DNA of 64,000 bases, from the NCBI RefSeq assembly GCF_001708965.1, contig NZ_LVJW01000003.1:1302001-1366000 (forward strand), in the 5' to 3' direction. The first letter of the stretch is position 1; each line of letters starts with the position of its first letter. Of this stretch, positions 1 through 64,000 are shown in pieces. The notes beneath the pieces are model-generated. The model saw only the letters and a program-made list of their open reading frames with translations, made no database searches and had not been told where the DNA came from. The position numbers and the translations under genes are program-made. The stretch is from Candidatus Thiodiazotropha endoloripes (GTDB lineage Bacteria; Pseudomonadota; Gammaproteobacteria; Chromatiales; Chromatiaceae).

Positions 1-944
1 AGTTGATCAAAGGTTGCGACAGCATTGATCTCCTTGTTGTTATAAAGCGTTCTGAATGGGTCTGATACGCTATCTGTTCTGTCGGCTCCGAAATCGAGTC
101 TTGTTGTGGAACCTTCGATACCTGCCAGGGCGTTAAAAAGTGCCCGGCGATCGGTATTGGTGTTGCTGTCGCCGCTCAAGTGATGGATTTTTGGAACATT
201 ACCTGGATTAAGAACCAGGGGGGAAGAGCTGTTTCCAATCAACATGCGGTCATTACCGGCATAAGAGATGTTCAGGCCCAGTGGGCTGTTCTGATTGATG
301 TTGTGCCACTGATCCGCGATCTTTCCCGCCCAGCCGATATCGTTCAGATTATTCGCCTGTCCGGTTTGCAGAATGCGCTGCTGATGGTTGTGGGCGAAGA
401 GATAGACAGGGAGCTCCGCACTATTATCAATAATTTCATCACGAGTGACAGGTCTGACAAGGGTACCGCTGTTTGCCAAAATTGAGGTTCTGTTATCGAT
501 GATCAACTGAGCCAGTTCCGGCATGACACCGTTGACACCCAGATCAATACCTTTCCCGCTCAACGGGTAGATACCCCGAGTATACGCCGTGCTCTGATTG
601 AGATTCTGATTGTAGGGATTCTGTTGTCCCGCCCCGAGCACCCCTTGATTCAGATTGCCACTATTGGTGGTTACCTGGGCAATACCGAGATCAGTGTTGT
701 TGACTGCCAGGTTTCCCCTGGCGTCAGCATAAGGCTCATATCCTTTGTTGGCATCTGTCGAGGTGGGAATCAGCATATTGAAAGCATCATTGCCACCATA
801 CAGAAAGATGCAAACCAGGGCTTTATAGTCATTGAAATCCGGTGCTGCCGCGGTGGCCTGCCTGGGAATGGCCAGACTACCTACACTGCCGATACAACCA
901 AGGCTGGCCAGTGATTTCAAAAATTCACGACGATGCATTGCCAT
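1..944 (-). CDS. DUF1501 family secreted protein, C-terminus cut by window edge
   Basis: The reading frame is open from an ATG at 944 down to base 1, so the C-terminus lies outside the window. The start is supported by an AAGGAAG ribosome site just upstream. A second in-frame ATG at 938 is possible. The N-terminus (HRREFLKSLASLG) is a twin-arginine (Tat) signal, followed by FLYGGNDAFNML, typical of the DUF1501 family of alkaline-phosphatase-like secreted proteins. The function of the family is not settled. It lies 25 bp downstream of a DUF1800 gene on the same strand, and the two families are commonly found as neighbours, so they probably form an operon and act together outside the cytoplasm. 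The function of the pair is inference. Confidence 0.85.
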   Translation of the reverse strand, partial: MAMHRREFLKSLASLGCIGSVGSLAIPRQATAAAPDFNDYKALVCIFLYGGNDAFNMLIPTSTDANKGYEPYADARGNLAVNNTDLGIAQVTTNSGNLNQGVLGAGQQNPYNQNLNQSTAYTRGIYPLSGKGIDLGVNGVMPELAQLIIDNRTSILANSGTLVRPVTRDEIIDNSAELPVYLFAHNHQQRILQTGQANNLNDIGWAGKIADQWHNINQNSPLGLNISYAGNDRMLIGNSSSPLVLNPGNVPKIHHLSGDSNTNTDRRALFNALAGIEGSTTRLDFGADRTDSVSDPFRTLYNNKEINAVATFDQ

Positions 945-969
945 ATTAATCTGCTTCCTTACTGGGTGC

Positions 970-3819
970 CTATTTTTGAATCATGTAGGCGCTGGAGGTA
1001 GTGATGAAAGTGTAAGCTTCCTGAACGATTCGCCTGGCACTTTCGACGTTATTGCCTGAATTGGTATAACTGCTGGTCATCAGGTAGTGTTTTAGAGCAT
1101 CACGATATTCGTCGCTCATCTTCCTGCCAAGCAGTTGTAGATCCAAATGGTCTATCAGCGCATCGATTCCTCTGGATTTTGGCGTATCGCCATTAATATC
1201 TGTGGTGTCATCATTGAGGCTTGAATAATCACCATTCGAGTCGTTCTCAAGGGCTTGTTCCAACAACCTGAGTTCAATATCGAAACTCGTCAATAGTGAC
1301 AGGCTGTAGTGTTTACGTGAGCTGGCAAATTCATTGAGGGATTTTCCACTATTGTTGATGATCCTGTTTTTCTCCAGATTTGAGATCAGGTAAACCACAA
1401 GGTTGTTATAGTCCACAAGCATTTGTGAGGTCTGGATCTGAAATTCCGGCCCAACCAGTTGATGGCTGGTGAAGTAGGGATCACTCGGCACATGGCCGGG
1501 GCTGTAAAAGTTGAATACGGAAGGTGCACGCAGCGCTGCCTGGTTGATCTGTTTTTCAGGCTCCCGATACCAATAGACATGACTCATGGCAACATTTTGC
1601 TTGCTCGACCAGCCATTCAGTGGTGCAACATGAGCTGCACGGAGCAACTGGGTGATTGCCAGTAAGGGTTCCTTGGCTTTACCATAGGCCGGGTTTGACT
1701 GATAGCTCTCATCACGTGCCTCTGGGTCGAGCAGGATTCCACGGACGACCGCCTTCAGATCTCCTTTTACACCCTGTCCATTATCGTTGAAGATATGGGC
1801 AATGCGAGCTACATAGTTTGCCGAGGGATTGGAGGTTACCAATCTCTGGATCAGGTGTTTGCTGACATAGGGGGCAACGTTGGGATGGGCAAACAGTCTG
1901 TCGAGGGCACTGTCCAGGCCGCTCTGATCCGAACCGGCATTGAGTGACAGGGTTTGTCCCATCAGGGTGATCCTGCCATCGCCACCTTCTGCTGCCTCAT
2001 CCTCATGCATCGAAGGATTGAAAACCATCGGTACCGTATAGTTACCACTGCTGGAGTGGAGCTGCCCGAATTTATTATTATCAGCGAGATCCCAACCTGT
2101 CATCACCTTAGCCAGTTCCTCAATATCGGACTGTGTATAAGTGGCAACGGTATGGCTGCCCTGATCCGGATAAGTTGTATGATTGCCATCCCTGTTTGGT
2201 GAACCGTCCAGATTCAGCTCATACAGTCCAATGGTAAACAGTTGTATGATCTCTCTGGCAAAGTTTTCGTCGGGGCGTGAACCCGTATCCGGATCGGCTT
2301 TGCGATTGCCCTGGTGGGACAGATAGACTCCCATGGCAGGGCTGATGGAGATCGCTTTCAACAGCTGTCGATAGTTACCGAAAGCGTATTTCGCCAGCAG
2401 ATCATAGTAGACCGCCAGGGATTCCCCACGGGAGATCATCGCTGGGCTGCTGGTGGAAACAACGAGTAGCTGACTCAGAGCATAAGCGATGCGTTGGCGC
2501 AGCTGGTCCGTACCGATCTGCTGACGATTTGGCGCGGTAGCACCCAATGCGCTCTCCCACCAGGCGGCCATCTGATAATCCTTGACAGAGCTGCTGTGGG
2601 GTTGTTGATTGAAAATCTGATTACTCTGATACCAATCAACGCCGGGTTCAGCCTGCAAAGCAATCTCTTGTGTTCGTTCCAGGTTGGTTTTCCAACCATC
2701 CGTAGGGCTGGTATAGGCAGAATTCATACTAAGTTGATGGTCAATCCAACCGCTGATGCCAAGGCTTTTCACCCTTTCTATCTCACTCTGCACCGGGCCG
2801 AAGGTGCATTGCAGCAACAAGCGATGAGCCATTTCATCGGTAACGGATTGTGTCTGTTCTATGTTCAGAGTGAACTGGTTGTCAGTGACGTTGATGCCAT
2901 CAGATGCCGATATGATGATCTGATATCGGTTACCCAGCTCCTCCCAGGAAGGCGAACCTGAAATGGTTCTTGTCTCTGCTGTATAGACCAGCCAGTAGGG
3001 GAGACCCGTCACACGATAGGTCAAGTCGTCACCATCCGGGTCCATTGCCTGAAATACCAAGGTATAGAGTTCATCGATGGCAATCGAACGACTCTGGCCT
3101 GACTGGGTGAATTGCGGGGCCTGGTTTGAGGTGTTAACTCGAATCGTAACCTGTGCGGGTTGGGACTGGTTACTGCCATCCGAAAGAGTGTAACTGAACT
3201 GATCTTGCTCGGCATCCGAGCCATTGTGACGATAGGTCACACTGGTACCATCGACTGAGAGCTGCAGGGATCCATACTGGGGGTCTGTCAGGTGGGCGAT
3301 TTGCAGTGGATCACCATCAGGGTCCTGATCATTCTGTAGCAGGTTCAGTGAGATCTGTACTCCCGAATCGACTTCAAACTGATCATCAGCAGCAATGGGG
3401 CGTTGATTGACAGCTGCTGGGGTTGGTGGGACCTCTGAATTCTCATCTGGACTGTCTTCATTGCTTTGAATGGTCAGAGTCACTGTCGCTGGTGCAGAGT
3501 CTACGGCACCATCAAAGGCGGTATAGGTAAACTGGTCATAGGCTGTTTCGCTTCCATCATGCTGGTAGAGCACCGAGCCATCCGCCTGGAGGGTAACCCT
3601 GCCTTTCTCCGGTAAGGAGAGATTGGTAACCTCCAGGGGATCACTGTTGGCATCGCTATCGTTGTCCAGCACTTTGATGAGAATACTCTCCCCCTGTGTC
3701 AGGGTGGCACTATCATTTTCTGCTTCAGGGGCGGTATTCTCTTCTATACAACCGGTCAACAACAGAGAGAGAAGTAGATATAGGATATTGTTGTTTGAAA
3801 ACTTTTTTAAAGCATCCAT
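970..3819 (-). CDS. DUF1800 family lipoprotein with N-terminal Ig/cadherin-like domains
   Basis: A 949-residue protein starting with a lipoprotein signal peptide whose lipobox is LLTGC (Cys about residue 24). Residues about 30-125 and 140-235 are two similar cadherin-like/VCBS-type repeats (each has NDxD and a YxHDGS/YRHNGS element). Residues about 235-325 form a He_PIG-like putative Ig domain. The rest, from about 335, is a DUF1800 domain with the characteristic FAREIIQLFTIGLYEL motif. It is expected on the outer membrane or cell surface. It precedes the DUF1501 gene on the same strand and is probably co-transcribed with it. The molecular activity is unknown. The modular adhesion-like N-terminus suggests binding to a polymer or surface, which is inference. 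Confidence 0.85.
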   Translation of the reverse strand: MDALKKFSNNNILYLLLSLLLTGCIEENTAPEAENDSATLTQGESILIKVLDNDSDANSDPLEVTNLSLPEKGRVTLQADGSVLYQHDGSETAYDQFTYTAFDGAVDSAPATVTLTIQSNEDSPDENSEVPPTPAAVNQRPIAADDQFEVDSGVQISLNLLQNDQDPDGDPLQIAHLTDPQYGSLQLSVDGTSVTYRHNGSDAEQDQFSYTLSDGSNQSQPAQVTIRVNTSNQAPQFTQSGQSRSIAIDELYTLVFQAMDPDGDDLTYRVTGLPYWLVYTAETRTISGSPSWEELGNRYQIIISASDGINVTDNQFTLNIEQTQSVTDEMAHRLLLQCTFGPVQSEIERVKSLGISGWIDHQLSMNSAYTSPTDGWKTNLERTQEIALQAEPGVDWYQSNQIFNQQPHSSSVKDYQMAAWWESALGATAPNRQQIGTDQLRQRIAYALSQLLVVSTSSPAMISRGESLAVYYDLLAKYAFGNYRQLLKAISISPAMGVYLSHQGNRKADPDTGSRPDENFAREIIQLFTIGLYELNLDGSPNRDGNHTTYPDQGSHTVATYTQSDIEELAKVMTGWDLADNNKFGQLHSSSGNYTVPMVFNPSMHEDEAAEGGDGRITLMGQTLSLNAGSDQSGLDSALDRLFAHPNVAPYVSKHLIQRLVTSNPSANYVARIAHIFNDNGQGVKGDLKAVVRGILLDPEARDESYQSNPAYGKAKEPLLAITQLLRAAHVAPLNGWSSKQNVAMSHVYWYREPEKQINQAALRAPSVFNFYSPGHVPSDPYFTSHQLVGPEFQIQTSQMLVDYNNLVVYLISNLEKNRIINNSGKSLNEFASSRKHYSLSLLTSFDIELRLLEQALENDSNGDYSSLNDDTTDINGDTPKSRGIDALIDHLDLQLLGRKMSDEYRDALKHYLMTSSYTNSGNNVESARRIVQEAYTFITTSSAYMIQK

Positions 3820-4300
3820 TTTGCTGTGTTGGTCCCTAATGTCATGATGACAGATGGAGGATGATTATGTGATTGGAAAGAAGGTTAGGTAGTTCTCACC
3901 CGCAATACTGTGGTTTGTATCAAAAAATATGATAAAGGAGTTCACAGCAACAGGGTCTTACAACAAATATACGAGCAGACGACAGATTTAGAATCTGATC
4001 AAAATTAGTAACAAACCAACAATCCTATAGAATAAGGAAATAAATGCCTACTAGGGATTCTATATATACAGAAGCAGTATGAAGTTGTTTCATGAGGGGC
4101 TTGCCATTATGGAAATGGTCTCGATTTAAGCAGCAATCCGCCCTTGCCCGGGACGTAGACAGCCTGGTCTTCATACAGGTATCAAAGGTCACGTTGCTAA
4201 CTGGTTAGAGGAGAGGATCCATTTTGCTCAATGAGGCTCAGGAGGCAAGGGTGTTTACTGGAATAGGTATTGCTGACGATTGGAAAAATCAGCGGGATAG

Positions 4301-4377
4301 TGGCGGAGCGGACGGGACTCGAACCCGCGACCCCCGGCGTGACAGGCCGGTATTCTAACCAACTGAACTACCGCTCC
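4301..4377 (-). tRNA. tRNA-Asp (anticodon GTC)
   Basis: On the minus strand a 77-nt cloverleaf can be folded. The acceptor stem is GGAGCGG/CCGCTCC, the D-arm contains AGTTGGTTAGAA, and the anticodon loop CTGTCAC carries GTC (Asp). The T-arm reads GGGTTCGAGTCCC, followed by discriminator G and an encoded CCA. It stands alone between protein genes. No integrase or attachment duplication is seen next to it. Confidence 0.97.
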
Positions 4378-4394
4378 GAAGACAAGAGCGCGAT

Positions 4395-4422
4395 AGTGTA
4401 AGGAAAATTTCTCCCAGGTCAA
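4395..4422 (-). promoter_or_regulatory. Putative sigma-70 promoter of tRNA-Asp
   Basis: Upstream of the tRNA on the minus strand there is TTGACC (4422-4417), a 16-bp spacer and TACACT (4400-4395). This is followed by a GC-rich discriminator (ATCGCGC) typical of stringently controlled stable-RNA promoters. Transcription would start a few bases before the tRNA 5' end. Confidence 0.6.
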
Positions 4423-4469
4423 CCAAAAATTAAGAAAATATGTCAGTTTGGGTTGAATCGATTAACAAT

Positions 4470-4491
4470 GGCCTGTTAACACCATTCCAAT
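4470..4491 (-). repeat. Degenerate partial copy of the dispersed palindromic repeat
   Basis: Twenty of 22 bases match the complement of the 35-nt element found at 18169 and 47061 (GGCCTGTTAACAC then CCATTCCAAT). The flanking inverted arms are not conserved, so this looks like a decayed copy. Confidence 0.5.
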
Positions 4492-5039
4492 CACCCAGGC
4501 AGGAGCGGTGATCAGTCCAATAATCCACAACTAAAGAGGGCGCCACTCAGTATCAACGAAGGAGATGAGGCTGAGTGAAAATTTACCTGAAACCCAAATG
4601 GTGCGTCCCTGACTGAGAACTGAAATGTCACCACTCTGGTTCGTTCATCCTGCAGCATAACCATCCAAGCGTCTTCTTCTCGGACCTCCCGAGACGCTTT
4701 ATCACAGGTAACCGGGAAGAATGGAGCAGTATCTATCGAGCCTAACTAACAGAACCATAAGGATAATTTCCACTAAATTACTTGATATGCTTATATCGAA
4801 CCAGGTCGAGAGGCTTTCTCTCCGTTGCGTAATATCAAGGATAGTAAAGTGGGATCTATGTCATATTTAACAGGTATCCTGTTATGGTGTTCTTACAGTA
4901 AGCCGGAGTGATCGATCAGCTTGTCATCTGGTAGTGAATCTGACCGGATAATTTCTGTAATTATTTATAATACAGATAGTTAGAAACAATTTTGATCTGT
5001 TTGGCATTGGATTTTGCTGGACCAGTAGAGATTTAAATT

Positions 5040-5573
5040 ATGCAATTTGATGTAGATGAAGCGATTCGCAAACAAGCCAAAACCCCTCATGAGCTGTCGA
5101 TGCTGAATTTAGTGGGTTGTCATCTGATTGCCGCGCCGGCTTCAATCGTACTCGATGTGGGATTATTGGGTTTTCTGATACCGCTGGCGCTATCGCTACT
5201 GGTGATCAGTTTCATTTGGTTCAAAGCTGGGCAGACCCGGCAGCAGGATCCCTGGTTCGTGGCTGCACACTGGCGATTGTCAGCCAACCGCACCCGGATA
5301 CTGATGGTTGGCTACACTATCAGTGCAGTTATTCTTGGCATGGCCATGATGGCTACATCCGGCAGTTCCAAAGGGGATATCATGATGGTGGCGATCTCTC
5401 GGGTTGCGGTTGTACCGACCCTGTTGACTGTGATGATCTGTTTTGTGCTTGAGTCAGGATCCATATATCAAGCAGGTCGAGGTGAAGTCCCTGACGGTAT
5501 TGTGAAACGTCTGCCAGCTCCTGATGACCTGCCGGTTATTCAGGCTGCGAAACCATCGGTCGCTGAGAGTTAA
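5040..5573 (+). CDS. Hypothetical inner-membrane protein
   Basis: A 177-residue protein that I do not recognise. Hydrophobic stretches at about residues 22-60 (probably two helices, VGCHLIAAPASIVLDVG and IPLALSLLVISFIWF), 88-107 and 115-138 suggest four membrane segments. The N-terminus and a proline-rich C-terminal tail would then face the cytoplasm. It stands alone, convergent with the c-di-GMP gene to its right. Codon use is ordinary for the window. The layout is simple and the ORF has no strong competitor on the other strand, so it is probably real, but nothing in the sequence gives a function. Confidence 0.7.
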   Translation: MQFDVDEAIRKQAKTPHELSMLNLVGCHLIAAPASIVLDVGLLGFLIPLALSLLVISFIWFKAGQTRQQDPWFVAAHWRLSANRTRILMVGYTISAVILGMAMMATSGSSKGDIMMVAISRVAVVPTLLTVMICFVLESGSIYQAGRGEVPDGIVKRLPAPDDLPVIQAAKPSVAES

Positions 5574-5694
5574 ATAACGAATCAATAACTGCTATCAGTT
5601 GAGCTTCAAATCGAGGTTGATCTATAGGTGTCTATCTATTGGGACGCCACACACCAATACACCTGACCTGTTCATCATCTGCAATAAAAGCAGA

Positions 5695-7962
5695 TTATGA
5701 GTGCAACAGCTTATCGCGGAAATGCTCGGCGGGAATGGGTTTACCGTAGCGGTACCCTTGAGCAATTCGATAGTCTGACAGGATTAAAAGAGTTTCCTGC
5801 TCGGCTGTTTCTACTCCCTCCGCAAGAACTTCGATTCCTAGCCGCTGGCCCAGATCAATTACAGTCTGAACGATTGCCAGGTTGCCACTGTCTTTATTGA
5901 GATTCTCTAAAAATACTTTATCCAGCTTGAGCAGATCGATCGGTAGCTTTTTTAATCGTGCCAATGATGAGTAACCAATACCAAAATCATCGATAACGAT
6001 TGAAATTCCCATCTCTTTCAGTCGTTGTAGACGATGTGCAGCTTCATCCAACCTCTGTATAAAGAGGTTTTCGGTCACTTCCATTGCCAGCCACTCACCG
6101 ACACAACCGGTTGTGAGCAGGATATTCTCCACATTGGCTATAAAATCATCGTGCAGGAGCTCACTCGCAGAGATATTGATGGCCACTCTTGGAGGTGCCA
6201 GATTGTCGTTATGCCACTGCTTTGTCTGGATGCAGACATTGTATAAAACCCATTGACCTATCAGATGTGTTAGCCCCATCTCTTCTGCGAGTTCAAGAAA
6301 ATCATAAGGTGAAACAAGGTCATCGTCTGCTCTTTTCCAACGCAGTAGGGCCTCGACACCGATTAGCTTTTTGGAATAGAGGTCAATCTGTGGCTGGTAG
6401 AGCATGACAAAATTATTCTCTTCGGTTGCTGTTTCGAGTTCTCCGGTGATATTTATACGTTCCTGAATAGAGGCAGTCATACTTGAATTATAAAGTCTGA
6501 AAGTATTTCTGCCTTGACGTTTCGCCCGGTACATTGCAGTGTCGGCATTCTGCAATAATCGTTCTCCGCTTTTACCGTCATCCGGGTATATGCTGATTCC
6601 GATACTTACAGCCGGTTGTAACCGTTTGCCTTGCAGGGTGACCGGTTGGCGGATGGTTTTAATGATATGACGGGCTACAGAAGAGGCATCCTCAGTACGT
6701 TTGGTATTTTCCAGTAATATGACAAATTCATCACCACTCAGGCGAGCGACCACATCGCCGGAACGTATGGCATGGAGCAGTCGATTGGCAGTGGTGATCA
6801 GCAGCTCATCTCCAGCATCGTGTCCAAGGCTATCATTAACCTCCTTGAAACGATCAAGATCTAGAAAAAGGATTGCCAATAAACTGCTTGTACGGTCTGC
6901 TCGTGAGATTGCCTGATTGAGTAATTTGGTAAACAGAAATCGATTGGGCAGTTGTGTCAGAGAGTCTTTTTCGGCTAATTGTTGCAGCTGTTGCTTCTTT
7001 ATCTGTAGTTCGTCCACAATTTCGAGATGTTCTGTAATATCCCGGTAAGTGATGACAACAGCAATAGTATCGTCTATCGAGAGGGGGCTGGCTTGCAGTT
7101 CCATGCGTTGTGGTTTTCCATGAGATTGTTTTACGGTGTGAATATACTTTATCGGTCGGCCTTTGATAATTACGCTGGATATCATTTCCCGGGGAGGTAA
7201 ATAGTCTGGATTTCCCTTGTCTCCATCGATCATTAATTCTGAAGAAGCCAATGATTCAGCAGCCTTGTTTTTCAAGATTAGATCACTTTCTGTGCTGTAT
7301 ACAAAAAGTGGATCGGCAACTGCATCTATTATCAACTGTAAATAAGACTGACTCTGACGTAACTTCGATAACAGCCATTCAGTAGTAGCCCATGCAATAA
7401 TAAGTAGCAGCATCAGAATAATGCTAGAGAGCAACAGTTTTTGTTGGACATTATCAATTAAATTATCAATAAAATCCCGGCCGGTAAAAATACGTGCTAT
7501 ACCGATCAATGAACGTGAGTACTCATGAAACAGTGGTACTTCTGATATGAAACAGTCTACGCACTCATCTTTACCTCTGCTCAGGGGGAAACTGTCGGGT
7601 GCCACATTGACCATTGTATAATCTATTTCAATTTCGATCCTTTGGATCAATGGTGATGCGAGTGATGGGTCACGAATCAGTAAGATGCTATCCATAGCCT
7701 GCGTCAACTTCAATTCAAGCAGAGCTTGATTTGTGATGCTCAATGGTTTGCTTAGAAGGGTTGCCTGGGCTTCTGCCAAGGTGTTTGCTTGGGATTGTGC
7801 ATGAGCCACTAATCTAGGTTCAAGCGTCAAATACCAATAGGTTCCTATCAAAATTCCGAGAGTAATACCAAGGATTGTAAATACCAGTATAAGGCCATGA
7901 CTTTTAGCCAGTATTGAGGGTCCTTTATAGAGCCTGTTCCTATTCATCATATTGCTTTGCAA
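5695..7962 (-). CDS. Membrane PAS-GGDEF-EAL cyclic-di-GMP enzyme
   Basis: A 755-residue bifunctional-type protein. Membrane helices lie at about residues 23-45 and 178-198 and flank a periplasmic sensor segment that contains a CVDC pair. A PAS-like domain (about 205-320), a GGDEF domain (about 325-490) and an EAL domain (about 500-750) follow. The GGDEF active site reads SGDEF with an RSGD inhibitory site five residues upstream. The EAL domain keeps EALLRW, the IDDFGIGYSS loop and AEGVET, so both activities look possible. Its start overlaps the upstream periplasmic-protein gene by 23 bp, so translation is probably coupled. A TonB receptor gene follows further upstream. The trio resembles known clusters in which an outer-membrane receptor and a periplasmic YfiR-like protein control a membrane diguanylate cyclase. 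Confidence 0.9.
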   Translation of the reverse strand: MQSNMMNRNRLYKGPSILAKSHGLILVFTILGITLGILIGTYWYLTLEPRLVAHAQSQANTLAEAQATLLSKPLSITNQALLELKLTQAMDSILLIRDPSLASPLIQRIEIEIDYTMVNVAPDSFPLSRGKDECVDCFISEVPLFHEYSRSLIGIARIFTGRDFIDNLIDNVQQKLLLSSIILMLLLIIAWATTEWLLSKLRQSQSYLQLIIDAVADPLFVYSTESDLILKNKAAESLASSELMIDGDKGNPDYLPPREMISSVIIKGRPIKYIHTVKQSHGKPQRMELQASPLSIDDTIAVVITYRDITEHLEIVDELQIKKQQLQQLAEKDSLTQLPNRFLFTKLLNQAISRADRTSSLLAILFLDLDRFKEVNDSLGHDAGDELLITTANRLLHAIRSGDVVARLSGDEFVILLENTKRTEDASSVARHIIKTIRQPVTLQGKRLQPAVSIGISIYPDDGKSGERLLQNADTAMYRAKRQGRNTFRLYNSSMTASIQERINITGELETATEENNFVMLYQPQIDLYSKKLIGVEALLRWKRADDDLVSPYDFLELAEEMGLTHLIGQWVLYNVCIQTKQWHNDNLAPPRVAINISASELLHDDFIANVENILLTTGCVGEWLAMEVTENLFIQRLDEAAHRLQRLKEMGISIVIDDFGIGYSSLARLKKLPIDLLKLDKVFLENLNKDSGNLAIVQTVIDLGQRLGIEVLAEGVETAEQETLLILSDYRIAQGYRYGKPIPAEHFRDKLLHS

Positions 7963-8527
7963 TTCGTAGAAAAAAAGGTTTGTAGACCACTCCGGCTTTT
8001 TTTGCCTGGGTCAAATTGATATAAGGCAGGATTCGGTCTGTAACATAAATACCTGCTACAGCGCCACGTTCAACATCGCCGGAAAAGGGTGAGAATACCG
8101 TGGTTCGTTTATTTTCAACCCAATTGTTGAAGATTTCGGATTTAATACCGGGTGTGGCTACAAAAAGTGCTGCAATTGGGGAGAGATCCGGCTTTTTTCT
8201 GTCAGAGGTAGAGACAATTTCGACTTCCAGAGGAAAGTCGGAAATTGTTTTCAGTGCCAGCAGTCCTGCGGATACAGCCAGAGCGACATGTTGCTGGTTA
8301 TCATGAAGAACAAGAATACGTAGTTTTCCAGTTACTGATAATTTGTCAGCCAGAGCGAGATCTGCTCCGAGACAAGCAGGCAAAAGATTGATAGCAACAT
8401 TAAGTCGTTGCTTATCTTCAGACCAGAGGATATCTGCAAAACAAATCCTGGAAAGCAACAGTATGAGTAAAAGAAAACCTCTCCAAAGGGAGTGTATCTT
8501 TTCACTGCTGGTAGTTTTAGTCTCCAT
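7940..8527 (-). CDS. Putative periplasmic regulator (YfiR-like role)
   Basis: A 195-residue protein with an N-terminal hydrophobic signal (LLLILLLSRICFA). The rest is an alpha/beta protein beginning LRILVLHDN, with a C-terminal FSPFSGDVERGAVAGIYVTDRI segment. I cannot assign the family firmly. Size, export signal and position between a TonB receptor and a membrane GGDEF-EAL gene are those of YfiR/DUF4154-type periplasmic partners that control a cyclase. It could instead be a fragment of an ABC-type binding protein, because the FSPFSGDVERGAV stretch looks ligand-binding-like. It overlaps the downstream c-di-GMP gene by 23 bp. Confidence 0.7.
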   Translation of the reverse strand: METKTTSSEKIHSLWRGFLLLILLLSRICFADILWSEDKQRLNVAINLLPACLGADLALADKLSVTGKLRILVLHDNQQHVALAVSAGLLALKTISDFPLEVEIVSTSDRKKPDLSPIAALFVATPGIKSEIFNNWVENKRTTVFSPFSGDVERGAVAGIYVTDRILPYINLTQAKKAGVVYKPFFLRIAKQYDE

Positions 8528-8744
8528 GATAACCAGTCAATGGATAAGTTCAGGGTTCGTTACCGCTGACCCAAACAAACAGCTTGGCTGTAATATTATT
8601 ATCAGCCTGGTAGGTAGCAATCGAAAACAGGCCATCCGGTGCTGCTCTTCGACCCTGTGAAATAATCAAATCTCTCTCCTTGTGCCTTGATTGGCAAGTT
8701 TTCATAAGCAATTGGGCGCAACAGTGCAGTATTAAAAGGCCCGT

Positions 8745-10835
8745 TTATTGTATGTCGTAATTCAAAGATAACCACCAGCGTCGTCCAGGACGATGATAGT
8801 CATCGGGGTAGGGTAAAAATGCATCTCCTTCAAAATTGGTCGTCAGTTGTTGAGGATATCTGACTGTTTCATCAGTCAGGTTTTTAATGCCAAAAAGAAA
8901 CTTCAAACCAGCTATGGAGCCATAGTGACCTATGGTTAGATCATATTGTGTGGTAGCTGATAAGCTGGAGCGGGAATCGAGATTAGCTCGGCTACGTTCA
9001 CCTACATAGGATATTTGCAGTGAGGTTGACCAGTTCTCTATAGGTTTCCAGATTATTCCCAAATTAGCCAGCCACTCGGCACCACCAGGCAGATCTTCTC
9101 CACTGTCCTTAAAGTGGGCATCTACAAAGGAGAGATTACCGTCCAATTTCAAGTTATTTCCAAAGCGTTGTTGATACTCAAATTCAAAGCCTTTAAGACG
9201 TGCATTTTCAGCATTGATGTAGCCACCGAAATTGATTTCATCAAAGACTATTGGATCAATGAGATCTGATTGAAATAATATAAAATTACTGCGCCAGTCA
9301 TTTTTTTTGATGATATAGGCAATTTCAGTGCTGTTGATTGCGCTTAGCGAAACTTTACCTTTTCCCGGGTTTTGTAATTCATAGAAAGTGGGGGGGCGGA
9401 AACTTCTGGCATACTGCAGTTTTATGATGTTATCAGGTGAAACCCGCCAGACACCGGCTAATCTTGGGCTCGTTGGGTTGTCGAGATCGCTGTAGTCGTC
9501 GTAACGTAAGGTGGCCGTTAATGTAAAAGCATCACTGTAACGAAACTGGTCCTGTGCTATCAAAGTGAAAATGTGCCTTTCCCGCTCAGTATCAATCCAG
9601 TTAGGGGATAGCTCAAATGGGAGGTCAGGCCACTCCCAGCCAGCTTCCTGAATCGAGGTGTCTGTGGATTTAACAGTCAGAAACATTTCATGTTGAGTGT
9701 TCGGTTGCCAATAGATATCGGCAGCAATTTCATATTTTCTCTCTTTGTAATGGGAATCTAGATAAATAGGGTAGGGAGTAATAAAGCCTGCAGGGTAGAT
9801 ATAGAGTTGATCCCTGTCACGTTCATGTTCCAGAATCTCAAATGTGATTTCTGTGTGAATTTTATCAGTGAGTTTGTGTTGATTACCGAAACGATAAGAG
9901 CTGTATGTCTGTTTGGATGCCAGGCGGCCGTCTGCAGGAGGAAGGAAATGGTTTATCCCAAAATGATCACCATAGGCATCATCAAGTAGTTTTGCAGAGG
10001 CAAACCATCCCTGCCATTTCAAGTTAAAAAATATACCCTGATATTTTTTTGCTTCGTTTGTTGGTCCAGGTGCATTCGAAAGTTCTCTCTGACCAGTGTG
10101 GTACCAGGCATCCTCTTCAACCTCCACATCATGACCATCGCCTTCAAGCCCTGAGATATTGATTGAGGCAGTCAGATCGTTGTTGCTGTCGTGCCAGTAC
10201 CAGTAACCACCTAAACCAGAGTGAGAATCATCTTCATAATGAGTATGTAAACCAGTTGAGGCTTGCTTGGTAAGGATATTGACAACACCGGCATAGGCAT
10301 ACTCACCATAAACGGATGCCCCAGCACCGCGAATTACTTCAATACGCTCTATCTGTTCAATCGGTATGTTGAGGGCCGGATTGGCCGTTCCCAGTAGAGT
10401 GGAATTCAACGAAACTCCATCGACGAGTATTTTTACATTTCCTGAAGCATACCCATGTCCAACTCCTCTGCTGAGCATCTGTTTCTCACCTGTGAATTCC
10501 ATTCCTAAACTGATACCGGGTACTAGTCCGAGCGCTTCCCAAACAGTTCTGGCTCCGCGAGCCAAAAGTTCATCCCCATAGAGAATGCTCGCCAATCCGG
10601 GAATATAGTCAGTGTTCATTCTACTTTTGGTAGCCAATTCGGTCTGACTGTCCAGCAAGGAGAGTAAATCACGCATCTCCTGTTCTTCACTGGCATCAGA
10701 GCCGCTGGCCTGACTGCAGTAACTAATGAGCAGAGTGCTGAAACAACGAGGTAGGAAGGATGGAAAATGTATGAATCTCGTTCGCGCGGATGTTGACTTA
10801 AACTGTGTCTTAGTGCTTGGGCAGGAAGTAGTCAT
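8745..10835 (-). CDS. TonB-dependent outer-membrane receptor
   Basis: A 696-residue receptor. A plug domain occupies about residues 75-205 (VKILVDGVSLNS, IERIEVIRGAGASVYGEYAYAGVVNILT). A 22-strand type beta-barrel follows, with the closing strand ending WWLSLNYDIQ. The N-terminus (about 45 residues with a hydrophobic LPRCFSTLLISYC) is an unusually long signal, and no good ribosome site is seen before the ATG, so the start is uncertain. The substrate cannot be read from the sequence. It lies 217 bp upstream of the periplasmic protein and GGDEF-EAL genes on the same strand, so the receptor may signal as well as transport. Confidence 0.88.
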   Translation of the reverse strand: MTTSCPSTKTQFKSTSARTRFIHFPSFLPRCFSTLLISYCSQASGSDASEEQEMRDLLSLLDSQTELATKSRMNTDYIPGLASILYGDELLARGARTVWEALGLVPGISLGMEFTGEKQMLSRGVGHGYASGNVKILVDGVSLNSTLLGTANPALNIPIEQIERIEVIRGAGASVYGEYAYAGVVNILTKQASTGLHTHYEDDSHSGLGGYWYWHDSNNDLTASINISGLEGDGHDVEVEEDAWYHTGQRELSNAPGPTNEAKKYQGIFFNLKWQGWFASAKLLDDAYGDHFGINHFLPPADGRLASKQTYSSYRFGNQHKLTDKIHTEITFEILEHERDRDQLYIYPAGFITPYPIYLDSHYKERKYEIAADIYWQPNTQHEMFLTVKSTDTSIQEAGWEWPDLPFELSPNWIDTERERHIFTLIAQDQFRYSDAFTLTATLRYDDYSDLDNPTSPRLAGVWRVSPDNIIKLQYARSFRPPTFYELQNPGKGKVSLSAINSTEIAYIIKKNDWRSNFILFQSDLIDPIVFDEINFGGYINAENARLKGFEFEYQQRFGNNLKLDGNLSFVDAHFKDSGEDLPGGAEWLANLGIIWKPIENWSTSLQISYVGERSRANLDSRSSLSATTQYDLTIGHYGSIAGLKFLFGIKNLTDETVRYPQQLTTNFEGDAFLPYPDDYHRPGRRWWLSLNYDIQ

Positions 10836-11005
10836 GAAACAGGTAAATAACCTTCAGAGACCAACTAACCACGTCCTGCTGACAGCAACAGTACTGATAT
10901 AAACGCAGTTTATAAATTGGTGTGCTGTAAATTCCACTATTTCAATCAGATTATGGCACGAAAGGAGGGATATTGAAATCTGCTACTATGGGAATTTCTT
11001 TAATT

Positions 11006-11016
11006 CCTACAGTAGG
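11006..11016. promoter_or_regulatory. Perfect palindrome in the TonB-receptor upstream region
   Basis: CCTAC-A-GTAGG is an exact 11-bp palindrome about 170 bp upstream of the TonB receptor start, next to further GGTAGG repeats (11019-11024, 11044-11049). It could be an operator. No terminator or riboswitch was recognised in the 286-bp gap that contains it. Confidence 0.25.
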
Positions 11017-11121
11017 ATGGTAGGAAACCATAGTTAACCAGGTGGTAGGGTATTTGCAATATTCATGACGGTCACTCTGGATACCAATTTCGTACAAAAA
11101 TAGTTGGTTATGGATACGTGA

Positions 11122-12693
11122 TTAACCGATAGTAAGTAGATTGGTTGAGTTCAATAGTGTGTAGATGAGTGAAGCAAGCAGTCCGGCAACAGGGAGTGTG
11201 ATTACCCATGCTATGAGGATGCGTATAAATGTCGATCGTTTGACCAGCTCTTTACGATGGAGTTTGTTAAGTGACTTTCTGTCTTTTTCAGTGATTTTCG
11301 AGATTATGTCACTTTCATTGAGTCCTTTGAGGAGCTTACCCTTTTCGTGAAATGACGATTCTTTAAACTGATGAATGAACTTGTCAATCTCCTGCTGATT
11401 TTGTTTGGTTGCATGGCGCCTTAAAATTTCCATGGAGACTGCATATCTTTTTTTCAGATTTTCACGCAGAAAGCCAATTCCGAAAATAGCACCAACGGTA
11501 GTATGGGTGCTACTCACAGGGATACCCAGGAGGCTGGCAAATAGAACCGTGATAGTTACAGAGGTGACAACACAGAATGCCCTGATTTGATCAAATTCAG
11601 TAATTTCAAAACCAATGGTTTTGATCATACGTTTTCCATACAACACGATTCCCAAGGGAATTCCGATTGCACCAATCAGCAACACCCAGGTAGGTAACGC
11701 TGAATGATTTATACTCTGGTCAGAAACCAATGCCTCTTTTATGGCAATGACAGGACCTATTGCGTTGGCAACATCATTGGAACCATGGGCAAAGCTCAAT
11801 AATCCTGCAGCGATGAGAAGTGGAATGTTGAAGTGACGGTTAACAGCGGATTTTGTATTGGGTAGGAGTGCTACATGTTGTTTGATGATTGGTTTGATAA
11901 TCAAAAAAATACCCAAGCCAACACTCAAACCACAAAGCAGAGCGATATCTAACTCCGTCCGCCAACTACTTTTCAATCCCTTGGTAAGTAGATAGGTGGT
12001 AAACGTGAAGGCCATTAAACCCACAAACACCGGAACCAGCCTTTCTGTAGCGCGCGACATATCAGTATGGTAGGTGATATTGCGCTTGATCAGATAGAGA
12101 AGTAGTGCAGCAATTGCACTACCCAGCAGGGGAGAGAGGATCCAGCTGATGGTGATTGTCCCCAGCGCTTGCCAGTTGACAACGGCCGCTCCGCCAATAG
12201 TAATGCCGGCACCGAGTACAGCGCCAACGATCGTATGGGTAGTGGATACCGGAGTACCTGTTGCGGTCGCAATATTCAGCCAGAGACCACTGGCAAGCAG
12301 AGCACTGATCATCACCAGTACAATCTCTCTGGCGCCTCCAAGTTGCTGTTGCTCTACAATGCCGTGCTTGATTGTACTGATAACTTCACTACCCGCGAGG
12401 AACGCTCCGAAAAACTCAAATATGGCCGCTAATACAACAGCACCGGAAAGAGTGATTACCGCAGAGCCAACCAACGGACCGATATTGTTTCCGGCATCGT
12501 TAGCCCCAATATTGAGTGCCATGTAGCCACAGATTATGGCGGTCATCAGTATCAGGTCATGTCCACCCATGCCGTTGAAAAAAAGGTGGGAAGAGAAGGC
12601 AATCGCAACAAAAAAAACTACCGCAATCAGATGATGCAGATAGTAAAGCGGATGGTAGGATGAGAGCGATTTGCCACGAAAGTACTGCATCAT
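11122..12693 (-). CDS. Inorganic phosphate transporter, PiT family
   Basis: A 523-residue integral membrane permease. The two PiT signature repeats are present: GANDAGNNIGPL near the N-terminal third and HGSNDVANAIGP in the second half, each followed by VSTTHT/VSSTHT motifs. About ten to twelve hydrophobic helices surround them, with a charged cytoplasmic region (about residues 410-485) rich in lysine and histidine. It would import phosphate (as a metal-phosphate complex) with H+ or Na+. It is longer than minimal PiT proteins because of that charged loop. It is transcribed alone. The DUF2959 gene upstream is on the same strand 126 bp away. Confidence 0.92.
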   Translation of the reverse strand: MMQYFRGKSLSSYHPLYYLHHLIAVVFFVAIAFSSHLFFNGMGGHDLILMTAIICGYMALNIGANDAGNNIGPLVGSAVITLSGAVVLAAIFEFFGAFLAGSEVISTIKHGIVEQQQLGGAREIVLVMISALLASGLWLNIATATGTPVSTTHTIVGAVLGAGITIGGAAVVNWQALGTITISWILSPLLGSAIAALLLYLIKRNITYHTDMSRATERLVPVFVGLMAFTFTTYLLTKGLKSSWRTELDIALLCGLSVGLGIFLIIKPIIKQHVALLPNTKSAVNRHFNIPLLIAAGLLSFAHGSNDVANAIGPVIAIKEALVSDQSINHSALPTWVLLIGAIGIPLGIVLYGKRMIKTIGFEITEFDQIRAFCVVTSVTITVLFASLLGIPVSSTHTTVGAIFGIGFLRENLKKRYAVSMEILRRHATKQNQQEIDKFIHQFKESSFHEKGKLLKGLNESDIISKITEKDRKSLNKLHRKELVKRSTFIRILIAWVITLPVAGLLASLIYTLLNSTNLLTIG

Positions 12694-12819
12694 CTTAATC
12701 GGTATTGTAAAAGCCTGTTAACATCGCGGATTATCGGTACTTGGGTCAGCTGCAAGAGAATGTCTTGGCTGTAGCAGTTACTGCGGATCAGCTGACTGTT
12801 AAAGCGATAAGACAATATG

Positions 12820-13473
12820 CTAGTTTGCACTCTGCATATCACGTATGAATTCGTCTGAACGTTTTATCGATTGGTTCATTCGATTGATCAGATTGGTGAT
12901 ATCCGCTTTCAGATTGCCGAACTCTCCACGTAGGGAGCCGATGGCCTGGGCATTCAGGTTATGTTTCAGATAGAGTACGTTATCACGGAAGTTATTGAGT
13001 ACGGGCTGCATGGTCTTCTCAGCCTGACGCATGGATTTGAGCATGCTCCTGTAGCGGCTCTTGGTTTTGCTCAGCTGTTGTTTACTGGCGGCTTTTAATT
13101 TTTGATTTTCGTAGAGTTCTAACTCTTCCTGCCACTCTTCAAACAGATCCTCTGCAACAGATTCGACCTTGTCAATCCGGTCAGTGACCTCTTGAGCCGC
13201 ACTCTCACTCGATTCAAATTCGTGGTTTAGATCGTCATAGGCCCGTTTTAAATCGCTCTCTTCAAGCCGGATAACCGATGCAAACTGGTCAAGTGCTGAC
13301 TTGAATTGCTCCTGGGCATCAGTTTGGGCATCTTTGGCAGCTTCAACCCGATCAACCAGTATATCCCGTTTGTGATAGCCGACGCTCTCCATCGTATCGT
13401 AATAGACACTGGAGCAGCCGGTGAGCAGAATCAGTAACAGAGCGATATACGGGCTGCGATATTGGTCAAACAT
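12820..13473 (-). CDS. DUF2959 family lipoprotein, coiled coil
   Basis: A 217-residue protein with a lipoprotein signal (LLLILLTGCSS, Cys about residue 20), then SVYYDTMESVGYHKRDILVDRVEAA, which is the start of the DUF2959 family. The remainder is almost entirely charged helix (long heptad-like stretches with repeated LE, QQ and KA), so a periplasmic coiled coil is expected. The function of the family is unknown. It is divergent from the EamA transporter gene to its right, and the 153-bp gap between them should hold both promoters. Confidence 0.85.
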   Translation of the reverse strand: MFDQYRSPYIALLLILLTGCSSVYYDTMESVGYHKRDILVDRVEAAKDAQTDAQEQFKSALDQFASVIRLEESDLKRAYDDLNHEFESSESAAQEVTDRIDKVESVAEDLFEEWQEELELYENQKLKAASKQQLSKTKSRYRSMLKSMRQAEKTMQPVLNNFRDNVLYLKHNLNAQAIGSLRGEFGNLKADITNLINRMNQSIKRSDEFIRDMQSAN

Positions 13474-13626
13474 TTGAACTTATCCTCTCGGAATCTGTTA
13501 GATTGGCAATTCTGCCACAGACTATACGATTGAAGCGATGCCACTTGTACTCATTTACAGGAATTTAAACAAATTTAATACTCTGCGCCAGGCCAGCCGC
13601 GATTAAATTGCAAATTATATAAGTCA

Positions 13627-14514
13627 ATGATATATAAGCAAAATATACTGTTGGGGGCGTTGTTTATCCTGCTCTCTGAATTTATGTTTGCCTCTATGGG
13701 AGCTGTTGTAAAGCAATTGACACAGAGCCTGCCTAGCGAAATGGCTGTGTTCATGAGAAATCTCTTTGGAGTCGCGCTACTGCTGCCTCTGGTCTGGGGC
13801 AGTGGCTTTGTCAGCTTGAAAACCCAGGTGTTTCACCTTCATCTGCTGCGATCTGTCGCTGGCGTTTCCGCCATGTACTGCTTTTTTTATGCACTGGCCA
13901 ATCTACCTCTGGCCGATGGCATGCTACTGAAGATGACGTCACCACTATTCATGCCGTTGATTGCCTGGTATTGGCTGAGTGAACCTATGTATCGCACTGT
14001 CCTGCTGGCGATTGGAATCGGCTTCGTCGGTGTCATTCTGGTTCTGAATCCAGGTGGAGAGTTCAATCAAATCGCCCTGATCGGACTTTTAGGGGGTGTT
14101 TTCGCCTCATTGGCCAAAGTCAGCCTGCGTAGATTGGGTAAAACCGAGCCCTCAGTCAGAGTGGTCTTCTACTTCGCACTGTTGAGTTCATTGATCTCCG
14201 CAATACCGATGGGCTGGAATTGGCAACAACCTACAGTCACTGAGTGGTGGTTATTTGCACTGCTGGGAGTGTTCGGCACATTAGGCCAACTGTTATTGAC
14301 TCGTGGATATGCTATAGCGACAGCAGCCAGAGTAAGCCCATTCACCTATACATCTGTCCTGTTTGGAGCCGCCTATGGCTATCTGTTCTGGGGAGAAACC
14401 CTGAGTCTGCAGTTTATATTTGGCGCATTACTGATCGGATTGGCTGGAATTATCGCACTTAAGGGTGGCAGGGAAATCAATGAAAGATTGGCTAATGATG
14501 CGATAAGTAATTGA
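13627..14514 (+). CDS. EamA/DMT-family membrane transporter
   Basis: A 295-residue protein with about ten membrane helices in two repeated EamA halves. The first half includes MGAVVKQLTQSLPSEMAVFMRNLFG and ends near residue 140. The second half starts at GVFASLAKVSLRRLG and includes PFTYTSVLFGAAYGYLFWGE, typical of the family. Members export metabolites or amino acids; the substrate cannot be predicted. The start ATG at 13627 is the first in frame after an AT-rich leader. It is transcribed as a single gene. The dgt gene downstream is 235 bp away on the same strand. Confidence 0.88.
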   Translation: MIYKQNILLGALFILLSEFMFASMGAVVKQLTQSLPSEMAVFMRNLFGVALLLPLVWGSGFVSLKTQVFHLHLLRSVAGVSAMYCFFYALANLPLADGMLLKMTSPLFMPLIAWYWLSEPMYRTVLLAIGIGFVGVILVLNPGGEFNQIALIGLLGGVFASLAKVSLRRLGKTEPSVRVVFYFALLSSLISAIPMGWNWQQPTVTEWWLFALLGVFGTLGQLLLTRGYAIATAARVSPFTYTSVLFGAAYGYLFWGETLSLQFIFGALLIGLAGIIALKGGREINERLANDAISN

Positions 14515-14749
14515 ATAAAATAGAAAATAATAGATTATTTTTAGGTTTTGAATATACGTGCCTGGTGTCCGGTACACTGTTTCGGCTGAGATCTTGAGGG
14601 TTGCCTGGCGTTTTTTTAAGCTTATTCGCAGAAACAGGTTATTTCAGCGGAAATCCCATATACTGGGGTGATTCTCTCGTAAGCTGTGGTTATCATTCAC
14701 AGCCAAATAACAATCAAATTAGCATTACTTTTAAGGATTGAATCGACCC

Positions 14750-16111
14750 ATGTCGATGAATTGGTCACAACTCTTATCCCGCCAACGTCTTGGATCGAAA
14801 GATCAACCGACCAGTACAACATCCCGCACAGATTTTCAAAGGGATTTCGATCGTATTGTCTTCTCATCCGCCTTCAGGCGTATGCAGGACAAAACGCAGA
14901 TCTTCCCCCTCTCTAAAATCGACTATGTCCGAACCCGCCTAACCCATAGTCTCGAATCATCAAGCGTTGGTCGTTCTCTGGGTACCTTGGTCGGGGAACA
15001 GATTATCGCCAGACACAAACTGAAAGGATACGAGGCATCGGATTTTGGGGATATCTGTGCCGCAGCCTGTCTGGCGCATGACATCGGTAATCCACCGTTC
15101 GGACATTCAGGTGAAGATGCAATTCGTCATTGGGCGGAAACCGCTGACTACGGCAGACAGCGCGTCGCGGTGCTCAATGGCAGTCAACGGGAGGATTTTC
15201 TGAATTTTGAAGGTAATGCTCAGGGTTTTCGGGTGATCACCAGATTGCAGAATCGTGACAACCCGGGGGGGCTGCAATTGACCTGTGCAACCCTGGCGGC
15301 ATTCACCAAATACCCAAGAGAGTCCTGTATCGGTAAAGGACGTTTTGATGGGGTCAGTGCCAAAAAACCAGGGTTCACAGCAGAGGATCAGGAAAACTTC
15401 GAAACCGTAGCCAAGGCGGTCGGCTTGATCAGAAGGGACCCTGTGTTGTCTATCTGGCATCGTCACCCGCTCTCCTATTTGGTTGAAGCTGCCGATGACA
15501 TCTGTTATCGGGTAATAGATATTGAGGATGGTTTTCGTCTCGGGCACCTCAGTTATCAGCAGGCGCTTGATCTCTACAGTGATATTTTGGCTGACTCTTC
15601 GATTCAAACATCCAGACTGAAACGTATTGGGGGCAACAAGGAGAAAGTTGAGTTTTTACGGGCGAAGGTCATCAGTAAAGCAATCAGTGAGATTCTAAGC
15701 TGTTTTCTGGACCATGAGCCGGCAATTCTCAAAGGTGAATTCGATGATCCATTGATGAGCTCTATTCCCCATCGCCAGGAGATGGATCGTTTGATTCAGG
15801 TTGCTGGGGAGAAAATCTATATCGCACCTGAGGTAATCGAGATAGAGACTGCTGGTTTTCAAGTCATCAGTGAACTGCTTGAACGGTTTATTCCAATAAT
15901 CGATGATGTCGCCGAGCATGGCACCAACGCCACGCCTAGAAGTCAGATGATGATTCGGTTGATACCAGAACAGTTTATCGGAGATGACGCCATTCCGGTG
16001 CAGGATGACTATACCAGGTTGTTACGATTGACTGATTTTGTTTCAGGGATGACTGATTCTTATGCCGTCTCACTGTACAAAAAAGTGACCGGAATCTCCT
16101 TGCCCGGTTAA
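14750..16111 (+). CDS. dgt: Deoxyguanosinetriphosphate triphosphohydrolase-like HD hydrolase
   Basis: A 453-residue HD-domain phosphohydrolase. The FSSAFRRMQDKTQIFPL and RTRLTHSLESSSVGRSLG motifs lie at the N-terminus, AHDIGNPPFGHSGEDAIR supplies the metal-binding HD pair, and later RHPLSYLVEAADDICYRVIDIEDG completes the dNTPase core. It would hydrolyse dNTPs (dGTP in E. coli) to nucleoside and tripolyphosphate, controlling dNTP pools. I chose ATG 14750 over the upstream TTG at 14738 because the AAGGA ribosome site (14733-14737) abuts the TTG with no spacer but lies 12 bases before the ATG. It ends 9 bp before the convergent histidine kinase gene. Confidence 0.92.
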   Translation: MSMNWSQLLSRQRLGSKDQPTSTTSRTDFQRDFDRIVFSSAFRRMQDKTQIFPLSKIDYVRTRLTHSLESSSVGRSLGTLVGEQIIARHKLKGYEASDFGDICAAACLAHDIGNPPFGHSGEDAIRHWAETADYGRQRVAVLNGSQREDFLNFEGNAQGFRVITRLQNRDNPGGLQLTCATLAAFTKYPRESCIGKGRFDGVSAKKPGFTAEDQENFETVAKAVGLIRRDPVLSIWHRHPLSYLVEAADDICYRVIDIEDGFRLGHLSYQQALDLYSDILADSSIQTSRLKRIGGNKEKVEFLRAKVISKAISEILSCFLDHEPAILKGEFDDPLMSSIPHRQEMDRLIQVAGEKIYIAPEVIEIETAGFQVISELLERFIPIIDDVAEHGTNATPRSQMMIRLIPEQFIGDDAIPVQDDYTRLLRLTDFVSGMTDSYAVSLYKKVTGISLPG

Positions 16112-16120
16112 GCGTATTGG

Positions 16121-17428
16121 TTAATTCGTTGGCGTAGTATGGGGTATGGTAACTGAGACTTGAGTACCTTTGCCCAGTTGACTCTCAATCGTCAACTCTC
16201 CTCCATGGGCTTCAGTGATCACCCGGCATAAGTAGAGTCCCAGTCCATATCCCCCGGTGGATCTCTGGCGGGCCTTATCGACTCGATAGAATGGTTCAGT
16301 CAAGTGTGTCAGATGTTCTTCAGCAATGCCTGCTCCAAAGTCTGTGACTTGAAAATGCCAGCCATCATTGGTCAGATGACTATGGATCTCCACCTCTCCT
16401 CGCCGTAGGTTTGTATGGCGCTGTGCGTTGTCCAGCAGGTTTTTGATCAAAAGCTTGATACGTGCTATATCCAACAGGATTAGTCCGCCACTCTCATCAA
16501 TGTGACTTTGCCACTGGCTTTCAGCAAAATGTTCCTTTGTAACCGAATCGATCAATTGCCGTGGATCAGCCAACTGAAGATCCAGTTTGGTATGATTGGA
16601 CTCCAGTCGTTCGGTCTCCAACAGTTCGTTTAACTGTTGTTCCAGCAGTTTCAAGTCCTGGATGATACGTTCCCTAGGCTCACCATGGTCAATAAGCTCA
16701 GCATTGAGCCTTACCCTGGTTAGAGGGGATCTCAACTCATGGCTGATTGCGAGTAAAAGTTGGCGCTTTGCTTCCAGCATTCCCTGTATTTCATCAGCCA
16801 TATTGTTGACGCTGTGCGCCAACTCTCCCAACTCATCCTTACGCTGAAGTTTGATGCGGTATTTCAGGTCTCCTGAACCGAAATTTGCCACACCCTGACG
16901 AATGGTCTCGATTGGCAGAAAAAGACGTCGAACAAAGAGATAGGTCAGTGCGATCAAAAGCAGTACGACAGCAATTGTGATAGAAGCAATCCATGGTATT
17001 TGAGAACTAGTGAACTTCTGTTTGGTAATATACAAGGCTGTGACATTACCTTCTTGCAGTCGCATTATGAAACGGCTGGCTTGATGACTAACCTCAACAA
17101 TACGTCCGTTTGATAGTTGGTGTTGATGAAAATCCAGGCTCTGTTCATCGAGGATAACACCACTACTGGACCAGCGGTCTACAGGTGAATTAATCTGTAT
17201 ATCGATGCTGAGTCTTTCTGCCAATGCTGAAGCAGCAAGAATATCGGGTGGTGCTCCAATCTGTTGTTGCAGGTGATCGACATACTCGACCAGATGGGGT
17301 TCCGCCAGTCGCTTGAACTCATCACGTATACCATAGCGGAAGCCAGTGTTGAGCACGAAAATAATCAGAATACTGATTATAATAAAGAGTATTATCAAGC
17401 GGATACTGAGTCTATGCCGAAATTTCAT
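16121..17428 (-). CDS. Cpx-like membrane sensor histidine kinase
   Basis: A 435-residue kinase. Membrane helices at about residues 9-30 and 146-167 flank a periplasmic sensor domain. HAMP (about 168-222), HisKA with phospho-acceptor His230 (AISHELRSPLTRVR) and HATPase_c (NLLDNAQRH, DFGAGI, GGYGLGLYLC) follow. The start is fixed by an ATGA overlap: the ATG at 17428-17426 shares two bases with the TGA of the response regulator, so a longer frame reaching 17464 is not used. The architecture and the companion Spy/CpxP-like gene suggest an envelope-stress sensor of the CpxA/RstB type. The signal itself is not known. Confidence 0.92.
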   Translation of the reverse strand: MKFRHRLSIRLIILFIIISILIIFVLNTGFRYGIRDEFKRLAEPHLVEYVDHLQQQIGAPPDILAASALAERLSIDIQINSPVDRWSSSGVILDEQSLDFHQHQLSNGRIVEVSHQASRFIMRLQEGNVTALYITKQKFTSSQIPWIASITIAVVLLLIALTYLFVRRLFLPIETIRQGVANFGSGDLKYRIKLQRKDELGELAHSVNNMADEIQGMLEAKRQLLLAISHELRSPLTRVRLNAELIDHGEPRERIIQDLKLLEQQLNELLETERLESNHTKLDLQLADPRQLIDSVTKEHFAESQWQSHIDESGGLILLDIARIKLLIKNLLDNAQRHTNLRRGEVEIHSHLTNDGWHFQVTDFGAGIAEEHLTHLTEPFYRVDKARQRSTGGYGLGLYLCRVITEAHGGELTIESQLGKGTQVSVTIPHTTPTN

Positions 17429-18099
17429 TGTGTAGGTTCTACCATACGGTAACCGGAACCCCAAACTGTCTTGATATAGTCCAGTGGCTGGATTTTTTGT
17501 CGTAGACGGCTGACCAGTATGTCAACTGACCTGGTGTAAAGATCTGCTTCGACACCCTTAATCGCAGTTAAGATCTCATCTCGACTGAAGACTTGACCTG
17601 GATGTAAGACAAATAGCTCAAGCAGTAGATACTCCAGATGTGTCAGATTTAAGTTTCGGTTGTTAATCGAGGCACTTTGTTGCACTTGGTTTAGCTGAAT
17701 GTCGCCGAGTTCCTGGATCTCTGAAGTGGTAGCGTGAGACAGACTGCGCTTGAGAATATTCTGAATTCTGGCAACCAGCTCTCTGGGCTCAAAGGGTTTA
17801 GACAGATAGTCATCAGCACCGATTTCAAGGCCGATAACACGATCCATCACTTCTCCTCTGGCTGTAAGCATGAGGATCGGGATATCACTGCTTTTTCTAA
17901 TCTGACGACAGACCTCAAATCCATCCATTTCAGGAAGCATGATGTCAAGTACGATCAGGTCAGGTTTGGAAGTTCGGAGATAGTCGAAGCCATGGGATGG
18001 GGTGATTACGGATTTCAGGCTCAATCCGTAGCGGGAGAAATACTCGCTGAGAGGTGCTGCCAGCTCCTGGTCATCATCAATAAGCAGTATCTGAGGCAT
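17425..18099 (-). CDS. Cpx-like OmpR-family response regulator
   Basis: A 224-residue regulator. The receiver domain has acidic residues near 8-10 (IDDDQE), phospho-acceptor Asp52 (LIVLDIMLPEMDG) and the conserved Lys in YLSKPFEP. A winged-helix DNA-binding domain ends WGSGYRMVEPTQ. I chose ATG 18099 (MPQILLIDDD) because AGGA lies nine bases upstream; the frame stays open to 18156 but the extra residues match nothing in the family. It overlaps the kinase gene by ATGA. The likely target is the array of TGTAAC repeats upstream of the Spy-like gene, by analogy with CpxR boxes. Confidence 0.93.
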   Translation of the reverse strand: MPQILLIDDDQELAAPLSEYFSRYGLSLKSVITPSHGFDYLRTSKPDLIVLDIMLPEMDGFEVCRQIRKSSDIPILMLTARGEVMDRVIGLEIGADDYLSKPFEPRELVARIQNILKRSLSHATTSEIQELGDIQLNQVQQSASINNRNLNLTHLEYLLLELFVLHPGQVFSRDEILTAIKGVEADLYTRSVDILVSRLRQKIQPLDYIKTVWGSGYRMVEPTQ

Positions 18100-18168
18100 C
18101 AAGCGATCCTGGTATCTGAAAGGTTTAGCATAACTTAATTGGTAATGACCGCCCAAACACTCTCTATC

Positions 18169-18203
18169 CTAGGGCCTATTGGATTAGTGTTAACAGGCCC
18201 TAG
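18169..18203 (+). repeat. Dispersed palindromic repeat, full copy 1
   Basis: A 35-nt element: a 9-bp perfect inverted repeat CTAGGGCCT (18169-18177) and AGGCCCTAG (18195-18203) around a 17-nt centre containing GGATTAGTGTTAAC. A copy with one difference (t18190 versus a47082) is at 47061-47095. It sits between the Spy-like gene and the response regulator gene. There is no T-run, so it is not a classical terminator. Confidence 0.85.
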
Positions 18204-18251
18204 TTCAAGACAGGTTGTCAGGAGTAATTATCAGCCGTATAGATGATCAAA

Positions 18252-18280
18252 TCGCCCTACAAAGGCATAGAGCAGGGCGA
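18252..18280 (-). terminator. Hairpin downstream of Spy-like gene
   Basis: TCGCCCT (18252-18258) pairs with AGGGCGA (18274-18280) around a 15-nt loop, about 30 bp after the stop of the Spy-like gene. On the minus strand it is followed by only TTTGATC, so it is a weak terminator candidate or an attenuating hairpin before the response regulator gene. Confidence 0.35.
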
Positions 18281-18308
18281 CTGAATCCGTGGTTATTGTC
18301 CTGACAAA

Positions 18309-18788
18309 CTATTCCTGATTTAACTTTGTAGGGCTATTACAACCGGGTCCGCAATGCCGGTGAGCTTTATGGTGTAGAATCATGCTTTGTAATTTATCCC
18401 GTTGATGCTGTTCAAGATTGTCGCTAAAGTCAGCGAATGCATCGATGAAATCACTGCTGATACTGGCCAGTTGAGCCTGTTTTTGCATCAGCAGGGTATG
18501 AGCTCGTTCCCGGTCGAGGCTTGATTGATTAAGTAGGTCGGCTGCCTCGTTAGCGTACATCTCCCGGTCGCTACGTAAAGTTTCAGCCATTGAAATGATT
18601 TCTACGCGAAACTTGTCCAGGTGAACTCTCTGGTTATCGGAGAGTTCCAAATGTTTATCCAGTCTCTCTGCCATCCAGCCAATTCTTGCCTCTGAGTTAC
18701 TACAAAAGCCCTTGTAGCGTGCAATTGCAACTCCACTGATCAGTAAAAGTACAAGCAAGCTGATGATGATAATTACTGTTTTACTCAT
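18309..18788 (-). CDS. Spy/CpxP-like periplasmic stress protein
   Basis: A 159-residue small protein with an N-terminal hydrophobic anchor or signal (about residues 4-25). It is then almost all helical and charged, containing LSDNQRVHLDKF, a match to the LTxxQ motif of Spy/CpxP proteins. A His/Cys-rich tail (HHKAHRHCGPGCN) could bind metal. The start at 18788 is set by GGAG seven bases upstream; the frame stays open to 18824. Family members act as periplasmic chaperones or feedback inhibitors of a Cpx-type kinase. It lies upstream of, and on the same strand as, the two-component genes, with three phased repeats ahead of it. The metal-binding tail is my reading, not a family hallmark. Confidence 0.85.
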   Translation of the reverse strand: MSKTVIIIISLLVLLLISGVAIARYKGFCSNSEARIGWMAERLDKHLELSDNQRVHLDKFRVEIISMAETLRSDREMYANEAADLLNQSSLDRERAHTLLMQKQAQLASISSDFIDAFADFSDNLEQHQRDKLQSMILHHKAHRHCGPGCNSPTKLNQE

Positions 18789-19348
18789 GATAATCTCCAG
18801 ATAGGTGTTATGAGTTACAGTCAATATTCTGGTTTAAGGCGTGTTAAAGATCCTATCTGAGATGTAACCCGATGTAACAAGTTGTAACGGAAGATTTAGT
18901 CTAGAGGGTGAAAAATTCGTATTTGTAATAGGAATAAAATTCTTAGTCTATAATAATATTTTATGATGAAAGGATTGTTGCCAGATGCAAAGAAACTGAC
19001 CTGGTAGAATATTTAGCTAGTAAATGCTTAGGATTGAATCAATTAGCTGGCTATCTCAGGTGAAAAGTCGCTAGGGTGAGGTATAATTCACATCATGAGT
19101 ATGCCTTTAACCTGTTTTTGCTGCTCATTTTTTAACTGGCAATCCATTGGATCAGGAATGCCGTCGTATCTGGAGCTTGCTGGTTGGCCCAGCCTACTGA
19201 TCATGCAGGAAAAATTGTTGAGAATTGTTATCAGCAAGTGCTTGTGATTGGTTAGAGATACTTGGAGCAGATAGAGATGATCCATTTTGAGATTGCCAGG
19301 TTCAGTACCCGTCTGTCCAGCAATGGCATCTGCCTTGGTAGAAGGTAG
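18789..19348. other. 560-bp intergenic region, divergent promoters
   Basis: The left part is the control region of the Spy-like gene and carries the TGTAAC repeats. The remainder, up to the binding-protein gene at 19349, is AT-rich. It holds only a 65-codon minus-strand frame (19088-19285) without a ribosome site or recognisable features. I see no RNA gene. Confidence 0.5.
18863..18888 (-). promoter_or_regulatory. Triple direct repeat, predicted response-regulator operator
   Basis: TGTAAC occurs at 18863-18868, 18873-18878 and 18883-18888, exactly 10 bp apart, i.e. on one face of the helix. The array lies 75-100 bp upstream of the Spy/CpxP-like start. The layout matches the tandem GTAAA-N5-GTAAA boxes bound by CpxR-type OmpR-family regulators, so this is probably the binding site of the regulator encoded at 17425-18099. 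Confidence 0.65.
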
Positions 19349-20386
19349 ATGGGTAATAAAAAATCCATTCTTGTCGTCTTGATAGCAATTCTAGGGTGTC
19401 TTAGCCCGGTTGCCGCCATACCTTCATCCGAGATAGATAAAGTTTATCGTCTGCTTATTCTGGATTCTCAGGCTGGAAGTCCCTATGAGGATGTTCGAAA
19501 TTCACTCATAGAGACGCTGATGGAAAGAGGTTATCGGCAAGGAGATAACCTGGAGATCACTCATCACTATATCGACAACAGTGTGACTTTGGGTGTGGAT
19601 ATTTTAAAGCGTGAAATAACGGAAAATTATGATGTGGTGTATGTCGGAGGAACAGTAGCCACAATATCAGCTAAAAACGCACTCTTCGAAAGTGATGTGC
19701 CTGTAGTATTTGGTGCACCTACAGATCCTATCGGTATTGGTGTTATTGACAGCTTTGACCAACCGCCAAAAGTGAATTTCACCGGTGTCAGTTATCCTGT
19801 TCCAGTTAAGTCAAGATTTTTGTTCCTACGTCAACTAATGCCTGAATTACGCAGAGTTGGTTTGATCTATGCCGATATGCCTCAGTCTCAAAGTTACAAT
19901 AGATGGATAAAAAGGCTTCTGATGGATGATCCTGCCTTTCATGACATTGAAGTTATTTTTCATCCATTACCGTTGATAACTGGTGATGATGGAGATGAAC
20001 AGATGGCAAAGCTGGCAATCCCCATTATCAAGCAGATGAATAATCAGGTGGATGCTTTTTTAAAGCCCAATGACCAGTTAGGGGCAAGACAGCATTTTGC
20101 AGAGGTTGTCAAAACATACGGAAAAAAGCCGTTGATTGGTCTGGTTAAGAAAGATGTAGTTTCTGAATGGGGTGCGACAGCCGTTGTATTTCCATGTCTG
20201 GAGAGTATGGGACGTCAACTGGGCGAAATGGTATATGAACTGTTTGATGGTGTCCCAATTGAATTTATCGAACCTAAATGGCCTGCGCATTTTGGTTATG
20301 CTGTTGATTTAAATAAAACACAGCAATTTGGAATAAATGTACCGGTAGGTATTTTGCAACTTGCAGGAAAAAATATTATTAGATGA
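19349..20386 (+). CDS. ABC-type periplasmic substrate-binding protein (PF04392-like)
   Basis: A 345-residue exported protein with signal peptide ILVVLIAILGCLSPVAA. Two alpha/beta lobes are recognisable: DVVYVGGTVATISAKNA with VPVVFGAPTDPIGIGV in the first, and LRRVGLIYADMPQSQSY with VDAFLKPNDQLGARQHF in the second. This is the ABC_sub_bind layout of TrpX-like binding proteins. There is no permease or ATPase gene nearby. Instead the next gene encodes a membrane c-di-GMP enzyme, so the protein may deliver a ligand signal to that enzyme rather than feed a transporter (inference). Confidence 0.85.
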   Translation: MGNKKSILVVLIAILGCLSPVAAIPSSEIDKVYRLLILDSQAGSPYEDVRNSLIETLMERGYRQGDNLEITHHYIDNSVTLGVDILKREITENYDVVYVGGTVATISAKNALFESDVPVVFGAPTDPIGIGVIDSFDQPPKVNFTGVSYPVPVKSRFLFLRQLMPELRRVGLIYADMPQSQSYNRWIKRLLMDDPAFHDIEVIFHPLPLITGDDGDEQMAKLAIPIIKQMNNQVDAFLKPNDQLGARQHFAEVVKTYGKKPLIGLVKKDVVSEWGATAVVFPCLESMGRQLGEMVYELFDGVPIEFIEPKWPAHFGYAVDLNKTQQFGINVPVGILQLAGKNIIR

Positions 20387-20414
20387 CTATCTTTAAGGAG
20401 AGCATCTAAAAATC

Positions 20415-20507
20415 ATGAAAATTTTGATTGCTTCATACAATAGATTGCCACGAGTAGACGCTTTGATCTCTGAGTTGGGTTTTTCTATGGCATATATCAG
20501 GGCATAG
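20415..20507 (+). CDS. Possible 30-residue small ORF
   Basis: An ATG at 20415 opens a 30-codon frame (MKILIASYNRLPRVDALIS...) ending TAG, preceded by AAGGAG 14 bases upstream. It lies between the binding protein and the GGDEF-EAL gene. The length and the long spacing make it doubtful. It may be a leader or a remnant, and no family is recognised. Confidence 0.25.
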   Translation: MKILIASYNRLPRVDALISELGFSMAYIRA

Positions 20508-20521
20508 TCAAGTCACTCGTT

Positions 20522-23455
20522 ATGGGTCTAAGTAGAAAAATTCTTATAATCACAATCGGTATACTGGCTATATCACTGTTAGTCAGTTCCATGCTTAATG
20601 TAATTAGCTTTCGAAGTAAGTATACAGATGCATTGTTAACAGGCAGTTTTGGCATCGGATATAGTATTGAAAGCCTGTTAACAGAATTATTGGCTTTAGG
20701 GCTACCGCTCGATTCGCTTTCAGGTATGGATAATAAACTGGTGGAAGTGGTAGAGAAAAATAGTCATATTGCTTATGCCGGTGTAACAGATGAGCTGGGC
20801 ATTGTGCTTTTCCATAGCGATAACAGTTTAGTCGGACATCACTTTGCGGATTCGGTAGCACGAAAAATTCTCAACGAGAAGAGACCAATATGGCAGATTT
20901 ATGATCGATTTGATGGTGAAAGATATTATGATGTTTCAATACCGCTGTTTGATCATGATAAAAATTATGTCGGTGTTGTAAGGCTCGGGTTTCTATCGTC
21001 TATTGTTGATCGAAAGGTGGAAGAGGCGATCGCGCAAATAATAATCAATGTTCTGGTTACCTTCCTTGTTATAGCAATTTTGCTTAATCTGTTTTTACGA
21101 CGTTCTGTCATTGATCCAGTTAAACAGCTTTCTGGGTATGCCGAATCCATTGCTAATGGAAAATTTGATTCTGAATCAACAATTCGCAGTAAAGATGAGG
21201 TTGGAAGGCTGTCGTATTCATTGCATGAAATGGGTGGAATTCTACAAAAACAGATAAAAGAACTGAAAAAATCCGGGCGTGAACTGGAACAACGTATTGA
21301 GGTACGAACTCAAGAGTTGGCCGATATCAATCAGGATCTGAAAAAGAGTAACGATGGACTCAGTGAAGCTCTAGAGAGAGAAAAAAAACTATCCGATGCG
21401 CTTAGAAACAGTGAAGAGCGCTTCAGGATGTTGTTCGAAAAAAGCAAAGCGATCATGTTAACGATTGATCCAGGAAATGGTGCAATTCTTGCCGCAAATC
21501 ATGCTGCAGAAATCTACTACGGTTACTATATCGAGCAATTGTTAAAGATGAATATCGGTGATATCAACGTGTTGACCGATACTGAAATAGCCCATGAGAT
21601 GGATTTGGCAGAACGTGAAGAAAGAAATCATTTCTACTTTCAACACGCATTGGCAAGTGGTGAGATTCGAGACGTTGAAGTGCACTCAGGTCCGATAGAC
21701 TGGGGAGGCAAACAAGTACTTTACTCAATAATCCACGATATTACCGATAGAAAAAAGGCCGAAGCTGAGTTAGACAGAATCGCACATTATGACTCTTTGA
21801 CCGGACTTCCAAACCGCCTCTTGAAGTCAGATCGATTGAATCAGGCCATTGTAAGAGCGAAAAGAAGGGGGAGCCTGGTGGCCGTCTGTTATCTGGACCT
21901 CGACGGCTTCAAACCAATAAATGATACATATGGTCATGACACTGGAGATTTGGTGCTTGTTGAAGTCGCCCAACGATTGGAACATACCGTCAGAGGCGGA
22001 GATACTGTCTCAAGAATAGGTGGTGATGAATTTGTCATTATATTGACGGAGCTTGAAAGCCAGGACGGTTGTGAATTCATTCTGCAACGTGTAATGCAGG
22101 TGATTGAAGAGCCCATAATACTTCAGGATGTAGAATTAGTTGTATCCGCCAGTATCGGTTATACACTTTATCCTTCAGATGATTCAGATGCGGATTTGCT
22201 GCTAAGACATGCTGATCAAGCCATGTATGTGGCAAAGGAACGGGGTAAGAGCTGTATCCATCTGTTCGATCCAGAACAGGATCGACAAGTGAAAGCCTAT
22301 CGTGAAAACTATGAACGTCTGCAAGAAGCCATTTTAAATGGTGAATTTGTCCTCTATTATCAGCCAAAAGTTAATATGTACAATGGTCAGGTAATTGGTA
22401 TGGAGGCTTTATTGAGATGGATGCATCCAGAGCAGGGTATGCTTGCACCGGGGTCATTCCTGCACATCCTGACGGATACTGATCTGGAGATAGAGTTGGG
22501 GAGATGGGTAATAGACAGGGCACTGAAGCAATTGCAAGTATGGCAATCCAAAGGAATGGACTTAAGCGTGAGTGTAAATATCGGCCCGCATCATCTTCAA
22601 CATTCCGGATTTGTTCATCATGTTAAGGAAGCGCTTATAAATTACGACTCTGTGGCTGCGAACAAATTAGAGCTTGAGATTTTGGAGACAACTTCCATCG
22701 AGGATTTAAGCCGTATAATTCAACCTTTGTTACATTGTCAGGAAATGGGTGTTCAGATAACCCTGGATGATTTTGGTACTGGTTATTCCTCACTGACCTA
22801 TTTTCATCGTTTACCTGTTAACACGCTAAAGATTGATCAAAGTTTTGTGTGTGATATGTTGGAGGATCCTCAAGACTTGGCCATAGTCGAGAGTGTCGTT
22901 AGGTTGGCACTAGCCTTTCATCATCCGGTAATTGCTGAAGGAGTTGAAAGTATTGAACATGGAGCTGCCTTATTACGGCTTGGATGTCAGTTGGGACAGG
23001 GCTATGGTATCGCAAGACCCATGCCTGCCGAGAGTGTAGCGAACTGGATAGAGCAATGGCATGACGACACAGATTGGCAAAATTTAAAAAAGAGACTTGA
23101 GATTGATAGTAATACTGATATCAAAACAGTAATTGCTTCCCATCAACAGTGGTTATCACAATCTATTGAAACAATAACCAACACTGAATCCCATTCCAAT
23201 TGGATATTTTCGGACAGTAACAGTTGTTCCTTTGGTCGTTGGTTCCACGGCGCTGGATATTTCAAGTATGGTCATTTAGAGCAGTATGGAAAACTCAGAA
23301 AGTGCCACGAACATATACATCTCTTGGTGGAGGAGTTGAATGAACTCTCAAACAGTGGTCAGCAGGAGCGTATGCTGCAAAAATTGGATGAGCTAAATGC
23401 AATGCATGACCAATTCGTCAATCAATTACAGAAGCTACTCTCAAAAATCGATTGA
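20522..23455 (+). CDS. Membrane HAMP-PAS-GGDEF-EAL protein with C-terminal CZB domain
   Basis: A 977-residue protein. Helix one is at about residues 7-28, a periplasmic Cache-like sensor follows to 170, and helix two is at about 174-195. HAMP (about 196-250), a coiled coil (about 245-298), PAS (about 300-415), GGDEF (about 425-585) and EAL (about 600-850) come next. The GGDEF site is intact with an RGGD inhibitory site. The EAL domain keeps EALLRW, LDDFGTGYSS and AEGVES. The last about 95 residues form a chemoreceptor zinc-binding (CZB) domain with the expected ligands: SHQQW, SCSFGRW and CHEHIH. CZB domains bind zinc and inhibit the cyclase DgcZ in E. coli, so zinc or oxidant control of c-di-GMP is likely. 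It is probably co-transcribed with the binding protein upstream. Confidence 0.92.
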   Translation: MGLSRKILIITIGILAISLLVSSMLNVISFRSKYTDALLTGSFGIGYSIESLLTELLALGLPLDSLSGMDNKLVEVVEKNSHIAYAGVTDELGIVLFHSDNSLVGHHFADSVARKILNEKRPIWQIYDRFDGERYYDVSIPLFDHDKNYVGVVRLGFLSSIVDRKVEEAIAQIIINVLVTFLVIAILLNLFLRRSVIDPVKQLSGYAESIANGKFDSESTIRSKDEVGRLSYSLHEMGGILQKQIKELKKSGRELEQRIEVRTQELADINQDLKKSNDGLSEALEREKKLSDALRNSEERFRMLFEKSKAIMLTIDPGNGAILAANHAAEIYYGYYIEQLLKMNIGDINVLTDTEIAHEMDLAEREERNHFYFQHALASGEIRDVEVHSGPIDWGGKQVLYSIIHDITDRKKAEAELDRIAHYDSLTGLPNRLLKSDRLNQAIVRAKRRGSLVAVCYLDLDGFKPINDTYGHDTGDLVLVEVAQRLEHTVRGGDTVSRIGGDEFVIILTELESQDGCEFILQRVMQVIEEPIILQDVELVVSASIGYTLYPSDDSDADLLLRHADQAMYVAKERGKSCIHLFDPEQDRQVKAYRENYERLQEAILNGEFVLYYQPKVNMYNGQVIGMEALLRWMHPEQGMLAPGSFLHILTDTDLEIELGRWVIDRALKQLQVWQSKGMDLSVSVNIGPHHLQHSGFVHHVKEALINYDSVAANKLELEILETTSIEDLSRIIQPLLHCQEMGVQITLDDFGTGYSSLTYFHRLPVNTLKIDQSFVCDMLEDPQDLAIVESVVRLALAFHHPVIAEGVESIEHGAALLRLGCQLGQGYGIARPMPAESVANWIEQWHDDTDWQNLKKRLEIDSNTDIKTVIASHQQWLSQSIETITNTESHSNWIFSDSNSCSFGRWFHGAGYFKYGHLEQYGKLRKCHEHIHLLVEELNELSNSGQQERMLQKLDELNAMHDQFVNQLQKLLSKID

Positions 23456-23548
23456 ATATATTGTGTATATCTTGATGTCTCTTACTAATTGTTTGTTTTT
23501 AAAGTCAGTCTTATATGACGGTTTTAGTTTTATACTAGGTGGAAATTA

Positions 23549-24310
23549 ATGGATTACGATAGGCGATTTTCCGGTATTTTACGCTTATACGGAAAACGGG
23601 GGTTTGATTTTATACGTGGTTCAAATATAGCTGTAGTTGGTGTCGGCGGTGTTGGTTCATGGGCAGTTGAAGGACTGGCTAGAAGCGGGATAGGTAACAT
23701 AAGCCTGTATGATATGGATCACGTAGCAGAATCCAACATCAATCGACAACTTTCGGCATTAGAGAGTGAGCTGGGTAAAGCAAAAGTCAAAGTTCTTGCA
23801 CAAAGGGTGGAGCAGATTAATTCGGAATGTAGGGTCAATGCAATTGAAGAGTTCGTTGAGGAGAAAAATCTACAACAGTTAATTGGAAATGAGTTCAACT
23901 ATGTAATTGACTGTATCGATAACTACCGAACCAAAGCTGCTTTAGTTGCTTATTGTAAATCAAAAAAAATACCAATAATTACCGTTGGTGCTGCTGGTGG
24001 ACAAATCGATCCTCTAAAAATTCGTAAAATAGATTTAAGTCGCAGCGAACAGGATCCATTACTATCAAAAACAAGAAAGCTTCTTAGACAGAATTATAAT
24101 TTTTCTACTAATTTGAAGCGGCGATTTGGTGTGCCATGTGTATATTCTACTGAGCACCAGAGCGCACCTGTTGACTTAACATGTTTGGATAGTGATAAAG
24201 GATTTCAGAGTGATTTGAATTGTGCTGGTTATGGTTCTGTAATGACAGTAACAGCAACTTTTGGGTTGGTTGCTGTCTCCCATGTGCTGAGTTATTTAGC
24301 TGAAAAATAG
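23549..24310 (+). CDS. tcdA: tRNA threonylcarbamoyladenosine dehydratase
   Basis: A 253-residue E1-like (ThiF/MoeB) enzyme. The ATP-binding glycine loop GVGGVGS is at residues 31-37, DMD at 55-57, ESNINRQ at 61-67 and the Cys-containing DCIDN segment near 131. A late LNCAGYGS helix region completes the TcdA/CsdL pattern. TcdA cyclises t6A37 of tRNA to ct6A using ATP. The start at 23549 has an AGGTGG ribosome site seven bases upstream. It converges on the methyltransferase gene with a one-base gap. No csd genes are adjacent. Confidence 0.92.
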   Translation: MDYDRRFSGILRLYGKRGFDFIRGSNIAVVGVGGVGSWAVEGLARSGIGNISLYDMDHVAESNINRQLSALESELGKAKVKVLAQRVEQINSECRVNAIEEFVEEKNLQQLIGNEFNYVIDCIDNYRTKAALVAYCKSKKIPIITVGAAGGQIDPLKIRKIDLSRSEQDPLLSKTRKLLRQNYNFSTNLKRRFGVPCVYSTEHQSAPVDLTCLDSDKGFQSDLNCAGYGSVMTVTATFGLVAVSHVLSYLAEK

Positions 24311-24311
24311 A

Positions 24312-24908
24312 TTATTTGTGAAACTTTTGTGCCATTGCGACAGTATAGGTTTTACCTTGTTTCAGTTTTTTATAGTCTCCAAAAATATCATTTAGGTTAC
24401 GTTTCATGTATTGACGCAATCCATTAATAGTGACTACATAAAGTTTACCCCCTGAATTCAGTCTTGTGTATGCGTCATATAGAATCAGCGATAACATCTC
24501 TTTACCTACCTTGGCTGGAATATTCGAAGCGATTACATCAAATTTAGCTTTAGGGTCTATATGATCAAATGCATTGCTTAAAACCGCCTTTGCATTATTT
24601 AGATTGTTACGTACAGCGTTGGCATTAGCGTACTCAACTGCCATAAAGTCCTTATCTACTAAGAGAGTTTTGCCTTGATAGGCGCGCCGTGCCATATATA
24701 AACCGATAGGCCCATATCCGCATCCCAGGTCGAGGCAACTATCGCCAGGTTCGATCTCAAGAAGGTTAACCAAGAGTTGTGTACCAACATCAATTTCCTT
24801 GGGAGAAAATATACCCCAAGTGGAGTGAAAGATAAGATGCTCACCCGCTAAGTCGGTAGAAAATACGATATCCTTTCTAAGTTTATCCAGTTTGCTACTA
24901 TCTTGCAT
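24312..24908 (-). CDS. Class I SAM methyltransferase, RsmC/MTS-like
   Basis: A 198-residue methyltransferase small domain: FSTDLAGEHLIFHSTWGIFSPKEIDVGTQLL leads to motif I DLGCGYG at residues 60-66. The catalytic-position tetrapeptide is NIPA (129-132) instead of the NPPF/NPPY usual for RsmC-like rRNA guanine methyltransferases. Length equals the MTS domain alone, without the N-terminal half of RsmC. It probably methylates RNA or a small molecule; the NIPA variant leaves the target open. It converges on tcdA. Confidence 0.85.
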   Translation of the reverse strand: MQDSSKLDKLRKDIVFSTDLAGEHLIFHSTWGIFSPKEIDVGTQLLVNLLEIEPGDSCLDLGCGYGPIGLYMARRAYQGKTLLVDKDFMAVEYANANAVRNNLNNAKAVLSNAFDHIDPKAKFDVIASNIPAKVGKEMLSLILYDAYTRLNSGGKLYVVTINGLRQYMKRNLNDIFGDYKKLKQGKTYTVAMAQKFHK

Positions 24909-24986
24909 ACGAAGCTAATTGTAAGTTGATATTGTCGAAAGTGAAGTTTATAACAGAGGAGTTAAGGATGCTATCTATAATTTATT

Positions 24987-25613
24987 TCAGCTACTGATAT
25001 CGAAGATTGATTCCAGTATGGTATTTGCATCATTGTAATCAATTGGAATCGGCCAGTAACTACCGTCTATTTCTAATACAAGTGAAGGGAAGCTGTATAC
25101 ACCCATCGTTCTACATTGTCCGATTTCTTTATGGAGTTGATTGGCTGTGACATCACTGCGAAAAACCTTTGAAAACTGACTGCCGTTGATTCCGATATTC
25201 ATAGCCAGGTTTTCCAGTGTGTGATAATCAGAAGGGTTCATCGCGTTTAAATAATAAGCCTGTTGAATAGCGTAGATCATCTCATCTTCTTTTGACGAGT
25301 CGATCTCTCTTGCTGCGATGACAGACCTACAGGCAGGATATGTTGAGCGACGTGGTGTATTCTTCCTCCAGAAATCGTAATTGAAATCAGTGCCTGGTAT
25401 TTTGGACTGGATTGTTTTCCAGGTTCCCTCTATTTTTCTACGCAAGTTGACGTCCATCGGTAGGTCAGAATCAGGTGCTAAACCACCTAAAAGGTATCTG
25501 GAAGATATTTCTGAAGGTAAATTATTTAACAATCGGTGGAGAGTGGGGCGGAATGCCCAGCACCAACTGCACATAGGATCATGTATATAATATAATTGTC
25601 GTTTCAAACTCAT
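24987..25613 (-). CDS. DsbA-family thioredoxin-fold protein (cytoplasmic type)
   Basis: A 208-residue protein with no signal peptide. The active-site CSWC lies at residues 15-18 (HDPMCSWCW), followed by a long helical insertion and a cis-Pro-type segment (YSFPSLVLEIDG) near the C-terminus. This is the DsbA/FrnE-like pattern of cytoplasmic thiol oxidoreductases or 2-hydroxychromene-carboxylate isomerase relatives. The substrate is unknown. It lies 78 bp upstream of the methyltransferase gene on the same strand and may share its transcript. The local sequence is more AT-rich than the 48-64 kb region. Confidence 0.85.
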   Translation of the reverse strand: MSLKRQLYYIHDPMCSWCWAFRPTLHRLLNNLPSEISSRYLLGGLAPDSDLPMDVNLRRKIEGTWKTIQSKIPGTDFNYDFWRKNTPRRSTYPACRSVIAAREIDSSKEDEMIYAIQQAYYLNAMNPSDYHTLENLAMNIGINGSQFSKVFRSDVTANQLHKEIGQCRTMGVYSFPSLVLEIDGSYWPIPIDYNDANTILESIFDISS

Positions 25614-25842
25614 TTATTTTGAGAGAGTATTCTGATAAGTGCTCTTGGTTATAGTCAGTCAAGGATAATATGTATGGACGAAGTATCATAAATGATTATA
25701 GTATAAGCTCAATCAGAGTGCCGTTGGGTTTATTTCATATATGAGTGATCATTAAGCATAGATAGTTAAATAACTAAAAACCGGAATTAAGGATAATTGT
25801 AAAATAGTATAAAAATAACAGTGAGTGGTTAGAAAGGTCGGT

Positions 25843-26352
25843 ATGAAATCAAGGACGAAATTCATAGTCATTATAATAATGTCATTTGTGCCTATAGCAG
25901 TAAATTCATCAGAAAAACATTGGCTCTCATTGGAAAGTGATGGTCTGTATATCCTTAAACTGTATGGATTGCCAAAAGGTGACTATATCACGGTCAATCT
26001 ATTCTCTAGTGCTGTTAATGATAAGCAGACAGCAGCGAAGCAGTTTTTTACTTACACGGACAAAGACAAAAAAAGACTAATCAGAATAGATGCTCAGTAC
26101 CATGTTCAACTGACAACAATACCGGGGTTGTCGGTAATAACAACAATGAGGCGATCCACTGATCAACTCGGTAAGTCGATACTTGTCCACTACCAGGCTT
26201 TTTATTTAGAAAACAAAAAGCAGATCTGGTACGTGAGAACAGAGTTAAACGATAGTTTGAGCTTATTGACTCAAAATTACAGTAAGATATTGGATCATGC
26301 ATTTATAATAATGCAAATCAATAAAAATAGAGATGTGAATAACAATGGATAA
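25843..26352 (+). CDS. Hypothetical exported protein
   Basis: A 169-residue protein that I do not recognise. The N-terminus (MKSRTKFIVIIIMSFVPIAVNS) is a signal peptide. The mature part is a mix of short strands and charged residues without cysteine, so a small periplasmic beta-rich protein is likely. ATG 25843 is chosen over the GTG at 25825 because GAAAGG precedes it at normal spacing and the signal peptide starts there. It sits in the AT-rich stretch just before the insertion sequence, which suggests acquired or fast-evolving DNA. Confidence 0.6.
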   Translation: MKSRTKFIVIIIMSFVPIAVNSSEKHWLSLESDGLYILKLYGLPKGDYITVNLFSSAVNDKQTAAKQFFTYTDKDKKRLIRIDAQYHVQLTTIPGLSVITTMRRSTDQLGKSILVHYQAFYLENKKQIWYVRTELNDSLSLLTQNYSKILDHAFIIMQINKNRDVNNNG

Positions 26353-26418
26353 TATAATATGATAAATTATAAGTGATCAATAAGACATTGTATTATAAAG
26401 ATAAGCTTCGGAGTAGGT

Positions 26419-26592
26419 GTGTTAAAAGCAGCGCTGTTAACTAAAATTGCATTTTGGATGACCGTCCTTGGTATTTTTGCGTTGATCACTCCAAATCCTG
26501 CCTGGCCAGAGTGGCTGGCTAGAATGGTTCTCTCAACCGGAATTGCTCTCGGCTTGGTTACAATAGGATTATCTTGGTGGAAAAGAAGATAG
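26419..26592 (+). CDS. Small two-helix membrane protein, GTG start
   Basis: A 57-residue frame starting with GTG at 26419, with CGGAG six bases upstream. It encodes two hydrophobic helices (about residues 5-22 and 34-52) joined by NPAWPEW and ends with a basic KRR tail, a typical layout for a small inner-membrane protein. I do not recognise the family. The IS element begins only 11 bp after the stop codon. Confidence 0.55.
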   Translation: MLKAALLTKIAFWMTVLGIFALITPNPAWPEWLARMVLSTGIALGLVTIGLSWWKRR

Positions 26593-26602
26593 GTCGATTA
26601 GT

Positions 26603-27621
26603 TGTGTGATTCTTAGACATCCTTTCATTATTATTGGGTGCTATTAACCGAGAAATTCAGCAAAGATTACAATGGGTTAGTCTTTATGAAGAGTCTGGTG
26701 ATGCAGGCTTTGTTTGCAGGCGATGCAGTATCTCTAGGCCCACTTTGAGAAAGTGGTGGCGTAGATATCAGGCCGATGGTCAAGAAGGCTTACAGAGCCA
26801 CAGCAGACGCCCGCACTCATCACCCAACGCCATAATCACTATTGAGATGGAGACCTTACTTCTAGACCTTAGGAAATCCCGTAATCTTGGTGCAACACGA
26901 CTTCAAAGTGAGTTATTGCGGCTCCACAATATTTCGCTATCACCCGCGTCAATTCATAAGGTTTTCAAAAAGCATCAGATAAAAACTGTCAAAAGTTTAG
27001 GAAAAAGTCCGATTTCATCAGGTATGAACGGCCCATTCCAGGTGACCGGGTTCAAATGGACACCTGTAAGATTGGCCCAGGTCTTTATCAATATACATCC
27101 ATTGATGATTGCACCCGTTATAGGGTTTTACGCATCTATGAACGTCGTACGGTGGCAAATACACTAGATTTTAATGATGCAGTCACTGACGAGATACCGT
27201 TTCCTATTCAGCGTAAACAGACTGACCGAGGTAGAGAGTTTTTTGCGACCAAAGTTCAAGAAAAGTTGGTGGAACTGGGTATTATATTTCGTCCCAACAA
27301 ACCAGGAACTCCTCATCTTAACGGCAAAGTTGAACGCTCTCAGAAGACAGATAAGGTAGAGTTCTACGCAACCAATGATACGTCTTCAGATGATCTTGAT
27401 AACCTGCTGGCAGAAGGGCAGCACTACTACAACTGGGATCGTCCTCATGGCGCTCACAAAGGTAAAACGCCAATGGAGCGATACTTTGAACTATCTGAAG
27501 AAATGCCACTTTCTGAAGAAGCCAATGCTGACTATCAACCTTTAAAAGAGCGTATACAAGAAGCCAACTACAAGCTAGATTTGGAACTGGCCAGATTGAA
27601 ACGATCTCTATAAATCACACA
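26603..27621 (+). mobile_element. IS481-family insertion sequence, 1019 bp
   Basis: Imperfect 24-bp terminal inverted repeats (20 of 24 identical) lie at 26603-26626 and 27598-27621, both ends starting TGTGTGATT when read inward. Between them lies a single transposase reading frame broken by a frameshift; its stop codon lies inside the right repeat. No clear target duplication was found in the flanking bases. It separates the small membrane protein from the chemoreceptor gene. Confidence 0.8.
26634..27613 (+). pseudogene. IS481-family transposase, frameshifted
   Basis: Frame one (from a TTG at 26634) gives an N-terminal helix-turn-helix (SISRPTLRKWWRRYQADG) and a linker. The frame changes near the A-run at 27002-27006. 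From there the other frame reads YERPIPGDRVQMDT, then TSIDDCTRYRVL, QTDRGREFFA and KPGTPHLNGKVERSQKTDKVEFY. This is the rve-type DDE catalytic core of IS481 transposases (D in QMDT, D in TDRG, E in GKVERS). All core residues survive, so only one base was lost or a -1 slip is needed. IS481 members normally use one frame, so inactivation is the simpler reading; programmed slippage at GGAAAAAG cannot be excluded. Confidence 0.8.
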
Positions 27622-27687
27622 TGCTGTTATACGCTATGCATAAGTTACATTAACCACACTTTGCAGAACAGCATCCTCACTGGCAAA

Positions 27688-30084
27688 TCATGCTGCGCTC
27701 TCGCCTGTATCAATCGACCTCTCTACCTGTTCCAACAGATTTATAATGGTAGAGGATAGTGGTGCGATCTTAGTATAAAGTGCTTCAGCCTCATTCATAT
27801 GACCACTCTCCTTTTTTTCTATGATCTTCTTGATTAATTCATGCAATTCATGGTGTGGTTTTTCTATTGAACGCATTTCAGGGATATCGCCATATTGATC
27901 CAATCCGTCACTGTAGTACCACTTACCCAAAACACAGTCATGATGCGAGACGGCCTCTTTGTGAGAGAGTGAGGACGTGCCATCCAGAAAAGAACGAAGT
28001 CTCGCCTTCCAGGCCAGGTGAGCCGATTTGGCAGCACTGAAGTCAAGCCCACTGTCTCCAGAAAACTTGAATTGTTGTATTACACTCTGAAGCGTAGAGG
28101 CGAGATTACCCAGTGAATTCACCGTTGCAGCTGTTGCATTTGCCTCATCAGCATTCAATTTACTGCTGTCCTTGATACTGCAGAGATTCTTGTTTATCTC
28201 TTCAGCAACAGTGCACTGCTGCTCAGCAGCAGTGGCAATTTGAGTGTTCATTTCACTGATTGTTTCAACAGCCTGATTAATTGTACCGAGAGATCGCAGT
28301 GCATCTTCAGTCAATTGAACATTTATATTGACCTTCTCCCGACCTGCCGACATGACTGAAACCGCTTCCTGAGTACCGTTCTGAAGCGACTGAATCATAT
28401 TTTCAATCTCGCCAGTTGATTCGTGGGTTCGGGTAGCCAGGCTCCGTACTTCATCGGCTACCACAGCAAACCCTCGACCCTGTTCGCCAGCGCGGGCAGC
28501 TTCGATAGCTGCATTTAAAGCTAACAAATTGGTCTGCTCAGCAATGCTCTTGATTACATCAAGTACCCCACCAATTCTGAGGCTCTCCTGCTCCACATTG
28601 AGTATTGAGTCTTCTGCAAGTTTTACTTCGTCGGCTAGCTCCTTTACAGCAACAGATGTTTTTCGAACAATAGTGCATCCACTGTGCGCCTCCTTATTCG
28701 CTGTCAAAGCGGATTGCTCTGCAATCGATGCATTTTTAGCTACATTGCTGATACAGGCGGTCATTTGACTCATTGCTGTTGCAACCTGTTCAGTTTGTAC
28801 CTCTTGATTCAATATGCCTTTAATTATCTGATTGGTATTATCGGAGGTTTGTGCCACTGACTCTATAACAGATTCAGTTGAGTGGGCGGTTTTTTTGATT
28901 AGTTCACGAATCTTGCTGACAAAAACATTGAAACTAGAGGCCAGTTGGGCTAACTCATCACGACCTGACTGGTCTAGTGTGATCATCAGATTGCCATCTC
29001 CGTCTGCAATATTCTGCATGGTACTTGCGGTATTCATGATGGGTTCGGATATGGATTTGGCAATAAACCAACTAATCCCAATACCTAAGGTTAATCCAAG
29101 GATGAACAATGCAATCACCAATTCAAATACAAATTGTGTACTATCTCTTAGTGAGGAACTGGTTTGATTGATGGAGGACTGAAGCTGACTGACAAGGCTA
29201 GAAAGGTTACCTTGGATTGACTGAAGGTTAACGTTCAGGTTGTTACGAACCAGTGCAGCATCACTGCGCCACTCATCCCCACCATGAATCTCAAGCAGTT
29301 TGGCATAATGTTCTTTAAAAGTAGCTATACTCTCTGCAACCCCTGTTATTGAATCGAGTTGATCAAGCGTCAAAAGGTCTTCCATCTTTATCAGGTTCTG
29401 TAACAGAGATTCAGCCTGTGTAAGGTAGAGGTCAATATTATTAATATTGTTGTCACTTCTAAAAGCGAGGTAACCTCTAACACCATTAATGACCTGACTC
29501 CAGCTATATCTTAGTTCGCTCAGATCAACGAGTAACTGTTTACGCTCTTCAGATGAATATTCATCCACTTCTGTCAGGATCATTTGCGAGGCTAATTGCA
29601 TTACCGTGCGATTGATCGGATTTATGTGCTGATTCGCATAGTCGATTCCAGGAAAATTTTTTTCAAATGATGAGGTCTTTTGTTGCAATAGTTTGGCCGT
29701 TGCTTCAAATGCTCCAATATCATCTCTGAGGGAATTTAAAGGCTGATTAAAGTCAATCTCAGGATTGCGTACAGTCGCCTGTCTGAGTTCCTGTAAAATA
29801 TCTTTACAGTTTTTGATCGCTCTCGTGTAATTCTGCAGGTGGTAATCTTCTTTCGTTACCATAAAGAAACCAAGTGACGCGGTGGCCTGTTCAATATGGA
29901 AGGTGAGATCTTTCGCTAGTAATAGGGTGGGTTGGCTGTCTACGACGACCTTCTCGACATTACTGTTAACCCCGTTCAAACTAATTAAAGTTACTGCTGT
30001 ACTGATTGAAAAGAGTGAAAGAACCAGCCCGAAACCAAGCCATAGTTTTGTTTTGATCGATGAAAATATAGAGACAACTTGCAT
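27688..30084 (-). CDS. Methyl-accepting chemotaxis protein with C-terminal CZB domain
   Basis: A 798-residue transducer. Helix one is at about residues 12-33 and a large helical periplasmic sensor (about 35-315) follows, which resembles HBM-type sensors. Helix two is at about 318-342, then HAMP ([23 protein letters not shown]) and a full signalling hairpin with the tip [32 protein letters not shown]. The last about 95 residues are a CZB domain ([18 protein letters not shown]). It should signal to CheA/CheW, but no other che genes are present in this window. CZB domains in receptors such as TlpD sense zinc or hypochlorous acid. Confidence 0.93.
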
Positions 30085-30544
30085 GCCGTTCTCCTGGAAA
30101 TACCCTATAAAACAATTTGTTACCTGTTATATTTATTATTCCGCCAGGTAAAAATGTTGAGTCCCTACAAGCCGCCTGTAGGCATTATTAATTTGCTACA
30201 ACTTATCTGGAATCCAGAAGATTTCCTTGAAGAACCGCTGATATGTTCGTCAACAGAGGTGTTTCACGAGAACTGCTTTTGGTCGCACCGGTTTGAAATT
30301 ATCAGAGACTCCCTAGTTCTATAATTGATTCCATTTTCATAATCAATAATCGACGTGGACTGAAAAAACTTTAAGAACTATATGACTGATGAGTCGAAGT
30401 AAAGGATTTCATAATATTCACACATGGCACTGAACCGAACTAAAACCTGCTACTGTAATGAATAACTCAATGAAAAAGCTGACTTGCTGCTAAATAAACG
30501 GTGTAATATAAACGCCATGACATTATGAATTAAATGAGTATGAG
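30085..30544. other. 460-bp intergenic region, divergent promoters
   Basis: This stretch separates the chemoreceptor (minus) and TlpA-like (plus) genes and must contain both promoters. It is AT-rich. Short frames inside it have no ribosome sites, and no hairpin with T-run or RNA gene was recognised. Confidence 0.4.
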
Positions 30545-31099
30545 ATGGCCGTAATCCGATATTTTACCTGTATGACTATCACCAGGAAGGGTTATGGAGT
30601 GATATTTGGGTTTTTGCTGTTACTGTTCTGTCATATGGGAAATGCAGGATGGTTGGAAGCGGTTAATCCGCCCACGTTAACGGCAAAAATTGAATTGAAT
30701 GACCTTAACAAGGTGCAGCACAATCTTTCTGAAGCGAAAGGGAAGGTTGTGCTGATTAATTTTTGGGCGAGCTGGTGTCCTCCCTGTATCGAGGAGATGC
30801 CTTCACTGATCAGGCTTGTTGAACATATGAAGACAGATGATCTGCAGGTGCTTGCAGTTAATGTCAATGAGAATAGAAACCGGGTTGCACGTATTGCCAG
30901 CAAGTTGGGATTCAACTTTCCCGTACTGCTCGATGCTACTAAATCGGTAACAAAGGATTGGCGTATCACGGTTTATCCCAGCAGTTTTCTTATCGACAAA
31001 CAAGGCTTTTTGAGATTCAAGGCGATTGGCCCTGTCGAGTGGGATAGTGAAGAGTCAATCGCTCAGGTTAAGCAGCTGTTGTCAGAAGCCTACCCATAG
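30545..31099 (+). CDS. TlpA-family thiol:disulfide oxidoreductase
   Basis: A 184-residue exported thioredoxin-like protein. A hydrophobic signal or anchor (about residues 15-35) is followed by the TlpA fold with active site WCPPC at residues 77-81 (NFWASWCPPCIEEMPSL), and the cis-Pro segment VYPSSFLIDKQG near 160. Such proteins reduce periplasmic disulfides, for example in cytochrome c maturation. The many multihaem cytochromes expected in this organism give it a plausible role, but no ccm gene is adjacent. A second in-frame ATG at 30572 would still keep the signal peptide. Confidence 0.88.
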   Translation: MAVIRYFTCMTITRKGYGVIFGFLLLLFCHMGNAGWLEAVNPPTLTAKIELNDLNKVQHNLSEAKGKVVLINFWASWCPPCIEEMPSLIRLVEHMKTDDLQVLAVNVNENRNRVARIASKLGFNFPVLLDATKSVTKDWRITVYPSSFLIDKQGFLRFKAIGPVEWDSEESIAQVKQLLSEAYP

Positions 31100-31145
31100 C
31101 AACAATCGATTGATTCACCGCTCCACCTCCATGATTTCAACTGGA

Positions 31146-31598
31146 CTATTGATCAAAATGAGCTGTGATCAACGACTTCGAGCGGCTGCCGGCACTGAGT
31201 ATTCTCGGCCAGCGCTCATACTCTGAGTCTTCCAGTTCCGGCGTGATGGTGACTACATAGACGCGACGTTCATGCTGCCAATGAGCAATCAGCCCTTGGA
31301 TCCACTTACCGGAGGTAACGTCGAACCAGCGTCGCGCTCCTTCAAAATCGATCTCCATGAACTGGCGGATATCGAGTTTCACCGGTAGAGGGTGCCAGCG
31401 ATCCCAATGCCCACCATAGATGGCATCAAGCCTGGCCCATCCGCCCAGCGGCAGCTTGCCAGCTTGTTGTTTTCTTCTACCCCAGGGCAGGAGTGCTATA
31501 TCACCCTGTTTTTTTCGGACCGGCAGGCAGGCGCGGGAATCGGCAAATGCCGTACGGACATCTTGATTGTTAAAAGTGTAGTAGACAGCGGTACACAT
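31146..31598 (-). CDS. Divergent SRAP-like protein in SOS cassette
   Basis: A 150-residue protein. It begins Met-Cys (MCTAVYY), like SRAP/YedK/HMCES proteins whose Cys2 crosslinks to abasic sites. The order of LPWG, GGWARLDAI, RRWFDVTSGKW and VYVVTITPELEDSEYERWPRIL mirrors the SRAP order of wGL, NARAET, FYEW and TT-x-H-x-RMPVIL. The Asn and Glu of NARAE are replaced (WARLD), FYEW is FDV, and the His of HxRMP is Tyr. It lies 22 bp after dinB on the same strand, downstream of lexA. The SRAP link is my alignment by eye; if right, this is a degenerate or re-purposed branch. Confidence 0.6.
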   Translation of the reverse strand: MCTAVYYTFNNQDVRTAFADSRACLPVRKKQGDIALLPWGRRKQQAGKLPLGGWARLDAIYGGHWDRWHPLPVKLDIRQFMEIDFEGARRWFDVTSGKWIQGLIAHWQHERRVYVVTITPELEDSEYERWPRILSAGSRSKSLITAHFDQ

Positions 31599-31620
31599 CT
31601 TGTCAGATCAGGATCATGGT

Positions 31621-32889
31621 TCAGGCTTCAGTGTGATTCATCAGAATCGTCTCTCTGTGGCCAAAGGGCTTCCAGGCAGGTGCGATCACATTAGGCATTT
31701 TGGAGCGGCCGAGCAGACGGGTGGGGGCGAGCGTAAACTCCCCGTAGCGTTGGTTGACCTCATCCATCGCCTGATCGAGACGCTCCCGCTGCTGTTGCCC
31801 AGGATTCAGGAAGTCTCTCTGGTAGCCGGTCGGCTTGGGGTCCAGGGCTGTGACCTGCACCTGAAAGCAGCCTTCTCCTGCCCAGTGATTGTTCAGTAGA
31901 TCCTCACACATGGCGAGAATATCCGGGCCGTGATCCGTAGGTGGGTCACAACGGTATTTACGGCTCAGGAAACCGCCCTCAAGCCGCAGGCCGATATAGA
32001 AGTGGCTGGCGCGAAACTGATGTAGCCGCAGCCGCGCCGCCACCTTTTCCGTCATGTGTAACAGAAAGGTGTCGATAACCTCCCGGTCTCTGGTGTCGGG
32101 GGGCATGACTTTGCCGTGGCCGATGGATTTGGGCGCGTCGACATCGGTATGGACCGGTTCGGGGTCGAGCCCTTGGGCCATCAGCCAGATGCGTCGCCCA
32201 GGGTTACCGAAGCGGCGTCCGATTTCGCCGATCGGCAGGCGCTGCATGTCACCGCAGGTATAGACACCCCGTTCAGCCAGATAGCGACCGATTCCCCGGG
32301 CAATACCGCACAGTTCGGTGACCGGTATGTCAGCCAGTGTGGCGCGGGCCTGGCTGGGGGGGATCAGGGTCAGACCGTTGGGTTTCTGCCGTTTTGCAGC
32401 GTATTTGGCGGTGGTTTTATCGCCACTCACGCCGACTGAACAGACCATGCCTCCGGATGCTTCGGATACGGCCCGCTTGACCTGATGAGCTATCTGCTGG
32501 GGTGTGCCGAGCAGGCGTTGGCAGTGGGTGACGTCGAGAAAAGCCTCATCCACGGAAAAGATCTCCAGATCGGGGGTGATCTCTGACAGCGCTGTCATGA
32601 TGCGGGATGAGATCTGTGCATAGCGTTGCGGATTGGCGGGGACCTGCCTGAATCCGGGGCAGAGGCGTTTCGCCTCTTTCAAGCGCATACCGGTACGTAC
32701 GCCAAAGGTTCTGGCCTCGTAGGAGCTGGTGATAATGCAGGTTCCCTGGGCACCATTGGTGATGCCGATCGGAATACCCTGCAGCTCGGGATGGTCAATC
32801 TGTTCCACGCTACAGAAGAAGGCGTTCATGTCCACCAGGATAATAGCGCGGGACCAGTGGGTGTCTGGGCGTGTGTCGTCAAGTTGCAT
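31621..32889 (-). CDS. dinB: Y-family DNA polymerase (DinB-like)
   Basis: A 422-residue translesion polymerase with catalytic acids Asp20 (VDMNAFFCSVE), Asp114 and Glu115 (FSVDEAFLD), aromatic steric-gate residues Phe24/25, the palm-thumb region, HhH-like segment (CGIARGIGRYLAERG) and a little-finger domain. The tail MPNVIAPAWKPFGH is longer than in E. coli Pol IV and has no obvious QLxLF clamp motif. It follows lexA by 36 bp, and a partial dispersed repeat fills that gap. Co-regulation by the adjacent LexA is likely. The gene may serve as the mutagenic polymerase of a LexA-linked SOS cassette. Confidence 0.9.
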   Translation of the reverse strand: MQLDDTRPDTHWSRAIILVDMNAFFCSVEQIDHPELQGIPIGITNGAQGTCIITSSYEARTFGVRTGMRLKEAKRLCPGFRQVPANPQRYAQISSRIMTALSEITPDLEIFSVDEAFLDVTHCQRLLGTPQQIAHQVKRAVSEASGGMVCSVGVSGDKTTAKYAAKRQKPNGLTLIPPSQARATLADIPVTELCGIARGIGRYLAERGVYTCGDMQRLPIGEIGRRFGNPGRRIWLMAQGLDPEPVHTDVDAPKSIGHGKVMPPDTRDREVIDTFLLHMTEKVAARLRLHQFRASHFYIGLRLEGGFLSRKYRCDPPTDHGPDILAMCEDLLNNHWAGEGCFQVQVTALDPKPTGYQRDFLNPGQQQRERLDQAMDEVNQRYGEFTLAPTRLLGRSKMPNVIAPAWKPFGHRETILMNHTEA

Positions 32890-32890
32890 G

Positions 32891-32911
32891 GGATTCGTGT
32901 TAACAGGCCCT
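32891..32911 (+). repeat. Partial copy of the dispersed palindromic repeat
   Basis: Twenty of 21 bases match the right half of the 35-nt element (GGATTCGTGTTAACAGGCCCT). The left arm is missing. It lies in the 36-bp gap between the lexA stop and the dinB start, where it may affect expression of dinB. Confidence 0.6.
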
Positions 32912-32925
32912 GGCCCTGCGAGAGG

Positions 32926-33525
32926 TTAGTGATACTGGCGGAGTTGACATACCAGTACCCCTTGAATCCTTACCCGGTCCGCGGTGTAGATCATGGGGGC
33001 AATCTCGGAATTCTCGGCAATCAGCTTGATACGACCGCTTTTGAGTCGCCTGAGTCGCTTCAAAGTGGCCTCCTGGTCGTCGATCAAAGCCACGACAATG
33101 GCGTTGTCGTCGGCGGTGTCACAGCGTTCGATAATCACCAGGTCACCGTCCAGGATGCCGATATCGATCATCGAGTCGCCTTTGACCTGGAGGGCGTAGC
33201 GGTTGGCGCCGGCCAGGTATTCGGCCAGATCAAGGCGCTCCTGTCCGACGATGGCTTCGATCGGTCGACCGGCGGCAATGCTGCCCAGCAGGGGCAGACT
33301 GTATTTGGACTGTTCCTCGTCATCCACCAGTTCGATACCCCGTTTGCGACCTGGAATCAGGCGGATACGTCCAGCTTCGGCCAGTGCCTGTACATGGCGG
33401 TGAGCGGTGCCTTTGGAGGTAATGCCGATCCCCTCGGCGATTTCAATCAGGGATGGGGCATATCCGCGCCGTTTCAGATAGCGGCGGATAAAAGCCAAGG
33501 TTTTATGTTGTGTGGCTGTGAGCAT
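32926..33525 (-). CDS. lexA: LexA-family SOS repressor with intact protease site
   Basis: A 199-residue repressor. An N-terminal winged helix (about residues 5-65, recognition region SKGTAHRHVQAL) is followed by the self-cleavage site Ala85-Gly86 (SIAAGRP). Nucleophile Ser118 (GDSM) and Lys156 (ATLKRL) match the dyad of E. coli LexA almost residue for residue. The recognition helix differs from the E. coli type (SPNAAEEHLKAL) and, with its SK...HR pattern, is closer to alphaproteobacterial LexA. The promoter carries two GTTC-N7-GTTC boxes, which suits that reading. It heads the lexA-dinB-SRAP-like operon and should repress it until DNA damage. Confidence 0.92.
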   Translation of the reverse strand: MLTATQHKTLAFIRRYLKRRGYAPSLIEIAEGIGITSKGTAHRHVQALAEAGRIRLIPGRKRGIELVDDEEQSKYSLPLLGSIAAGRPIEAIVGQERLDLAEYLAGANRYALQVKGDSMIDIGILDGDLVIIERCDTADDNAIVVALIDDQEATLKRLRRLKSGRIKLIAENSEIAPMIYTADRVRIQGVLVCQLRQYH

Positions 33526-33530
33526 ATACT

Positions 33531-33545
33531 GTTCTCTAAAAGTTC
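33531..33545 (+). promoter_or_regulatory. LexA-type operator 1 (GTTC-N7-GTTC)
   Basis: GTTCTCTAAAAGTTC reads on the plus strand 6-20 bp upstream of the lexA start, over the ribosome-binding region. It matches the direct-repeat GTTC-N7-GTTC operator known for alphaproteobacterial LexA. Confidence 0.7.
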
Positions 33546-33568
33546 TAATCTCCAGTGGCTGAAGTATA

Positions 33569-33583
33569 GAACATTATGAGAAC
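33569..33583 (-). promoter_or_regulatory. LexA-type operator 2 (GTTC-N7-GTTC)
   Basis: On the minus strand GTTCTCATAATGTTC lies 44-58 bp upstream of the lexA start. It has the same form as operator 1 in the opposite orientation, and both extend to GTTCTC-N5-GTTCTA. Two copies flanking a core promoter-sized space support an autoregulated SOS cassette. Confidence 0.75.
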
Positions 33584-33877
33584 AAAAGATATGTCCTGAT
33601 GCTATTAACCCGGTAGCTAAATACGTCGTCTTCAGCGGCCGGATTAATAGTATGGCGACACCTGACTAATGGGTGAATCAGCGTGATGCCAGGCTGTTGG
33701 CAACCGAGAGTGTCAGGAGGCCGGCAACCTGGATGAGGGTCTGCGGCTGGTGGCAGTGCAAGCCTCTGATATCACGTATGAATATCAGGCGCTAGGGCTG
33801 GCGCTAACTATCCCTGTTATTCGGTCGAGAAATTTTCTATAATTACATGATAATTAAAAGATAATTTGGGAGGGACT
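33584..33877. other. Intergenic region between lexA promoter and small membrane gene
   Basis: Together with the lexA promoter (33526-33583) this gap totals 352 bp. A TATAAT-like hexamer in the AT-rich stretch near 33835 probably belongs to the plus-strand promoter of the small membrane protein. The middle part holds no frame with a ribosome site and no recognisable RNA. Confidence 0.4.
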
Positions 33878-34231
33878 ATGCCTAACCGAGTTTTGCAGCG
33901 TCTGGCGTTGGTACTCGCGATCGTGATGTTGACTCTGTGGGGAGTGATTCTGATTGTCGATCCCTATCTGATTGTCGGCTTTTTCAGCAATGAGCCGGTG
34001 AATCAGGCATTTGCAGGGATGATGGGAGCCGCCTTGTTGGGTTTGGCCTTTATCTCCCTGGCCGGGGTGACCCAGTGGATGCAAACGCCGAGGGCCTTAG
34101 GGATCGCCATGGGGATTCTGGTGGTGGAGACGGCCTATCTAATGCTGGGTAGTGGTGTCATGCTGGTAACCCTGCCCACAACGATCAGCCTGGTTACAGC
34201 GGCAGCGGTTGCCTTCTTTCTGCTGGTTTGA
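33878..34231 (+). CDS. Small four-helix membrane protein
   Basis: A 117-residue protein with four hydrophobic helices (about residues 9-29, 42-62, 70-92 and 96-116), basic N-terminus MPNRVLQR and no conserved polar signature that I recognise. The ATG at 33878 has a GGGAGGG ribosome site and is preferred to the TTG at 33866. It lies between the SOS cassette and the two-component system, and neither context suggests a function. Confidence 0.7.
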   Translation: MPNRVLQRLALVLAIVMLTLWGVILIVDPYLIVGFFSNEPVNQAFAGMMGAALLGLAFISLAGVTQWMQTPRALGIAMGILVVETAYLMLGSGVMLVTLPTTISLVTAAAVAFFLLV

Positions 34232-34584
34232 TTGGTTCTGCTAATCTTCATATTGCTTAATATAGTTATGGTCTATTATTAGTCAGGCCATTGCTTTGGC
34301 AGCGATGACGTAGGAATGGGGTTCGGAACGTGCCCTGTTTCACATTTTCAATATTATAATTTTACGGGATTTTGGTATATAATTCCCAATATTAGCCCTG
34401 CTGTCCAGCTGGCTTGCTATGCTATTACATGGCATTTCACAGTAGGTATGCCATAGATTTGTCGTGTAATCGGATGGACGGCACAAACTCAGCGCCAGGT
34501 GTAGGGCACTCAAATCTTGTGTGGATTGAGTACAGGAAGGAGCCTCTCTGCCTGGTCAGTGACATATTGTTGCTCGGGGGACGT
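34232..34584. other. 353-bp intergenic region before the response regulator
   Basis: AT-rich stretches around 34345-34385 contain TATAAT-like sequences and probably the promoter of the two-component operon. The regulator frame is open back to 34414, but the first 57 codons match nothing in the family. I see no RNA gene. Confidence 0.4.
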
Positions 34585-35274
34585 ATGTCAGTCGATATGA
34601 ACCTGTTATTAGTTGAAGACGATGAGATGCTGGGGGACGGCATTAAAACGGTGATGGAACGCCGTGGCATGAGTATCGATTGGGTTCGCGATGGGTTGTC
34701 CGCGATGAAATCGGTTAAAAGTGTTCATTATGACGTTCTGTTACTCGATCTGAATATTCCCTGGTTGTCTGGACTGGAAGTACTGGCCAGACTGCGATCT
34801 GAAGGTAATCAGATTCCGGTGCTCGTATTGACCGCACGTTCTGAGGTGGTTGATCGGGTAAAGGCACTGGATGGGGGGGCTGACGATTACGTAGTCAAGC
34901 CTTTCGATATCGATGAACTATGCGCCCGGATTCGTGCACTTCATCGGCGTCATAGTGGTCAGGAACCGGAAATGCTTCGTCATGGTGATTTGGTATTGGA
35001 TCCTTCTGCGCATACTGTAACCATTCAAAACAGTGCTATATCACTTTCCGCAAAAGAGTTCGATATCCTCCATAGCTTGATGGAGAACATGGGCAGAGTC
35101 ATGTCACGTCGCAAGTTGAGTGAGAAAGTCTATTGTCTGGAAGATGATGTGGAGAGCAACGCCATAGAAGTGCATATCCATCATTTACGAAAAAAGCTCG
35201 GCGACCATCCGATTCGTACCGTGAGAGGAGTCGGATATGTGATTGAGAAACCTGGTCTGCTCGCTAAGCGATAA
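34585..35274 (+). CDS. OmpR-family response regulator (QseB/PmrA type)
   Basis: A 229-residue regulator: receiver with LLLVEDDE, phospho-acceptor Asp55 (YDVLLLDLNIPW) and Lys in YVVKPFDIDEL, then a winged-helix output domain ending RTVRGVGYVIEKPG. The start is the ATG at 34585 (GGGGGA just upstream), not the longer open frame. The paired kinase gene starts 387 bp downstream on the same strand, an unusually wide gap for a two-component operon. Its likely target is the nine-haem cytochrome gene that follows. Confidence 0.9.
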   Translation: MSVDMNLLLVEDDEMLGDGIKTVMERRGMSIDWVRDGLSAMKSVKSVHYDVLLLDLNIPWLSGLEVLARLRSEGNQIPVLVLTARSEVVDRVKALDGGADDYVVKPFDIDELCARIRALHRRHSGQEPEMLRHGDLVLDPSAHTVTIQNSAISLSAKEFDILHSLMENMGRVMSRRKLSEKVYCLEDDVESNAIEVHIHHLRKKLGDHPIRTVRGVGYVIEKPGLLAKR

Positions 35275-35661
35275 AGAATAATTAATAACTATCAACAATC
35301 TATTAAGAATTATCAGCAAGCTGATTGAACTCGTTACTGATAACAAAAACTCCAAATGGGATTGTAGTATCAGTGAAGTGGTTTGGGCAGACAACGAGTA
35401 TCTCGATTAATGTTGCCCCTTGCACATGTACGTGAGACAACATTGGCTGAGTATTTCACCAATCTCAATACAGAAACGGGATAAAGTATCAGTGTCATAC
35501 CAGTTTCTAAACAGAGCTGCGAGCTGGCTTTTGTGACTTCGATGTGCAATTCGCCAAGGGAGTAATTGTGGATGTATCATACCTGAATCAAGGTATGCTC
35601 GGCATCTTCCGGATGGCTGATTAAGGTATCGGGTAAAACTGTTCAACCGGGGGGAGGTGAA
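35275..35661. other. 387-bp gap inside the two-component locus
   Basis: This gap separates regulator and kinase genes, which are normally adjacent or overlapping. It contains no plausible plus-strand gene; a 79-codon minus-strand frame (35407-35646) has no ribosome site and reads like noise. It could hold a separate promoter for the kinase or the remains of a lost gene. Confidence 0.4.
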
Positions 35662-37014
35662 ATGATTATCCGCTCAATTCGCTTGCGATTGTTGGTGATG
35701 ATTTCCCTCTCCATTCTGCTGTTATGGGGCACTACCTTTGGCTTTACCTGGTGGCGAACCAGCCGAGATATCAATCTGGTCTACGATGCGGAATTGAAAC
35801 TGGTGGCAGAGCTGTTGGCTGTTGCTACGGAGCATGAGCTGGAAGAGCTGGATCTTGAGGATTACCAGATCAATTTGAGTGAGTCGGGTTACGACTTTCC
35901 ACTGTTGCTTCAGGTATGGTCCGATGATAATAAACTGGTTATTCAGGGGCCTGGGACACCAGGTTATGTGCTTACTTCATCTGTTGATGACGGCTACTCA
36001 GATAGCGAATTTGATGGTGAAGGTTGGCGAGTCTACACCCTTAATATTACACAACACAACTACCGGATTCATGTTGCCCGAGGTCATGCTGTCAGTGAAG
36101 CACTGGTCAGTTCATTCGTTCAGGATGTGGTGAAACCGCTGCTGATAGTACTCCCACTTTCAGGCATGCTCTGGTTCATAATTCAGCAGGGTTTCAGGCC
36201 GTTACGCTCAGTATCGCGACTGATTGGTGAACGGGATTACGATTATCTTAATCCGGTAACGGCTGAGCATATTCCAGAAGAGGTGGCAGATCTTGTCGAT
36301 GAACTGAATGCACTGCTGAAAAGGCTTAAAGTCTCGATTGAACGGAACAATCGTTTTACCGCTGATGTGGCCCATGAATTGCGTACACCGATTGCCGGTA
36401 TGCTGGTACAGATGCAATCGAGCGTTACCGGTCGTACTGATGCAGAGCGCGAAAAGGGATTGACTCAAATCAACAAAGGATTGAATCATCTTAATCATGT
36501 AGTGAATCAACTACTGATACTCGCATCGATAGAACCGGAAAAAATCAGAATGCAGTTTGAAGTATTCGATCTGATCTCTGTAGCAGAAGATGTTCTGTCT
36601 GATATTTCACCAATGGCGCTCAGTAAACGGGTTGAAATGGAGCTGATAGCCGATGATCAAATAGAGCTGAATGGCAATCGGGAAATGATCGCTATTATGC
36701 TGAGTAACCTGGTGACCAACGCCATGAAGTTTACACCCAGTGGAAATAAGATTTCCGTTTCCATAAAGACTCACTATAAGGGTGTCAAACTTGCTGTTGA
36801 GGACTCTGGTCCGGGTATTCCGGATGATAAGAAAAAGTGGGTGTTCGAACGTTTGAACCGACTCCCTGGAGAGACGGAATCAGGGAGTGGATTAGGCCTC
36901 TCTATTGTTAAGGAAATTTGCGAATTGCATCAGGGAAATATCAACCTACAGGATCGTAAAGACGAGACTGGTTTAATTGTGAACCTGTTCCTTCCTCAGT
37001 TAAGAGAATCTTAA
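35662..37014 (+). CDS. QseC-like membrane sensor histidine kinase
   Basis: A 450-residue kinase. Helices at about residues 10-30 and 157-175 flank a periplasmic sensor of the TctE/QseC type. HAMP-like linker, HisKA with His238 (FTADVAHELRTPIAG) and HATPase_c (NLVTNAMKFTPSG, EDSGPGIPD, GSGLGLSIVKE) follow. The start is supported by GGGGGAGG upstream. The sensed ligand is unknown. A 134-bp gap separates it from the multihaem cytochrome gene on the same strand. Confidence 0.92.
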   Translation: MIIRSIRLRLLVMISLSILLLWGTTFGFTWWRTSRDINLVYDAELKLVAELLAVATEHELEELDLEDYQINLSESGYDFPLLLQVWSDDNKLVIQGPGTPGYVLTSSVDDGYSDSEFDGEGWRVYTLNITQHNYRIHVARGHAVSEALVSSFVQDVVKPLLIVLPLSGMLWFIIQQGFRPLRSVSRLIGERDYDYLNPVTAEHIPEEVADLVDELNALLKRLKVSIERNNRFTADVAHELRTPIAGMLVQMQSSVTGRTDAEREKGLTQINKGLNHLNHVVNQLLILASIEPEKIRMQFEVFDLISVAEDVLSDISPMALSKRVEMELIADDQIELNGNREMIAIMLSNLVTNAMKFTPSGNKISVSIKTHYKGVKLAVEDSGPGIPDDKKKWVFERLNRLPGETESGSGLGLSIVKEICELHQGNINLQDRKDETGLIVNLFLPQLRES

Positions 37015-37148
37015 GCATAGACTGCTAATTTTTGCTTTAGTTGTTTCGCCACGCATGTCGTGCATGGAGCCTACATCTCACTTTATAGATGTATTGCATA
37101 TAGGCGTAAAACCTTAATAAACAAACGACTATCAAGGTTATCAAGTCT

Positions 37149-40034
37149 ATGAACAGAGCAAACAAATGGACCAGAGCAATCTTCTATTCCTTAATGCCTT
37201 TAGGGTTTCTGGCGCTAGCTTCCAACAATCTTTCTGCAAGTGATAGTAAAAGCAAAAGTGAAAGTGAGGATGAGTCTTTCACCATAAAGAAAGCGATATG
37301 GAAGTATGAAGAGAACCGGTTGATTGTAAAAGGCAAGGGTGGGGAAGACCTCGAAGTTGTTCTCATGAATGCGGCAACCGAGGATGTTCTGGAGAGTGTT
37401 GTTTCCAAAGACGATGACTGGCGCTTCAAAATCAAGATAGAAGACGACACAGATGTCCCCTGTAAAGTCAGTGCAAAACGTAGTGCTGATGGAACCATGG
37501 AGGAGATGCGCGTAAAGGATGCACCGGATAATTGTAAAGGTGATATGGGCGGTGGCGATGGCAACATGCCACCGATAGCCAATGCCAATGGGCCCTATGC
37601 AGGCAGCCCGAATCAGGCGGTTGACTTTTCAAGTGAGGGTTCCAGTGACCCGGAAATGGGTGATCTGGTTTATATCTGGGATTTTGGTGACGGTAACACC
37701 AGTAATGAAGCCAACCCATCCCATGTTTATAACGAAACCGGTATCTTTCAGGTGATGCTTACCGTGAAGGATGGCGAGGGTGCCTCTAGCGAAGTAATGA
37801 CCGTTGCGTCGATTCAGGAGGGTGGTCAGCCAACTGCCGTATCGATCAACTCAACCAGTCAGAACGGTATACCGGGAGAACCGGTTCCAGAGCAGCCACT
37901 ACTCAATACCGACGATTATCGTGTTTTTGCCGTCAATGACCTGGGCATGCATTGTGGTGATTTCGATACCCGTATTTCAAGTATTCTGCCACCGTTCAAT
38001 GTACTTCACGCGACTGTGATCAGACGTGGTCTCGAACCGGAGATCCTGGGGCCCAATGACGTGGATGTTTACTATTCAGCGGCTTCAAATCCACAAGACC
38101 CGATCATTACGACTGGTCAGAATTCAGCGCAATCCGGTCCAGTTTATTCGAGCAGAAATGTAGCAACCGGCGAGGTCTTCAAGACCAACTTCTGGGATGT
38201 GGCCCGGGACGCCTACGATCCTTTCTATCCACCCGGTATTCTTCCTGCTTTCTATCCGGCTGGTCCGGTTGAGGATATTCTCGATCTGGGTCTGCCCATG
38301 CCAAACGTTGAGCAACTCTATCTGGGGGATTTCGGTCTCTCTGCTGAGCAACAGGCAATGCCTGGCCGTCATGGTCCCTATGTGGAAAATGCGCTTGAGA
38401 AGTTCGAGGCTTTTGTGACGGATCAGCCATTCTTCATCGATATGTTTCCTGCCCTGGGCCTGGATAGGAACTTCCAGTTCGGTTATGTGGTGGAGGATGT
38501 GAACTGGTTTGAAGCGCCTGGTATACCGATCAGTGCATTTGATGATTTCGGCCTGGAAAACCCATGGCCTCTCTATCGCGTCCAGGCCAAGCAGGGTGAG
38601 ACCATTCTGGCCTCAGTGGATACCGTCGTACCAATCTCTGGAGAAGCCAATTGCGGTGCCTGTCACGGGGCGGGTGTTGATGGTGGAAACGGCCTGGCAA
38701 CGTCAGCGTTAGCCGAAGTGGCATCATCCCTGGATGATCCGATGTATGAAATGGTGCCGGATGAAGTCAGTAAGGAGTATGCAACGGATCTTAATCTGGT
38801 CCGTTTGCATGATCAGAAGCATGGCACTGATCTGGAGAATCAAACCCCGGTGGTCTGTCAGCAGTGTCACTACACACCGGCACTCGATCTGGCGCAACTC
38901 GGTCCGTTGGGACCGGAGTTCGATCCCTATGGCGGTTTTGCCAATGGTCGGAATCAGATCTCCGTGAAGAGCATGTCCAATGTCATGCATAGCCACCATG
39001 GCAGCCTCACTGATGCGGGTGGAGAACCGATCTTTCCATATATGCCGGATGCCATCAAGGATGAGTTTGGTGTTGTCTCAAATCATCAGGAGCGCCGCGA
39101 AATACTGCAGGAGACCTGCTACCAGTGTCACCCTGGTCGACGTACCGATTGTCTGCGTGGCGCCATGTCCAATGGCGGTATGCTCTGTCAGGACTGTCAT
39201 GGCGATATGATGCAGGTCGGCAGAGATTTTACCGATAAGGTTACCCCGGATAATCCAGGTGATTTTGTGCTTGGCGGCAACTTCTATGATACAACTGCCG
39301 ATCCGCAACAACCCCGGGTGCCCTGGGCCAATGAGCCTGGCTGTGGTTCCTGCCATACCGGTGATGCGATGGATAATATGGCTGGTATGCCTGGCACGGT
39401 GGTGAACCCCGCCGATACCGATAGCAATCCGGACAACATCCGGCTCTTCAAGGCCTATCTCTCAGATGACGATAAAGCCACTCCGATCGTTCCGAGTAAC
39501 AAGCGCTTTGCTGAAAACAGTATCGAGGCGGATAACCCGGCGGTAACCGGTCCCGAGGATCCACGCATCGGTAATCCCATGCTCTATCGTGTCAGCGTGG
39601 GACATGAAGGGATCTTCTGTGAAGCCTGTCATGGTGCAACACACGGTATCTGGCCGAACAAGCATGATGCTGCCAATGATAACGTGGCCGCCAATCAACT
39701 GCAGGGCCATAAAGGCACCATAATTGAGTGCAGTACCTGTCATGAAGGTGATTTAGGTAATACTCTCGGTGGTCCTCATGGTATGCACCCAGTCGGCAAC
39801 ACCCGGTTTGCTGATGGTGGTCATGGTGACATGGCAGAGAGGAACTCTGATGAGTGTAAGGCGTGTCATGGTCCTGACGGATTGGGTACCGTACTGTCAA
39901 GAATGGCAGTCACCCGCGATCTGGAGTGTGACTCCAGCACCGCATTCTGTCCTGATGGCAACAGTGCCACTTTCGAGAAAGGCTACATGGTAGGCTGTGT
40001 TGAATGCCACGAGAATGAAATAAACCACGATTGA
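37149..40034 (+). CDS. Nine-haem cytochrome c with N-terminal PKD domain
   Basis: A 961-residue secreted protein with a signal peptide (residues about 10-30), a charged region, a PKD domain (about 140-225; YIWDFGDGNTSNEANPSHVYNETG) and a middle region of unknown fold. A C-terminal half follows with nine CxxCH haem sites between about residues 500 and 955: CGACH, CQQCH, CYQCH, CQDCH, CGSCH, CEACH, CSTCH, CKACH and CVECH. Extra histidines nearby fit bis-His ligation. Such proteins move electrons across or outside the periplasm. The PKD domain suggests a surface or polymer contact. It is preceded by a two-component system and followed by a clear terminator. Confidence 0.9.
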   Translation: MNRANKWTRAIFYSLMPLGFLALASNNLSASDSKSKSESEDESFTIKKAIWKYEENRLIVKGKGGEDLEVVLMNAATEDVLESVVSKDDDWRFKIKIEDDTDVPCKVSAKRSADGTMEEMRVKDAPDNCKGDMGGGDGNMPPIANANGPYAGSPNQAVDFSSEGSSDPEMGDLVYIWDFGDGNTSNEANPSHVYNETGIFQVMLTVKDGEGASSEVMTVASIQEGGQPTAVSINSTSQNGIPGEPVPEQPLLNTDDYRVFAVNDLGMHCGDFDTRISSILPPFNVLHATVIRRGLEPEILGPNDVDVYYSAASNPQDPIITTGQNSAQSGPVYSSRNVATGEVFKTNFWDVARDAYDPFYPPGILPAFYPAGPVEDILDLGLPMPNVEQLYLGDFGLSAEQQAMPGRHGPYVENALEKFEAFVTDQPFFIDMFPALGLDRNFQFGYVVEDVNWFEAPGIPISAFDDFGLENPWPLYRVQAKQGETILASVDTVVPISGEANCGACHGAGVDGGNGLATSALAEVASSLDDPMYEMVPDEVSKEYATDLNLVRLHDQKHGTDLENQTPVVCQQCHYTPALDLAQLGPLGPEFDPYGGFANGRNQISVKSMSNVMHSHHGSLTDAGGEPIFPYMPDAIKDEFGVVSNHQERREILQETCYQCHPGRRTDCLRGAMSNGGMLCQDCHGDMMQVGRDFTDKVTPDNPGDFVLGGNFYDTTADPQQPRVPWANEPGCGSCHTGDAMDNMAGMPGTVVNPADTDSNPDNIRLFKAYLSDDDKATPIVPSNKRFAENSIEADNPAVTGPEDPRIGNPMLYRVSVGHEGIFCEACHGATHGIWPNKHDAANDNVAANQLQGHKGTIIECSTCHEGDLGNTLGGPHGMHPVGNTRFADGGHGDMAERNSDECKACHGPDGLGTVLSRMAVTRDLECDSSTAFCPDGNSATFEKGYMVGCVECHENEINHD

Positions 40035-40055
40035 GAATCAGGTAGTTTTACCCTT

Positions 40056-40088
40056 ACCCGCGTGTTTCCCCTCATGCGGGTTTTTTTT
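40056..40088 (+). terminator. Rho-independent terminator of the cytochrome gene
   Basis: ACCCGC (40056-40061) and GCGGGT (40076-40081) form a stem followed at once by eight T residues, 22 bases after the cytochrome stop codon. Confidence 0.85.
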
Positions 40089-40173
40089 GTCTGTTGATTC
40101 AGTAGCAACTCCTGAAGAGTTCATCAACCGAGAGCTTATCGAGTGTATGGATAGTTATGGCCAGGTCGATCGA

Positions 40174-40842
40174 CTACTGTTTCAGGGAATAGGCCATGGC
40201 ATAGGTGACCGGCAGGGGGCATTTCAATGCTTGTGGGATTTTAGGGAAAGGCTGAGCTGCCTTGATGGCTTTGTTGGCGGCTTTGCGTAACAGGCCATGT
40301 GCCCCCTGAATCTTCAGATCGGTAATATCACCATTACATGATAACTTAAATCTGACGCTTACCTTTCCCTCGATGTTTTTACGGCGTGCCAGGCTTGGAT
40401 AACGCTTTTTCTGCTCGATGCTGGAAAGAATTTCTGCAAGATAGATCTCCAGCAGTTCTGCTATGGGTTGCGTTTTCGGTGGGGTGGGTTGTGCGATTTT
40501 CTCCACGGTATCCGCTTGAGTGGTTTCAGTTACTTTTACTGGCTTTTTCTTCTGCGGTGGTTTTTTGGTCTTGACAATTTTTTTCCTGGGACTCTTTTTG
40601 GGTTTCGGTTTTGTCTTAGCTTTGGCGATCTGCTTTACAACTTTCTTCTCAACCGGTTTGTGTTGAACTGTTTTCTGAGTAGGTTGTGAAAAGCTCAATT
40701 GAATCAACAGAGGATCAGCTTTGGGTTTGACGAGCTTTGCATGGTCGATCCGCTCATCAGACCAGTTGATCATAATCACCATATGCAGACCGAGCGAAAG
40801 GCAAATGGCAGCTATGTATCTTAAGAGCTTGCCGTCAATCAT
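40174..40842 (-). CDS. tonB: TonB energy transducer
   Basis: A 222-residue TonB. It has a short cytoplasmic N-terminus and one helix (about residues 8-25), a Lys/Pro-rich periplasmic linker (about 60-125, many KPKPKK-type repeats) and a C-terminal domain with the RYPSLARRKNIEGKVSVRF signature and a C-terminal VTYAM strand. It should link the ExbB/ExbD motor to the TonB receptor encoded by the first gene of this operon. Its start overlaps the exbD stop by ATGA. Confidence 0.92.
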   Translation of the reverse strand: MIDGKLLRYIAAICLSLGLHMVIMINWSDERIDHAKLVKPKADPLLIQLSFSQPTQKTVQHKPVEKKVVKQIAKAKTKPKPKKSPRKKIVKTKKPPQKKKPVKVTETTQADTVEKIAQPTPPKTQPIAELLEIYLAEILSSIEQKKRYPSLARRKNIEGKVSVRFKLSCNGDITDLKIQGAHGLLRKAANKAIKAAQPFPKIPQALKCPLPVTYAMAYSLKQ

Positions 40843-41240
40843 GGTTTTTCGGTCAGGATATCCAGCGATTCTGCACCGGCGCTCCGGGCGGCATCGATGA
40901 TCTTGATCGCCAGGCCAAACTGGGCCGTCCGATCCCCCTTGAGTTGGACCACCCGTTTGCTGTTTGCATGAAGCATGGCACTGAGCTTCTTCTCAAGCTG
41001 CACCAGTGGTATTGACTCACCATCCAGCAGAATTTCTCCCGAGGGTAGCAGACTGATCACTAAAGGCTGATCTTCCTGGCTTGACTGACTGCTGATCGCT
41101 TCCGGCAGTTGTATGTCGATTGCCTCATCCTCGATAAAATGGGCCGTCAGCATGAAAAAAACCAGTAGTAGAAAGACGATGTCGATCAGAGGCGTCAGAT
41201 TGAGCACATGACTGGAGTGTCTGCGATACTCATACGCCAT
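40839..41240 (-). CDS. exbD: ExbD biopolymer transport protein
   Basis: A 133-residue ExbD/TolR protein: NLTPLIDIVFLLLVFFML forms the membrane helix with the essential Asp, followed by a periplasmic domain (VIQLKGDRTAQFGLAIKIID). It overlaps exbB by 11 bp and tonB by 4 bp and forms the proton-driven motor with ExbB. Confidence 0.95.
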   Translation of the reverse strand: MAYEYRRHSSHVLNLTPLIDIVFLLLVFFMLTAHFIEDEAIDIQLPEAISSQSSQEDQPLVISLLPSGEILLDGESIPLVQLEKKLSAMLHANSKRVVQLKGDRTAQFGLAIKIIDAARSAGAESLDILTEKP

Positions 41241-41889
41241 CGGTAATATTCTCCCAATGTGGCGTTTGAGGTTCCTCCTGTTGGTTGAAAGTTGAGCAGC
41301 GACGTTCCAGTAGCAGAGCGATACAGCGAGTCATCGATAGTGCCCGTCTCTCCACAATGCCCTCCAGAAAGTGGAGCAATAACAGCAGTGGTATTGCCAC
41401 GGCAAGACCGACACCTGTTGTGATCATGGCTTCCCAGATGCCTCCGGCGAGGGCTTGTGCATCCACCTTGCCACCAGCCTGCTCAATCACCATAAAGGCT
41501 TTTATCATACCGGTGATTGTACCCAGCAGGCCGAGTAGGGGGGCGGTATTGCCAAGGATAGAGAGGGTTCGCAGACCAAATGTCATCCGTTGTACCTCTT
41601 CATCGCGTAGCCGACTGCCAACCCCTTGCAGATCTTTGACGCCTTCGCTATCGGCCTGCACCATGGCTTGAATGATGCGGGCTTCCGGTCCCTTCAGCTC
41701 TGCGATTTGTGTTTGACGATCCATTCGCTCAAGCAGTTGACCGAGATTCGACAGCCATGTTTTGGGTAGGCGATGAAGGCGCATAAAAAGGAAGTAACGC
41801 TCAAGTACAATGGCCAGGCCTATCGAGGAGTAAGCGAGGAGTATCCATATTACAGGGCCTCCTTTTGCGATCAGTTCTTCAATGTTCAT
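41230..41889 (-). CDS. exbB: ExbB/TolQ-family motor protein
   Basis: A 219-residue MotA/TolQ/ExbB channel protein with three helices. The first is at about residues 10-30. The long helical loop contains RIIQAMVQAD, and TAPLLGLLGTITGMIKAF with GLAVAIPLLLLLHFLEG give the second and third helices. The start is fixed by an ATGA overlap at 41889 with the upstream TauE-like gene; the frame continues to 41973 but those codons lie inside that gene. It would use the proton gradient to power TonB. Confidence 0.93.
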   Translation of the reverse strand: MNIEELIAKGGPVIWILLAYSSIGLAIVLERYFLFMRLHRLPKTWLSNLGQLLERMDRQTQIAELKGPEARIIQAMVQADSEGVKDLQGVGSRLRDEEVQRMTFGLRTLSILGNTAPLLGLLGTITGMIKAFMVIEQAGGKVDAQALAGGIWEAMITTGVGLAVAIPLLLLLHFLEGIVERRALSMTRCIALLLERRCSTFNQQEEPQTPHWENITDGV

Positions 41890-42599
41890 GGTGTAATCCA
41901 TCCCAGGGCTGTGGCACATCCGATCAGGATGAGCAGTCCGACGCTGGTGTTTTCGAGGGCCAGTCGGTGACAATTCAAATGGAGCCTGATCTGCTGGCTG
42001 AAATGAGCAAGACCCGTTGCAAATACCAGGGTTGGCAGAAATACGGCACCCATTGCAAACCCGGCGCCTAAAACTGCACCGTTGAGCAAGCTGGCGCTGG
42101 TAGCCGCGGCGAGTATCAGGGTAGTCAGGGGAGCGCAGGGATTGAGAGCCATGCCGAAGCCCATCATATAGAGACTGCCAGGCAGACTCTTGTGTGCCAG
42201 AGGCGTGGGCTTCAGACTTGCGCTCAACGCATCAGGCTTTATCCCATGGACGGATTGGCAGGAAGATTGGCAGGCATTAGGCTGGCGACGAAAGATGATC
42301 GAAAGCGCGACCAATATGGTCGCACCACCCAGGAACCAGCGTACCCAGGGTTCCGCGATCATGTCTTCCACCCAGAGTCCAGCCCATCCAGCGGCAGCTG
42401 CCAGTAGGGTGTATCCGGAAATACGCCCGAGTGAGAAGGGCAACAGGGTACGCCATACGCCCCAGTCACGCTGGTCACTACCGGTAAATACCGGTCCCAG
42501 ATAGGGAAGACAGGCAATGGTGCAGGGACCCGATCCGAAACTGAGGCCCAGCAACAGAGCAGAGCCAAAGCTCAGGCTGACAGGTTCGATTGGGATCAT
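41886..42599 (-). CDS. TauE/SafE- or CcdA-like membrane protein with paired cysteines
   Basis: A 237-residue protein with about six membrane helices. The first helix carries GSGPCTIACLPYLGP and the middle one ALNPCAPLTT, so Cys residues sit at positions comparable to the redox Cys of CcdA/DsbD and sulfite-exporter-like (TauE/SafE, DsbD_2) proteins. A cytoplasmic loop has CQSSCQS. It may move electrons or a sulfur or metal species across the membrane. It overlaps the Fe-S gene upstream and exbB downstream by ATGA. Confidence 0.8.
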   Translation of the reverse strand: MIPIEPVSLSFGSALLLGLSFGSGPCTIACLPYLGPVFTGSDQRDWGVWRTLLPFSLGRISGYTLLAAAAGWAGLWVEDMIAEPWVRWFLGGATILVALSIIFRRQPNACQSSCQSVHGIKPDALSASLKPTPLAHKSLPGSLYMMGFGMALNPCAPLTTLILAAATSASLLNGAVLGAGFAMGAVFLPTLVFATGLAHFSQQIRLHLNCHRLALENTSVGLLILIGCATALGWITP

Positions 42600-43648
42600 G
42601 AGGATTCAGCCCGGCTTTTGCTTCCTTTGTTGCCAAACCAGGTGATCAGATTCTGTTTTTCCCAATTGGTCTGCGCCTTTTTTCGCTTTTTGAAATACTG
42701 GGGGTCAGCTCTGAAGACCGGTATGAACGCATATTTTAGTTGCAGAACATCCTTATCAGGACAGAACTCAATGCAACGTCCGCAAAGTGTGCAGTCTTCA
42801 AAAGTGACATTCCGTCTGATCATGTCGGTATGGATTTCATGAATGTCCATTGGACACGCCTTGGCGCAAAGTCCGCAGCGATCACATCGTGGGGATGCAT
42901 TTTTGATCAACCGTAACAAGCCCATTTTGCGAAATACGGCGTGTAGCGCCAGCATGGGACAGATCCGGCAGAAGGGTTGGCGGAGTGTCAATCCCAACGC
43001 GATCATAAGTCCGAACAGAAAGTCAGCGAATAATGTCAGGGTGATGGTGGTGGCATTTGCCGTATCGACATGCAGCTGCACGGTACTGCCGGTAGCCAGA
43101 GTTGTGAGGATTCGGCTGGGGCATATTTTACAGAACGGGTCTCCCAGGTCATGGTTGATCATCCCCATACCGGTCAGCAAAGGGAAGCCGAAGACCAGCA
43201 CCACCAGAATGAACCACTTTACAGGGCGGATCTTAGCAACCAGGGATTTGGAGAGTGACTCCTGACGCTGCAAGCCGATTTTCTGACCGATCATCTGCAG
43301 TAGCTCCTGGAATGTGCCCAGAGGGCAGAGCCAACCGCAGAAAGCCTTGTTGAGTAACACAAACAGTACAAGAAAGGTGCCCAGGGTAATCAATGTGGGC
43401 ATCACACCCATCAACAGATTTCCCCCTTTGGCAATGGTCTCACCAAGCCGGTGATCCATTTGGTGTTGGATGGGAATCAGGGTGCAGAGATCCGAACCCT
43501 GGAAATCGTAGGCACAACTGAGGGCGGGAAGGGCACCACTGATCTTCTCTTCCAGGTAGTAACCGGTAATCAAACCACCATAAACAAAAAAGACAAAGGC
43601 ACTGATCTGCACCAGTTTGCGTATCACGGAGAGATTCAAGATGCTCAT
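42596..43648 (-). CDS. Membrane polyferredoxin, NapH/CcoG-like
   Basis: A 350-residue protein with about five membrane helices. Three short membrane-edge cysteine motifs are present: CGWLCP, CKICP and CRICP (Fer4_5 type). Two C-terminal four-cysteine clusters follow, CDRCGLCAKACP and CTLCGRCIEFCP, giving two [4Fe-4S] clusters facing the cytoplasm. NapH, NosR and CcoG relatives pass electrons from quinol or the cytoplasm across the membrane. Within this operon it may reduce a metal such as Fe(III) or Cu(II) after receptor uptake (inference). It overlaps both neighbours by ATGA. Confidence 0.88.
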   Translation of the reverse strand: MSILNLSVIRKLVQISAFVFFVYGGLITGYYLEEKISGALPALSCAYDFQGSDLCTLIPIQHQMDHRLGETIAKGGNLLMGVMPTLITLGTFLVLFVLLNKAFCGWLCPLGTFQELLQMIGQKIGLQRQESLSKSLVAKIRPVKWFILVVLVFGFPLLTGMGMINHDLGDPFCKICPSRILTTLATGSTVQLHVDTANATTITLTLFADFLFGLMIALGLTLRQPFCRICPMLALHAVFRKMGLLRLIKNASPRCDRCGLCAKACPMDIHEIHTDMIRRNVTFEDCTLCGRCIEFCPDKDVLQLKYAFIPVFRADPQYFKKRKKAQTNWEKQNLITWFGNKGSKSRAESS

Positions 43649-44442
43649 GCTTTTTTATCCCGCTTCTTCAGGTTTTGTCCCAGATAGCCTCCAGCGAGGA
43701 AGCCGATACCCAGTACCAGCACTCCCCACTCTGTGGATTGCCAGTGGCTGGGATTAACCCGGTAATCGGCAACGAGTTGGGTGGAGTAGGTGGTATCACC
43801 TTCCTGGTATTCACCGCTGATGGTGAATTGTGCTGACTGTTTGTTTCTCTCGCCTTCGATCAAGCCAGGGAAATCATCTGGAATAAGAAAAGTGACCCGG
43901 CCATGTTGATCGGTATTCAGAGTCTGTTCACTGCCATTTGAGGTACTCAGTGTCAATGGCTGATTCGCGACAAACTCGCCCTGGTATCGGGCCAGAAACT
44001 GCCAAGCTTGTTGACTGTGGTATCGGTAGTGTTCTCTAGGCAATGGATTCGGGACAATCTCAAACTCGCTTTTTTCAGCAGCGGTCAAGCGGACAGGATT
44101 CTGCTTACTGGGACGACCGAACATATATTGGTATCGGATAATCACCTCTTTATGATCACCCCAATCCTTCTCTACAACCAGAGCATGATAGTTGTCCACA
44201 CCACTCACCGGCATGGTGATCCTACCCATTACCGGAGTTATGGATTGGCTTGAGAGATCGGGTTTTATATAGGTAATCGTGGCGCCATCCAGATTATCAA
44301 TATGAAAGGTTTTGGCTCCCCGGTGGCCATGTGAGACTGCAGGCTTGCTGTTTTTGAGGTTCTGTGCCTGATCCGCTGCAACTACCCCGCTCTGGGGCAA
44401 CACCAAAGCAGCCAGCATGATCGCCAATATAGATGGTTTCAT
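43645..44442 (-). CDS. Periplasmic Ig-like protein with C-terminal anchor
   Basis: A 265-residue protein. A signal peptide (about residues 1-22) is followed by a beta-rich domain that has a DUF4198-like look (EIVPNPL, FLARYQGEFVANQPLTLSTSNGSEQ, LNTDQHGRVTFLIPDD, GLIEGERNK). DUF4198 proteins are periplasmic partners of metal uptake systems. One helix near the C-terminus (WGVLVLGIGFLAGGYLG) followed by KKRDKK would anchor it in the inner membrane. A His-containing HGHRG lies near the N-terminus. The family assignment is by eye. It lies 12 bp after the TonB receptor gene. Confidence 0.7.
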   Translation of the reverse strand: MKPSILAIMLAALVLPQSGVVAADQAQNLKNSKPAVSHGHRGAKTFHIDNLDGATITYIKPDLSSQSITPVMGRITMPVSGVDNYHALVVEKDWGDHKEVIIRYQYMFGRPSKQNPVRLTAAEKSEFEIVPNPLPREHYRYHSQQAWQFLARYQGEFVANQPLTLSTSNGSEQTLNTDQHGRVTFLIPDDFPGLIEGERNKQSAQFTISGEYQEGDTTYSTQLVADYRVNPSHWQSTEWGVLVLGIGFLAGGYLGQNLKKRDKKA

Positions 44443-44454
44443 GAATGTTCATCC

Positions 44455-46620
44455 TCAGAACAGATAGGTATAAGTGAGCATGGCATTTCGAGGTGCGCCA
44501 GCCGAATAGGTTTTATTGCCACTGGTACTTTTCTTCACTTCTGTGGCGTAACGCTTGTCAAACAGGTTTTCCACGTTCAGAGCGAGCGTATGGGAGCCTG
44601 TCTGATAGCTGAGCATCAGATTGGTCAGGAAGTCGTAGCCGTCGTACTTTTCAGTATTGGCATTATCGACGTAATAGCTGCCCCAGCTGTTGCTGCGGAT
44701 AACCGCTTTTATGCCAAGTGGATGGTAGTAACCCAATCCCAGACCATATTGCTGACGTGGAATATAGGGGAGCTGATTGCCCGAACGATCGACAGGTGTT
44801 TGGCTGCGTCCATTGCGTACCAGTTCATCAAAATCTGTGAAGGTATAATCACTGTAAGCAAAACTGCCTTCTAACCAGATGTTGTTCGCAACATCGTAAC
44901 GTCCACTGAGTTCAACACCTTTCTTTAAGGTTTCACCGGCGTTTTGAAACTCTGTTGTGAGATCCTCATTGAGGGTTGAAACAATCTCGTCAGTGACTGT
45001 GGTGCGATAGATTGCCAGGTCGAATGACCACGCCTGCTCACGCCCTTTAAAGCCCACTTCTACGTTTTGTGCAGTGGCCGCATCCAGTTTCGGATTGCTC
45101 TGAATCTCTGACTCGGAAGGCACCTGTCCGGATTGAGCAACCAGGCCATAGACATTGACGCGCTGATCGAGCGCATAGGTCAAACCCAGTTTGGGTGAGA
45201 ATAGATTGAAGGTTTTATCGGTTTTTGTCAGTTCCGGTGTGTCAAAGAAGGTATAGGTCCCACTGCCATAGCTGTATTCACCAAAAGCGGTACTATCGAT
45301 GTCAAAGTTGTTGCGGTCATAACGAAAGCCGAATTCAAGGTTAACTTTTTCAGTCGGTTGCATGGTCTCCTGAATGTAAAAACCATACAGGGTATTGGTG
45401 GCATCCTCCTCTTCAAGCAGATCGCCGGCTCGATCGGAATTGGTGTGTAGAATGGTTGCTGGTCCGGTTGGATTCCAGGCCGGTGGTGGTGCTGTCTCAA
45501 CATCGGCATAGGTGTATTTCTTCGCACCTTCGGTGTTGTCCCGGCGGGCTGTCACACCCGTGACCAGAGTGCTTTCTCCCCACAGCTGATGTTTGTATGT
45601 GATCTCGAGATCTGTGCCGAGAACAGTTGTTCCCGGGTTGTCGTTGATGGCGCCGGTTACCGGGTGGTAGTGATCCCACTGATTGGCGTAGACACGTGGC
45701 TTGAGTGTGAGATTGTCCATCTCCTGTTCATAGCGGGAGTTGAAAAACCAGATTGTGGAATAGCGCCCACTGTGCTGCCAGGGGCTGCTGGTGGTATCTT
45801 TCTGTTCGCCGGTGTCAAGGTAGCGCTCGAACTCTTCATCATCCATGGAACCGGGTAGTTGCAGATCCGCTTCATGGTAACTCAGTTCTGACTCCAAGGT
45901 ACCACCGTTGTCCAACAGATAGCCGTGTTTCAAAGCCAATTGCTTGGATTCGAATTCGTTCCAGTCCCGCCAGTCGTTGTCTGTTTTACGATAGGAAGCA
46001 GTGATCGATGCGGCGTTATAGTCATTGATATCACCAGCCAGGCGGCCATGCAGATTTTGTTGTCCAAATTCACCGGCTCCCAGTTTGACCCGGTTACTGT
46101 CCGTGTCGAACACTGATTTGGAGATGATCTGGATTGTGCCGCCTGCAGAGCCAGCACCAAACAGTGAGCCAGGCCCTTTTGTTATCTCGATGCGTTCGAT
46201 ATCCTGGGTATCGATGAAATCAAACCGGGAAAAGCTGTCGGGGTCTGTCATTGGGACCCCATCCCGGATGACCATGATCTCCCGCACCCCGTAGTTGGCT
46301 TTCTGTCCGGCGCCTCGAATAATCAGGCGGCTGTCGTAGGCAGAATTCTTGGAGTTGATCAGAACGCCGGCGCTCCCTTGAATCGCATCCTTGATATTGA
46401 ACATTTTCTCGCTTTCGATACGTTCCGAATCGATGACATCGATCGATCCGGCAACCTCTTTGGTTTTTCGCTCGATCCTGGAGGCTGTAACACTGATGAC
46501 GTCGAACTCCTCATCCGATGTGCGGTCTTCTGCTTCATCTGCGACAGCGAGAGGTTGGGTGGTAATGGTCAGAAAAGATATGAGTGCAAAGTTGATACTG
46601 TTTTTAGGTAAAGACTTCAT
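44455..46620 (-). CDS. TonB-dependent receptor, metal or siderophore uptake type
   Basis: A 721-residue outer-membrane receptor. The signal peptide is followed by a TonB box-like DVISVTASRIERKTKEVAGSI. The plug domain contains RGAGQKANYGVREIMVIRDGVPM and IERIEITKGPGSLFGAGSAGGTIQI, and the barrel ends at PRNAMLTYTYLF. The layout is that of CirA/FepA-type receptors. It heads an operon with its own ExbBD-TonB, a membrane Fe-S protein and a CcdA/TauE-like protein, and a Fur-like box lies 33-51 bp upstream. Iron or an iron chelate is thus the favoured substrate, though copper is possible. Confidence 0.88.
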   Translation of the reverse strand: MKSLPKNSINFALISFLTITTQPLAVADEAEDRTSDEEFDVISVTASRIERKTKEVAGSIDVIDSERIESEKMFNIKDAIQGSAGVLINSKNSAYDSRLIIRGAGQKANYGVREIMVIRDGVPMTDPDSFSRFDFIDTQDIERIEITKGPGSLFGAGSAGGTIQIISKSVFDTDSNRVKLGAGEFGQQNLHGRLAGDINDYNAASITASYRKTDNDWRDWNEFESKQLALKHGYLLDNGGTLESELSYHEADLQLPGSMDDEEFERYLDTGEQKDTTSSPWQHSGRYSTIWFFNSRYEQEMDNLTLKPRVYANQWDHYHPVTGAINDNPGTTVLGTDLEITYKHQLWGESTLVTGVTARRDNTEGAKKYTYADVETAPPPAWNPTGPATILHTNSDRAGDLLEEEDATNTLYGFYIQETMQPTEKVNLEFGFRYDRNNFDIDSTAFGEYSYGSGTYTFFDTPELTKTDKTFNLFSPKLGLTYALDQRVNVYGLVAQSGQVPSESEIQSNPKLDAATAQNVEVGFKGREQAWSFDLAIYRTTVTDEIVSTLNEDLTTEFQNAGETLKKGVELSGRYDVANNIWLEGSFAYSDYTFTDFDELVRNGRSQTPVDRSGNQLPYIPRQQYGLGLGYYHPLGIKAVIRSNSWGSYYVDNANTEKYDGYDFLTNLMLSYQTGSHTLALNVENLFDKRYATEVKKSTSGNKTYSAGAPRNAMLTYTYLF

Positions 46621-46652
46621 AAATTAGATTCTGCTGTACATGTTAAAAGGTT

Positions 46653-46671
46653 GCTAATGATCATCATCCGG
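46653..46671. promoter_or_regulatory. Putative Fur box before the TonB receptor operon
   Basis: GCTAATGATCATCATCCGG matches the 19-bp Fur consensus at 13 positions, with 13 of the first 15 matching. It lies 33-51 bp upstream of the receptor start. A 14-bp palindrome ATCATCCGGATGAT overlaps it. Fur control would fit an iron-uptake operon. Confidence 0.45.
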
Positions 46672-47508
46672 ATGATCAATCACATCGCTGTTCCAAGTAG
46701 TCACAGAATAAAGTTATAAAGTTATCGAACTTTTATCTCTGTTCCCGAGTCCGAATCGAAATCCGGCTGACTGCTTTTCCCTGGCGGACATCCCACAAAA
46801 AGCAATTTCAAGGCCAGAAAATAAGTTGTTGAATTATAAAAATTAAATGCAATTCATTTGAGTTGAGATATAAGTCATAAGACCTAGAGTGGGTGATATG
46901 GCCTGATTTCTGATCGCTTTAGCAAGTCAGTGATTTACACAACTGCTTGGTTGGTTTTAATAGTCGATAGTCATTGATAAGAGACCTGGCACTATAGAGA
47001 GGAGTATCGATGCGACTGTTGATGGAGTGCCAAGATGCAGTCAATGCGTTCGTTAACCTACTAGGGCCTATTGGATTAGTGATAACAGGCCCTAGATAGC
47101 ATCTGTAATCAGAAAGAAGTACATCGCTTTCAATAACCCATTGAGTTTTCTGATACTGATATGCGGTATGGCCAGGATGTATATTGGCGTACCTATACTA
47201 GGCCAGCCTATGGCGCGAGGGTGTTTAGCGGTTGCTTTGTATATTGGATGTGTTTCTGTGATTATGGTTAATTTGATCTTCGCAGCTGAAAACAGGTTGG
47301 CATACAAAACTGAATTCAAGACCGATAACAGCCTGAATGACCTTGACGGAGCCTGAATATCCGGTAATCAAGCCGGGTAAGCTAGAGGTTTACCGAGAGA
47401 CATAATATGGCAATAGGGATTTTCGATACCACTGATGAACAGTCGATTATGGGTGGCTCGACCTATTGGCTTTCAGAAGCGATTGATCGTGTGAAGAGTT
47501 ACCATTGC
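46672..47508. other. Long intergenic region with repeat and a doubtful short frame
   Basis: Between the receptor promoter and the ferritin-like gene. It holds the second full copy of the dispersed repeat (47061-47095). A 71-codon plus-strand frame (TTG 47141 to 47358) with two possible membrane helices but no ribosome site follows. A 75-codon frame starting at 47407 runs antisense into the ferritin-like gene. Neither frame is supported as a gene. Confidence 0.4.
47061..47095 (+). repeat. Dispersed palindromic repeat, full copy 2
   Basis: CTAGGGCCT (47061-47069) and AGGCCCTAG (47087-47095) flank a 17-nt centre that differs by a single base from copy 1 at 18169-18203. It lies in non-coding DNA. 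Confidence 0.85.
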
Positions 47509-47554
47509 AAAAGCACGGTGGTGGTTAGAATGCAGTTCAAACGCCACCACTGTG
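47509..47554 (-). terminator. Hairpin terminator ending the Mrp/Mbx-like operon
   Basis: An 11-bp stem (47514-47524 with 47544-47554, one G-T pair) overlaps the last codons and stop of the ferritin-like gene. On the minus strand it is followed by CTTTTGC. The short T-run makes it a moderate terminator candidate. Confidence 0.5.
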
Positions 47555-48040
47555 AATGGTTTCGTAATAGACCTTTTCCAGTTGGTTCTTATGTTCCGTC
47601 TCTTCATTGGCAAGGAACTGAAACAGCTCCTTGATTGGACCATCCTCGGTGCTCTCGGCAAGGGCATGGTACTGTTCCATGGCCGCATGTTCACGACCTA
47701 ATGCATATTGCAGTACCGACTGGTCGTCGGGTCTGTCACCCAGTTCGGGAAGATGGATGGCATCGGAAAACTTTTTATCACTTGCCGGGATCTCCACCAG
47801 GGTTTGAACCTGCAGCTCAAGGCCGGGACGGTTTTTCAGTTCGTTAAACAGATCAAAATGGCGTTGCTCCTCTTCCGCCAGCTCCTCCACCAGATAGCGG
47901 ATCTGTTTACTGACTTTTGGAATCAGATTCGTGTAGAAATCCCGGGCAGTACGTTCGAACTCAATTGCAACTTCAAGAATCTCAGCCAGGCTTTTTTTCG
48001 ATTTCAGTCTGTCGTAACTGCTGCTATGACTTTCAGACAT
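47537..48040 (-). CDS. Ferritin-like (rubrerythrin-type) di-iron protein
   Basis: A 167-residue four-helix protein with the rubrerythrin spacing of iron ligands: EFERTARDFY, EEEQRHFDLF, GREHAAMEQYHAL and ANEETEHKNQLE. No rubredoxin domain follows. It starts 19 bp after the stop of the NuoI-GltD fusion gene, so it is probably the last gene of the respiratory operon. Rubrerythrins reduce peroxide with electrons from NAD(P)H-linked flavoproteins; here the fusion flavoprotein is a candidate partner (inference). Confidence 0.88.
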   Translation of the reverse strand: MSESHSSSYDRLKSKKSLAEILEVAIEFERTARDFYTNLIPKVSKQIRYLVEELAEEEQRHFDLFNELKNRPGLELQVQTLVEIPASDKKFSDAIHLPELGDRPDDQSVLQYALGREHAAMEQYHALAESTEDGPIKELFQFLANEETEHKNQLEKVYYETIHSGGV

Positions 48041-48059
48041 GGCGATGACACTCCTACTG

Positions 48060-49916
48060 TTATTGCTGATTCAACCATTCATCGATGCTGGCCGCCACAC
48101 GGTGACCATCTGCGATCGCATGAACCACATCCGGCCCGTTGACGCAGTCACCGGCGGCCCACAGCCAGTCGACCGCAGTTCGTCCCTGTTCATCGATACT
48201 GAGTCGGCCCCTTTGCCACTCAAGGGCTTCCGTCAGCTCGTCACCAAGCAGATTGTTATCCGACATCTGGCCGATGGCTTCAATTACCATGTCTGCCGCG
48301 TGTATCTGCTCATCCTGCTCATCATATTCCGGTGCGAAGCGACCTTGCTCATCGAATATGGAACGGACCTTCCAGGTCTTCAGTCCGACCAGCTTGTTGT
48401 TTTTGATGATGCACGCCTGGGGACCTCTTGCATCATAGATCTCGATGCCTTCCTCCAGACACTCTTTGATCTCCACCGGGTCAGCCAGAAAGTGAGTCAT
48501 ATCTTCCAGTGCTGTGACCGTGACCTGTACTTTGCCAAGCTGTTGTTGCTGTTGCCGGGCGAGGGTTCTGGCAATGTCCATCGCCACATTACCACCACCA
48601 ATGACCACAGCCCTGTGTGGAATCTCATAGTCTTCATCATCGGTGGTTCTACGCAGTAGATCGATCGCTTTACGGACCTGTTTGTGGTCGGCGCCGGGAA
48701 CCCGGGTGGAGCGGCCAAGATGCAGACCGATGGCTAACACCACCGCATCAAAATCCGCTTCCAGCTGGGTCATCGTGATATCCTTGCCAACCTGAATACC
48801 GGTCTGGATCTTCACTCCCATGGAGGTAATCACATCGATGTCCCGGTCGAGCATGTCGTAGGGCAGGCGGTATTCAGGAATACCGTAACGGGGCATACCA
48901 CCCGCTTCCTTACGGGCTTCGAATACCGTCACCTGATGACCTTTGCGTATCAGGTCATAGGCGGCAGTGAGACCAGCCGGTCCGGCACCGATGATGGCGA
49001 TCTGTTTGCCGCTCAGGTAGTCCGCTTTACCTTCCGCAGCAATCTGTTTGATCCGTTCATGATCCACCGAATCCATAGCGTAGCGTTTCAGCCAGCGGAT
49101 GGAGACCGGTTCACCCCGTCGGCCGATCGAACAGGCATCCTCGCAACGATGGGTGCAGACCCGGCCACAGACATGGGAGAAGGGATTGCTTTGATAGATC
49201 CAGCGTACCGCCTCTTCCAGGTTGCCCTGCCAGATCGAGCGGATATACTCGGGAGCATCCATATGGGTGGGGCAGGCATCGTGGCACATGCCGCACTGAA
49301 CGCAGCGTGAGGCTTCGATCACCGCCTGCTGATCGGTATAGCCGGCAACGATCTCATTGAAGTTATCGATTCGCTCCTCGGCTTCCAGCTCGGCCATCGG
49401 CTGACGGTTCAGGTCGAGCAGGTCGGAGTCACTGGTCTTCTGCCAACCCTCACCATAATACTCGCCATGGATACCGGTTTCGTTCGGTAGAATGAAGTAG
49501 CTGTCGATCTCCTCCTGGGTACAGATATGAACATATTCACGGGAGAGGGAGATGGCACTGGTCGGACAGATGTCCACACACAGGGCGCACCAGCAGCAAC
49601 GACCATAATCGATCGCCGGTCGCAGATTGCGTATCCCGTTGATCGGATCTTCCGGCAGATGGGGAACCTTGACCATGGTGATGGCTGCGTTGTCACACAC
49701 TTTCTGGCAGGAACTGCAACCGATGCACTTTTCATGATCGTTGAGATGAAAGCCACGGTAGTTGTCTGCCGCGGGGCGGGGTTCCAGCGGGACTGTGACC
49801 GGTTTGCGCAAGAAAAACTGCAACGCCTTGAGTGGGCTGAGGATTGAACCTGCCTCCTCATGCTCGATGGTCACATTCTGTTTGCTCAGTTTTGCATTAT
49901 CAATCGGTTTGGACAT
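48060..49916 (-). CDS. NuoI-like ferredoxin fused to GltD/NfnB-like flavoprotein
   Basis: A 618-residue fusion. Residues about 20-135 are a NuoI-like domain with two [4Fe-4S] motifs (CIGCSSCQKVC, CCWCALCVDIC). A linker follows (about 135-200), then the GltD-type Fer4_20 domain (CVQCGMCHDACP, then C-rich SHVCGRVCTHRCEDAC) and a FAD/NAD(P)-binding disulfide-reductase fold (IAIIGAGPAGLTAAYDL; VVIGGGNVAMDIARTL; WLWAAGDCVNGPDVVHAIADGHRVA). GltD and NfnB take electrons from NADPH. Fused to NuoI and set beside NuoBCD-like genes, this should be the electron-input unit of the complex. Nothing comparable is found in canonical complex I, where NuoEFG do this. Confidence 0.9.
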   Translation of the reverse strand: MSKPIDNAKLSKQNVTIEHEEAGSILSPLKALQFFLRKPVTVPLEPRPAADNYRGFHLNDHEKCIGCSSCQKVCDNAAITMVKVPHLPEDPINGIRNLRPAIDYGRCCWCALCVDICPTSAISLSREYVHICTQEEIDSYFILPNETGIHGEYYGEGWQKTSDSDLLDLNRQPMAELEAEERIDNFNEIVAGYTDQQAVIEASRCVQCGMCHDACPTHMDAPEYIRSIWQGNLEEAVRWIYQSNPFSHVCGRVCTHRCEDACSIGRRGEPVSIRWLKRYAMDSVDHERIKQIAAEGKADYLSGKQIAIIGAGPAGLTAAYDLIRKGHQVTVFEARKEAGGMPRYGIPEYRLPYDMLDRDIDVITSMGVKIQTGIQVGKDITMTQLEADFDAVVLAIGLHLGRSTRVPGADHKQVRKAIDLLRRTTDDEDYEIPHRAVVIGGGNVAMDIARTLARQQQQQLGKVQVTVTALEDMTHFLADPVEIKECLEEGIEIYDARGPQACIIKNNKLVGLKTWKVRSIFDEQGRFAPEYDEQDEQIHAADMVIEAIGQMSDNNLLGDELTEALEWQRGRLSIDEQGRTAVDWLWAAGDCVNGPDVVHAIADGHRVAASIDEWLNQQ

Positions 49917-49935
49917 CAGCGATTACCCATAGATC

Positions 49936-51078
49936 TCAACGGTCAACTTCCGGCGGACAGGCATCCAGGGAGAACATGGTCTGGGCAATGTCCTCGATGC
50001 GTGATCCGACGGACATCTTCTCCAGCACCTGCACTGCATGCATCGACGATGGCCCCCGTACATGGACCCGATAGGGCTTGGGGCCACCGTTGGAGACCAC
50101 GTAGTAGCAGAGTTCCCCTTTGGATGATTCAACCCGGGTGTAGGTCTCCCCGGCGGGAACATTCCAGGCCAGTGGATTGGGGATCGGTGCGCGTATCGGA
50201 CCGTGGATGTCAGGCAGAATCTCCACCACCTGGCGCAGAATGCGGATACTCTCCATCAACTCTTTGCGACGCACCAGGGTACGTGCCCAGGCATCACCGC
50301 TCTCTTCAACCGGGATATCGAACTCAAGTTGATCGTAGACCAGATAGGGATCATCCCGGCGTACGTCGAAGGCCAGTCCGGTGGCCCGCAGATTGGGTCC
50401 GGTGACACCCCATTCCAGGGCCTGTTCCCGAGACATCACACCGGTGCCCTTGGCCCGCTTGACGAACACCTGATTCTTAAAAAAGAGGTTGTCGTAGTCG
50501 GGTAGTCGAGACTCGATGTAGTCGAGGGTTTCTGTCAAGCGTCGCAGAAAACCATCAGGCAGTTCCCGACGCACTCCACCGGGAATGTTGTAGATGCTGT
50601 AGACCCGGCCGCCGGTAAACTCCTCAAACAGATCGAGCAACAGATCCCGGTCAGCCACACCCCAATACATGGTGCTGTACATACCGGTGGTTGCCGCATG
50701 ACCGCCAAAGGTGAACAGATGAGCCGCGATGCGTGACAGTTCCAGCTGCATCACCCGCAACCACTGAGCCCGTAGCGGGACCTTGAGTCCACACAGCTCT
50801 TCAACCGCCATCGAGTAACAGAGTTCCATCGGTGAAGGGTCAGGCACGCAGATACGAGGCACCAGAGCAATATTCTGAATCCACAGCCGCTGCTCCATCA
50901 GTTTTTCAAAGCCCCGGTGCAGATAACCGCCATCCGCCTTGGCCTCCAGCACGATATCGCCATGCAGCTTTACCTTCAGTGCATAGTTGCCTTCAATACC
51001 GGGGTGGTTCGGACCGAAATTGAGTTCATACTCATTACTCGGCGGCTGGCGCTGGGCTTCGTAATTCTCAGGTCTCAT
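49936..51078 (-). CDS. nuoD: NuoD/MbxL-like large subunit lacking NiFe ligands
   Basis: A 380-residue homologue of the 49-kDa subunit of complex I and of group-4 hydrogenase large subunits (NFGPNHPGIEGNYALKVKLHGD, GYLHRGFEKLMEQR, SRIAAHLFTFGGHAATTGM). The N-terminal hydrogenase RxCGxC motif is replaced by RICVPDPSPMELC. The C-terminal DPCxxC is reduced to LDACPPEVDR, so no NiFe site can form. It should act in quinone reduction or in coupling electron flow to the membrane arm. It lies 19 bp before the fusion gene. Confidence 0.93.
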   Translation of the reverse strand: MRPENYEAQRQPPSNEYELNFGPNHPGIEGNYALKVKLHGDIVLEAKADGGYLHRGFEKLMEQRLWIQNIALVPRICVPDPSPMELCYSMAVEELCGLKVPLRAQWLRVMQLELSRIAAHLFTFGGHAATTGMYSTMYWGVADRDLLLDLFEEFTGGRVYSIYNIPGGVRRELPDGFLRRLTETLDYIESRLPDYDNLFFKNQVFVKRAKGTGVMSREQALEWGVTGPNLRATGLAFDVRRDDPYLVYDQLEFDIPVEESGDAWARTLVRRKELMESIRILRQVVEILPDIHGPIRAPIPNPLAWNVPAGETYTRVESSKGELCYYVVSNGGPKPYRVHVRGPSSMHAVQVLEKMSVGSRIEDIAQTMFSLDACPPEVDR

Positions 51079-51153
51079 GTCGTTTCGCTTATTTTAAAAA
51101 TTTGGGGCCGCATTTGCATTTATTCGCGTTCATTTACGGACTGATAAAACGCT

Positions 51154-51723
51154 TCACTTCTTCTTTTGACTGAAGCGCTGCTCTTCCGGCGGGATGATCA
51201 CACCACCACCTTCGGCGACCAGCTCCTGTAACCACTCCGGGTTGTACTCCTGCCAGCTCAGGTGCTCGTTGATATAGGCTTCGCTGTCGAACTCTTTGCG
51301 CATCGGTGGCGGACCGTCCCATTCGGTAAGGATGAACTTCTCCATATTGGGACTGCCTTCGAAGTGGATGCCATACATCTCGTGGATATCCCGTTCGAAA
51401 AACCCAGCAGGCTGATAGAGGTCATATACCGAGAGATAGACCCCAGGTTCACGGGCAATGCGAATATGGGCCGATACCAGGGAGTGACTCTCATAGGACC
51501 AGACGTGGTAGACCAGTTCAAACTCGTCATCATCGATCCAGTCGACACAACTGATCGCAGAGAGGTGTATATAACCGGCTCGTCCCTGCAGCAGCTCCAG
51601 CAGTGCGGGCAGGGCATCCGCCGGTACATCGACTCTTACCCGGCGACTGCTTTTACGACGAACTTCGATGCCTTCGATCTCCTTCAAGAGATTGTCCAGC
51701 CAATGGGCGACTTCCTGGCTCAT
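51154..51723 (-). CDS. nuoC: NuoC/MbxK-like subunit
   Basis: A 189-residue homologue of the 30-kDa subunit of complex I. The family core HIRIAREPGVYLSVYDLYQPAGFFERDIHEMYGIHFEGSPN is present at about residues 83-127, followed by LTEWDGPPPMRKEF. It structures the peripheral arm with NuoB and NuoD. It overlaps nuoB by ATGA and is 75 bp upstream of nuoD. Confidence 0.93.
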   Translation of the reverse strand: MSQEVAHWLDNLLKEIEGIEVRRKSSRRVRVDVPADALPALLELLQGRAGYIHLSAISCVDWIDDDEFELVYHVWSYESHSLVSAHIRIAREPGVYLSVYDLYQPAGFFERDIHEMYGIHFEGSPNMEKFILTEWDGPPPMRKEFDSEAYINEHLSWQEYNPEWLQELVAEGGGVIIPPEEQRFSQKKK

Positions 51724-52433
51724 TCAACTGACTCCTTGATGTTGTGGCCGAGGCGCATATCAAGGGCCTCCAGGGGTTTCTGATGCTGCTCCAGCAGGCG
51801 GGTGTGATCGCCCAGGGTGCCTTCACCCATCAACTCATAGTGTTTCGCTTCGGTGATGATGTCAGTGGGTGTCTGCCAATCCTCACCGAACAGTTTCTGT
51901 TGATTGCCCAGGTAGTAGTCATAGTTGCGGTAGTAGTCCTGCCAACTGTCGGCTTCACCACTGTTGATACGATCCATCAGTTTCTGCAGACCGCTGATTA
52001 CCGCCTCGGGTCTTGGCATGCAACCGGCGATATAGAGGTCGACCGGCATATATTCATCGAGTTTTTTAGCGGTTGCATAGCTCTGCCAGTACATGCCGCC
52101 ATTGACTGTGCAGGAGCAGATCCCCACCACATATTTCGGTGAACCCATCTGCTCATAGGTGAGGATCACCCGTTTCAGGGTTTTGATCGAGACATAGCCG
52201 GTTATCAATAGAATATCGGCCTGTCTCGGAGAGACCATGGGTTGAATGCCAAGCCGCTCCATATCGAAACGGGAGGTCATCGCCGGCGGCAGTTCGATTG
52301 CCCCGCAGCCGGTGCAGTAATGGAGAATGAACAGGGAACGTGAGCGGCAGAAGCGCACCAAATCATCGAACACCCGGGCCAGGGGGTTGCCCTTTTTCTC
52401 TTCGATTACCGGTATCTTTTGTAACGTGCTCAT
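51720..52433 (-). CDS. nuoB: NuoB/MbxJ-like small subunit with hydrogenase-type CxxCxxE
   Basis: A 237-residue Fe-S subunit. The N2-cluster ligands are CTGCGAIE (Cys40 and Cys43), GICSCTVNGG and GCMPRPE. Canonical NuoB has a tandem CC before AIE; CxxC is the pattern of NiFe-hydrogenase and Mbh/Mbx small subunits, which argues for the second group. ATG 52433 (MSTLQK) is preferred to ATG 52439 or the TTG at 52445, without a strong ribosome site to decide. A 133-bp gap separates it from nuoH. Confidence 0.9.
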   Translation of the reverse strand: MSTLQKIPVIEEKKGNPLARVFDDLVRFCRSRSLFILHYCTGCGAIELPPAMTSRFDMERLGIQPMVSPRQADILLITGYVSIKTLKRVILTYEQMGSPKYVVGICSCTVNGGMYWQSYATAKKLDEYMPVDLYIAGCMPRPEAVISGLQKLMDRINSGEADSWQDYYRNYDYYLGNQQKLFGEDWQTPTDIITEAKHYELMGEGTLGDHTRLLEQHQKPLEALDMRLGHNIKESVE

Positions 52434-52578
52434 AACCATCACCAAAGTCGTTGTGTTAACTTGCCTGTGGTGTTTTCACTACAGGTTCGTCAGTCCGGCA
52501 GCGCCGGTATTCATTTGCCTTGAGATACAATCACTGTTTTACAAGGACTCGCCAAACACACTCCCTGTCGGCGTAAAT

Positions 52579-53475
52579 TCACATCACGAAAGCCAAGCCG
52601 ATCAGTCCCAGCATCACCGGCCATTTCCACATCAGACGCAACAGATCCTCGGTGCGATAACGGGGAAACAGATAGGCGATACTCACCGGTATGGCCAGCA
52701 CCAGAAAACTCTTGATCAGAAAATCGAACCAGGTGGTACCACCGCCGAGGAACAGACTCACATAGAGCACCGAGGTGGTGTAGAGCTGGAAGCACTGCAT
52801 GACAAACAAGCCACCCAGGTACTTACCACTCATCTCTACCATCGGTCCCGTGGCAATCTCAGCCGGGGCGATATAGATCTCGAAAGGCTGTTTACCCAGT
52901 GAAGCATGCATGGCGATCAGACCGGCAATGGCCAGCAGTGGCATCTCAACCACACCCCAGGTTGCAAAACCACCAGCCTGTTGCGTGGCGATGATCTCCA
53001 CCAGATTGGTGGTGCCGGCGGCATAGGCAACGCCGAAGATCACGATGACCAATGGAATATCGTAGGCCAGCATGGCTGTCAGTGCGCGGGCAATGCCGAT
53101 CGAGCCATTGGGATTGGCGCACTGACCGACACCCAGCGCCAGGCCGAGGGAGGGAATCATCATCAGATAGAGCAGGGTGATCAGTCCCCCCTTTTCCGCG
53201 ATGCCGTTCATGCCGGGTACCGGTAGCAGGGTCTCTGCGGCAATATAGCCGCCCATGGCCATGACAATACCGATGTCATGAATCAGACCGTGGGAGACCT
53301 GAGTGCGTTTGCCGTGAAGCTTGACGATGTCGTAGAGTGGCTGAAAGAAAGGTGGTCCGACTCGACGCTGAATCTTTGCCGCGATACGCCGCATCATCAG
53401 CACCATCATCATGCCGACGATAAAGGCAACCAGCGGCATCAGGGTCAGCTCAATGAAAAGTTCGATCGGTGCCAT
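52579..53475 (-). CDS. nuoH: NuoH/MbxM-like membrane subunit
   Basis: A 298-residue membrane protein with about eight helices. It holds RRVGPPFFQPLYDIVKLHGKRT near the N-terminus and EIYIAPAEIATGPMVEMSGKYLG later, both signature loops of NuoH/HyfC proteins that connect the peripheral arm with the ion-pumping arm. Its ATG shares one base with the stop of the antiporter-like gene upstream (TAATG). Confidence 0.94.
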   Translation of the reverse strand: MAPIELFIELTLMPLVAFIVGMMMVLMMRRIAAKIQRRVGPPFFQPLYDIVKLHGKRTQVSHGLIHDIGIVMAMGGYIAAETLLPVPGMNGIAEKGGLITLLYLMMIPSLGLALGVGQCANPNGSIGIARALTAMLAYDIPLVIVIFGVAYAAGTTNLVEIIATQQAGGFATWGVVEMPLLAIAGLIAMHASLGKQPFEIYIAPAEIATGPMVEMSGKYLGGLFVMQCFQLYTTSVLYVSLFLGGGTTWFDFLIKSFLVLAIPVSIAYLFPRYRTEDLLRLMWKWPVMLGLIGLAFVM

Positions 53476-55352
53476 TAGAAAACCACCCAGGCAATTATGA
53501 AGAGTGCCGTACTTAACAGATAGAATTCAGAGTTGGCACGACGGTAGATACCCTGCATGCCAAGGGAGAGAAACTCGACCAGCGAGGTAATGCTGTTTTC
53601 CAGCCATTGAAAACTGCCACGATACCAGCCACGGATCAGATGCATCAGGCCGGAGTAGAAGTTGTCACTGTATTGGTAACGCACATCGGCGCTGAGAAAG
53701 TGACCGCCTGCGTAGTTGTCGAGCTGATGAACCCGCTTACTCGGCCCGGCGGAGTAGAAGATCACAGCACCGATACCGAAGCCGGCAAACAGCACGCCGA
53801 TCACCCAGATCATATCGAGACTGCCGCTGGAGGATTCGATGCCACCCAGGGTGATCTCGGGACCAGTGAGGCCAATCGTCTGCAGTGCGGCGGTAACCCA
53901 GGTCAGCGGGATACCCGGCAACAGTCCGGTGGTGAAGATCGTGCCGGCCAGTATCAGCATCGGAATCATCATGCTCCAGGGGGCTTCGCGAATATGTTCA
54001 TGTTCCACTCTCAGTTGGCCGAGAAACATATTGTGAATCAGCTTATAGACCGACAGGATGGTGCCCAGCGTACCGATGATGGTGCCGAGGAAAAGCAGTG
54101 GCATACCATCTTCCAGCAGTGAGCGATAGACCAGCCATTTGGAGACAAAACCGTTCATTGGGGGCAGGCCCGCCAGCCCGATGATGCCGGTCAGCAGCAC
54201 CAGAAAGGAGAGTGGCATCCGTGCTACCAGGCCACCCAGCTTGTTCAGATCAGCAGTACCTGTGCGATGCATGACGGCAAACACCGCCATCAACAGCGCC
54301 GCCTGACAGGCCGCATAGTTGAGGACATGAAGCAGACCACCGGCAGCCCCCAGGGAGTTGGCGGTGACCAGGCCGAGCAGCATGTAGCCACCCTGACCGA
54401 TGCCATGCCAGGCCAGCAGATATCGGGCGTCATTCTGTTTCAGGGCGGTATAGGTGGGAAAGATAATGGTAAACACCGCAATCCAGGCCAGCAGGTCCCG
54501 GGCATCGATGAGTGTGAAGGGAATCTTGAGACTGTCGATGTTGACGATGCCGAACAGCTTCACCAATACCAGCAGAATGGCAAACAGGCCCATACGGGAA
54601 GAGATGGCGCCGAGAAAGGCGCTGCCGGGTCCCGGGGTCTCCGCATAGGCGGCCGCCTGCCAGAGATGAAAGGGGAGTAATCCCATCTTGATGCCGAAGC
54701 CACTGCCGAACAGCAATACCAGCATCCAAAGCTGGCCGGTGCTCATTTTTTCTACCGCTATCAATATGGCTTCATACTGCAGTGAACCGGCCGCCGCATA
54801 AACCAGTGCAATGCCACCGAAGATCGTCATCCCGCCGACAACGGCATAGGTGATGTAACGCATGGCTGCCTTGGTTGCAACGCCACCGGCAACGGCCATC
54901 AGCAGGAAGCCTGCCCAACTGACCAGTTCCCAGCCGATGAAGAGGGAGAGCAGATCGCCGCTGGCAAGCAGGATCAACATGGTGAAGACATTTAACGCCA
55001 TGGCCAGATGAAACAGCCAGACATTGCCTCCCTGCTGTTTGAATTTTCGTTCCCACTCACCGCAGGAGAACCAACTGGTCAGCAGTGCTGCCACCAGGGT
55101 GATCAATGCAAAGAACCAGCTCAGGGCATCGAAGCGCCAGGAGAGATCCTGTCCCATCACCGAGAGACTCAACTCGGAAGCGATGGGATCCCCGCCGTAA
55201 CCCAGTGCGGCCATCTTGATCAGGACCAGCAGTTGTCCACCATAGAGAATGGTGACCATCCAGCCTACCGCCAGACCGCGACCCAGGATCAGGGCAACCA
55301 GCACCGTGGCAGCCGAAAAGATCAAAAGCTCATCCAACAGGCTGAAAATCAC
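53475..55352 (-). CDS. NuoL/MrpA-type antiporter-like subunit
   Basis: A 625-residue proton/sodium-antiporter-like subunit with about 14-16 helices. GDLLSLFIGWELVSWAGFLLMAVAGG carries the conserved TM5 Glu, GIKMGLLPFHLWQAAAYAETPGPGSAFLGAISSRMG the broken-helix lysine region, and RYLLAWHGIGQGGYMLLGL the second. A C-terminal extension (about 515-625) has extra helices. With the MrpD-like gene next to it, the complex has two antiporter subunits, as in Mbx/Mbs. It overlaps the MrpD-like gene by ATGA. Confidence 0.93.
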   Translation of the reverse strand: MIFSLLDELLIFSAATVLVALILGRGLAVGWMVTILYGGQLLVLIKMAALGYGGDPIASELSLSVMGQDLSWRFDALSWFFALITLVAALLTSWFSCGEWERKFKQQGGNVWLFHLAMALNVFTMLILLASGDLLSLFIGWELVSWAGFLLMAVAGGVATKAAMRYITYAVVGGMTIFGGIALVYAAAGSLQYEAILIAVEKMSTGQLWMLVLLFGSGFGIKMGLLPFHLWQAAAYAETPGPGSAFLGAISSRMGLFAILLVLVKLFGIVNIDSLKIPFTLIDARDLLAWIAVFTIIFPTYTALKQNDARYLLAWHGIGQGGYMLLGLVTANSLGAAGGLLHVLNYAACQAALLMAVFAVMHRTGTADLNKLGGLVARMPLSFLVLLTGIIGLAGLPPMNGFVSKWLVYRSLLEDGMPLLFLGTIIGTLGTILSVYKLIHNMFLGQLRVEHEHIREAPWSMMIPMLILAGTIFTTGLLPGIPLTWVTAALQTIGLTGPEITLGGIESSSGSLDMIWVIGVLFAGFGIGAVIFYSAGPSKRVHQLDNYAGGHFLSADVRYQYSDNFYSGLMHLIRGWYRGSFQWLENSITSLVEFLSLGMQGIYRRANSEFYLLSTALFIIAWVVF

Positions 55353-56821
55353 AATGGGCCTCCGGGCGTTGCCGGTATCACGGTTTGTATATAGAGCTCG
55401 GCATTTTTTGCCTCGGCCGCAACGGCTTGCAGTCCATCACCGATCGGGGCGATCAGAATTGTTGCCGACAGCAGAGCGACGCCGAACAGTGAAGCCGTAG
55501 CCAGTGAGAGGCCGGGCAAATGTACGTGCTCAGGCTGTTCGGTTGTGGTCTCGGCTGAACTGTAGAGTTTCGTCACGATACGGAACAGATAACTTGTCTC
55601 GATTACCGTGGCAAAAAGAAATACCAGCAGACCGATCAGATAGAGTGGTTCACTCTGGGCTGCCAGCTCGGTGATCAGGGTGAATTTGGCCCAGAAACCG
55701 GGTAGTGGGGGAACACCAACCAGGGAGAGGGCGAACAGGGTAAACAGTGCTGCCCCGACAGGTGACTTCTTGGCAATCCCGGTCAACCGGTCGAGTGATC
55801 CGCCCCAGCCGTCAGCCAGCATGAAGAGCCCGGTTTTGATCACCAGATGGTGAAGCGAGAGAGCCAGCAGGGCTAACAGCCCCCGCTCATCCGGTAAGGA
55901 TAGGGCGATAAAAATAATGCCCAGCTGACCGATCGAGGAGAAGCCAAGCATACGTCGCATATCCTTGGCGCGCCAGGCTGCAAATTCACCGCTGATGACA
56001 CCCAGTATGCCGAGAATGAGAACAATCTGTATCGCTTCCGGCTGGTCAAATATCAGCACCAGCAGTCGCAGAATGATCAGCAGTGCCAGTTTCGACAGCA
56101 GTCCGGCAAGGAAGCCGGAGAGCCGGCTTGAGGCGGTAGCATAGATCTCCGGAACCCAGGCGTTGACCGGAAACAGCTCCGCTTTGACACCGATACCGAT
56201 CAGGATCAGCAGGTAGGCGGTCAATCCCAGTCGATTGTTTAACAGCTCCGGTGCCAGTTGTGCCAGATGGGCCAGGTTGAGGGTGCCGGTCTGACTGTAG
56301 ATCAGTGCGATACCGAGCAGAGTCAACACGGAACCGATACCGCTCAATATCAGATACCGGAAGGTTGCGGCGTAGGCTGCCGAGGTGCTGGATGCAACTA
56401 CCAGCCCGAAGGTGGCCACAGCAGCCAGTTCATAAAAGACATACAGATTGAACAGATCACCGGAGAGTGCCAGTCCGGTCGAGGCGGCAACCAGTAGCAG
56501 CATCAGGGCCTGTCGTCTGGCCGTATCCTGATTCAATGCATAGGGCCAGCAGATCAAGCCAAGCAGCTGCACCGCGAAGGCAAACAACAGGGCCAGAGAG
56601 TCCAGATAGAGATTGATGCCGTATGGGGCATCGAATCCGCCAATCACAATCGACAGTGGCAGGTTGATGTCGCTGAACCAGAGATTTCCCAACAACCAAC
56701 AGCCGTAACCTAGAATGATTGGTCCGAGCCATAAACCGATGGCCTGGGAGAGACGCATCATCACAGGCAGTAAGAAGGCGCCAAGCAGAGGCAGGGCGAT
56801 GGTCAATGCCAGGTTATTCAT
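55349..56821 (-). CDS. mrpD: MrpD/NuoN-like antiporter subunit
   Basis: A 490-residue membrane protein with about 14 helices. GDLFNLYVFYELAAVATFGLV holds the TM5 Glu. GVKAELFPVNAWVPEIYATASSRLSGFLAG holds the TM7-8 region with its lysine. MRRMLGFSSIGQLGIIFIAL and HHLVIKTGLFMLADG follow. This matches MrpD and the NuoM/N group. It overlaps neighbours on both sides by ATGA and would carry H+ (or Na+) through the membrane arm. Confidence 0.93.
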   Translation of the reverse strand: MNNLALTIALPLLGAFLLPVMMRLSQAIGLWLGPIILGYGCWLLGNLWFSDINLPLSIVIGGFDAPYGINLYLDSLALLFAFAVQLLGLICWPYALNQDTARRQALMLLLVAASTGLALSGDLFNLYVFYELAAVATFGLVVASSTSAAYAATFRYLILSGIGSVLTLLGIALIYSQTGTLNLAHLAQLAPELLNNRLGLTAYLLILIGIGVKAELFPVNAWVPEIYATASSRLSGFLAGLLSKLALLIILRLLVLIFDQPEAIQIVLILGILGVISGEFAAWRAKDMRRMLGFSSIGQLGIIFIALSLPDERGLLALLALSLHHLVIKTGLFMLADGWGGSLDRLTGIAKKSPVGAALFTLFALSLVGVPPLPGFWAKFTLITELAAQSEPLYLIGLLVFLFATVIETSYLFRIVTKLYSSAETTTEQPEHVHLPGLSLATASLFGVALLSATILIAPIGDGLQAVAAEAKNAELYIQTVIPATPGGPL

Positions 56822-57297
56822 GCATCGCCTCCTCGGGATTCAGCGGTATGAGCCGGAAGGGGTGACAGGGGACGCTCACCGAGTGGTTCATCCTGACTGA
56901 TGTCCCTGCGGATTCCTGCACTGGCGGCTATTTCAGCATCCATTTTTTCTGCCACTTCACGACGTTTCAGGTTGCCATAGCGCTGGCGGATACGAATCAA
57001 TATGCTGATCGCCAGTGCCTGAATGCCGACGCCAATTACGATTGCGGTCAGCACCATGGCCTGGGGAACCGGATCGACCATCGCCGGTTGTTCGGCTCGC
57101 TGCATCAGGATCGGCGCCACCGCATCCCAGCGATAGCCGGAGAGTACCAGCATCAGATTGGCCCCCGCTTCGGCAATCACCAGCGCAAGCACCATGCGGA
57201 ACAGGTGGCTGCTGAGCACCACACCGGCAAGGCCGATAGTCACCAGCCCCAGTGCTGTGACATAGAGTATCAGTTCAAGTGTCACACCCGGGATCAT
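56818..57297 (-). CDS. mrpC: MrpC/NuoK-like subunit
   Basis: A 159-residue protein: three membrane helices with SSHLFRMVLALVIAEAGANLMLV (the conserved Glu in helix two) and PVPQAMVLTAIVIGVGIQALAISILIRIRQRYG, followed by a charged tail of about 45 residues that is longer than typical NuoK. It overlaps neighbours by ATGA on both sides. Confidence 0.93.
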   Translation of the reverse strand: MIPGVTLELILYVTALGLVTIGLAGVVLSSHLFRMVLALVIAEAGANLMLVLSGYRWDAVAPILMQRAEQPAMVDPVPQAMVLTAIVIGVGIQALAISILIRIRQRYGNLKRREVAEKMDAEIAASAGIRRDISQDEPLGERPLSPLPAHTAESRGGDA

Positions 57298-57980
57298 TGT
57301 TCAGACTCCGTATGTGCAAGGTTGGAGAGCAGGCTTGCCAACTCGGCACCAACTTTCAAACCCACGGCGATATAGAGCAGTGGCAGGGTCCCGGCGGAGA
57401 TCAGCGTGCCAAGGGTATCCTGATTGAGCATCGGTTGCAGAAATGCCTGGCCCTCCGCCAGGGCGGCAAGTCCGATGAGAATAAAGCTGGCACCGGCAAA
57501 GGCTTCGATGACACTCAGGATGGAGTGGTGCAGGCGCGCCCCGGGCCGGGCCAACAGAGGCAGGAAAAAGGCTGCGGCAAGAATAACACCGCCCTGGAAT
57601 CCGCCACCCGGTGTCAGATGGCCATGAAAGATGATGTAGAAACCGATCGTCAGCAGAAAAGGAAAGATCAAGGCGCCACCATGAAAGAGCACGAAACCAC
57701 CTTTGCGCTGAGTGCCCGTGGTGGTATGTCGGCGACCCAGCACCAGTCCGGCAGCCGATGCGGCGGCAAACAGGATGGCAAGCTCACCGAGCGTATCGAT
57801 ACCCCGGTAGCCCAGCACCACTGAGGTGACAATATTGGCGGCGCCGATCTCCTGAGGAGAGGCGGACTGTATGGCTTCGCCGATGCGCATTGGCGGACTA
57901 CCGAAATCGATGCCGCTGGTAATCGCCAGCAGCATGAAACCCAGGCCGCCGGCAAACAACAGGCCGGTGAGTTTACGCAT
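57294..57980 (-). CDS. mrpB: MbhE-like and MrpB-like fused subunit
   Basis: A 228-residue membrane protein. The first about 85 residues (up to GRRHTTTG) carry AANIVTSVVLGYRGIDTLGELAILFAAA, typical of the MbhE/MrpA C-terminal subdomain. The rest (PFLLTIGFYIIFHGHLTPGGGFQGGVILAAAFFL) is MrpB. In Mbh-type operons these are separate genes (MbhE and MbhF). It overlaps the DUF4040-type gene by 8 bp and mrpC by ATGA. Confidence 0.88.
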   Translation of the reverse strand: MRKLTGLLFAGGLGFMLLAITSGIDFGSPPMRIGEAIQSASPQEIGAANIVTSVVLGYRGIDTLGELAILFAAASAAGLVLGRRHTTTGTQRKGGFVLFHGGALIFPFLLTIGFYIIFHGHLTPGGGFQGGVILAAAFFLPLLARPGARLHHSILSVIEAFAGASFILIGLAALAEGQAFLQPMLNQDTLGTLISAGTLPLLYIAVGLKVGAELASLLSNLAHTESEQ

Positions 57981-58284
57981 CTTCTTTCCCCCTGGTTGAA
58001 GCGCTCAGCAGATTGCTGTTGTCATTTCCGCTGTCGATCTGCCACAAGCCCAGGCGTCGCAGCGCCAAAGCCAGGATCAAACTGCTCAGACCGGCACCGA
58101 CAGCGGCTTCGGTCATTGCCACATCCGGTGCCCGCATCAGGGCAAACAGCAGCGCCAAACCGAGCGACACCACGGATGCGGCAGCTACCGCAGCGAGATG
58201 GTTTTTGACCACCAGTGCCAACACCGCACTGCTTAACATCATGATCCCCAGGATCAGGGCGATCCAAAGTTCTACTTCACTCAT
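57973..58284 (-). CDS. MbhD-like DUF4040 subunit
   Basis: A 103-residue protein with three helices, corresponding to a piece of the MrpA C-terminus (MSSAVLALVVKNHLAAVAAASVVSLGLALLFALMRAPDVAMTEAAVGAGLSSLILALALRRLG); the APDVAMTEAAVG loop is the MbhD/MrpA signature. I place the start at 58284 by ATGA overlap with mrpG; the longer open frame to 58425 lies inside mrpG. Confidence 0.9.
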   Translation of the reverse strand: MSEVELWIALILGIMMLSSAVLALVVKNHLAAVAAASVVSLGLALLFALMRAPDVAMTEAAVGAGLSSLILALALRRLGLWQIDSGNDNSNLLSASTRGKEDA

Positions 58285-58598
58285 CGGTCGGCCTCTCCTG
58301 TATGGCTGACGGTGGCTCTGCTCCAGGGTTTTACCCCGGCCTTCAGCAGTGCCCGGGCAATGGTGGAAGAGCCGAGTGGATTGGTAATCAGAATCAGCAC
58401 GCCGATCACCAACAGCTTCGACCACCAGGCAGGGTAGAGCAGAGCGATGCCGATCAATAGGCAGAGCGAGCCAAGGGTGACCGCCTTGGTGCCTGCCTGG
58501 ATACGGTTATAGACATCGGGCATACGGATCAGTCCAATGGCACCGAACAGGGTGAAGGCAGCACCGATAACAAGAAACAGGTCGGCAATCAGTCTCAT
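58281..58598 (-). CDS. mrpG: MrpG-like subunit
   Basis: A 105-residue MnhG/MrpG subunit with three helices (AAFTLFGAIGLIRMPDVYNRIQAGTKAVTLGSLCLLIGIAL). The signature is RMPDVYNRIQAGTKA. Its ATG shares one base with the mrpF stop (TGATG). Confidence 0.93.
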   Translation of the reverse strand: MRLIADLFLVIGAAFTLFGAIGLIRMPDVYNRIQAGTKAVTLGSLCLLIGIALLYPAWWSKLLVIGVLILITNPLGSSTIARALLKAGVKPWSRATVSHTGEADR

Positions 58599-58861
58599 CA
58601 GCCGTTCCCCTCAATCGTACGGGCAATGGCGACAACACCGACAAATGCCAATGTGCCATAGATCAGAGCCACATCCAGATAGAGCGGGCTGCCCAGCAGG
58701 GCGGCGAGGATCACCAGTCCCGATGTCGTGATCACCGCCAGGGTATCGGCGGCTACCACCCGGTCCGGGGCTGTGGGGCCCAGGATTAGGCGCAACAGAC
58801 TGAGTAGTACCGCCGCACCCAACAAGCCCAGTGCCACGATCTCCAATAGGGTTAATGTCAT
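58598..58861 (-). CDS. mrpF: MrpF-like subunit
   Basis: An 87-residue MnhF/MrpF subunit with three helices and the RLILGPTAPDRVVAADTL signature. It overlaps mrpE by ATGA and mrpG by one base. Confidence 0.93.
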   Translation of the reverse strand: MTLTLLEIVALGLLGAAVLLSLLRLILGPTAPDRVVAADTLAVITTSGLVILAALLGSPLYLDVALIYGTLAFVGVVAIARTIEGNG

Positions 58862-59385
58862 AACACGAAGCCTTTCAGATGTTGTTCAAATTTGCTGGTG
58901 ATGGCCTGGGTGGTGGAGGCCAGATCACTCCCCGGGGGAGAGTCGACCCAATGCACCAACAGTACCTGATCCTGTACATCGACAGTCAGGGTGCCGGGGG
59001 TCAGGGTAATGGTGTTGGCCAGAATCAGCCGGCCGAGTGGTGATTTGAGTTTGGTTTCCACCTCAACCACGGCTGGTTGCAAAGGCAGTGAAGGACTCAG
59101 CACGCGCCGGGCCATATCGAGATTGGCTTGAACAAGCGCCACGATGAATGTGCCGAGGTAGCGTAACAAAGGAAGCAGGGCAGTCGGTGATATGATCAGC
59201 CCGGTCAGGATGCTTAGGTGAGGTCGACTTGCCAGAGTGACAATCAGAGCGACCACCACTCCGGCAGCCATCTCCGCTGTGTCCAGATTACCGACCAACA
59301 ACATCCAGAGTGCAAACACAAGCAGGTAGAGAAACAGTCCGTGGACAATACCGGGTTCAGGTTGTTGTATGGACTTCGTCGTCAT
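58858..59385 (-). CDS. mrpE: MrpE-like subunit, first gene of the operon
   Basis: A 175-residue MnhE/MrpE subunit: two or three N-terminal helices, then a cytoplasmic domain with LANTITLTPGTLTVDV, the MrpE signature. ATG 59385 is preferred to the GTG at 59397 because an AGGTG ribosome site lies nine bases before the ATG and covers the GTG. It opens the 14-gene operon; the 111-bp stretch between it and the alpha-E gene should contain the promoter. Confidence 0.93.
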   Translation of the reverse strand: MTTKSIQQPEPGIVHGLFLYLLVFALWMLLVGNLDTAEMAAGVVVALIVTLASRPHLSILTGLIISPTALLPLLRYLGTFIVALVQANLDMARRVLSPSLPLQPAVVEVETKLKSPLGRLILANTITLTPGTLTVDVQDQVLLVHWVDSPPGSDLASTTQAITSKFEQHLKGFVL

Positions 59386-59496
59386 ACTCGGAGTCACCTT
59401 TTGTTGTGGTTGTGCGTAGTATTGTACGCGTTATTTTGTTATCAAATCATCTTTATGTTACAGCCCAATGACGCCACTCAATAAACCCTTTGTCAA

Positions 59497-60441
59497 TTAT
59501 GCTGCGGACATCAGAGCAGGTGGGAAATAGGCTTTTGAAATCGCTTCATGCAGGGTGCCAAAATCGATCTGTAAATCGTCAATAAACTCATGCAGCTCAT
59601 TGTTATCCATCTTATCCGTCAACATCTCTGTCAGGCGGGTATCGATCTTTTTCAGTACTTTTAACGGTGTTCTGTTTTTCGGCAGACGGGAGAGATTGAA
59701 ACGGATGTTTTCCGTGCAATAACTTATTGAACGGGGAAAACCCTGTGTTTTAAACAGGAACTGTAGAACGTCCTTACGATTGATTCTGACCTGCATATGT
59801 TGTCGATACATCTGATAAGCACTGAGTGATTTCAACATACTCATCCATTGAATGTCTTCAAATGGCGCCAGTTCAGGTGCCTCTTCCGGGAGTGGATTTT
59901 CGGGTCGTACATCGATGATACGTGTTGTCATATCGGCACGTTCCAGTTTTCGTCCCAAATTGAGAAAGCGGTAGGCCGTGTCGTGATTCATACTGCCGGC
60001 CAGTAGCCCGGTCATCAACTGTGAGCCAGCAATGATATGTTCCAGGTAAGTTTGTCGCCCCTGGCGGGAAAAGCTGCTCTGTTTACGCTCCAGGGCAGTC
60101 TGGTAATAACTGTTGATCGACTCCCAGGCTTCCCGCGGCAATATCTCGCGTATGGTGCGGGCATTCTCTCGCAATGCGCAGAGAGTACTGATGATGGAGC
60201 TGGAATTGGATTCATCGTTGATCAAAAAATTCGCCACCCGGCGCTCGGTAAACTCGGGATGACGTGCCAGATAGGAGTCGTAACAGCCCAGCAGGTTGAT
60301 CAGTGCATCCCAGCCTGGGGCAACCTTGGGCGGCAGATCCAGCATCAGATTGGTGTTGACGGTGATCAGACGCGCGGTATTTTCAGCCCGTTCCTGATAA
60401 CGTCCTATCCAGTATATGGTTTGTGCAACTCGGGATAGCAT
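59497..60441 (-). CDS. Alpha-E domain protein (DUF403)
   Basis: A 314-residue all-helical protein with MLSRVAQTIYWIGRYQERAENTARLITVNTNLMLDLP at the start, characteristic of alpha-E proteins. These occur with a circularly permuted ATP-grasp enzyme and a transglutaminase-like protein, as here, and are thought to assist peptide ligation. The activity has not been established. It follows the ATP-grasp gene by 21 bp. Confidence 0.93.
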   Translation of the reverse strand: MLSRVAQTIYWIGRYQERAENTARLITVNTNLMLDLPPKVAPGWDALINLLGCYDSYLARHPEFTERRVANFLINDESNSSSIISTLCALRENARTIREILPREAWESINSYYQTALERKQSSFSRQGRQTYLEHIIAGSQLMTGLLAGSMNHDTAYRFLNLGRKLERADMTTRIIDVRPENPLPEEAPELAPFEDIQWMSMLKSLSAYQMYRQHMQVRINRKDVLQFLFKTQGFPRSISYCTENIRFNLSRLPKNRTPLKVLKKIDTRLTEMLTDKMDNNELHEFIDDLQIDFGTLHEAISKAYFPPALMSAA

Positions 60442-60462
60442 TGTTTACTCCTCAGATAGGCC

Positions 60463-61908
60463 CTAACTGTCCACGATCCAGGTATCCTTGCTGCCGCCGC
60501 CCTGGGATGAGTTCACCACCAGGGATCCTTTACGCAGTGCCACCCGGGTCAGCCCACCGGTGGTCACCTCCATCGACTTGCCGCTGAGGATGAACGGCCT
60601 CAGATCAACATGTCTGGGTTCAAGCAAACCACCATTGATTGTGGGGACCGTAGAGATCGCCAGGGTTGGTTGTGCAATGTAGTTACGGGGATTCTTCTCG
60701 ATCAGCTTGCGAAAGGTCTCTCGCTCCTGCCGGGACGATGACGGACCCACCAGCAGACCGTAACCACCCGATTCGTTGGCAGGTTTTACCACCAGCTCTT
60801 TAAGATGATCCAGGACATAATCACAGGATGGTTTGTCCATACAGCGCCAGGTTGGCACATTCGGTACGATGGGTTCCTGGTCCAGATAGTAGCGAATGAT
60901 ATCGGGCACAAAGGAGTAGACCACTTTGTCATCCGCCACACCGGCCCCCGGGGCATTGGCCATCGCGACATTACCCGCTTTCCAGGCCCGCATCAGACCG
61001 GGAACACCCAGCATCGAGTCGGCATTGAATGCCTCGGGATCAAGAAAAAGATCATCGATACGGCGATAGATCACATCCACCCGGGAGTGCCCTTCGATAT
61101 TGCGCATATAGACACAATCATCCTTCTCAACAACCAGGTCGCGTCCCTCAACCAGCTCACATCCCATCTGTTGTGCCAGATAGGCATGTTCGAAGTAGGC
61201 TGAGTTGTAGATACCCGGGGTGAGTACCACAATCTCCGGATAATCTCCGGGACGGGGTGACAGGGCAGAGAGAGTATCGAACAGTTCGGATGGATAGTCA
61301 TCGATGGGCAGGGGACTGTAGGTTTCGAACAGTTCCGGGAAGACCCGTTTGGTCACCAGTCGATTCTCCAGCATATAGGAAACCCCGGAAGGGACTCTCA
61401 GATTATCCTCCAGTACATAGATCTCACCCTTGTCATCGCGGACCAGATCACTGCCGCAGATATGCGCCCAGACACCCAGTGGTGGATTGACGCCAATACA
61501 CTGTTCACGAAAGTTTTCGGAATCTGCCAGCACTTCCGCCGGAAACACCTTGTCCTTGACAATCTGCTGTTTGTGATAAAGATCGTCAATGAAAAGATTG
61601 AGTGCTTCGACCCGCTGCTTAAGACCGGATTCGATCCGGTCCCACTCTTTTTTAGGGATCAGCCGGGGCACGATATCGAACGGCCAGACCCGATCGATGG
61701 AACCCTCCTCTTCGGTATAGACGCGAAAGGTGATGCCCATCTGTTTGATCGCCAGTTCGGCACCCAGCTGGCGGGATGCCAGCTCTCCCTCATCGAGCTT
61801 ACCCAGATAGCTGATCAGTTTACGGGCATAGCCTCTGGCATGACCGTTGGGCGTGATCAGTTCATCGAAGAATGGATGGTTTTCAAAGGACTCCCGATTG
61901 ATGGTCAT
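60463..61908 (-). CDS. Circularly permuted ATP-grasp protein (DUF404/DUF407)
   Basis: A 481-residue enzyme. It holds ICGSDLVRDDKGEIYVLEDNLRVPSGVSYMLENR, VDVIYRRIDDLFLDPEAFNADS, DYVLDHLKELVVKPANESGGYGLLVGP and FILSGKSMEVTTGGLTRVAL, all typical of the type-2 ATP-grasp family. It is predicted to form peptide-like bonds using ATP, with the alpha-E protein as partner. It overlaps the DUF2126 gene by ATGA and precedes the alpha-E gene. Confidence 0.93.
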   Translation of the reverse strand: MTINRESFENHPFFDELITPNGHARGYARKLISYLGKLDEGELASRQLGAELAIKQMGITFRVYTEEEGSIDRVWPFDIVPRLIPKKEWDRIESGLKQRVEALNLFIDDLYHKQQIVKDKVFPAEVLADSENFREQCIGVNPPLGVWAHICGSDLVRDDKGEIYVLEDNLRVPSGVSYMLENRLVTKRVFPELFETYSPLPIDDYPSELFDTLSALSPRPGDYPEIVVLTPGIYNSAYFEHAYLAQQMGCELVEGRDLVVEKDDCVYMRNIEGHSRVDVIYRRIDDLFLDPEAFNADSMLGVPGLMRAWKAGNVAMANAPGAGVADDKVVYSFVPDIIRYYLDQEPIVPNVPTWRCMDKPSCDYVLDHLKELVVKPANESGGYGLLVGPSSSRQERETFRKLIEKNPRNYIAQPTLAISTVPTINGGLLEPRHVDLRPFILSGKSMEVTTGGLTRVALRKGSLVVNSSQGGGSKDTWIVDS

Positions 61909-64000
61909 CTTGAGCCTCCCGGGTTGGTGCGAAGATCCAGGGTATAGGGGAAATCCGGATTGATCCTCTCTTCAGTCAGATTGATCGTGCCGCCGGTATG
62001 GCCGTGGTCATGGAAGCGGGCCAGGCGACGGGCTTCGGCTTCGTTTGCATTGACTGGAAAGGTTTCATAGTGGCGTCCACCGGGATGGGCGACATGGTAG
62101 GTGCAGCCACCCAGGGATGTGCGGTTCCAGGTATCCACGATGTCGAACACCAGTGGCGCATGACTGCCGATGGTGGGGTGCAAGCCGGAAGGCGGTTGCC
62201 AGGCTTTGAAGCGAACTCCCGCCACATACTCACCATGGGTGCCGGTATTGTGCAGTGGTAACGGCCTGCCATTGCAGGTGACCGCGTGTCGACCAGGCGT
62301 GATGCCTTTGATTCTGGTCTGCAGCCGTTCCACTGAGGAGTCTACAAAACGGGCGGTCCCCTGGACCGTCACCTCTTCTCCCAACACGTTCCAGGGCTCG
62401 ATGGCGAAGCGTAACTCCAGCTCCAGATCATCCACATTGATGGTGCCGTAGCGGGGGAAGCGGAACTCCAGAAACGGATCAAACCATGGGTTCTCAAACG
62501 CATAACCCGCGCGGTTGAGATCATTCACCACATCGGCCAGATCCCGGGCGACGAAATGGGGCAGCATAAACCGGTCGTGCAGTTCGGTACCCCAGCTGAC
62601 TGGTGCCCGGTCATAGGGGGTATCCCAGAAGCGGGCGATCAGAGCGCGCAGCAGCAACATCTGCAGTGCACTCATCTGCGCGTGGGGTGGCATCTCAAAG
62701 CCACGGAATTCAACCAGGCCAAGACGGCCGCTGGGGCTGTCCGGAGAGTAGAGTTTATCGATACAGAATTCAGACCGGTGGGTGTTGCCGGTCAGATCCA
62801 CCAGCAGATGGCGAAGAATCCGGTCCACCAGCCAGGGGGCCGGAGTATCCCCAGGGGGCATCGCGCTGAAGGCGATGCCCAGCTCATAGAGGGAGTCGTC
62901 CCTCGCCTCATCCACCCTGGGTGCCTGGGATGTGGGGCCGATGAAGAGTCCGGAAAAGAGGTAGGAGAGAGCCGGATGGTGTTGCCAATAGGTCAACAGA
63001 CTGCGTAGCAGATGTGGGCGTCGCAGTATCGGACTGTCAGCGGGATCGGCAGCACCGATGGTGACATGGTTGCCACCACCGGTACCCGAGTGGCGACCAT
63101 CGAGCATGAACTTCTCTGTACCCAGGCGGGATTGTCTTGCCTCTTCATAGAGGGTCTGATTGAGCTGCACCAGTTCCCGCCAACTGCTGCTGGGTTGAAT
63201 GTTGACCTCGATGACACCCGGGTCAGGTGTGATCTGCAGACGCTCCAGTCTGGGATCCTTGGGCGGTTCGTATCCCTCCATGATCACCCCGTAACCGGTC
63301 TCTACCGCTGCGGCCTCGATCGCATTGACCAGATCCAGATAGTGTTCCAGCTCAGTCAATGGGGGCAGAAAAATATGCAGGTGTCCCGACCTGGATTCCA
63401 CACACAAGGCGGTCCTTATCAGAGCCTGGCCATGGATCTCGTCGTCCTGCTCAAACAGCGAGGGATCGTCGGCTGCCATGGGTGCTTCCGGCAGTGGGAT
63501 GGTCATACCACTTTGGGTCAGGCGCAGTCGATCTTTGATTTCCGGCTGTAACTGCCGTTCATCAAAGGGATCCCGGGGATGTATCTCATGACGCTCCTCG
63601 GCCTTCTCCCAGCGTAGAGAGTCCAGCGGGAGTCTATAACCCATCGGTGAGTCGCCGGGTATCAGATACATATTGCCACGCCGGAAGTTCCAGGGATTGC
63701 TCACCCAGCTCTCCTGACGGTAGTCCCAGGCGATGGGCAGAGCGTAACCGACCACCTTCTGCAGACCCTGTTCAAAGACCCGGCGCAAGCGGCTCCGTTC
63801 CAGAGGATCTTTCAACTTGCTGTCGAGCACATCCACATTCGCCGGCAGGGTACCCTCTTTCCACAGATAGTAGAGGTTGTCCTCCATGCCCGGTACCACA
63901 TAGCGGTCATCCAGCAGATCGAGGTGCTTCTGAATATGCCGGATCAACAACTGGGCATGGTGAGCGTTGTATTCGCTCGATGAGTCAGGCTGGTCCAACA
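61905..64000 (-). CDS. DUF2126 transglutaminase-like family protein, N-terminus missing
   Basis: The frame is open through the right edge; about 697 residues of the C-terminal part are visible. They match DUF2126, with SGHLHIFLPPL, TPDPGVIEVNIQPSSSW, GRHSGTGGGNHVTIG, HRSEFCIDKLYSPDSPSGRLGLVEFRGFEMPPHAQM and a final MDQ-to-NPGG tail. Full-length family members carry an N-terminal transglutaminase (papain-like) domain, which would lie outside the window. It heads the ATP-grasp/alpha-E cassette and overlaps the ATP-grasp gene by ATGA. Confidence 0.93.
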   Translation of the reverse strand, partial: LDQPDSSSEYNAHHAQLLIRHIQKHLDLLDDRYVVPGMEDNLYYLWKEGTLPANVDVLDSKLKDPLERSRLRRVFEQGLQKVVGYALPIAWDYRQESWVSNPWNFRRGNMYLIPGDSPMGYRLPLDSLRWEKAEERHEIHPRDPFDERQLQPEIKDRLRLTQSGMTIPLPEAPMAADDPSLFEQDDEIHGQALIRTALCVESRSGHLHIFLPPLTELEHYLDLVNAIEAAAVETGYGVIMEGYEPPKDPRLERLQITPDPGVIEVNIQPSSSWRELVQLNQTLYEEARQSRLGTEKFMLDGRHSGTGGGNHVTIGAADPADSPILRRPHLLRSLLTYWQHHPALSYLFSGLFIGPTSQAPRVDEARDDSLYELGIAFSAMPPGDTPAPWLVDRILRHLLVDLTGNTHRSEFCIDKLYSPDSPSGRLGLVEFRGFEMPPHAQMSALQMLLLRALIARFWDTPYDRAPVSWGTELHDRFMLPHFVARDLADVVNDLNRAGYAFENPWFDPFLEFRFPRYGTINVDDLELELRFAIEPWNVLGEEVTVQGTARFVDSSVERLQTRIKGITPGRHAVTCNGRPLPLHNTGTHGEYVAGVRFKAWQPPSGLHPTIGSHAPLVFDIVDTWNRTSLGGCTYHVAHPGGRHYETFPVNANEAEARRLARFHDHGHTGGTINLTEERINPDFPYTLDLRTNPGGSR

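Follow-up and report, generated by a model that had tools for sequence, protein, structure and literature searches.

A 14-gene operon for a bacterial MBS-like complex, apparently wired to NADH, in the clam symbiont Candidatus Thiodiazotropha

The window, a 64,000-nucleotide stretch of the genome of the clam symbiont Candidatus Thiodiazotropha endoloripes (contig NZ_LVJW01000003.1, positions 1,302,001 to 1,366,000; coordinates below are those of the window), carries a genuine operon of 14 genes on its minus strand (47537-59385). All are present on the same strand and in the order given in a preliminary description of the sequence, and the gene names used there are backed by matches to Pfam and NCBIfam profiles. 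The operon starts with mrpE (58858-59385; MbsA-type; PF01899, 124.6 bits), which encodes 175 amino acids and has a checked ATG start at 59385 in a reading frame open to 59397, followed by mrpF (58598-58861; MbsB-type; PF04066) and mrpG (58281-58598; MbsC-type; PF03334; best PDB chain 6u8y_C, 75 bits). An mbhD-like gene (57973-58284; MbsD-type; PF13244; 6u8y_D, 49 bits) precedes a single gene combining mbhE and mrpB (57294-57980; MbsE-type; PF04039; 6u8y_E, 146 bits). The MbhE part matches PF20501 weakly (21.8 bits, the Pfam cut-off being 27), and the whole gene aligns to MbsE. Next come mrpC (56818-57297; MbsG-type; PF00420) and two antiporter-like subunits, mrpD (55349-56821; MbsH-type; PF00361; 6u8y_H, 215 bits) and a NuoL-like gene (53475-55352; MbsH'-type; PF00361; 6u8y_X, 165 bits over residues 41-620). 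The membrane anchor nuoH (52579-53475; MbsM-type; PF00146; 6u8y_M, 182 bits) is followed by nuoB for the proximal-cluster subunit (51720-52445; MbsJ-type; PF01058; 6u8y_J, 232 bits), whose start codon, TTG at 52445, is uncertain, nuoC (51154-51723; MbsK-type; PF00329) and nuoD for the large subunit (49936-51078; MbsL-type; PF00346; 6u8y_L, 400 bits). A NuoI::NfnB/GltD fusion (48060-49916), predicted to hold an NADH/FAD site and four [4Fe-4S] clusters, and a putative rubrerythrin/ferritin-like diiron protein (47537-48040; PF02915) complete the set. Nine gene junctions are overlaps of 1-8 bp (4, 1, 4, 8, 4, 4, 4, 1 and 4); the remaining four are gaps of 133, 75, 19 and 19 bp.

We found 461 related genome stretches, the best 80 of which were analysed. 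The gene order is far beyond chance, since all 14 genes occur in 44 of the 48 related loci that have at least 9.9 kb upstream; the four listed violations of the order are loci where the MrpD query matches only the paralogous NuoL gene, at 24-26% identity. One locus (L059) consists of the K-, L- and N-type and diiron genes with unrelated genes before them, and another (L108) has neither NuoB nor a membrane arm; their proteins were included in the residue counts wherever they passed the length filter. For these counts, a row had to reach 85% of the query length, and the window was added to the loci kept (75 of the 80 for NuoD, 66 for NuoB, 76 for the fusion and 73 for the diiron protein). The flanks of 28 chosen loci contain no conserved partner gene; the commonest neighbour cluster, PAS-sensor-like by eye, was seen in six of the 28 at varying distances. 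Promoter and terminator scans gave shuffle-level results only, and no plasmid record carried the fusion at E 1e-100.

The preliminary description had assigned the operon to the Mbx/Mbs class with an Mrp module and two antiporter-like subunits, and this holds: in the PDB, each of the eight Mrp/Nuo-type subunits compared matches an MBS chain best, and among NuoI-type proteins the fusion is closest to MbsN. As in MBS/MBX, the membrane arm is of the Mrp type, includes two antiporter-like subunits and has MbhE and MrpB in one subunit; in MBS the fused subunit is MbsE (PMC8415708). With the MBS of Pyrococcus furiosus (PDB 6U8Y) the operon shares the same set of 13 subunit types, including two antiporter-like subunits and an MbhE+MbhF fusion, and residue patterns of identical type in NuoD (51% identical) and NuoB. 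The operon encodes neither complex I nor a hydrogenase; judged by these sequences, it looks like a counterpart in bacteria of MBS, the sulfur reductase of archaea, wired to NADH. It is a variant, departing from classical MBS in its NuoI: MbsN stands alone and accepts electrons from ferredoxin, whereas here an NfnB/GltD flavoprotein is joined to NuoI, NADH is the predicted donor, a diiron gene is added and the hosts are mesophilic sulfur oxidisers. The MBX of Thermotoga maritima is likewise a 13-subunit MBS homologue and is induced by S0 (mbxA up 4.36-fold); ferredoxin is assumed as its donor in the same source (PMC9431562), unlike the NADH predicted here. The fusion itself belongs to an already known family (NF010590/PRK13984), of which T. 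maritima also has a member above the family cut-off. We take this member to be TM1217 of the mbx operon, and we know of no diiron gene for the T. maritima MBX.

Complex I and the group 4 [NiFe]-hydrogenases (Mbh, FHL) have the NuoBCDHI core and antiporter-type subunits in common with the operon, but gave lower PDB scores than MBS, and the operon has no NuoEFG. The NuoD tree, named in the preliminary description as a refuting check, groups the window, its relatives and MbsL outside complex I (support 99/96, with long-branch warnings) and does not refute the assignment. In the NuoB tree the window clade forms its own group (100/99, again with long-branch warnings), which does not fall inside the complex I rows, while MbsJ and complex I are unresolved around it. 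These trees contained 12 (NuoD) and nine (NuoB) chosen clade rows and three complex I references each.

The residues of the active site point in the same direction as the claimed distinctness from complex I and hydrogenase 4. In 76/76 rows, NuoD keeps both leftover NiFe cysteines of MBS and lacks the quinone-binding His and Tyr, with Glu at the H38 and Val at the Y87 position; the complex I of the same genome has both quinone residues. That the large subunit lacks both NiFe cysteine motifs, as initially stated, is true of the second cysteine of each pair, whereas the first is kept (C77 and C374) in the residue alignment, the pattern of MBS (PMC7684303). Compared with hydrogenase rows, the other two NiFe cysteines are absent in the window and MbsL rows alike. 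The small-subunit motif had been read as CxxCxxE and is actually CxxCxxxE (CTGCGAIE). This short CTGC loop is kept in all 67 NuoB rows, as are cysteines at the C25, C28, C93 and C123 positions. In a divergent clade of proteobacteria the first loop cysteine is gone (C25 position, 6/6) and the C385 position is Tyr (6/6), with three ligand cysteines kept; these losses are in line with the activity of the MBS mutants C25A and C85A/C385A (PMC7684303). By its alignment, this clade would be left with a cluster on three cysteines, the catalytic form in MBS, and in Clade A, which keeps the first loop cysteine, ligation by C28, C93 and C123 would follow by analogy. An ordinary complex I was rejected for want of the quinone His/Tyr in NuoD and of the tandem cysteines in NuoB, and a NiFe hydrogenase because the large subunit has only two of the four NiFe cysteines. 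The predicted acceptor site is of the S-S type, not of the quinone type. The host bacteria respire, and an ion-pumping NADH:quinone oxidoreductase of unchanged architecture, with quinone as the acceptor in the cavity, would also fit the profile scores: NuoD lies above the NuoD equivalog cut-off NF004739 (446 versus 360 bits) and NuoB above those of NF005012 and TIGR01957. We nevertheless regard it as unlikely, given the Glu and Val in NuoD, a NuoB loop that reads CTGC or GTGC and not the tandem CC of complex I, and MBS as the nearest solved relative.

The NuoI::GltD fusion as probable electron entry, proposed from the start, is supported. The fusion scores 824 bits against NF010590 and has PDB matches as well. 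Seventeen cysteines are conserved in 77/77 rows. Fold (Foldseek), FAD and NAD(P) fingerprints and cluster domain are those of the flavoproteins NfnB, DsrL and StnC; here, however, the flavoprotein is joined to NuoI and its gene lies with those of a membrane complex, whereas DsrL is a soluble protein that partners rDsrAB. In the predicted structure (28 fusion rows supplied) the NuoI half and the linker are poorly modelled. At the place of the YRR that is the NADP phosphate site of NfnB, the fusion has A-L-E, and Arg is listed at the third position in no row of the 77; a divergent second copy of the fusion (L120) does have YRR. DsrL-1A, also non-YRR, prefers NAD(H) (PMC7596348). Because A-L-E replaces YRR, the donor given as NAD(P)H in the preliminary description is narrowed to a predicted NADH.

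The fourth-ligand position of the FAD-side cluster is Lys277, invariant in 28 rows; the non-bifurcating StnC also has Lys there, whereas Glu is the fourth ligand in bifurcating NfnB (PMC10482914). NfnAB-type bifurcation was rejected on Lys277 in place of Glu and on the lack of an NfnA partner, Pfam and NCBIfam profiles having detected no NfnA-like gene among the 14. The same observations bear on the idea that the true partner is ferredoxin, which the complex would make or use in its low-potential form, perhaps through flavin-based bifurcation, to serve nitrogen fixation or biosynthesis. NfnB does bifurcate within NfnAB (PMC10482914) and the NuoI half is ferredoxin-like, but this half is covalently attached and therefore offers no evident site for free ferredoxin. 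Moreover, nifH does not track the fusion (35/82 carriers versus 58/128 others within the order), so a link to nitrogen fixation was dropped, and we hold the ferredoxin alternative to be improbable.

The diiron-protein gene closes the operon in 70/70 testable loci, and the putative diiron ligands show conservation of at least 97% across 81 rows. The model of the protein (23 rows supplied) is all-helical with a mean pLDDT of 72; its best Foldseek match is 1vjx at E 0.0046, with none at E 0.001 or better. Its probable task is to clear peroxide or O2 from around the exposed cluster.

Gene content, homology, residue patterns, synteny and a link to dsrA are observed, whereas substrate, direction, ion, coupling and the role of the diiron protein are our inference. 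The reading that we favour, as moderately probable, is that this bacterial MBS-type complex would be a reversible NADH:sulfane-sulfur oxidoreductase that translocates ions and acts on polysulfide or other S-S bonds. Electrons would be exchanged with NADH at the FAD in the NfnB-like half and travel through four [4Fe-4S] clusters of one polypeptide, two of the NfnB type and two of the NuoI type, to the proximal cluster in NuoB, which three cysteines would hold and whose free iron would make or break the S-S bond in the NuoB/NuoD/NuoH cavity. Loops and a charged axis would couple this redox reaction to the two antiporter-type subunits and the Mrp Na+/H+ module.

As to the substrate, dsrA was present in 6/6 carriers of a phylum-wide sample, compared with 53/398 genomes overall. 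Within the order dsrA does not discriminate (74/82 carriers versus 112/128 others), and some of the eight carriers without a dsrA match are fairly complete (G023, 98%; G611, 97%; G476, 94%). Carriers also occur outside the class Gammaproteobacteria; Thiocapsa marina 5811 and Parasulfuritortus cantonensis LSR1 are cultured examples of carriers. We found no description of the operon in sulfur oxidisers in the literature searched, of which coverage was partial. The phylum-level dsrA link, together with the use of the organic model substrate dimethyl trisulfide by MBS (PMC7684303), would also suit correct S-S chemistry on a protein or thiol carrier (for example DsrC trisulfide, glutathione or CoA persulfide) instead of inorganic polysulfide. 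The MBS cavity, however, is a buried hydrophobic chamber that a protein could hardly reach, and with the eight carriers lacking a dsrA match we consider such a substrate distinctly unlikely.

Pumping of Na+/H+ is suggested by conserved residues, the MbsC P83 and MbsD E58 positions being kept; other MBS ion-path positions differ (in MbsH, E219 is Lys and H330 is not His; in MbsM, E104 is Met and E193 is Gln). If the complex were mainly an Na+/H+ antiporter under redox control, with a role in salt or pH, the full set of Mrp-type subunits would be accounted for, and in the Solemya velum symbiont an Mrp "MrpEFGBBCDD" carries an antiporter annotation (PMC4287430). Such an antiporter would not need the cluster ligands and FAD/NAD fingerprints that are almost invariably kept in 77 rows, and a second MrpE homologue lies elsewhere in the genome. 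We therefore ranked a stand-alone Mrp antiporter below the NADH:sulfane-sulfur reading and deem it highly improbable.

NADH and polysulfide are close in potential, therefore the NADH:sulfane-sulfur enzyme should be reversible. Against this reading, NADH as the donor provides a calculated standard driving force of only ~10 kJ/mol; for ferredoxin in MBS the value is 41 kJ/mol (PMC7684303). In anoxia, stored S0 or polysulfide would serve as the electron sink, and for CO2 fixation electrons from sulfide or short polysulfide would be passed to NAD+ at the expense of the ion-motive force. A bolder version, which we put forward tentatively and think fairly unlikely, is that in autotrophic sulfur oxidisers the complex runs mostly in reverse, ion influx driving electrons from sulfide or short polysulfide straight to NAD+ past the quinone pool, with the S0-respiring mode reserved for anoxia.

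It has long been asked how sulfur-storing symbionts and purple or colourless sulfur bacteria draw on their sulfur stores in anoxia, and how they gain cheap NADH from sulfide; to our knowledge, no clear membrane enzyme has been at hand for either. A conserved NADH-wired MBS would be a named, deletable candidate for both. Its natural variants, the three-cysteine NuoB and the YRR paralogue, can test the mechanism proposed for MBS and also the route that led from Mrp to complex I. If the reversed mode is true, NADH for CO2 fixation would be much cheaper than via reversed complex I.

All 14 genes of the operon (window 47537-59385) lie on the minus strand with tight junctions, in the order mrpE, F, G, mbhD, mbhE+mrpB, mrpC, mrpD, nuoL-like, nuoH, nuoB, nuoC, nuoD, nuoI-gltD and a diiron protein gene. 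This bears out the order claimed in the preliminary description, whose gene names also agree with Pfam and NCBIfam. The nuoI-gltD product, a fusion of NuoI to an NfnB/GltD flavoprotein (48060-49916, minus strand), matches NF010590 (PRK13984, 'putative oxidoreductase') as top family over almost its full length, with 824 bits against a cut-off of 946. The window belongs to contig C3 of a 4.46-Mb genome. Two upstream genes of 314 and 481 amino acids (59497-61908, same strand) look, by eye, like an alpha-E / ATP-grasp pair, and a TonB-type receptor is encoded downstream (44455-46620, same strand). Since no conservation of neighbouring genes was found in the flanks among relatives, the 14 genes are taken as the unit. 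The genome probably also encodes a separate Mrp antiporter, given its further MrpE homologue (G000:C3:299906-300337).

A scan of genome contigs for relatives of the fusion yielded 461 stretches, the best 80 of which were retrieved. Among these 80, the nearest named relatives come from assemblies of Candidatus Thiodiazotropha and of other lucinid symbionts (97-99% identity across the N-terminal half of the fusion for the first five loci), all 14 genes are present in 44/48 loci having at least 9.9 kb upstream, and the diiron gene in 70/70 having at least 700 nt downstream. Named hosts in this set are mostly sulfur bacteria (Thiodiazotropha, Sedimenticola, Thiolapillus, Thiocapsa, Lamprocystis, Thiohalocapsa, Parasulfuritortus, Thiobacillus, Parabeggiatoa and Escarpia symbionts); many of the remaining ones are MAGs, and some carry the label Gallionellaceae or Lysobacterales. 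Locus L108 (4678-12326) has NuoC, NuoD, the fusion and the diiron gene but lacks NuoB and the membrane arm, and ORFs bearing cytochrome-like CxxCH motifs lie ahead of these genes; it represents either a reduced version of the operon or the rearrangement of a MAG contig.

In a phylum sample of 398 genomes, the fusion was detected in six (E 1e-150) and dsrA in 53, including all six fusion carriers (Fisher P 4e-6; 3e-5 leaving out the window's own genome). As these carriers are spread over five families, relatedness accounts only in part for the link. Within the order, where 82/210 genomes carry the fusion, neither dsrA (74/82 carriers vs 112/128 others, four unlisted negatives being taken as non-carriers) nor nifH (35/82 vs 58/128) discriminates. 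Within the genus, 20/22 genomes have the fusion. Two dsrA-type genes are present in the window's genome (G000:C3:627256-628458 and G000:C3:2284471-2285673), as in several genus members.

For each of eight Mrp/Nuo-type subunits compared with the PDB, the top chain belongs to 6U8Y, the sulfane-sulfur reductase MBS of Pyrococcus furiosus. NuoD scores 400 bits with MBS vs 266 with complex I, 130 with Mbh and 96 with formate hydrogenlyase, and NuoB 232 vs 126 (complex I-type) and 105 (Mbh). The best 6U8Y scores of the others are 215 (MrpD), 182 (NuoH), 165 (NuoL-like), 146 (MbhE+MrpB), 75 (MrpG) and 49 bits (MbhD-like). A single subunit combining MbhE and MbhF distinguishes MBS from Mbh (PMC8415708). 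The NuoD tree, subject to long-branch warnings, groups the window and its relatives with MbsL (99/96), separate from three complex I rows and HycE/HyfG. In the NuoB tree, the window's clade is recovered (100/99), with MbsJ, complex I and a divergent clade branching around it without resolution and an unsettled bootstrap.

According to the MBS study, two of the four NiFe cysteines are gone from MBS, with MbsL C85 and C385 retained, and the quinone residues H38 and Y87 are missing; its proximal cluster is bound by MbsJ C28, C93 and C123, C25 being too distant, and the open iron is the proposed site of chemistry (PMC7684303). In loci from the best 80 of 461, NuoD of the window's clade has Cys at the C85 and C385 positions, Glu at H38 and Val at Y87 (76/76 rows each), and NuoB has Cys at all four MbsJ positions (67/67). 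Complex I of the same genome has His and Tyr at the H38 and Y87 positions. The NuoB cysteine loop aligns with MbsJ without gaps; in HycG and HyfI, small subunits of hydrogenases, this stretch is longer. The divergent clade (L114-L117, L119 and L120; two of the genomes belong to the order, the other four are proteobacterial genomes from outside it) has an identical 14-gene set, except that mrpG and mbhD have exchanged places in L120. Its NuoB loop reads GTGC (6/6), and its NuoD has Tyr at C385 (6/6), Thr at H38 (6/6) and a retained C85 in 5/6. The residues absent here are ones that MBS, as described, can lose by mutation and stay active (PMC7684303), yet all three cluster ligands are retained. 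Of the comparative observations, this one speaks most for the cluster, rather than a NiFe or quinone site, as the probable reaction centre.

Across 81 rows, the putative ligands of the diiron protein (47537-48040, minus strand), namely E29, E58, H61, E117, E147 and H150, show conservation of at least 97%. Between the two clades this protein is more conserved than the respiratory subunits (64-74% identity in five of the six divergent loci, 31% in L120). It may protect the open cluster by removing peroxide or oxygen; alternatively, it could serve iron supply.

Ion-path residues named for MBS, compared by eye in the printed alignments, appear mostly kept. Retained are MbsC P83, MbsD E58, MbsH' E128, K217, H336 and K399 (K248 is Arg), MbsH E138, K250 and K393 (E219 is Lys, H330 not His), and MbsM E203 and E211 (D196 is Glu, E193 Gln, E104 Met). 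The moved ion would be Na+ or H+.

The fusion comprises 618 amino acids with 17 cysteines conserved in 77/77 rows (loci from the best 80 of 461), sufficient, as judged from sequence, to bind four [4Fe-4S] clusters, two of NuoI type and two of NfnB type, and its FAD and nucleotide fingerprints are intact. In the same rows, a tandem cysteine at residues 107-108 of the NuoI half (77/77) and Cys132 (76/77) occur beyond the eight usual cluster ligands. Top PDB chains fall on the GltD half (9bov 266, 9n5u 240, 8oh5 236, NfnB 5jca 223 bits); among NuoI-type chains MbsN leads with 78 bits (Thermus 50, Mbh 45). In the structure model (mean pLDDT of 75), confidence is good for the flavoprotein half and poor at residues 1-27, 35-56 and linker 125-167; the model matches NfnB 5jca_L with TM 0.86 by target and 0.67 by query length. 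One relative has the fusion divided between two adjacent reading frames (G011:C57:6344-8126), owing either to gene decay or to an error in sequencing.

NfnB Y310-R311-R312 grip the NADP phosphate, and DsrL-1 enzymes without YRR are described as adapted to NAD(H) (PMC7596348). Unlike NfnB, the window's fusion has A-L-E here; its clade has Ala at the first position (77/77), Leu (67), Ile (5), Met (4) or Val (1) at the second, and Glu (69), Asp (5) or Gln (3) at the third (loci from the best 80 of 461). The divergent rows likewise have LE, apart from L120; this second operon copy in one genome (G507, C1:360000-379000) carries the NADP-type YRR, which suggests that the cofactor can change within the family. 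Where bifurcating NfnB has Glu as fourth ligand of the cluster next to FAD, the non-bifurcating StnC flavoprotein has Lys170 (PMC10482914). Since Lys277 of the fusion aligns here (invariant in the 28 rows given) and no NfnA-like gene is among the 14, bifurcation is unlikely. As NfnI itself can reduce polysulfide with NADPH (PMC5861303), sulfur reduction may also take place at the flavoprotein.

T. maritima MBX has 13 subunits, with mbxA up 4.36-fold with S0 (PMC9431562), and this species gave the only match for the fusion family among 14 control genomes (1e-150). Hydrogenase-related Ehr complexes with Mrp subunits have been described; unlike the window's operon, they come with no mention of this fusion in the accessible text (PMC6349859). 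For the Solemya velum symbiont, 'MrpEFGBBCDD' is listed as an antiporter (PMC4287430); judged by its subunits, this string looks like the membrane arm of the complex described here. Our literature searches, of partial coverage, found no description of the operon in sulfur oxidisers. With MBS and MBX known and the fusion family in T. maritima, the operon is thus a variant of the established MBS type.

The standard potentials used, -320 mV for NADH and -270 mV for S0/HS-, lie close together, so the coupled enzyme would be reversible. Electron transfer from NADH to S0 is calculated to yield about 10 kJ/mol per two electrons at standard state and, at 1 mM sulfide, about 19 to 27 kJ/mol, varying with the NADH potential, which would cover one to two ions at 160 mV. 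Thiodiazotropha is described as storing sulfur globules and using the rDsr pathway (PMC11171427). In anoxia the complex would run forward and use stored sulfur as electron sink; high sulfide together with a high ion-motive force would drive it backward. This physiological setting of an MBS-type operon is unusual and testable.
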